From positions 1 through 22,589 of IMG/VR virus record IMGVR_UViG_3300042505_001852: DNA of 22,589 nucleotides; one strand, given 5' to 3'. The notes under the pieces were generated by a model. That model did no database searches and was not told the DNA's origin. It saw nothing but the letters and a program-made list of their open reading frames with translations. This stretch comes from a virus. The stretch's first letter is position 1, and each line of letters begins with the position of its first letter. A program made the translations under genes and the position numbers. Below are positions 1 to 22,589 of the stretch, piece after piece.

Positions 1-26
1 TAGACTTCAAGAAATACTAAAAGACT

Positions 27-845
27 ATGCCTAAAAAACGCGGACAACTTAGCTTAGATGAAGAACAATTTATAAGAGATAATATAAAAACTCTTAGCAT
101 AGAACAAATTGCTAACCAGCTAAATCGTAATATTGATCCTATCAACCGATATATTGATGAAAACCAACTATTTAGTACTGATGAAACAAATGAAAATAGT
201 GTTTTAAAAAGAAAATTACGCAGCAAAACATTTTGGCCCGAAATAGCACGACAGTTTGATGAGTCTAGCGGAGAACTTCAATATTTTGAGGATACATGGA
301 TAAATTTAGTTAAACAATTCAGAGAGGACGTGCTTCCTGCTGAAGAATTACAAATCAAACAATTTATTACTATTGATATTCTTATTAATCGAAGTATGAA
401 AGAACGCAAGCGCCACATTAGTGAAACTGAAAAACTTCAAAGGTTAGTAGATAAAGAATATGAAAAGAATGAAGATAGTAGAGATATTCCTAAACTGGCC
501 AACCTCGAAACTCAACTAAGCTTTGCTCGTAATAGTATAGCTAGTTACACTAATGAATATACTAAACTGCTTAATGAACAACAAAAAATTAGTAAAGATC
601 TTAAAGCCACCAGAGAGCAAAGAATCAAAAGAATAGAAGATGGTAAAAGTAGCTGGGTAGGTTTAATACGAATGCTTGAGGATGAAATTGTAAGAGAAAA
701 AGAAGGCAAAGAAATGGCAATATTAGCTATGGCCACAGACAAAGCTAAAAAATCTTTATATGATTATCATAACTATTCAGATCATAAGGTGGACTCTCCT
801 ATACTTAGTCCAGAAGCTTTAGAGTATAATGATGAGAAATTATAA
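27..845 (+). CDS. Putative small terminase subunit (TerS-like)
   Basis: The 272-residue product is probably the DNA-recognition subunit of the packaging motor, which would bind concatemeric phage DNA and hand it to the large terminase. Residues about 9-47 look like a helix-turn-helix, with the core SIEQIANQLNRNIDPINRYI. Residues about 130-200 are highly charged and heptad-like (many E, K, Q and L), consistent with the coiled-coil oligomerisation region of small terminases. It is the first gene of the packaging cluster and overlaps the HNH gene by 17 bases. A TAG at 1-3 may be the end of an upstream gene. The ribosome-binding site is weak (AAAAG), but no later start keeps the helix-turn-helix. 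The assignment rests on architecture and position, since small terminases are poorly conserved. A DNA-binding regulator is the alternative. Confidence 0.6.
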   Translation: MPKKRGQLSLDEEQFIRDNIKTLSIEQIANQLNRNIDPINRYIDENQLFSTDETNENSVLKRKLRSKTFWPEIARQFDESSGELQYFEDTWINLVKQFREDVLPAEELQIKQFITIDILINRSMKERKRHISETEKLQRLVDKEYEKNEDSRDIPKLANLETQLSFARNSIASYTNEYTKLLNEQQKISKDLKATREQRIKRIEDGKSSWVGLIRMLEDEIVREKEGKEMAILAMATDKAKKSLYDYHNYSDHKVDSPILSPEALEYNDEKL

Positions 846-1098
846 TGATCCCCAATATAAACAGTGGAGAAAACAAGTAAAAACAAGAGATAAATACTCT
901 TGTATGTGGCCTCATTGTTCTAGTAAAAATAAACTACATGCTCATCATATTAATAAGTGGGCCGATTTCCCCGGCCTAAGATATCACATTCAAAATGGTA
1001 TTACTCTTTGTAAAACCCACCATGACATGATTAAAAATAATGAAGAAAATTACGCCCCTTTCTTTTTGAAACTAATCCTTAACTCTGCACAACCATGA
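829..1098 (+). CDS. HNH endonuclease
   Basis: This is a small (89 residues, or 88 from the second ATG at 832) and apparently intact HNH nuclease. The zinc-binding set C25, C30, C61 and H64 frames a beta-beta-alpha-metal core with H39-H40, N56 and H65 (LHAHHI, then NGITLCKTHH). Compact HNH proteins next to terminase genes are established partners of packaging in HK97-like phages, where they are needed for specific DNA cleavage by the terminase. That role is likely here from position. It overlaps the upstream gene by 17 bases and its stop overlaps the ATG of the next gene at 1095, so it is probably translated by coupling. A free-standing homing endonuclease is the alternative, but its place in an overlapping operon argues for a packaging function. 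Confidence 0.85.
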   Translation: MMRNYNDPQYKQWRKQVKTRDKYSCMWPHCSSKNKLHAHHINKWADFPGLRYHIQNGITLCKTHHDMIKNNEENYAPFFLKLILNSAQP

Positions 1099-1580
1099 AC
1101 TATAAAACTGATCCTTTTACTATTATTGTTGATACTAGAGAACAAACTCCTTGGGAATTTGGCTTTCATACTACTAGTAAAAGAAAACTAGATACAGGAG
1201 ACTATAGCATAGAAGGATTAGAAAGTTTATTTACTATAGAGCGTAAAAAAAGTGTTAGTGAAATTGCTACTAATATAACAGAAAATAGATTTAAAGATGT
1301 ATTAAAGCGCATGAGTGAAATTCCTCATAGTTTTATGATTATGGAATTTAATATTGAAGATATATATACTTTTCCTGTGGGTAGTGATATTCCTAAAAAG
1401 ATGTGGGATAAGCTTAGAATTAGTGGTAATTATATAATGAAACATTTAGTAGAAATTCAACTCAATTATAATATTCATGTTTTATTTTGTGATAATCCAG
1501 AGTCGGCAGAAAGAACAGCAGTTAGCATAATGAAAAGAATATATGAAAAATACGGGCCTAAAGACAATAACACAATTTGA
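1095..1580 (+). CDS. ERCC4-type (XPF-like) nuclease
   Basis: The 161-residue protein has the core of the ERCC4 nuclease domain, a relative of XPF/Mus81 that cuts branched or structured DNA. Visible motifs are VDTREQTPW (D13, R15, E16), GDYS (G35-D36) and IERKK (E49-R50-K51), matching the GDx(n)ERK catalytic signature. The acidic residue usual after ERKxxx is Ser here, with Glu one place later (KSVSE), as in some phage homologues by recollection. There is no helicase or helix-hairpin-helix partner domain, so it is a stand-alone nuclease. It starts inside the stop of the HNH gene (ATGA, 1095-1098) and overlaps the large terminase by 38 bases. Its place between terminase subunits suggests it trims branched replicative DNA before packaging. 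That role is inference; a recombination nuclease parked in the late region is possible. Confidence 0.82.
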   Translation: MNYKTDPFTIIVDTREQTPWEFGFHTTSKRKLDTGDYSIEGLESLFTIERKKSVSEIATNITENRFKDVLKRMSEIPHSFMIMEFNIEDIYTFPVGSDIPKKMWDKLRISGNYIMKHLVEIQLNYNIHVLFCDNPESAERTAVSIMKRIYEKYGPKDNNTI

Positions 1581-3579
1581 TGATGTGTGGCTAGGCTTAG
1601 GGGATTTAAACTCCTTAGTGATTGACCACAATCCTATGATTGGTCGAACCAAAGAAGATATAGAAAATCCCGATCTACATTTATTAAGACTATTAAAAAA
1701 TCCTAAATATTTTGGTACAACAGTAAAACTATTATTTGACATAGAATTACATCCTATACAAATAGCTATACTTCAAGAGTTTTGGATACGACCATTTCCA
1801 ATGTTTGTTGCTTCTAGAGGATTCGGAAAAAGTTTCTTAATGGCATTATATTGCATGTTGAGATGTATGTTAGTTCCAGGAACCAAGATTGTTGTGGTTG
1901 GTGCAGCATTTCGACAAAGTAAAATCATATTTGAATATATGGAAACTTTATGGCGTAATAGTCCTATACTTCGTAGCATCTTTAGTGGAAACGATGATGG
2001 TCCGCGTCGAGATGTTGATAGATGCACTATAAGGCTGGGTGAAAGTTGGACAATAGCAGTGCCGATGGGCGACGGTTCGAAGATTAGAGGTCTTAGAGCA
2101 CATATTATCATCGCTGACGAGTTCGCATCAATAAGTCCAGATATTTACGAAACGGTAGTATCCGGGTTCGCTGCTGTAAGCGCTAGTCCTATTCAAAACG
2201 TTAAAGAAGAAGCTAAAAAACAAGCTATGATACAGGCCGGCTTATGGAGTGAGCAGCTAGAAGCTATTCAAATAAAGAAGGGTAATCAAGCTATTATTGC
2301 TGGTACTGCTGATTATAGTTTTAAACATTTTGCACAGTATTGGAAAAGATATAAAGATATTATCAATAGCAGAGGAGATCAACATAAGCTAGAAGAAATT
2401 TTCAAGGGCGAAGTACCAGATAGTTTTAATTGGAGAGATTATAGTATTATACGAGTGCCTTATGAGCTTATTCCAAAAGGTTTTATGGATGATAAACAAG
2501 TTAGTAGAGCAAAAGCTACTATTCATACTGGTATTTATAATATGGAATATGCTGCATGTTTTACAGAAGATAGTGACGGGTTCTTCAGACGTTCTCTTAT
2601 AGAGAGTTGTGTGGCTAATGATACTAAACCAGTATTTGTTAATAATAATCAAATATTATTTGATGTTACTACTAGAGGAAAAGCCGACTGTCAATATGTA
2701 TACGGAATCGATCCCGCTAGTGAAAAAGATAATTTTAGTATAGTAGTATTAGAATTACATAAAGATCATACCAGAATAGTATATTGTTGGACTACAAATA
2801 GAAATAATTTTAAAGATAGACAAAAAACAGGACTAGTTAATGAATATGATTTCTATGGATTTTGCTCTAGAAAAATTCGTAATCTTATGAAAACTTTTCC
2901 TTGTATTCGCATAGGAATGGATGCTCAAGGTGGTGGTGTCGCTATAGAAGAAGCATTACATGATCCTGATAAATTAGAAGAAGGTGAAAGTATTATATGG
3001 CCAGCTATAGATCCTAATAAAGCCAAAGAAACTGATGATCAACAAGGTTTACATATATTAGAATTAGTACAGTTTGCCAGAGCAGACTGGACTAGCCAAG
3101 CTAATCACGGATTAAGAAAAGATTTAGAAGATAAGGCTTTGTTATTTCCACGGTTTGATCAGGTCAGTTTAGCACTAGCGTTAGATAAAGAAAATAAAGA
3201 CATTATGACCACTGATCTAGATAATCTTTATGATAGTGAAAGTGAATGTATACTAGAAATAGAAGAATTAAAAAATGAATTGACAACTATTATAATGACT
3301 CAAACTAGTACCGGTCCTAATGCTAGAGACAGATGGGATACTCCAGAAGTTAAACTACCTAATGGTAAAAAGGGTAAATTAAGAAAAGATAGATATAGTG
3401 CTTTATTAATAGCTAATATGTTAGCAAGACAACTTAATAGAACCTTACAAACTCCATCTTTTGAAATTATTGGAAACAATTTAGATAATATGGAGAAAAA
3501 AGACGGTCAAATGTATAAAGGGCCAAACTGGTTTGTAGATAGTGCCAACTCTAATATATATGGTGGAATTTATAGATAA
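1543..3579 (+). CDS. terL: Terminase large subunit (TerL)
   Basis: This is the ATP-driven DNA translocase and packaging nuclease that docks on the portal. The ATPase domain has a Walker A-like motif ASRGFGKS (residues 90-97), a Walker B IIIADE with D192/E193, and a probable coupling motif IIAGTADY (251-258). The RNase H-like nuclease domain shows the three expected acidic residues: D390 in YGIDPASEKDN, D460 in IGMDAQGGG, and D616 in RKDRYSALL. At 678 residues it is full length and slightly long; the extra length lies around 540-600. The chosen ATG overlaps the preceding gene by 38 bases. The next in-frame Met is at residue 32, still upstream of the ATPase core, so the exact N-terminus is less sure than the identity. 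cos versus headful packaging cannot be decided from the sequence. Confidence 0.95.
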   Translation: MKNTGLKTITQFDDVWLGLGDLNSLVIDHNPMIGRTKEDIENPDLHLLRLLKNPKYFGTTVKLLFDIELHPIQIAILQEFWIRPFPMFVASRGFGKSFLMALYCMLRCMLVPGTKIVVVGAAFRQSKIIFEYMETLWRNSPILRSIFSGNDDGPRRDVDRCTIRLGESWTIAVPMGDGSKIRGLRAHIIIADEFASISPDIYETVVSGFAAVSASPIQNVKEEAKKQAMIQAGLWSEQLEAIQIKKGNQAIIAGTADYSFKHFAQYWKRYKDIINSRGDQHKLEEIFKGEVPDSFNWRDYSIIRVPYELIPKGFMDDKQVSRAKATIHTGIYNMEYAACFTEDSDGFFRRSLIESCVANDTKPVFVNNNQILFDVTTRGKADCQYVYGIDPASEKDNFSIVVLELHKDHTRIVYCWTTNRNNFKDRQKTGLVNEYDFYGFCSRKIRNLMKTFPCIRIGMDAQGGGVAIEEALHDPDKLEEGESIIWPAIDPNKAKETDDQQGLHILELVQFARADWTSQANHGLRKDLEDKALLFPRFDQVSLALALDKENKDIMTTDLDNLYDSESECILEIEELKNELTTIIMTQTSTGPNARDRWDTPEVKLPNGKKGKLRKDRYSALLIANMLARQLNRTLQTPSFEIIGNNLDNMEKKDGQMYKGPNWFVDSANSNIYGGIYR

Positions 3580-3630
3580 TTGTGTATTAAAACTTAATAC
3601 TATTAGTAAACACATTACAATATCATTATT

Positions 3631-5796
3631 ATGCCAAGAAAAAAATATCCCAAGAGCGAAGCAATAGAGAGTGCTAATATCTTACCTGAAAATGCTTATG
3701 TTACATGGGACGAAGCCGATTTACAGAGTAAACAAAGTGCTCTTAATGAATCTAGCAAAAGCTTAGAAGAATACGGTTTATTTACAAATAAGGCTACAGC
3801 AGCTAATAGTCGATTTCGTAGCTTTATAAATCTAGACGGTCAAATGTCTGGTCGTCCAGGTTTAACCAGAACAGACTATGACTATTTTAGACCAGACGAA
3901 GCTATTCCAACAGAAATTAAGGCTATCTTTTCGGTAGCAGATCAAATATATAATCGTGTCGGTTTAGTAAAAAATGTTATTGATCTTATGGGTGATTTTG
4001 CTAGTCAGGGTATACGACTTGTTCATCCAAATAAAAGAATAGAAAGATTTTATAGAAATTGGTTTGAAAAGGTTAGGGGCGAAGAACGCAGCGAAAGATT
4101 TCTTAATAATCTATATCGTGTTGGTAATGTTGTAATAAATAGACAAACAGCAAAAATTAGTTTAAAAGTTGCAGACAGCTTATACAAAGCTACAGCTAGT
4201 CCGGATCTGGTTATTAATTCTATAGATGGTAATGTAGAAAAAAGAGAAATTCCTTGGACATATACTTTTATAGATCCCAGATGTGTTGATGTTATGGGAG
4301 ATTCTTTATCTTCTTTTGTACAGAATAAAACATACGCTATAACTTTACCAGCTAGTTTACGTAAACTTATTAATGCTCCTAAAAACGATGCTGAAAAAGC
4401 CATTGTTGATCAACTGCCATCAGCGATCATAGAAGCCGCTAAGGCTAAAAAAGCATATTTACTAAATCCAGACAAAACTTTTGTTTACCACTATAAAAAA
4501 GATGACTGGAAAACATGGGCATTTCCTATGATCTATAGTATTATGGACGATATTGGTATTGTAGAAAAATTAAAATTAGCAGATCTTGCCGCTCTTGATG
4601 GTGCAATTAGTAATATTAGAATTTTTAAATTAGGAAATTTAGAACATAAAATTGCTCCAACCCAAGCCGCCGCCAGTAAATTGAGTCAAATACTACAAGC
4701 CAATGTCGGTGGCGGCACAATGGACTTAGTTTGGGGTCCAGATATAGAGCTTATTGAAAGCAAAACCAATGTTCATCAATTTTTAGGAGAGGCTAAGTAT
4801 GCTCCTCATTTAAATAGTATTTATGCTGGCTTAGGAATTCCACCAACACTAACTGGCACATTTGGTGCTGCTGGTACTACCAATAATTTCATAAGTCTCA
4901 AAACACTAACACAAAGACTACAGTATGGACGTAAAGTTTTAATGATGTTTTGGAAACAAGAAATTGCTATGGTTCAAAAGGCCATGGGTTTTAGATTACC
5001 AGCTAAAATAGAATTCGACAGGATGGATCTTAGCAATGAAGACGCAGAAAAAGCCCTACTTATTCAACTAGCTGATCGTAATATCGTCAGTGATGAATTA
5101 GTACAAAGAGTATTTGGTTTTGATCCAGATACAGAAAAGAGTAGATTAAATAGAGAAGATAAAGCTAGAAATGCTGACAGAATGGTTCAAAAAGCTGGCC
5201 CATTCTTTGATGCTAATTATGAAAATACTCTAAAAAAGATGTGTTTACAATTAGGTATTGCTACTCCAAGTCAAGTAGGTTTAACTTTGGATCCTAAAAA
5301 ACGTGGCGAAATGACAGCACTAGAAATGAAGAGTCAAACAACTATACCTAGTAGTTCTTTACCAGGACAACCACAACAAGGTAGACCCAAGAATAGTACA
5401 GATACCAAAAAGAGAAAAACAAAAACTTTTAGTCCGCAAACAGGAGCATCTTTACAACTGTGGGCTATACAAGCTCAAGATAAAATCAACGAAATAATGA
5501 ATCCTTATTTGTTAGAATTTTATAGTAAGAAAAATATGAGAAGTTTATCTAGCGTAGAATATGACGAAGCAGAAATTACGAAAACTAAAATCTTGTTTAG
5601 TTTAGAACCTCAGTCGGCAGTTACAGCTGATATAGTTTTATCAAAACTCAATACTTTAAATAGTATTGATATTTTAAACACAATTAATCTATACAATAAA
5701 TTAACAAAAAATATTTACTCAGAACTTAATAGACCACTTACCGCAGAAGAAATCAAGTATACTAAAAGTTATTTTTATCAAATGGTGTATGGCTAA
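3631..5796 (+). CDS. Portal protein
   Basis: The 721-residue product sits directly after TerL and has the size and composition of a portal, the ring at one head vertex through which DNA enters and leaves. The segment around residues 398-408 (GLGIPPTLTGT) matches the conserved loop of many portals. The following helical region (about 425-520) fits the stem and clip. Residues about 570-601 are rich in P, Q, S, T and K and probably disordered, followed by a roughly 120-residue C-terminal helical extension that many portals lack. No good ribosome-binding site precedes the ATG, and the next Met is at about residue 72, so this start is kept. A 51-base gap separates it from TerL and contains a small AT-rich inverted repeat (3584-3600). 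Confidence 0.88.
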   Translation: MPRKKYPKSEAIESANILPENAYVTWDEADLQSKQSALNESSKSLEEYGLFTNKATAANSRFRSFINLDGQMSGRPGLTRTDYDYFRPDEAIPTEIKAIFSVADQIYNRVGLVKNVIDLMGDFASQGIRLVHPNKRIERFYRNWFEKVRGEERSERFLNNLYRVGNVVINRQTAKISLKVADSLYKATASPDLVINSIDGNVEKREIPWTYTFIDPRCVDVMGDSLSSFVQNKTYAITLPASLRKLINAPKNDAEKAIVDQLPSAIIEAAKAKKAYLLNPDKTFVYHYKKDDWKTWAFPMIYSIMDDIGIVEKLKLADLAALDGAISNIRIFKLGNLEHKIAPTQAAASKLSQILQANVGGGTMDLVWGPDIELIESKTNVHQFLGEAKYAPHLNSIYAGLGIPPTLTGTFGAAGTTNNFISLKTLTQRLQYGRKVLMMFWKQEIAMVQKAMGFRLPAKIEFDRMDLSNEDAEKALLIQLADRNIVSDELVQRVFGFDPDTEKSRLNREDKARNADRMVQKAGPFFDANYENTLKKMCLQLGIATPSQVGLTLDPKKRGEMTALEMKSQTTIPSSSLPGQPQQGRPKNSTDTKKRKTKTFSPQTGASLQLWAIQAQDKINEIMNPYLLEFYSKKNMRSLSSVEYDEAEITKTKILFSLEPQSAVTADIVLSKLNTLNSIDILNTINLYNKLTKNIYSELNRPLTAEEIKYTKSYFYQMVYG

Positions 5797-5816
5797 TATA
5801 ATACAGGAGTATAATA

Positions 5817-7280
5817 ATGCATATTTATAAAGCCGAAAAAGACGCCGAACTAACTGAACTCCTATCTGCTAAATCTTCCATAGTATATGCTTCTTTAGCC
5901 GAAAAAAGTGAACAACCACAAATAACTAAAGCTAGTATTGAGAATAAATCTTTTGCTGGTATTGAAGATTCTGATCTTTATTATACTCAATCAATACTAG
6001 TAACAACATCATGGAATAAAAATGATGATATTTTTGATCCTAGAGAGGTTTGGGTAGCAAAATCAACACCCACACATAAACCTACAAACTTAGAACATAA
6101 TGAAAATTTAATTGTTGGTCATATAACATCAAATTGGCCCATAGATGAAAATGGTCAAATTATAAATGAAAATACTGAGTATTCAGATTTACCTGAAAAA
6201 TTTCATATTTTAACAGGATCTGTAATATATACAGGATATACTGAACCAGAACTTAAAGAAAGAGCAGTATCTCTAATCAGGGAAATAGAGGGTGGTAGTA
6301 AATATGTTAGTATGGAGTGTTTCTTTAAAGGTTTTGATTATGGTTTAATTAATAAAACAACAGGTAAGTATAATATATTACCACGCAATGAAGAAACAGC
6401 ATTTTTAACACAGCATTTAAGAGCATATGGTGGTCTTGGAGAACATCAAAACTATAAGATAGGTAGAGTTTTAAGACAAATAACTTTCTCTGGTAAGGGT
6501 TTTGTAAATAAACCAGCTAATCCAGAAAGTATTATTTTTACAAAAGAAGAATTATACCTAAACAAAGAATTAGCAGAATATAATATAATTTTAGAAAAAA
6601 ATAACGATTTTTCAGAAGAAGGTGTATTTTCAAATCAAGCCAACTTAAAGGAGACAATTATGAGTGTTGAAACAGAAAATACTACAGTAGTCGCAGAATC
6701 AGAAGTTTTAGAAACTGTACAAACTGTAGTAGAACCAACTGTTGAAACTGATCAACAAGTTGAAGCGGCCAAAAAGATGGAAGAAGAGATGACCAAAAAA
6801 GAAGAAGAAATGAAAAAAATGAAGGCCGCTCTAGAAGCTATTCAGAATGAACTTTCAAGTACCAACGAGGTACTTGCTGCTTACAAATCTAAAGAAGAAG
6901 AAATGATGAAGAAAGAAAAGAAAATGAAAAGAATGGCTTCTTTAGTAGAAAGCGGTATTGATCAAAACACAGCTGAAAGTTCAATTGAAAAATTTGACAG
7001 CATTGATGATGAATTATTCAGCGTTATAGCTTCATTAATCGCCTCTAAACAAACAACAAAGGCTTCAGAAGATGAAGATGAAGAGGATGATTCTGAAGAA
7101 ATGAAAACTGCTCCAAAGGCTTCTGTGGTAGATGCCTCGGTGCTCGAAACAGCCGAAGTAGAAGAAGCTGTTAGTCTTAGTGTCGGAAGCGACGAAGATT
7201 CACAAGTTCAAAATACCAGAGCTGCTTTAGTTGACTTTGTTTGTACTAGACTAGGTAAAAAACTTAATAAGGGAGAGTAA
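5817..7280 (+). CDS. Prohead protease fused to capsid scaffold
   Basis: The 487-residue protein has two parts. Residues about 50-245 resemble the prohead serine protease of the phage assemblin/gp21 type (peptidase U9-like): a candidate catalytic His in NLEHNENLIVGHI (H94; H102 is also near) and a candidate Ser in SKYVSMECFF (S165). Residues 282-487 look like a scaffold: a charged coiled coil at about 315-374 (repeated E, K and M), an acidic stretch at 418-428, and a basic helical tail that would contact the capsid protein. The protease would cleave the scaffold, itself and possibly capsid N-termini before expansion. The start has a strong CAGGAG site. An internal Met282 with its own ribosome-binding site predicts a separate scaffold product. 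Catalytic residues are assigned by motif resemblance only. Confidence 0.85.
   Translation: MHIYKAEKDAELTELLSAKSSIVYASLAEKSEQPQITKASIENKSFAGIEDSDLYYTQSILVTTSWNKNDDIFDPREVWVAKSTPTHKPTNLEHNENLIVGHITSNWPIDENGQIINENTEYSDLPEKFHILTGSVIYTGYTEPELKERAVSLIREIEGGSKYVSMECFFKGFDYGLINKTTGKYNILPRNEETAFLTQHLRAYGGLGEHQNYKIGRVLRQITFSGKGFVNKPANPESIIFTKEELYLNKELAEYNIILEKNNDFSEEGVFSNQANLKETIMSVETENTTVVAESEVLETVQTVVEPTVETDQQVEAAKKMEEEMTKKEEEMKKMKAALEAIQNELSSTNEVLAAYKSKEEEMMKKEKKMKRMASLVESGIDQNTAESSIEKFDSIDDELFSVIASLIASKQTTKASEDEDEEDDSEEMKTAPKASVVDASVLETAEVEEAVSLSVGSDEDSQVQNTRAALVDFVCTRLGKKLNKGE
6647..6653 (+). promoter_or_regulatory. Internal ribosome-binding site for nested scaffold
   Basis: AAAGGAG lies six bases before the in-frame ATG at 6660, inside the protease-scaffold gene. 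It is one of the best Shine-Dalgarno matches in the window and falls exactly at the junction of the protease and scaffold parts, so it is unlikely to be chance. Confidence 0.75.
6660..7280 (+). CDS. Nested in-frame capsid scaffold protein
   Basis: An in-frame ATG at codon 282 of the protease-scaffold gene, preceded by AAAGGAG at ideal spacing, would yield a 206-residue protein made only of the scaffold part. It contains the coiled coil (its residues about 34-93), the acidic stretch (about 137-147) and the basic C-terminal tail. This is the arrangement of lambda C/Nu3 and several other phages, where the free scaffold is made in excess over the protease fusion and both share the capsid-binding C-terminus. 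Two products therefore share one stop at 7280. The prediction rests on the ribosome-binding site, the reading frame and the domain boundary agreeing; expression has not been seen. Confidence 0.72.
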   Translation: MSVETENTTVVAESEVLETVQTVVEPTVETDQQVEAAKKMEEEMTKKEEEMKKMKAALEAIQNELSSTNEVLAAYKSKEEEMMKKEKKMKRMASLVESGIDQNTAESSIEKFDSIDDELFSVIASLIASKQTTKASEDEDEEDDSEEMKTAPKASVVDASVLETAEVEEAVSLSVGSDEDSQVQNTRAALVDFVCTRLGKKLNKGE

Positions 7281-7282
7281 AA

Positions 7283-7741
7283 ATGGCTTTAAAATCAGAT
7301 CGTATTGAAGCTTACACAGATATTTCTTACTTCTGCAATGATACAACCGCTGAACGTGGTGGTGTTGTTGTTCATAGTACTGGTGGTAGCGGCGTAGCAA
7401 TGGACGACTCAAGTGCTGTTGTAACATATTCCGCTAGTCAATCTGGCACCAAGCCAGCCGGCCTATTGCTTAATGATGTTGTTAATCTTGACTTAACAAG
7501 ACAACACATCAACTGGCACAAGGACGAAGTACAAACTGGTAGTAAGGTAACCTTACTACGTCAAGGTCAAGTAACAACTAATATGGTTGTTTCTGGCGTT
7601 GATCCAACAGTTGGTGCTGATGCTTACTACGGTGCAAATGGTAAACTAACTACCGTCAGCACTAACAGTGTTAAGGTAGGTCGTTTTATGGGCGTTAAAG
7701 ATGCTGATGGTTACGTAAAAGTAGACATTAATATAACATGA
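7283..7741 (+). CDS. Probable capsid decoration (cement) protein
   Basis: The 152-residue, Gly/Val/Thr-rich, beta-type protein lies between scaffold and major capsid genes, the usual place for head decoration or stabilisation proteins. Its pattern (GGVVVHSTG near the N-terminus, then KPAGLLLNDVVNLD, then KVTLLRQGQVTT, ending GRFMGVKDADGYVKVDI) resembles small capsid-cement proteins of the DUF2190 kind, where a short beta barrel coats the shell. It starts two bases after the scaffold stop, with its GGGAG site inside that gene's end. Arg codons are mostly CGT, as in the other presumed high-copy virion genes, supporting abundant expression. The exact family is not certain; a minor head protein is the alternative. 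Confidence 0.68.
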   Translation: MALKSDRIEAYTDISYFCNDTTAERGGVVVHSTGGSGVAMDDSSAVVTYSASQSGTKPAGLLLNDVVNLDLTRQHINWHKDEVQTGSKVTLLRQGQVTTNMVVSGVDPTVGADAYYGANGKLTTVSTNSVKVGRFMGVKDADGYVKVDINIT

Positions 7742-7742
7742 T

Positions 7743-7749
7743 AAGGGAG
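7743..7749 (+). promoter_or_regulatory. Ribosome-binding site fixing the capsid start
   Basis: AAGGGAG ends six bases before ATG 7756. It favours this start over the upstream in-frame ATG at 7738, which overlaps the preceding stop and would add only six residues (MIREKN). Confidence 0.8.
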
Positions 7750-7755
7750 AAAAAC

Positions 7756-8778
7756 ATGGCCAATAGAAAATTTGAAGCAACTCCAGAACTAACAGATCTT
7801 CTTGTTAAGTCTGGCTCGTTACACAAAGAGGAAGCTTTAGCAGCAAATCATGAATTTGCCAAAGCTTTAGAACTTCCTCTTCGTCAAGGTGTGCTTAGTG
7901 GCAATATTCTAGATAACATTTTTGAGCCAATCCAACTTGCTCAAAGTGCTACTCCAGAATTTCCTCTAGACTTCCTTGCTCCTGGTACAGAAAAAGACTT
8001 TGTGGCCTATACCATTCCAAATCATGGTTATATTCCACAAAAGCATGTTGAGGGCGATTATGTCATGGTTCCAACCTACGACATTGGCGCTAGTATCGAT
8101 TATCTTCTAAAGTATGCCCGCGATGCCCGTTGGGACGTTGTTGGTCGTGCTATGGAAGTTCTCGAAGCTCAATTTGTAAAAAAGATGAATGATGACGGTT
8201 GGCACACACTATTAGCTGCTGGTGTTGATCGCAACATCGTAGTTTATGATAGTGATGCTAATCCAGGTCTTTTCAGTAAGAGACTAGTATCTCTCATGAA
8301 GACTGTTATGCGTAGAAATGGTGGTGGTAACAGTGCTAGTAATAACCGTGGTATGCTAACAGATCTTTATGTTAGTCCAGAAGCCATGGAAGATATTCGC
8401 AACTGGGGTCTTGATCAAATCGACGAAGTAACTCGTCGTGAGATCTATACCGCTGCTGACGGTACTGTTAATCGCGTTTTTGGTGTTAACCTCCATGATC
8501 GTGATGAACTTGGTGAAGGTCAACAATATCAACTATTCTACAGTAACGTTCTTGGTGGTACTCTACCACAGAACTACTCTGGTAGTGATGATAAGGTTGA
8601 GCTTGTTGTTGGTCTTGATCTACGCAAGAGAGACAGTTTTATTATGCCAGTTCGTCAAGAAGTTCAAATCTTCGAAGACGATACTCTTCATCGTCAGAAG
8701 AGAGCCGGTTTTTATGGCTGGGCAGAACAAGGTTTTGCTGTACTCGATAATCGTAGAGTACTCCTTGGCGCTCTCTAA
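7756..8778 (+). CDS. Major capsid protein (HK97 fold)
   Basis: The 340-residue protein forms the icosahedral shell. It has the order expected of HK97-type capsid proteins: a helical N-terminal arm (about 1-60), a long spine-helix region rich in acidic residues and Arg (about 110-155, with DYLLKYARDARWDVVG), a beta-rich A-domain containing LTDLYVSPEAMEDIRNWGLD, and a closing segment with KRAGFYGWAEQGFAVLDN, typical of this fold's end. Length is in the normal range. The chosen ATG has an AAGGGAG site. Arg codons are mostly CGT/CGC, unlike the AGA-rich genes around it, as expected for the most abundant virion protein. An intrinsic terminator follows 28 bases after the stop. No obvious long cleaved N-terminal domain is present, so the protease's main target is probably the scaffold. 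Confidence 0.9.
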   Translation: MANRKFEATPELTDLLVKSGSLHKEEALAANHEFAKALELPLRQGVLSGNILDNIFEPIQLAQSATPEFPLDFLAPGTEKDFVAYTIPNHGYIPQKHVEGDYVMVPTYDIGASIDYLLKYARDARWDVVGRAMEVLEAQFVKKMNDDGWHTLLAAGVDRNIVVYDSDANPGLFSKRLVSLMKTVMRRNGGGNSASNNRGMLTDLYVSPEAMEDIRNWGLDQIDEVTRREIYTAADGTVNRVFGVNLHDRDELGEGQQYQLFYSNVLGGTLPQNYSGSDDKVELVVGLDLRKRDSFIMPVRQEVQIFEDDTLHRQKRAGFYGWAEQGFAVLDNRRVLLGAL

Positions 8779-8806
8779 TATTAAGCTCATAATATCCTAT
8801 AAAGAA

Positions 8807-8836
8807 AAGGCTGGCCTTGTGCCGGCCTTTTTTTTT
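8807..8836 (+). terminator. Rho-independent terminator after capsid gene
   Basis: AAGGCTGGC and GCCGGCCTT form a nine-pair stem (one G-U) around a five-base loop CTTGT, followed by a run of nine T (8828-8836). This is a classical strong intrinsic terminator. It would end the head transcript and make the fibre block depend on readthrough or a new promoter. Confidence 0.92.
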
Positions 8837-8880
8837 AGGTGTATTAGAATATAGAAGAAGTATTTATTTAATAATTTAAG

Positions 8881-8892
8881 GGCCAAAATATG
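8881..8892 (+). repeat. 12-bp gene-start repeat, left copy
   Basis: GGCCAAAATATG spans the ribosome-binding region and ATG of the first adhesion-block gene. An identical copy spans the start of the first neck gene at 14684-14695. The two copies bracket the whole adhesion block. Confidence 0.7.
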
Positions 8893-9294
8893 TCTTCAAA
8901 AAAGTACGATTTTTCTATCGAACAAGGATCTTCTTTTAGATTATCTTTAACTTATAAAGATAGTAATAATGCTATTATTGATTTAACTGGTTATTGTGCC
9001 AGATTAATATTAACTACTAATAAAAATGAGACTAAAACCTTTACTACTTTAAATAATGATTATAGTGAATATAAATTTACTATCGACGGCCCTAATGGCG
9101 TAATAACACTATTATTACCAGCAACTACAACTAATAATTTTGATTTTAAATTGGCTAAATATGATTTAGAGATTCAAAGTAATGATGATCTTTATATTGG
9201 TGGTGGTAAAAATACATATAGAATATTATACGGATTAATTAGTATAGTTCCACGATATTCACAAAATGAACAAATTTTGAATTGTAGCCCATGA
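8890..9294 (+). CDS. Small Ig-like structural protein, fibre-linked
   Basis: The 134-residue protein is all-beta by pattern. It opens with YDFSIEQGSSFRLSLTY and then has IDLTGYCARLIL (about 30-41). This pair of motifs marks a recurrent immunoglobulin-like phage domain, placed beside baseplate or fibre genes in many phages and often in an upper-baseplate or fibre-attachment protein. Its stop overlaps the ATG of the giant fibre gene (ATGA, 9291-9294), so the two are probably made by coupled translation and act together, for example as the fibre's anchor to the virion. The start has GGG in GGGCCAAAATATG. The attachment role is inference from position; the fold is recognised by motif only. Confidence 0.6.
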   Translation: MSSKKYDFSIEQGSSFRLSLTYKDSNNAIIDLTGYCARLILTTNKNETKTFTTLNNDYSEYKFTIDGPNGVITLLLPATTTNNFDFKLAKYDLEIQSNDDLYIGGGKNTYRILYGLISIVPRYSQNEQILNCSP

Positions 9295-12200
9295 CAAATA
9301 ATATAAATGTTCAAATAATTGAACCGCCGCTAAATAATCTGATCATAGAAACTCAAGTAGGTTCTGAGCCTATTAATGTGAGTGTGGTTTCTTATAGTGG
9401 AACCAATATTAGTATCATTCACGATCTACCAGTATTACCATCGAATATTAATGATAATATAGCTAGTTTATTAGTAGCAGGTAGTGGCATATCTTTAAAC
9501 TATAATTCTCAGGTTCCTTCTTTAATTATTTCAAGTAGCGGTGGAGCTACTTTATCAACCGAACAAGTACAAGATATTGTCGGATCTTTTATCAGCGGCG
9601 TATCGTATATATCTGTAAATTATGATGACAATAATAATATATTATATATATCTGCTACTGGTTTGCAGCCTAGTGGTAATTATGCATTAGCTAATCACAA
9701 CCATACCTCTAATCATATAACAGACTTTAATAGTAGTGTCAGTGGTCTGCTACCAGTCAAAAATATCAGTTCTGGTAGTGGAATAAATGTAACTAATAAT
9801 AGTGGTAATTTTGTTATTGCTGTTACCGGAACTTTTGGATTAACCAGCGAAGAAGTTGATGATAGGGTAGGCAATCTTCTAGTTGGTGGATCAAATATAG
9901 TATTAAATTACAACGATTTTGCTAATCAGCTTACTATCAGTACTAGCGGACTACAACCTAGCGGAAATTATAGTGTGGTTGGACACACTCATTCTACTAA
10001 CGATATTACAAATTTTAATAGTGAAGTAAATAGTTTAGTTAGCGGAATCTATGCTCCACTAAATAGTCCTAATTTTTCTGGTATTCCAACAGTACCAACA
10101 GCAAGCAGCGGCACTAATAGCACTCAAGCGGCTAGTACAGCTTTTGTTCGCAATGAAATTAGCAATCTTGTTAATTCTGCTCCGAGTACACTAGATACCT
10201 TAAATGAATTAGCCTCTGCTCTTGGAAATGACCCTAACTTCGCTACAACAATAGCTAGTGGATTAGCAAATAAAGCCCCGCTAGTTCATACTCATTCTAG
10301 TAGTGATATAACAGATTTCGCTATTTCTGTAAGCGGATTGTTACCTGTTAAAAATATTAGTGCAGGATCGTATATTAATGTTTCACAATCTGGTACAAAT
10401 TTTATAGTTTCTGCTACTGGATTACAACCGAGTGGAAACTATAGCATTGAAGGTCATACTCACGATAGATTAACCAATGGCGATAAAGAAGCTGTGCTTG
10501 ATAGCAACGGTTCTTTAACATTCCCAAGCGGAAGTATCCTAAGTGAAACAAATAATACACTATCTATAGCTCCTCCAACAGCAGCTTCTGGGCAAAGCTT
10601 AGTAATTCGCCCAACCGTAGCTCTTTGGACAATCAATTCTAGCAATTATATTGAATATGGTAGCCCTATCACAATTTCAGTTACTCTAAATAGCTGGGCT
10701 TATTTTGGAACAGTAAACTATACAATCTCTGGCGCTGGAGTTACTCCACAATCATTAGGTCGAGCATTAAATGGTAAATTAACTTTCGTAAGTACATCTG
10801 CTCCAGATACAGAAACTATTACTTGGACTATCCCGGCTAATAGCAATATCTCTGAATTTACTCTAACACTAACAAGCGTTGATGGAACATTATCAACCGA
10901 TCCACAGACCCAAAATGATCCAGAATTATATTACAATTTTGAATATAATGGTATGCCAACTGGTCAATTTATTACTGTGACTAATAATGGAGTTTCTAGT
11001 TCAGAACATAGTCATGTTCATCTTGTAGCAGGGGATCCAACAACTGTTGATATATACTTAGGTGATGATGATCAATATGTTAAAATTGAAAAAGATGGTG
11101 GAGATGTTATTGTTGGCACAGACTCAAATAATAATCACTGGATTTTTGATACAAGCGGTAATTTAAGAACCCCTACAAATAGTATAATATCTAAGGGCTA
11201 TCCAGGGCTGACTCAGGACGGATCTAGTTGGTTTGTAGCACCTTCTGGATCATTAGGTGGCCTTGCTAGTACGGACGGCCAACAGTATATACAGATTGGT
11301 GACAATAGTGAAATTTATATTGGTTTGGGTTGGCCCAACAATGCTGTTGAATGGATATTTAATAGAAACGGTAGTTTAACATTACCCAGTGGATTAATTT
11401 TTGTAGACAATACTATTCAAACGACCGCTTGGTCTGGAGCCGTATCAATCAATGATATTACTGATTTTGCTAGCGGAGTTAGTGGTTTACTTCCAACCGT
11501 TAGTGGAAGTGGTTATGCTGTAACGTCTTTTAATAATAATATTTATTCTATTAGTGTAACCGGTTTACAACCTAGTGGCAACTATAGTTTAGATGGTCAC
11601 AATCATATTATAGCAGATGTGAGTGGCTTACAAACCGCTTTGGACAACAAACAGCCTAGCGGAATATATGCCAGTGGAATTCACTACCATGTTTCTGCTG
11701 ATATTAGTGATTTTACTAGTAGTGTAAGCGGCCTTCTTCCGGTTATAGCAAATAGCGGCGATAATAGAATTCTCACCAGCACAGGAAGCACAGTTGGAGT
11801 AAACGCTGAAAGCAACCTAACGTTTGATGGAAATCTATTAAGCGTTAGTGGTAATCTAGTTGCTGTTAGTGGCACTTATAATCAATTAATTTTTAATACA
11901 TCTCTTCCCGATCCAGATTTATCTCAAGGTCAATTACAGTGGAATAGTAGTGAGGGTACTCTTGATTTAGGATTCACAGATACATACTCTCAACATATGG
12001 GTGAAGAGTTACATTACAGAGTAAGAAATAATACGACCTCAACTCTAACCAAAGGAACCGCAGTATATGCTAGCGGCTTAACTCCCGGCGGCAATAATAG
12101 GATAGAAGTAGCTCCCTTTACAGCTGATGGTAGTGTCCGAGAAGTAAGATTCATGGGGCTGGTTACAGAGAATATATCTAATGGTGTTAATGGATATACC

Positions 12201-13061
12201 ACACAGTTTGGATATATTAGAGGAATTGATACCAGGGGTGATGCAGCGTCTAATGGATATGCTGGAAAACTTTGGGATGCTGGAGAACCTAGCTGGAGCG
12301 AAGGAGATATTCTTTATGCTCACCCAATAGTTGCCGGAAAACTAACCAAGGTCGAACCAAAACATAGTATTAGTGTTGCGATTATATTAAATCGCCATCA
12401 AAACCAAGGCAAGATATTCGTAAGACCCACAAGTTATGGTCATCTAGATGATAATCATGACGTTAGTGTGAGCGGAGCTACAAATGGTCAATTCTTACAG
12501 TATAATTCGTCTACAGATTATTGGGTTCCAAGTAGTAGCGGTAATTTTACTACTTTAAATATTAATGGAACGGGCGTTAGTGTTAATGGTCATACTCATA
12601 CATCTTCTGATATCACGGATTTTAATAGTAGTGTTAGCGGCCTTCTGCCTGTTACAAATATAGTTGGCGGAACTAATATTAGTGTTGTTCCTAGCGGATC
12701 ATCTTTCACGGTAAGCGTCAGCGGTAGCTTAGGACTAACTACAGAAGAGGTTGATGATAGAGTTAGTAGTTTATTAGTGGCTGGAACGGGAATTAGTTTA
12801 GACTATAGCGATAGTAGTAATACTTTAACTATTAATACTAGTGGACTTCAACCTAGCGGGAATTATAGCGTAACAGGACACACCCACACATCTTCGCAAA
12901 TTACAGATTTTAATAGTAGTGTTAGTGGCTTACTACCGGTAACCAATCTGACTTCCGGAAGTGGAATATCGATATCTTCTTCATCTGGAAACTTTACAGT
13001 TAATGCAATAGATAATATTATTAATAGTAGTAATTTATATTTATGGTCAAGTTTTCGTTAA
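9291..13061 (+). CDS. Mosaic tail fibre / host-recognition protein
   Basis: The 1256-residue fibre is built of repeats. Eight HxH motifs occur at about residues 136, 232, 333, 389, 770, 798, 1101 and 1197, most as GLQPSGNYSxxGHTH followed by DITDFxSSVSGLLP; a related HSHVH is at 573-577. Residues 256-329 carry the widespread fibre repeat with STLDTLNELASALGNDPNF. Residues about 436-545 look like a beta-sandwich insertion. About 570-625 is a module known from memory in aquatic phage fibres (HLVAGDPTTVDIYLGDDDQY), repeated loosely to about 715 and ending QTTAW. About 905-1050 is another recurrent module (KGTAVYASG, then GYIRGIDTRGDA). The protein is low in Cys and rich in S, G, N and T, as expected for an elongated trimer. 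No intramolecular-chaperone domain is evident at the C-terminus, so a receptor tip may be supplied by the next genes. Confidence 0.85.
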   Translation: MTNNINVQIIEPPLNNLIIETQVGSEPINVSVVSYSGTNISIIHDLPVLPSNINDNIASLLVAGSGISLNYNSQVPSLIISSSGGATLSTEQVQDIVGSFISGVSYISVNYDDNNNILYISATGLQPSGNYALANHNHTSNHITDFNSSVSGLLPVKNISSGSGINVTNNSGNFVIAVTGTFGLTSEEVDDRVGNLLVGGSNIVLNYNDFANQLTISTSGLQPSGNYSVVGHTHSTNDITNFNSEVNSLVSGIYAPLNSPNFSGIPTVPTASSGTNSTQAASTAFVRNEISNLVNSAPSTLDTLNELASALGNDPNFATTIASGLANKAPLVHTHSSSDITDFAISVSGLLPVKNISAGSYINVSQSGTNFIVSATGLQPSGNYSIEGHTHDRLTNGDKEAVLDSNGSLTFPSGSILSETNNTLSIAPPTAASGQSLVIRPTVALWTINSSNYIEYGSPITISVTLNSWAYFGTVNYTISGAGVTPQSLGRALNGKLTFVSTSAPDTETITWTIPANSNISEFTLTLTSVDGTLSTDPQTQNDPELYYNFEYNGMPTGQFITVTNNGVSSSEHSHVHLVAGDPTTVDIYLGDDDQYVKIEKDGGDVIVGTDSNNNHWIFDTSGNLRTPTNSIISKGYPGLTQDGSSWFVAPSGSLGGLASTDGQQYIQIGDNSEIYIGLGWPNNAVEWIFNRNGSLTLPSGLIFVDNTIQTTAWSGAVSINDITDFASGVSGLLPTVSGSGYAVTSFNNNIYSISVTGLQPSGNYSLDGHNHIIADVSGLQTALDNKQPSGIYASGIHYHVSADISDFTSSVSGLLPVIANSGDNRILTSTGSTVGVNAESNLTFDGNLLSVSGNLVAVSGTYNQLIFNTSLPDPDLSQGQLQWNSSEGTLDLGFTDTYSQHMGEELHYRVRNNTTSTLTKGTAVYASGLTPGGNNRIEVAPFTADGSVREVRFMGLVTENISNGVNGYTTQFGYIRGIDTRGDAASNGYAGKLWDAGEPSWSEGDILYAHPIVAGKLTKVEPKHSISVAIILNRHQNQGKIFVRPTSYGHLDDNHDVSVSGATNGQFLQYNSSTDYWVPSSSGNFTTLNINGTGVSVNGHTHTSSDITDFNSSVSGLLPVTNIVGGTNISVVPSGSSFTVSVSGSLGLTTEEVDDRVSSLLVAGTGISLDYSDSSNTLTINTSGLQPSGNYSVTGHTHTSSQITDFNSSVSGLLPVTNLTSGSGISISSSSGNFTVNAIDNIINSSNLYLWSSFR
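9696..9992 (+). repeat. Fibre module, N-terminal copy
   Basis: Residues 136-234 of the fibre, from one HxH motif to the next, align without gaps to residues 1101-1199. Shared landmarks are ITDFNSSVSGLLPV, GLTxEEVDDRV, LLVxG and TSGLQPSGNYSV. The DNA copies differ mostly at synonymous positions. Confidence 0.85.
10056..10277 (+). repeat. Phage_fiber_2-like repeat in fibre gene
   Basis: Residues 256-329 match the common side-tail-fibre repeat: LNSPNFSGIPTVPTASSGTN, then QAASTAFVRNEI, then LDTLNELASALGNDPNFATT. Such units shuffle between unrelated phages by recombination; here there is a single copy. Confidence 0.75.
12591..12887 (+). repeat. Fibre module, C-terminal copy
   Basis: Residues 1101-1199 of the fibre are the second 99-residue copy of the module at 9696-9992, with the same length and no gaps, starting and ending on HTH. 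A half-copy (residues about 87-138) lies at the protein's beginning. Confidence 0.85.
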
Positions 13062-13076
13062 CAAAAGGAAAATACT

Positions 13077-13466
13077 ATGGCAACTAGTCCATCTTTCGCA
13101 GTAACTCCGCGTATCGGTTCGGCATCTGTAGCGACCGCCGATTCGTCATATACTTCTCCTACAAATTTTGCTACTATATTGACGGGTGCTAGTACTGGCA
13201 CAAGAATTGCAGAGGTGATTTGCAAAATTGCGATTACATCTACCTCTACAGCAGCTGTTGTGCGGCTGTTTTTGCATGATGGTACAAGCTATTTCTTGCT
13301 AGACGAAATTGTGCTGGCTTCGGCTGTGGCTTCTACGTCAGTGGCTTCAACGCGAGTATCAGCACTTTACGCCAACCTTATTCTGCCAAATGCATCTTGG
13401 TCGCTACGAGCAACAACATCCGTGTCTCAAGCTACATACGTTACCGCTCTAGGAGCAGATCTGTGA
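13077..13466 (+). CDS. Small beta-sandwich virion protein of GC-rich cassette
   Basis: The 129-residue protein, rich in A, S, T and V, begins SPSFAVTPRIGSASVATADS and has VVRLFLHDGTSYFLLDEI near its middle and a C-terminal YVTALGADL. This pattern matches, from memory, a recurrent small structural protein found beside tail fibres in many phages and prophages; its function is not established. The ATG is preceded by AAAGGA at good spacing, 15 bases after the fibre stop. Base composition and Arg codons (CGG, CGA, CGT) differ sharply from the AT-rich genes upstream and downstream. Its stop overlaps the GTG of the next gene. A host-contact or fibre-decoration role is inferred from position. Confidence 0.65.
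   Translation: MATSPSFAVTPRIGSASVATADSSYTSPTNFATILTGASTGTRIAEVICKIAITSTSTAAVVRLFLHDGTSYFLLDEIVLASAVASTSVASTRVSALYANLILPNASWSLRATTSVSQATYVTALGADL
13451..13455 (+). promoter_or_regulatory. Ribosome-binding site for a GTG start
   Basis: AGGAG lies seven bases before GTG 13463, whose last bases overlap the upstream stop (GTGA). It fixes the start of the next gene at 13463; the longer frame opening at TTG 13397 lies inside the previous gene and has no comparable site. Confidence 0.8.
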
Positions 13467-14320
13467 ACTACGGTATTATAAGTCAGGGTTATGCATGTTC
13501 ATCTATGCCGCTTGGTTTACTTGGCAATGCATCGCCGGTGCCGATGCCTGGCGACCCGTTCGCCTATGATGCTGACGCGGCCGAGTATCTGCGGCGAGTC
13601 GAGGCTGCGGACAGTCAGCCACTTGAACATCATGTGCGTGTTGCGATTAATACATTTGTCACATCTTTAAAGGGTGATAGTATATGGTACGCTATGCGAG
13701 CTTGTTGTGTGATGATGGGCGCACGAACGCTGGCCGGGGCATTAACTCCGCTTATCGGTACGGCACCAACCAATGTAAATTTCGTAAGCGGCGACTACAA
13801 TCGTCGCACAGGCTTGTTAGGTAACGGTACAACTAAGAGCTTGAATAGTAATCGAGCGCAAAATGCTGATCCACAAAACGATTTTCATATGAGTGTATAC
13901 ATCACTACATCGGCGACAAATACTGGTGGGTTTCCGATCTACATTGGAAACTACAATTCAACTGGTGAAACTCAACTCGGTTTATCTAGTGCCACAGATT
14001 TACTAGTGCGAAATAGAAGTGCAGCCGCAGAGTCTAGCGTCGGTCAAGCCGCTACTACTGGATTGCTTGGATTTTCTCGAACTCAAGCAAACTGGTTTTC
14101 GCTGTTTGCGGGGGGTCGCCTGCGAACGTTTGCTCGTGCCTCGCAAGTTCCTAACGCCGGTGTGAGTCTGGTTTTCGCTGGACTCAATGTTGGCACTGGA
14201 GCAACAGGATTGCGTTCCGCTTCCAGACTTTGTTGGTACTCAATCGGTGCGTCTATTGATTTACCATTACTCAGACAACGACTAGATCGACTTGTTGCTG
14301 ATTTGAGGATAGCAGTATGA
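13463..14320 (+). CDS. Fibre-associated lectin-like virion protein
   Basis: From the GTG start the product is 285 residues. A helical N-terminal part (about 35-85, with AAEYLRRVEAADSQPLE and SIWYAMRACCVMMGAR) is followed by a conserved core, TLAGALTPLIGTAPTNVNF then SGDYNRRTGLLGNGTTKSL (about 89-127) and NRAQNADPQNDFHMSVYITT. From memory this is a module seen in many cyanophage and other phage structural proteins, with beta-rich content like a concanavalin-type sugar-binding sandwich, so host-surface binding is plausible. A basic, Leu/Arg-rich tail (LPLLRQRLDRLVADLR) closes it. It is coupled to both neighbours (GTGA before, ATGA after). The 13561-13620 stretch is 40 of 60 G+C by hand count. 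The lectin fold is inference; the family resemblance is moderately sure. Confidence 0.6.
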   Translation: MNYGIISQGYACSSMPLGLLGNASPVPMPGDPFAYDADAAEYLRRVEAADSQPLEHHVRVAINTFVTSLKGDSIWYAMRACCVMMGARTLAGALTPLIGTAPTNVNFVSGDYNRRTGLLGNGTTKSLNSNRAQNADPQNDFHMSVYITTSATNTGGFPIYIGNYNSTGETQLGLSSATDLLVRNRSAAAESSVGQAATTGLLGFSRTQANWFSLFAGGRLRTFARASQVPNAGVSLVFAGLNVGTGATGLRSASRLCWYSIGASIDLPLLRQRLDRLVADLRIAV

Positions 14321-14652
14321 CACTAGCTGATTTATCATTACCAATCTCTTACGAAGATGCACAACAGTATGCTCTCTTGTTCACCCCGGCTCTTGCCGCG
14401 AGACTTGCAGAACTTCATGCGATTCATGGCAGTCAATTTTGCGTACCGGTCCCTCGCATATTGACTGATGGACGACTCATGTTGTGCGCTGACCTACTTA
14501 CCGAAGTGATGCCTGGAGGACTACTAGCGAAAATGTGGGCCGCAGCCGACAAGTCAGTTCTGCTTTCCAGTGTACAGGTTATTCCTTGGAACGAGGCAGT
14601 AGCGATGCTGCCTCAAGATGAAGAGCCTCTAGATCAGGCTTTGAGTGGATAA
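14317..14652 (+). CDS. Hypothetical protein ending the GC-rich cassette
   Basis: The family of this 111-residue product is not recognised with certainty. It is mostly helical by composition, with YEDAQQYALLFTPALAARL (about 12-30), a central ILTDGRLMLCADLLTEV, and an acidic end (PQDEEPLDQ). It has no signal peptide or membrane segment. Its ATG overlaps the upstream stop (ATGA), with GAGGA seven bases before the start, so it is translated with the lectin-like gene and is probably its partner, for example an assembly chaperone or cap. Small proteins with a DGR-x-L-x-x-DLLT core sit in the same place in some aquatic phages by recollection. Composition matches the cassette, not the downstream neck genes. 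Confidence 0.55.
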   Translation: MTLADLSLPISYEDAQQYALLFTPALAARLAELHAIHGSQFCVPVPRILTDGRLMLCADLLTEVMPGGLLAKMWAAADKSVLLSSVQVIPWNEAVAMLPQDEEPLDQALSG

Positions 14653-14683
14653 TAGTGTATATATTAATATTAACTTATAGAAA

Positions 14684-14695
14684 GGCCAAAATATG
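14684..14695 (+). repeat. 12-bp gene-start repeat, right copy
   Basis: GGCCAAAATATG is identical to 8881-8892 and likewise ends on the ATG of a gene, here the first neck gene. Confidence 0.7.
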
Positions 14696-15217
14696 AGCTG
14701 GCAAAATGAATTAACTATTATCACCCGAACATTAATTAATGATCTTAATGAACCATATGAATATAGCGACGCTAGAATTCAACAAGTAATAACAGTAGCG
14801 GCTAAATACGTACAATTTGATGTTAATTTAGATTATTCCTACGCTATTGATGTTGTTAATAATAATATCAGTCCTGATCCTACAACCAATAATGATAGTA
14901 TTTTTGTTAGCTTAATTTGTCTCAAAGCAGCTTGCATTGTTGACCAAGGAACGTTTAGAACAAAGGCTGCTTTAGAGGGTATCAGAACAGCCCTAGGACC
15001 GGCGTCATTAAGTTTTGGAGGAAGTTTAACAGGGTGGCAGGCTATTATAGATCATGGGGCTTGTGGATTATACGAGGAATTAACTAGTCACTGGGATGTT
15101 AAAAACGCTACAGCATTTGCCGCTGTACTATCTCCGTTTGTTAGTAATAGATTTGATCCAAGATATCTTAGAACAGGCCCACTCAGAAATGTTGGAAATA
15201 ATGACTTTTATTCATAG
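14693..15217 (+). CDS. Head-tail adaptor / neck protein
   Basis: The 174-residue product resembles the adaptor ring that sits under the portal after packaging. An N-terminal helical segment (WQNELTIITRTLINDLNEPY, then YSDARIQQVITVAAKYVQFD) is followed by VNNNISPDPTTNNDSIFVSL and a Leu/Ala/Cys-rich helix (ICLKAACIVDQGTF). This order (helix, YSDxRLxQxI-like, DPT, then LKAAC) is that of connector proteins of the gp6/gp15 kind found after capsid genes. It begins a run of four head-tail joining genes with small gaps or overlaps. In many phages it follows the capsid gene directly; here 5.9 kb of fibre genes intervene. Confidence is moderate because the family is known by pattern and position only. 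Confidence 0.65.
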   Translation: MSWQNELTIITRTLINDLNEPYEYSDARIQQVITVAAKYVQFDVNLDYSYAIDVVNNNISPDPTTNNDSIFVSLICLKAACIVDQGTFRTKAALEGIRTALGPASLSFGGSLTGWQAIIDHGACGLYEELTSHWDVKNATAFAAVLSPFVSNRFDPRYLRTGPLRNVGNNDFYS

Positions 15218-15226
15218 GATTAAGCT

Positions 15227-15733
15227 ATGAGCTATCCAGACTTTGCTAATTTAAAAAGTATTTATAATAATCAAATGGATTTGCTTTTAGCAAGTACAGG
15301 ATTAACAACCAAATGTGTTCTAAATTATGGGATTAGTAAAAAAGAAGTTTGTCCTAATTGTATCTATGATCCAGCTTTAAAAAAATCATCTAATAAATAT
15401 AAAAACGGTGGCCCAGTACCGTTCATACTTGGTAAATTGTGTCCTTATTGTAATGGTGTGGGGTATTATGGAGAAGAAAAAACCGAAGAAGTTTACTTTG
15501 CAATAATTTCTGATCATAGAAAATGGATTAATCCACCAACAAATATAGCTATACCCCATAATATGATTCAAGCTATTTGTAGTATAGAATATTTTAAGTC
15601 TATTAAAAAATGTAAAGATTTAACGCTAGTACTTTCTTCTAAAGATAATCCTAAATATAATCTATATCAAGATCCTACCCCTGTTGGTTTGGGTGATAAT
15701 AATTATCTTTTTTCTTTTTGGAAATTAGTATGA
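15227..15733 (+). CDS. Zinc-ribbon neck / head-closure protein
   Basis: The 168-residue protein has two CxxC knuckles, CPNC (C42, C45) and CPYC (C72, C75), separated by a GGPVPF loop, which together should bind one zinc as a ribbon. The rest is beta-rich with a C-terminal region (GLGDNNYLFSFWKLV) fitting a small barrel. Its place, second after the adaptor and before a gp10-like protein, is that of the head-closure (stopper) protein. A zinc-ribbon neck protein of this kind is known from memory in aquatic phages, though zinc ribbons are absent from the well-studied stoppers. It overlaps the next gene by four bases (ATGA). Confidence 0.58.
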   Translation: MSYPDFANLKSIYNNQMDLLLASTGLTTKCVLNYGISKKEVCPNCIYDPALKKSSNKYKNGGPVPFILGKLCPYCNGVGYYGEEKTEEVYFAIISDHRKWINPPTNIAIPHNMIQAICSIEYFKSIKKCKDLTLVLSSKDNPKYNLYQDPTPVGLGDNNYLFSFWKLV

Positions 15734-16368
15734 ATTTTAGTTTAAAGGTTTTAGAAAATAGTCAGGTTATACAAAAAAGTATCTTAATCGCTTTGTTACC
15801 TGAAGCTAATAAGTATATGGATAAAGCTATTAGTATTATTAAAAAAGATTTACCAAATATCGTGAGCGAAGCTATAACCTCTGAACCAGAATATTTTTCA
15901 CTACTTAGTGGGCAGCTTAAATTTGAATTGGGTATTCCTGATGCTAGTAGTAAAATATATAGTTTAATTAATATGTGGATATCTAATATGGTTATAGATT
16001 ATAATCCGCCCACAATGACAAACTCCAGTATAAGATCGTCATTTAGCGCAAAATTAATAAGAGCAAATTTTAGTGATGTATTAGGAACAGATGAAACTTA
16101 TATTAACGATAGTTTAAGAGGATATAGTTTACCATGGCTAGAATGGTTACTATTAGACGGTAATGCTATCATTATTCCTAATTATGATGTGGTTATGGGT
16201 AGCAATCCAAGATCAAGAACAGGATCAGCAGTTATGAGAGAGTCAACATCATCATGGAAAGTTCCAGATCAATTTTCTGGCACAATATCAGATAATTGGA
16301 TAACACGAGCCATATCTAATTCTCAAGATAAAATACAAAAATTATTAGAAAGGGCGTTAAAAACATGA
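15730..16368 (+). CDS. Neck / tail completion protein (gp10-like position)
   Basis: The start is taken at ATG 15730, which overlaps the upstream stop as ATGA; the longer frame opens at a TTG (15718) inside the previous gene without a good site. The 212-residue product has an N-terminal helical region (about 10-60), then YNPPTMTNSSIRSSFSAKLI, then SLPWLEWLLLDGNAIIIPNY, then SNPRSRTGSAVM and WKVPDQFSGTISDNWITRAI, and a basic terminal helix. The combination of a terminal amphipathic helix and a beta core with RTG is like the HK97 gp10-type neck family, though longer than usual. Position, third in the joining cluster, agrees. Its stop overlaps the next ATG. Confidence 0.55.
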   Translation: MNFSLKVLENSQVIQKSILIALLPEANKYMDKAISIIKKDLPNIVSEAITSEPEYFSLLSGQLKFELGIPDASSKIYSLINMWISNMVIDYNPPTMTNSSIRSSFSAKLIRANFSDVLGTDETYINDSLRGYSLPWLEWLLLDGNAIIIPNYDVVMGSNPRSRTGSAVMRESTSSWKVPDQFSGTISDNWITRAISNSQDKIQKLLERALKT

Positions 16369-17324
16369 GTTGCTCTACTAATATTGTGTTTAAGGGTATT
16401 GACCATATTTCGGAAGAATTACTATTAAATATTTTAGAGTCTAATTTTAAGATGTTTTTAGATTGGGGTTTTCTAAATATAGGAGGATGGTTTGATGCTA
16501 CAATATCTAATAGTGGTTCTATATATGGATCTAGCTATCCTCACTCCAAACTTATGATGGTAGAAGATCCCTCTTATGAAGATGGTCAGGTTTGGCAGAG
16601 TATTAGAAAGGACTGGGTTTGGGAGAGTGGAGCTTGTTATTCTAGTGGAAATCCTATTAGCATTAGCGGAGTATATGTAGATACCGTTTATAATCCTTAT
16701 TCTAGTGGTGATTTTATTATTAACTATCCTATGGGTAGAATTATATTTGATGACGCTATAAGCTCAACCAGTGATGTTAAATTGAATTATAGTTATAGAT
16801 ATGTTCAAACATACAGAGCTAATGACGCCCCATGGCTATCTTCTGTACAATATTGGTCTTTTAGAAATAATAATCCTGATATTGGCCAAATATCTGATGG
16901 AGAATGGGCTGTTGATGGTAACCATAGAGTTCAACTACCAGCAATAGTTATAGAGTCTATTCCAAGATCACGATCAAGACCATATGAATTGGGTAATAGT
17001 TTATTATGGATAGAACAAGATATTGGTTTTTATGTATTTGCTGAAAATAAAAATGATAGAAATAAAATATTAGATATATTAAGACTTCAACAAGATGCTA
17101 CAATTCAACTATTTGATACTAATAAATTGGCCCAAGACGATAATTATCCTTTAGATCATAATGGACAACTTAAAAATAATCCATTAATGTATAATAATAT
17201 AGTTTCTCAGTATCCTTGGAAAAAATGTTTAATTAAAAATATTAGCCTAATTGAGCTAGATTCATTATCTACAAATTTACACCAAGGATTAGCTCGTGCA
17301 ACTATAGAGATAATTTCTGGTTGA
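16365..17324 (+). CDS. Putative tail terminator / joining protein
   Basis: The 319-residue protein sits between the neck genes and the tail tube, where the tail terminator ring normally is. It has a helical start (SEELLLNILESNFKMFLDWG), a beta-rich middle with FIINYPMGRIIFDDAI, and a C-terminal part with GFYVFAENKNDRNKILDILR then QQDATIQLFD and ARATIEIISG. The C-terminal part is compatible with the alpha/beta terminator fold; the middle (about 50-220) would be an extra domain, so the protein is about twice a usual terminator. It begins within the upstream stop (ATGA) with AAAGGG upstream. I do not recognise the family with certainty; the call is by position and partial pattern. Confidence 0.45.
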   Translation: MSCSTNIVFKGIDHISEELLLNILESNFKMFLDWGFLNIGGWFDATISNSGSIYGSSYPHSKLMMVEDPSYEDGQVWQSIRKDWVWESGACYSSGNPISISGVYVDTVYNPYSSGDFIINYPMGRIIFDDAISSTSDVKLNYSYRYVQTYRANDAPWLSSVQYWSFRNNNPDIGQISDGEWAVDGNHRVQLPAIVIESIPRSRSRPYELGNSLLWIEQDIGFYVFAENKNDRNKILDILRLQQDATIQLFDTNKLAQDDNYPLDHNGQLKNNPLMYNNIVSQYPWKKCLIKNISLIELDSLSTNLHQGLARATIEIISG

Positions 17325-17416
17325 TTTTATGAATTTATGTGTATATGATATTAATCGCATAATGTTTTTAAAAATCAAAGCTGATGCTAACACTAACTTC
17401 TTAATGGAGATTAATT

Positions 17417-18451
17417 ATGGCCAATAATCGTATTTATTACGCAATTCAACAGGTTCAACTAGGTTCAGCAGCTGGAACTATGACAGCCGTTCATGGCTTA
17501 CAAAGCGTTGGCATTACAACAAATTTTAATCTCGAACAGGTCTTCGAACTTGGTCAACTTGCTATCTACCAAAACGTAGAAGCTGTACCAGATATTGAAG
17601 TTACTCTTAATAAGGTATTAGACGGATATCCTTTAATTTATACTCTTGCTACTGAAGAAGGTAGTATTGCTGCTGTTGATGCTAGTATTGCTGGTCGCCA
17701 AAATGCTCGTTGTGATATGAAACTCGCTATCTTTGCCGATAATAAGATAGCCTCTAGTGGTAACTCAATTCATGCTGTTACATGTTCAGGTATGTATGTT
17801 AGTAGTGTTAGCTATACATTTCCAGTAGATGGTAACTTTACAGAAGATGTGACTCTTGTTGGTAATAATAAGGTATGGGGCGGTACTGTTACTGGAGCAT
17901 TTGATAATACTGATGAACCAGAATCAGCTACTGGTGTTGGTCGCAGACAGTTTCTTAAGATGAGTAGTTGTGTATTCCCTGATAATATTCCTGGTATCTC
18001 TAATGGCACTAACTCACTTATTGGTGGTGGCAGTGGACATGCTGTACATTTCCAAAATATCACAGTAAGTTGTGATTTTGGTCGTGAATCCATCAACGAA
18101 CTAGGTACTTTTGCTCCTTATCATCGTTATGTAACATTTCCAGTAGAAGTTACTAGTGAATTTGAAGTAGTAGCAGTTAGTGGTGATAGTATAAATGCTA
18201 CAGAAAGTGGTTTTTATGGTAATAGTGGAGCCTGTGAGCTTCGTTATAATTTACAAGATCAGACTATATTCCTAGAAACTTGCGAAGGTACTAGAATTAG
18301 TCTTGGAGATAAGAACAAACTTAGTAGCGTAAACTATACTGGTGGTGATACTGGTGGTGGTAATGTGAGTATAACATATAGTTATGTTACATATAACGAC
18401 TTTAGTGTTGCTCATAATGGTGGTGATTTCTACGCTAGTCTAGCTCCTTGA
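17417..18451 (+). CDS. Major tail tube protein
   Basis: The 344-residue product is the likely tail tube subunit. Its N-terminal part (about 1-165) has the features of tube proteins: YAIQQVQLG, HGLQSVGITTNFNLEQVFEL and VEAVPDIEVTLNKVLDGYPL, followed by a beta sandwich. The remaining roughly 170 residues, with an HAVHFQNITVSCDFGRESIN segment, look like a second beta-rich half, so it may be a two-domain tube subunit. AATGGAG precedes the ATG. Arg codons are mostly CGT/CGC, as in the capsid and decoration genes and unlike the AGA-rich neighbours, consistent with very high copy number. No sheath gene is adjacent. A 92-base gap lies upstream and contains a possible 32-residue frame (17329-17427). 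Confidence 0.8.
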   Translation: MANNRIYYAIQQVQLGSAAGTMTAVHGLQSVGITTNFNLEQVFELGQLAIYQNVEAVPDIEVTLNKVLDGYPLIYTLATEEGSIAAVDASIAGRQNARCDMKLAIFADNKIASSGNSIHAVTCSGMYVSSVSYTFPVDGNFTEDVTLVGNNKVWGGTVTGAFDNTDEPESATGVGRRQFLKMSSCVFPDNIPGISNGTNSLIGGGSGHAVHFQNITVSCDFGRESINELGTFAPYHRYVTFPVEVTSEFEVVAVSGDSINATESGFYGNSGACELRYNLQDQTIFLETCEGTRISLGDKNKLSSVNYTGGDTGGGNVSITYSYVTYNDFSVAHNGGDFYASLAP

Positions 18452-18507
18452 TAAAGTAGAGTAGTTTAGAAGATTTAAATAAGACTGTGGATATTTAGTT
18501 TAGGACT

Positions 18508-19554
18508 ATGGATAGAAAAAATATAGAACTACATTTATCCAGAATATTATCTGGATATTATATATTTATTTATCAAAAAAATAAGTATAAATTAATTTAT
18601 CCTAGTATTGATATTAAATATCAGGCAGAGTTATATGCCGAGGATGAGTACGAAAATACTAAATTTAATACTTGGCTTTTAGAAGAAGATATATTAAATA
18701 GTTTGATTGGCTTAGGATTATGGACATATAATGGGGATGAGAATCTTAAAAAATTAGAAACTCAAATAGAAGATTTAAAAGTAGATTTATATAATAATCA
18801 TTTTAATAATACTAAAGTTAAAACTATCAGAAGATATTTAGCGAATACTAAAGCGTCATATAATCAACAATATAATATACGACATTCTTTTGATAGCTAT
18901 ACTCTTGATGGATACTTAGAGTCTTTAAAAAATCAATATATTTTAGCTTATAGCTTATATGACACTAATAATAATTTAATTTTTAATAACTTAAACGATA
19001 TTAATTATTTATTTTTTAATAGTATTTCTAATATTATATCATCTAATATGATAGATACTAAAACATATAGAAAATTAGCAAGAAGTAATATATGGAATAA
19101 TTATTGGTCTACTAATAATCAAAATGTTTTTAATAAATCGGTTATAGAATGGACCGATGAGCAAAAAATGTTGGTTATGTTTACAAAAATGTATGATAAT
19201 GCCAGAGAACACTCAGAATGTCCTACGGACAATATATTTGAAGACGATGATTTATTTGATGGATGGATGATACTACAAAGAAGAGAAAATGAAAAGCAAA
19301 AAAATAAAAATAGAGCATCTAAATTATTAGAAGGTAAAAATTTAAAAAATGCTAATGAGGTATTTTTAGTCGCAGGATCCCAAGACGAAGCACAAAACAT
19401 ATATGACTTGAATGATGCTCTTTCTAGAAATATTATAAAAGAAAGAAATAACATAGTAAACAATAATAAGGATGCTCAAATTCATGAGCAAAATCTTCCG
19501 GATGTTCAAAGGCAATTAATGATGCAACAAACAAATGCAAGGCGTAAAAAATGA
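18508..19554 (+). CDS. Unknown tail-assembly protein
   Basis: No family is recognised. The 348-residue protein is Asn-, Lys- and Tyr-rich and largely helical. A predicted coiled-coil stretch lies at about 80-125 (LKKLETQIEDLKVDLYNN onward), an acidic patch follows at about 240-250 (FEDDDLFDG), and the C-terminal third is charged and Gln-rich (DVQRQLMMQQTNARRKK), probably disordered. The ribosome-binding site is weak. It lies between the tube and the tape measure, where tail-assembly chaperones are usually encoded, and its stop overlaps the next gene's ATG through a run of six A, so it may act with that gene. There is no signal peptide or membrane segment. A chaperone role is inferred only from place. 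Confidence 0.45.
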   Translation: MDRKNIELHLSRILSGYYIFIYQKNKYKLIYPSIDIKYQAELYAEDEYENTKFNTWLLEEDILNSLIGLGLWTYNGDENLKKLETQIEDLKVDLYNNHFNNTKVKTIRRYLANTKASYNQQYNIRHSFDSYTLDGYLESLKNQYILAYSLYDTNNNLIFNNLNDINYLFFNSISNIISSNMIDTKTYRKLARSNIWNNYWSTNNQNVFNKSVIEWTDEQKMLVMFTKMYDNAREHSECPTDNIFEDDDLFDGWMILQRRENEKQKNKNRASKLLEGKNLKNANEVFLVAGSQDEAQNIYDLNDALSRNIIKERNNIVNNNKDAQIHEQNLPDVQRQLMMQQTNARRKK

Positions 19555-19823
19555 CACCAGAACAAAAATCTATCTTAACCAAAAGATTTCAAACCACAAT
19601 GATAGGCGCTTTATTCGAATTTGAGAAAGTTTTTGGTCATTTATGGGGAATACATAAAAACGAAGATAGTCTCACAGAAGAAGAATTGGCGTTTGACGAT
19701 AAGTGGAATTGGGTAAGAAATCAAATTCTTAATAATGGCAATAGTCAGCTAAGAAAATGTTTAGCAGATTTAGACAATACGAAATATCACTACAAACTTT
19801 ATAAAAGGAACAATGAGGAATAA
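19551..19823 (+). CDS. Small conserved tail-region protein
   Basis: The 90-residue, helical and charged product has a compact conserved-looking core: KRFQTTMIGALFEFEKVFGH, then LWG, then WNWVRNQILNNGNSQLRK. Similar short proteins are recalled from marine T4-like and other aquatic phages, without a proven function. It starts within the upstream stop (ATGA after A6) and ends two bases before the next gene, so all three genes ahead of the tape measure are translated as one coupled unit. A tail-assembly chaperone component is the best guess from location and size. The start is fixed by the overlap, since the N-terminal MTPEQK segment fits. Confidence 0.55.
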   Translation: MTPEQKSILTKRFQTTMIGALFEFEKVFGHLWGIHKNEDSLTEEELAFDDKWNWVRNQILNNGNSQLRKCLADLDNTKYHYKLYKRNNEE

Positions 19824-19825
19824 TT

Positions 19826-20683
19826 ATGAAAACTAAAACTTTTAGTATCACAGTAGAGGGTCAGACCAGAGAATTCGTTGTAAGATCACCATCTGTTCAA
19901 GATCAAAAAGAAGCTAGTAAAATTTATAATCAAGAATTTAGCGACGCTATCAAAGCTAAGGCTGTTGTTAGGGCCAAAATTGATGATTTATTAAAAGAAC
20001 AGGGTTTGTGGGATGATACTAAACAACTAAAATTGGGCGAATTACAGAATAAACTATTAGATAGTGAAAGAAAACTGGCCAAGGGTGGTATTCCATTATC
20101 AGAAGCTAGACAAATAGCGTTAGATATGAAAAAGGTTAGAGATGATATTAGAGATCTAATTTCTGTACGAACAGCACTAGATAATCATACAGCAGAAGGC
20201 CAGGCTGATAATGCTAGGTTTAATTATCTTGTTTCAGCTTGCACGGTGTATAAAGATAGTAATAATAAGTATTTTATTAATCTAGAAGACTATTTAAATA
20301 AGTCAACAGATGAGGTTGCTATAAAGGCAGCTCAAGCTTTGGCCAATATGATTTATGGTTTAGATAATGATTATGAAAGTGGTTTACCAGAAAACAAGTT
20401 TTTAAAACAATTCAAATTTGTTGATGATAAACTTCGATTAATTAATAAAGAAGGTAAATTGGTTGATAGTGAAGGTAGACTAATTGATGAAAATGGCAGA
20501 TATATCGATAAAGATGGTAACTTTGTTGATAAGTATGGCCATAGAGTAGACGACGCTGGAGAATATGTGGTTGATCATCAACCATTTTTAGATGATAATG
20601 GACAACCTATTGTGGAAGAAAAGGCTAAGGATGAATCAAAACCACCTGTCACAACTAGTGAGAATCCAGCAGTCTCAGGTTGA
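19826..20683 (+). CDS. Putative tail-assembly chaperone with heptapeptide repeats
   Basis: The 285-residue product has three parts. Residues 1-25 form a small beta hairpin (TFSITVEGQTREFVVRSP), like the entry of tail-chaperone or tape-measure-binding proteins. Residues about 26-195 are helical and charged. Residues 206-261 consist of eight seven-residue units of the form (I/V/L)-D-x-x-G-x-(L/Y/F), such as VDSEGRL, IDENGRY, IDKDGNF and VDKYGHR; the seventh (VVDHQPF) is degenerate. The tail (262-285) is polar and Pro/Glu-rich. TGAGGAA precedes the ATG. It immediately precedes the tape measure gene, the usual seat of chaperones that coat the tape measure. A similar repeat tract is recalled from marine phages. 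No slippery sequence for a G/GT-type fusion is obvious in it. The role is inference. Confidence 0.5.
   Translation: MKTKTFSITVEGQTREFVVRSPSVQDQKEASKIYNQEFSDAIKAKAVVRAKIDDLLKEQGLWDDTKQLKLGELQNKLLDSERKLAKGGIPLSEARQIALDMKKVRDDIRDLISVRTALDNHTAEGQADNARFNYLVSACTVYKDSNNKYFINLEDYLNKSTDEVAIKAAQALANMIYGLDNDYESGLPENKFLKQFKFVDDKLRLINKEGKLVDSEGRLIDENGRYIDKDGNFVDKYGHRVDDAGEYVVDHQPFLDDNGQPIVEEKAKDESKPPVTTSENPAVSG
20441..20608 (+). repeat. Eight 21-bp units coding (I/V)DxxGx(L/Y/F)
   Basis: In-frame 21-base units encode the heptapeptide repeat of residues 206-261. The DNA units have diverged in codon choice, so the amino-acid pattern, not the DNA, appears to be what is kept. Confidence 0.85.
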
Positions 20684-20707
20684 TAATTTTTCATTATTGA
20701 TATCCTT

Positions 20708-20750
20708 AATAGTATCCCTATTAGTAGTAGTTGCTAATGGGGATATTATT
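20708..20750 (+). promoter_or_regulatory. Long hairpin before tape measure gene
   Basis: Bases 20708-20724 pair with 20734-20750 over 17 positions (two G-U pairs) around a nine-base loop, with CCC opposite GGG at the core. The hairpin ends four bases before the GTGGAG ribosome-binding site of the tape measure. The following T-stretch is short and broken by A (TATTATTTTAT), so it is a weak terminator, an attenuator or an mRNA-processing/translation element rather than a classical terminator. Confidence 0.7.
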
Positions 20751-20770
20751 TTATGTGGAGTTAAATAAGT

Positions 20771-22589
20771 ATGGCATCGGCCTTTAATCTTACTGCACAA
20801 ATTAACCTTCAAGGTCCAGCCAATCTTAGAACAGTTGTTGCTGATATTAGGCGACAGTTAGGTTCCATAACGGTTGATATTAATCCACAGATCAATGCCG
20901 CTGCTGCTAGAAATGTTGCTAGTTTGTCTAATGATCTTAGGACATTAAATTCTGTATTGAATAATACAGTTACTGCTAGTAGAAGTGCAGCCCAAGCTAT
21001 TAATAATTTGGGAAATGCCATAAATAGTGTTGGTGGTCGTAATATACAACAAAATATGAATGCTGCTACAGCAGCAGCTCAAAACTTGAGTAGAAATATA
21101 ACCTCTGTTGGTCAAAATACTCAAAGAGCAGCAACCCAAATGGAAGAGTTTGGTAGACAAAGTGCTTTAGCTATCCGACGTTTTGCTGCTTTTAGCATAG
21201 TTACTTCTGCTGTATATAGTTTTATTAATGCTGTTTCTAAGGGCGTTGATGAATTTATAAAGTTTGATAAAGAATTTGTTAGACTACAACAGGTTACTGG
21301 TGAAAGCGCCAAAGGATTACAGTCATTAGCTAGTGAAATTAGTAGACTAGCTACCCAGTATGGTGTGGCCTCAAACTCCTTAACTCAAGTCTCTGTAACA
21401 CTAGCACAAGCTGGTCTTACAGCTGGTGATACCAAGAGAGCACTAGAAGCTTTAGCTCAAAGCGCATTGAGTCCATCATTTGACGATATGAATGAAACTG
21501 TCGAAGGTAGTATTGCTCTTATGAGACAGTTTGGTATTAGTGCTACTGATTTGGGTAAAGCATTAGGTTCTGTTAGTGCCGTATCTGCTCAGTTCGCCGT
21601 AGAAGCTAGTGATATTATTACAGCTATTCAGCGTACTGGTGGTGTATTTGCCACAGCTAGTAAGGGTGTTTCACAAGGTTCTGAGGCCCTTAATGAATTT
21701 ATAGCATTATTTACTAGTGTGCGTCAAACTACTCGTGAAAGTGCTGAAACTATCGCTACTGGTTTAAGAACTATTTTTACTAGAATTCAAAGAGGAGATA
21801 CAATAGACGCATTAAAAGAATTTGGTGTTACATTAACAGATCTAGAAGGTAAATTCGTAGGACCGTTTGAAGCTGTGAAAAGACTTAGTATTGGTCTTAA
21901 AAGTTTAGATCCTAGAGATTTAAGATTTTCTGCGATTGTTGAAGAACTAGGTGGTTTTAGACAAATTGGTAAAGTTATTCCTCTTATTCAACAGTTTGCA
22001 GTAGCACAGCAGGCACTTAAAGTTGCTCAACAAGGCCAGGGTATTTTAGCTAAAGACGCCGCTACTGCACAATTAAGTTTAGCAAACCAAATAGCAAAAG
22101 TAAGAGAAGAATTTTTAGCATTAATTAGAAGTATTGGTGAAAGTGATAGTTTTAAGAGTTTTGTTAATTTATCACTACAATTAGCTAGCGCCTTAATAAG
22201 AGTAGCTGATGCTGCAAAAGATGTACTACCAGCTATTGCCGCTATTAGTACCATTAAAGGTATTTCAGCACTAACTCAATTTGGATCTGGATTTGCTAGA
22301 GGATTAACAAGACCACGAGGATTTGCTACGGGTGGATATGTTCCTGGTAGTGGCAATAGAGATACTGTTCCAGCAATGTTAACTCCCGGCGAGTTTGTTA
22401 TTAGAAAAAAGGCTGTAGAAACTATTGGCGTAAACAGACTTCAAAATCTTAATACGGGTGGTGGTGTTCAAAAATTTGCTAGGGGTTCATTTGTTATGCC
22501 AAAAGCTAGGGGCGTAGCTGGAGCAAGGGGTGCTAGAAGCAGATTTAAAGATCTCACAGAAGAAGAGTTAGCACAACTTAGCACAGATG
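20771..22589 (+). CDS. Tape measure protein, 3' truncated by window end
   Basis: The reading frame is open for 606 codons to the edge. The protein sets tail length and is ejected into the cell with the DNA. Residues 40-130 are Ala/Asn/Gln-rich, repetitive and helical. A hydrophobic stretch (about 138-155, RFAAFSIVTSAVYSFI) may be membrane-active. About 175-400 matches the PhageMin_Tail/TP901 core, with LATQYGVASNSLTQVSVTLA, SAETIATGLRTIFTRIQ and LDPRDLRFSAIVEELGGFRQ. Residues 517-553 carry the frequent tape-measure motif FATGGYVPGSGNRDTVPAML followed by TPGEFVIRKKA. The start ATG is preceded by GTGGAG at a long ten-base spacing and by the hairpin at 20708-20750. The C-terminal part lies outside the window. 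Confidence 0.93.
   Translation, partial: MASAFNLTAQINLQGPANLRTVVADIRRQLGSITVDINPQINAAAARNVASLSNDLRTLNSVLNNTVTASRSAAQAINNLGNAINSVGGRNIQQNMNAATAAAQNLSRNITSVGQNTQRAATQMEEFGRQSALAIRRFAAFSIVTSAVYSFINAVSKGVDEFIKFDKEFVRLQQVTGESAKGLQSLASEISRLATQYGVASNSLTQVSVTLAQAGLTAGDTKRALEALAQSALSPSFDDMNETVEGSIALMRQFGISATDLGKALGSVSAVSAQFAVEASDIITAIQRTGGVFATASKGVSQGSEALNEFIALFTSVRQTTRESAETIATGLRTIFTRIQRGDTIDALKEFGVTLTDLEGKFVGPFEAVKRLSIGLKSLDPRDLRFSAIVEELGGFRQIGKVIPLIQQFAVAQQALKVAQQGQGILAKDAATAQLSLANQIAKVREEFLALIRSIGESDSFKSFVNLSLQLASALIRVADAAKDVLPAIAAISTIKGISALTQFGSGFARGLTRPRGFATGGYVPGSGNRDTVPAMLTPGEFVIRKKAVETIGVNRLQNLNTGGGVQKFARGSFVMPKARGVAGARGARSRFKDLTEEELAQLSTD

Follow-up and report, generated by a model that had tools for sequence, protein, structure and literature searches.

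How phages alter host recognition without breaking the fibre is a long-standing question, and several described systems bear on it. The T-even phages (T2, PP01, S16) pair a long tail fibre, gp37, with a tip adhesin, gp38, whose polyglycine-rich domain is echoed here in the many Gly-rich heads encoded behind the gene that we call A. The freshwater phage Pam3 has a fibre, gp24, with TNF-like and Gly-rich tip domains, and a chaperone, gp25, whose β-sandwich domain embraces the distal fibre (PMC9608196); in these features it resembles the locus described below, likewise from a freshwater phage. Domains of phage receptor-binding proteins are also shuffled across taxonomic boundaries (PMC10684548), and such boundaries are crossed here as well. 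Finally, phrog_17104, a family of unknown function known from the Synechococcus phages KBS-S-2A, S-CBS4, S-CBWM1 and S-SRP02, has a member in the folded part of one of our proteins. In the open literature that we searched we found no description of a connector of the type proposed here, which is not proof that none exists.

The DNA analysed (the window) is the linear IMG/VR record IMGVR_UViG_3300042505_001852, a metagenomic contig of 22,589 bases from an AT-rich freshwater phage; head and tail genes identify a tailed phage, with 35% G+C overall. A tail fibre gene of the phage-tail-repeat type (9291-13061, plus strand, 1256 aa, with PHROG tail fibre and Pfam PTR matches) is followed on the same strand by three small genes: A (13077-13466, 129 aa), the proposed adaptor; B (13463-14320, 285 aa), with a GTG start overlapping the stop of A; and C (14317-14652, 111 aa), a partner of lectin-type heads. 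The GTGA overlap of A and B (13463-13466) and the ATGA overlap of B and C (14317-14320), by which the first-pass annotation had linked the three genes, are both real, and each has a Shine-Dalgarno-like AGGAG/GAGGA upstream. Automatic gene calling had placed the start of B at TTG 13397, which is too long; we take GTG 13463 as the start because homologues begin at the overlapping GTG or ATG.

A is predicted to form an eight-strand β-sandwich (AlphaFold2 pLDDT 89.8, from an alignment with 48 homologues). Sequence searches of Pfam, PHROGs and PDB gave no relative, and its model comes nearest to further uncharacterised proteins of phages (TM 0.77-0.87). The fold also matches the HFTV1 turret and KHP40 cement proteins (8qpg, 7dou) with Z 9-10, which are common β-sandwiches; nucleoplasmins and satellite capsids are matched at the same Z of 9-10, and we thus drew no role for A from structural matches. 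B matches phrog_17104 with E 5.7e-75 (profile positions 7-260 of 264, B residues 31-282). Its model (AlphaFold2 pLDDT 86) has a disordered tail at residues 1-32 (VNYGIIS...) and a ConA/LamG-like lectin head at residues 37-284; the closest structures are domain 4 of the arabinanase AbnA (Z about 16) and sialidase/CBM40 lectin domains (Z about 15), and, in a test of the fold, lectin and carbohydrate-binding domains were matched at Z 14-16 across 156-218 residues. Pfam returned no sequence match for B, so that the ConA/LamG assignment is by fold. Matches of B to clostridial neurotoxin binding domains reflect the common lectin fold and have no bearing on toxicity. The disordered tail is the portion that aligns with other heads behind A, while the alignment to cyanophage proteins, which occur without A, covers residues 28-285; we therefore read B as a putative peptide for docking to A, fused to a lectin of phrog_17104. 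C belongs to no known family in Pfam or PHROG.

More than 70 homologues of A were found, and the genes around them follow a strict pattern. Connector counts were made on 73 A loci, 72 of them with a readable upstream fibre. In 62 of the 72, from phages of 32-69% G+C, the fibre ends in an LYLWSxFR-like tag (e.g. LYLWSNFR; W-x-x-F-R/K); the other ten lack it by automatic reading, some of them probably being wrong-frame picks. The gene after A begins (M/V)NxG(I/V/L) in 71 of 73 loci and overlaps the A stop in 72 of 73 (by 4 nt in 54, by 1 nt in 18). What follows this start is variable: among 72 loci the heads are Gly-rich in 28, of the lectin-B type in 17 and of other kinds in 27, and Pfam recognises Gly_rich_2 and DUF285 in some of them. 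Two of the heads behind A (L011:6803-8488 and L043:6492-8489) consist of DUF285 repeats of the Mycoplasma type, MFxxAxxFNxxLxxWN. C, at loci with room for it, stands after the B-type head in 17 of 17 cases and after other heads in none of 50. We also observed C behind lectin-like heads without A at three loci (L173, L208, L333), where the heads start M(P/G)M(S/N)PRxLRPxxx, apparently a second docking peptide.

The same order is found in cultured phages with names. In Pseudanabaena phage Pam2, gp56-55-54 are fibre, A and head in the order of the window; gp55 is the A homologue and the adjoining head is LamG-like and begins VNFG. Pam2 gp54 (L335:5381-6178) is recorded as "botulinum neurotoxin type A", apparently a name carried over from the common lectin fold, and misleading. 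In Rhodobacter phage RcFrancesLouise, gp23-24-25 are fibre, A and head, where gp24 is the A homologue, gp25 is Gly-rich and the fibre is, by our own reading, DUF2793-like. We lean towards the view that phages of 32-69% G+C, the Pseudanabaena and Rhodobacter phages included, share a standard fibre-tip socket made of a tag, an undescribed β-sandwich adaptor and a docking peptide, that this socket would accept heads as different as lectins, Gly-rich domains and repeat proteins, and that these are traded between unrelated phages. This standard connector is the stronger finding of the present work, and the trio in the window is one of many plug-ins.

B and C might instead decorate the virion or trim surface sugars enzymatically, with C a factor for lysis or assembly that has nothing to do with B. 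Hydrolases, too, have ConA-like folds, which are also seen as accessory domains; A is similar to cement and turret proteins of phages, and C is without a family; even so, we hold this to be improbable, since the tagged fibre upstream, the strict docking start and the interchangeable heads all fit a fibre tip, and since C is tied to lectin heads.

The three genes stand out in composition from everything around them. Their G+C is 47-49% against 35% for the window; the 1576-nt block as a whole has 48.4%, the richest block of equal length elsewhere in the window 41.6%, and 34/60 is not surpassed by any 60-nt stretch of the window beyond 13077-14652. Hand counts given in the first-pass annotation (40/60 at 13561-13620 and 39/60 at 14101-14160, against 15/60 at 15241-15300) proved exact. 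GC3 was compared with the value expected from each gene's own amino acids under the codon usage of the window: A, B and C have 0.33, 0.38 and 0.40-0.41, where 0.205, 0.219 and 0.237 are expected (z 3.8, 7.1 and 4.8), and for the trio together GC3 is 0.375 against 0.201 (z 10.8). The remaining clear genes of the window lie between z -3.0 and +2.6, a comparison in which the row 20683-22589 ("tail end", z +15.6) was ignored as a wrongly framed stretch; the fibre gene is native in composition (GC3 0.21, z 1.0). Arginine is encoded by AGR in 6 of 28 codons in the trio and in 157 of 235 in the rest of the window (Fisher p = 5e-6), and a donor-versus-native log-likelihood gives -0.22, -0.20 and -0.19 per codon for A, B and C, -0.82 for the fibre and -0.82 and -0.98 for the genes behind the trio. 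The proposed difference in base and Arg-codon use is thus borne out. Ala- and Arg-rich protein composition, which had been named as a possible explanation, does not account for GC3, as it lies above expectation in A, B and C alike; the trio is foreign in composition.

With the MCP and the gene following C as queries, some 150 loci were recovered from a large group of AT-rich phages, with contigs of up to 230 kb, in which a variable fibre block, or nothing, lies between MCP and gene 14693; in many relatives the 14693 homologue directly follows MCP. One of these, L318 (IMGVR_UViG_3300008116_000014), has its A module elsewhere on the contig; the position of the module therefore varies among genomes. 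These relatives are not obviously cyanophages, because a search of 16 large ones for psbA was negative; this counts against a cyanobacterial host, though it is not decisive. Contrary to what presence in all close relatives would require, the trio is missing from two near ones. Over bases 1-8783 (head genes) L090 and the window are 99.16% identical, and over 8899-11745 (in the fibre) 95.75%; L090 then carries different tip genes, its contig stopping before gene 14693. In L010, whose backbone is 78.8% identical, the interval is complete and contains none of the three genes. Both also have, between MCP and gene 8890, a 507-aa ORF absent from the window (L090:11013-12536, L010:190-1713), another variable insertion beside the fibre. 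Whether fibre type and cassette vary independently among relatives had been named as a check, and they do.

The absence from L090 and L010 also bears on whether the trio is native to the AT-rich clade, its G+C being kept high by protein composition or by selection for expression. A is indeed common in the clade, head genes there are often raised in G+C (0.56 in L040, 0.47-0.53 in L055), and the A genes of some AT-rich phages reach a GC3 of 0.33 (L011). Against this stand the excess over the same-amino-acid expectation in all three genes, the GC3 of only 0.27 in the highly expressed MCP, the 0.20-0.28 of an adapted trio in another AT-rich phage (L172, below), and the fact that C, outside GC-rich phages, was found besides the window only in L171, L172 and L204. 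We regard a native trio as very unlikely.

Full relatives of the trio were found in quite different genomes. Exact-peptide patterns of B alone retrieved no relatives in viral contigs, and alignments were needed; C is 58-78% identical in ten loci. In five contigs of 64.7-67.5% G+C (L166-L170) a fibre gene is followed by the complete A-B-C, overlapping in the same manner; identity to A, B and C of the window is 51-53%, 46-58% and 74-77%, and GC3 is 0.64-0.86. When all loci were searched with profiles, the A-B-C order recurred in 17 distinct contigs, while 41 had a B-like gene with C but without A, and 54 had A with a different head. Among the GC-rich A-B-C contigs, 12 of 13 have a flanking G+C of 0.65-0.69 and one of 0.63; A and B overlap in all A-B-C contigs save those read by weak matches, and B and C in the closest ones. 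None of the GC-rich trio contigs, several of which are short fragments, matches the MCP or TerL of the window. A Planctomycetes host for the GC-rich phages was considered on account of one Planctomycetaceae MAG contig and dropped, as 293 other genomes of the phylum gave no match.

The AT-rich carriers of the trio are four, namely the window, L171 (MCP 84% identical to the window), L172 (MCP 88%) and L204, the last a fragment without MCP or TerL, whose clade is thus unconfirmed. GC3 of A, B and C is 0.54/0.57/0.64 in L171, 0.18/0.62/0.66 in L204 (a native A with foreign B-C) and 0.25/0.20/0.28 in L172. These values form a graded series, with L171 and L204 fresh, the window intermediate and L172 fully adapted. 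The block is absent from the nearest relatives, is atypical in composition and has closer kin in unrelated genomes, a combination by which transfer is recognised at the level of sequence; the plain reading is that the block was transferred repeatedly from a pool of GC-rich phages and adapted afterwards. Trees point the same way as far as they go, being poorly resolved on 100-130 residues: AT-rich rows are scattered among GC-rich ones for C, with four changes of which at least two are forced by well-supported branches, and need ten changes for A, at least four of them forced. A regression of the GC3 of C on flank G+C was set aside, as it contains a single AT-rich point.

Three proposals of the first-pass annotation can be set against these data. 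Origin from a phage of different base composition is upheld by the same order and overlaps in unrelated phages of 63-69% G+C, together with the missing trio in L090 and L010. "Recently acquired" stands as to acquisition, while "recent" is true only in a relative sense, GC3 in the window falling between the donor-like L171 and L204 (0.54-0.66) and the adapted L172 (0.20-0.28). That the genes move as a unit does not hold: L204 has foreign B-C behind a native A, which therefore implies an exchange at the A/B border, and 55 of 72 A loci bear another head, none with C.

The intermediate GC3 of the window could also be that of the donor, a phage of middling G+C (about 50%, e.g. a cyanophage), with the trio unadapted, given that the family of B is best known from Synechococcus phages. 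All phrog_17104 relatives in isolates are cyanophages, most with 49-58% flanking G+C, and A-containing contigs of 55-56% G+C do exist (L258, L294, L298). The cyanophage relatives, however, match only B residues 28-285, at about 31-47% (one short stretch at 64%), and have neither A nor the docking tail, whereas the closest full trios, with B up to 58% and C up to 77% identical, are in phages of 66-69% G+C. A middling donor is thus unlikely, if the least so of the alternatives weighed here, and we infer that the window shows partial adaptation instead. An abrupt change of composition in a metagenomic contig might, of course, mean an assembly that joined two phages. This is the most improbable explanation of all, as the trio is flanked on either side by AT-rich fibre and tail genes in their usual order, neither the fibre tag nor the backbone 3' end is broken, and the arrangement recurs in L171, L172 and L204/L206, the last two being identical in two samples.

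The C-terminal tag of the window fibre, NIINSSNLYLWSSFR (13014-13058, plus strand), is the upstream half of the connector and is identical over its 15 residues to the tags of the AT-rich L204 and L318; the fibre is therefore native. Along segments of A there is no GC3 step marking the 5' edge, and the nearest relatives of A are both AT- and GC-rich, with a best identity of 72%. A crossover inside A, hinted at by the codon profile, found no support in segment-wise identity or GC3. At the other end, the last C codons (ALSG, stop) and the next bases (14638-14660, plus strand) are backbone common to L010, in which a different gene has the same ending as C; homology of C to the donors ends 5-13 residues short of its C-terminus. 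As the blastn alignment to L010 starts at 14638, inside the last C codons, the 3' junction lies just before a late-promoter-like motif.

This motif, AGTGTAT at 14654-14660 (plus strand), is a variant of the (A/G)GGTGTAT conserved in the clade and stands at the start of the next transcription unit. In nearly all relatives the conserved form precedes the g14693 homologue by 30-60 nt; in 96 AT-clade loci it has 167 copies on the sense strand against 11 on the opposite one, and 54% of copies, against 5.7% of random positions, are 25-80 nt upstream of an ORF start, often directly after a terminator hairpin. It is thus a candidate phage-specific late promoter. With another copy at 8838-8844, before gene 8890, the motifs at 8838 and 14654 would put fibre and trio in one late unit, in which the gene overlaps would give balanced translation of the trio.

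Based on this, we suggest with a probability of roughly 0.7 that A-B-C is an exchangeable fibre tip, built of tag, adaptor A, docking peptide and head, whose B-C and much of A came from GC-rich phages and are partly adapted. The fibre tag LYLWSSFR would be bound by A, a small β-sandwich adaptor, which in turn would hold the disordered N-terminal peptide (M/V)NxG(I/V/L) of whichever gene comes next; gene order and the tag would place B at the fibre tip. Its lectin part would bind a host surface sugar, and C, produced alongside lectin heads only, probably assists in their folding, oligomerisation or capping; this binding order, the sugar receptor and the role of C are what we infer. Recombination at the A/B border and immediately ahead of the next late promoter would exchange heads, and the fibre would need no redesign because the contacts would lie in tag, adaptor and short peptide. 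B-C, and at least much of A, would have come from the GC-rich phage pool and be in partial adaptation to the AT-rich genome. The lectin fold and the proposed place at the fibre tip suggest a host-range function for the trio, as first annotated.

On the question of how recognition changes while the fibre stays intact, the locus points to a standard socket through which receptor-binding heads would pass between unrelated phages, and the sequences display stages of transfer and adaptation. Should A prove to be the adaptor, reading the gene that overlaps it would be enough to find heads in metagenomes, and a defined contact pair would be at hand; there are also leads to function for A and C, for which neither Pfam nor PHROG has a model, and for phrog_17104.

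Compared with the T-even gp37/gp38 pair, to which we found no sequence link from A-B-C, this locus has a conserved adaptor between fibre and head, and a head with a short docking peptide. B does not qualify as an adhesin of the gp38 type, with 10% Gly and a lectin fold, while the Gly-rich type does stand behind A in other phages. The Synechococcus members of phrog_17104 have no A-docking tail and no A nearby, and some are in tandem copies. In Pam3 the tip domains lie within gp24 itself and gp25 has a trimerising helical domain (PMC9608196), whereas here the heads are separate genes and A is a single β-sandwich without such a domain. In contrast to the shuffling of receptor-binding protein domains (PMC10684548), whole genes are exchanged here behind a fixed adaptor, and their composition allows the steps to be put in order.
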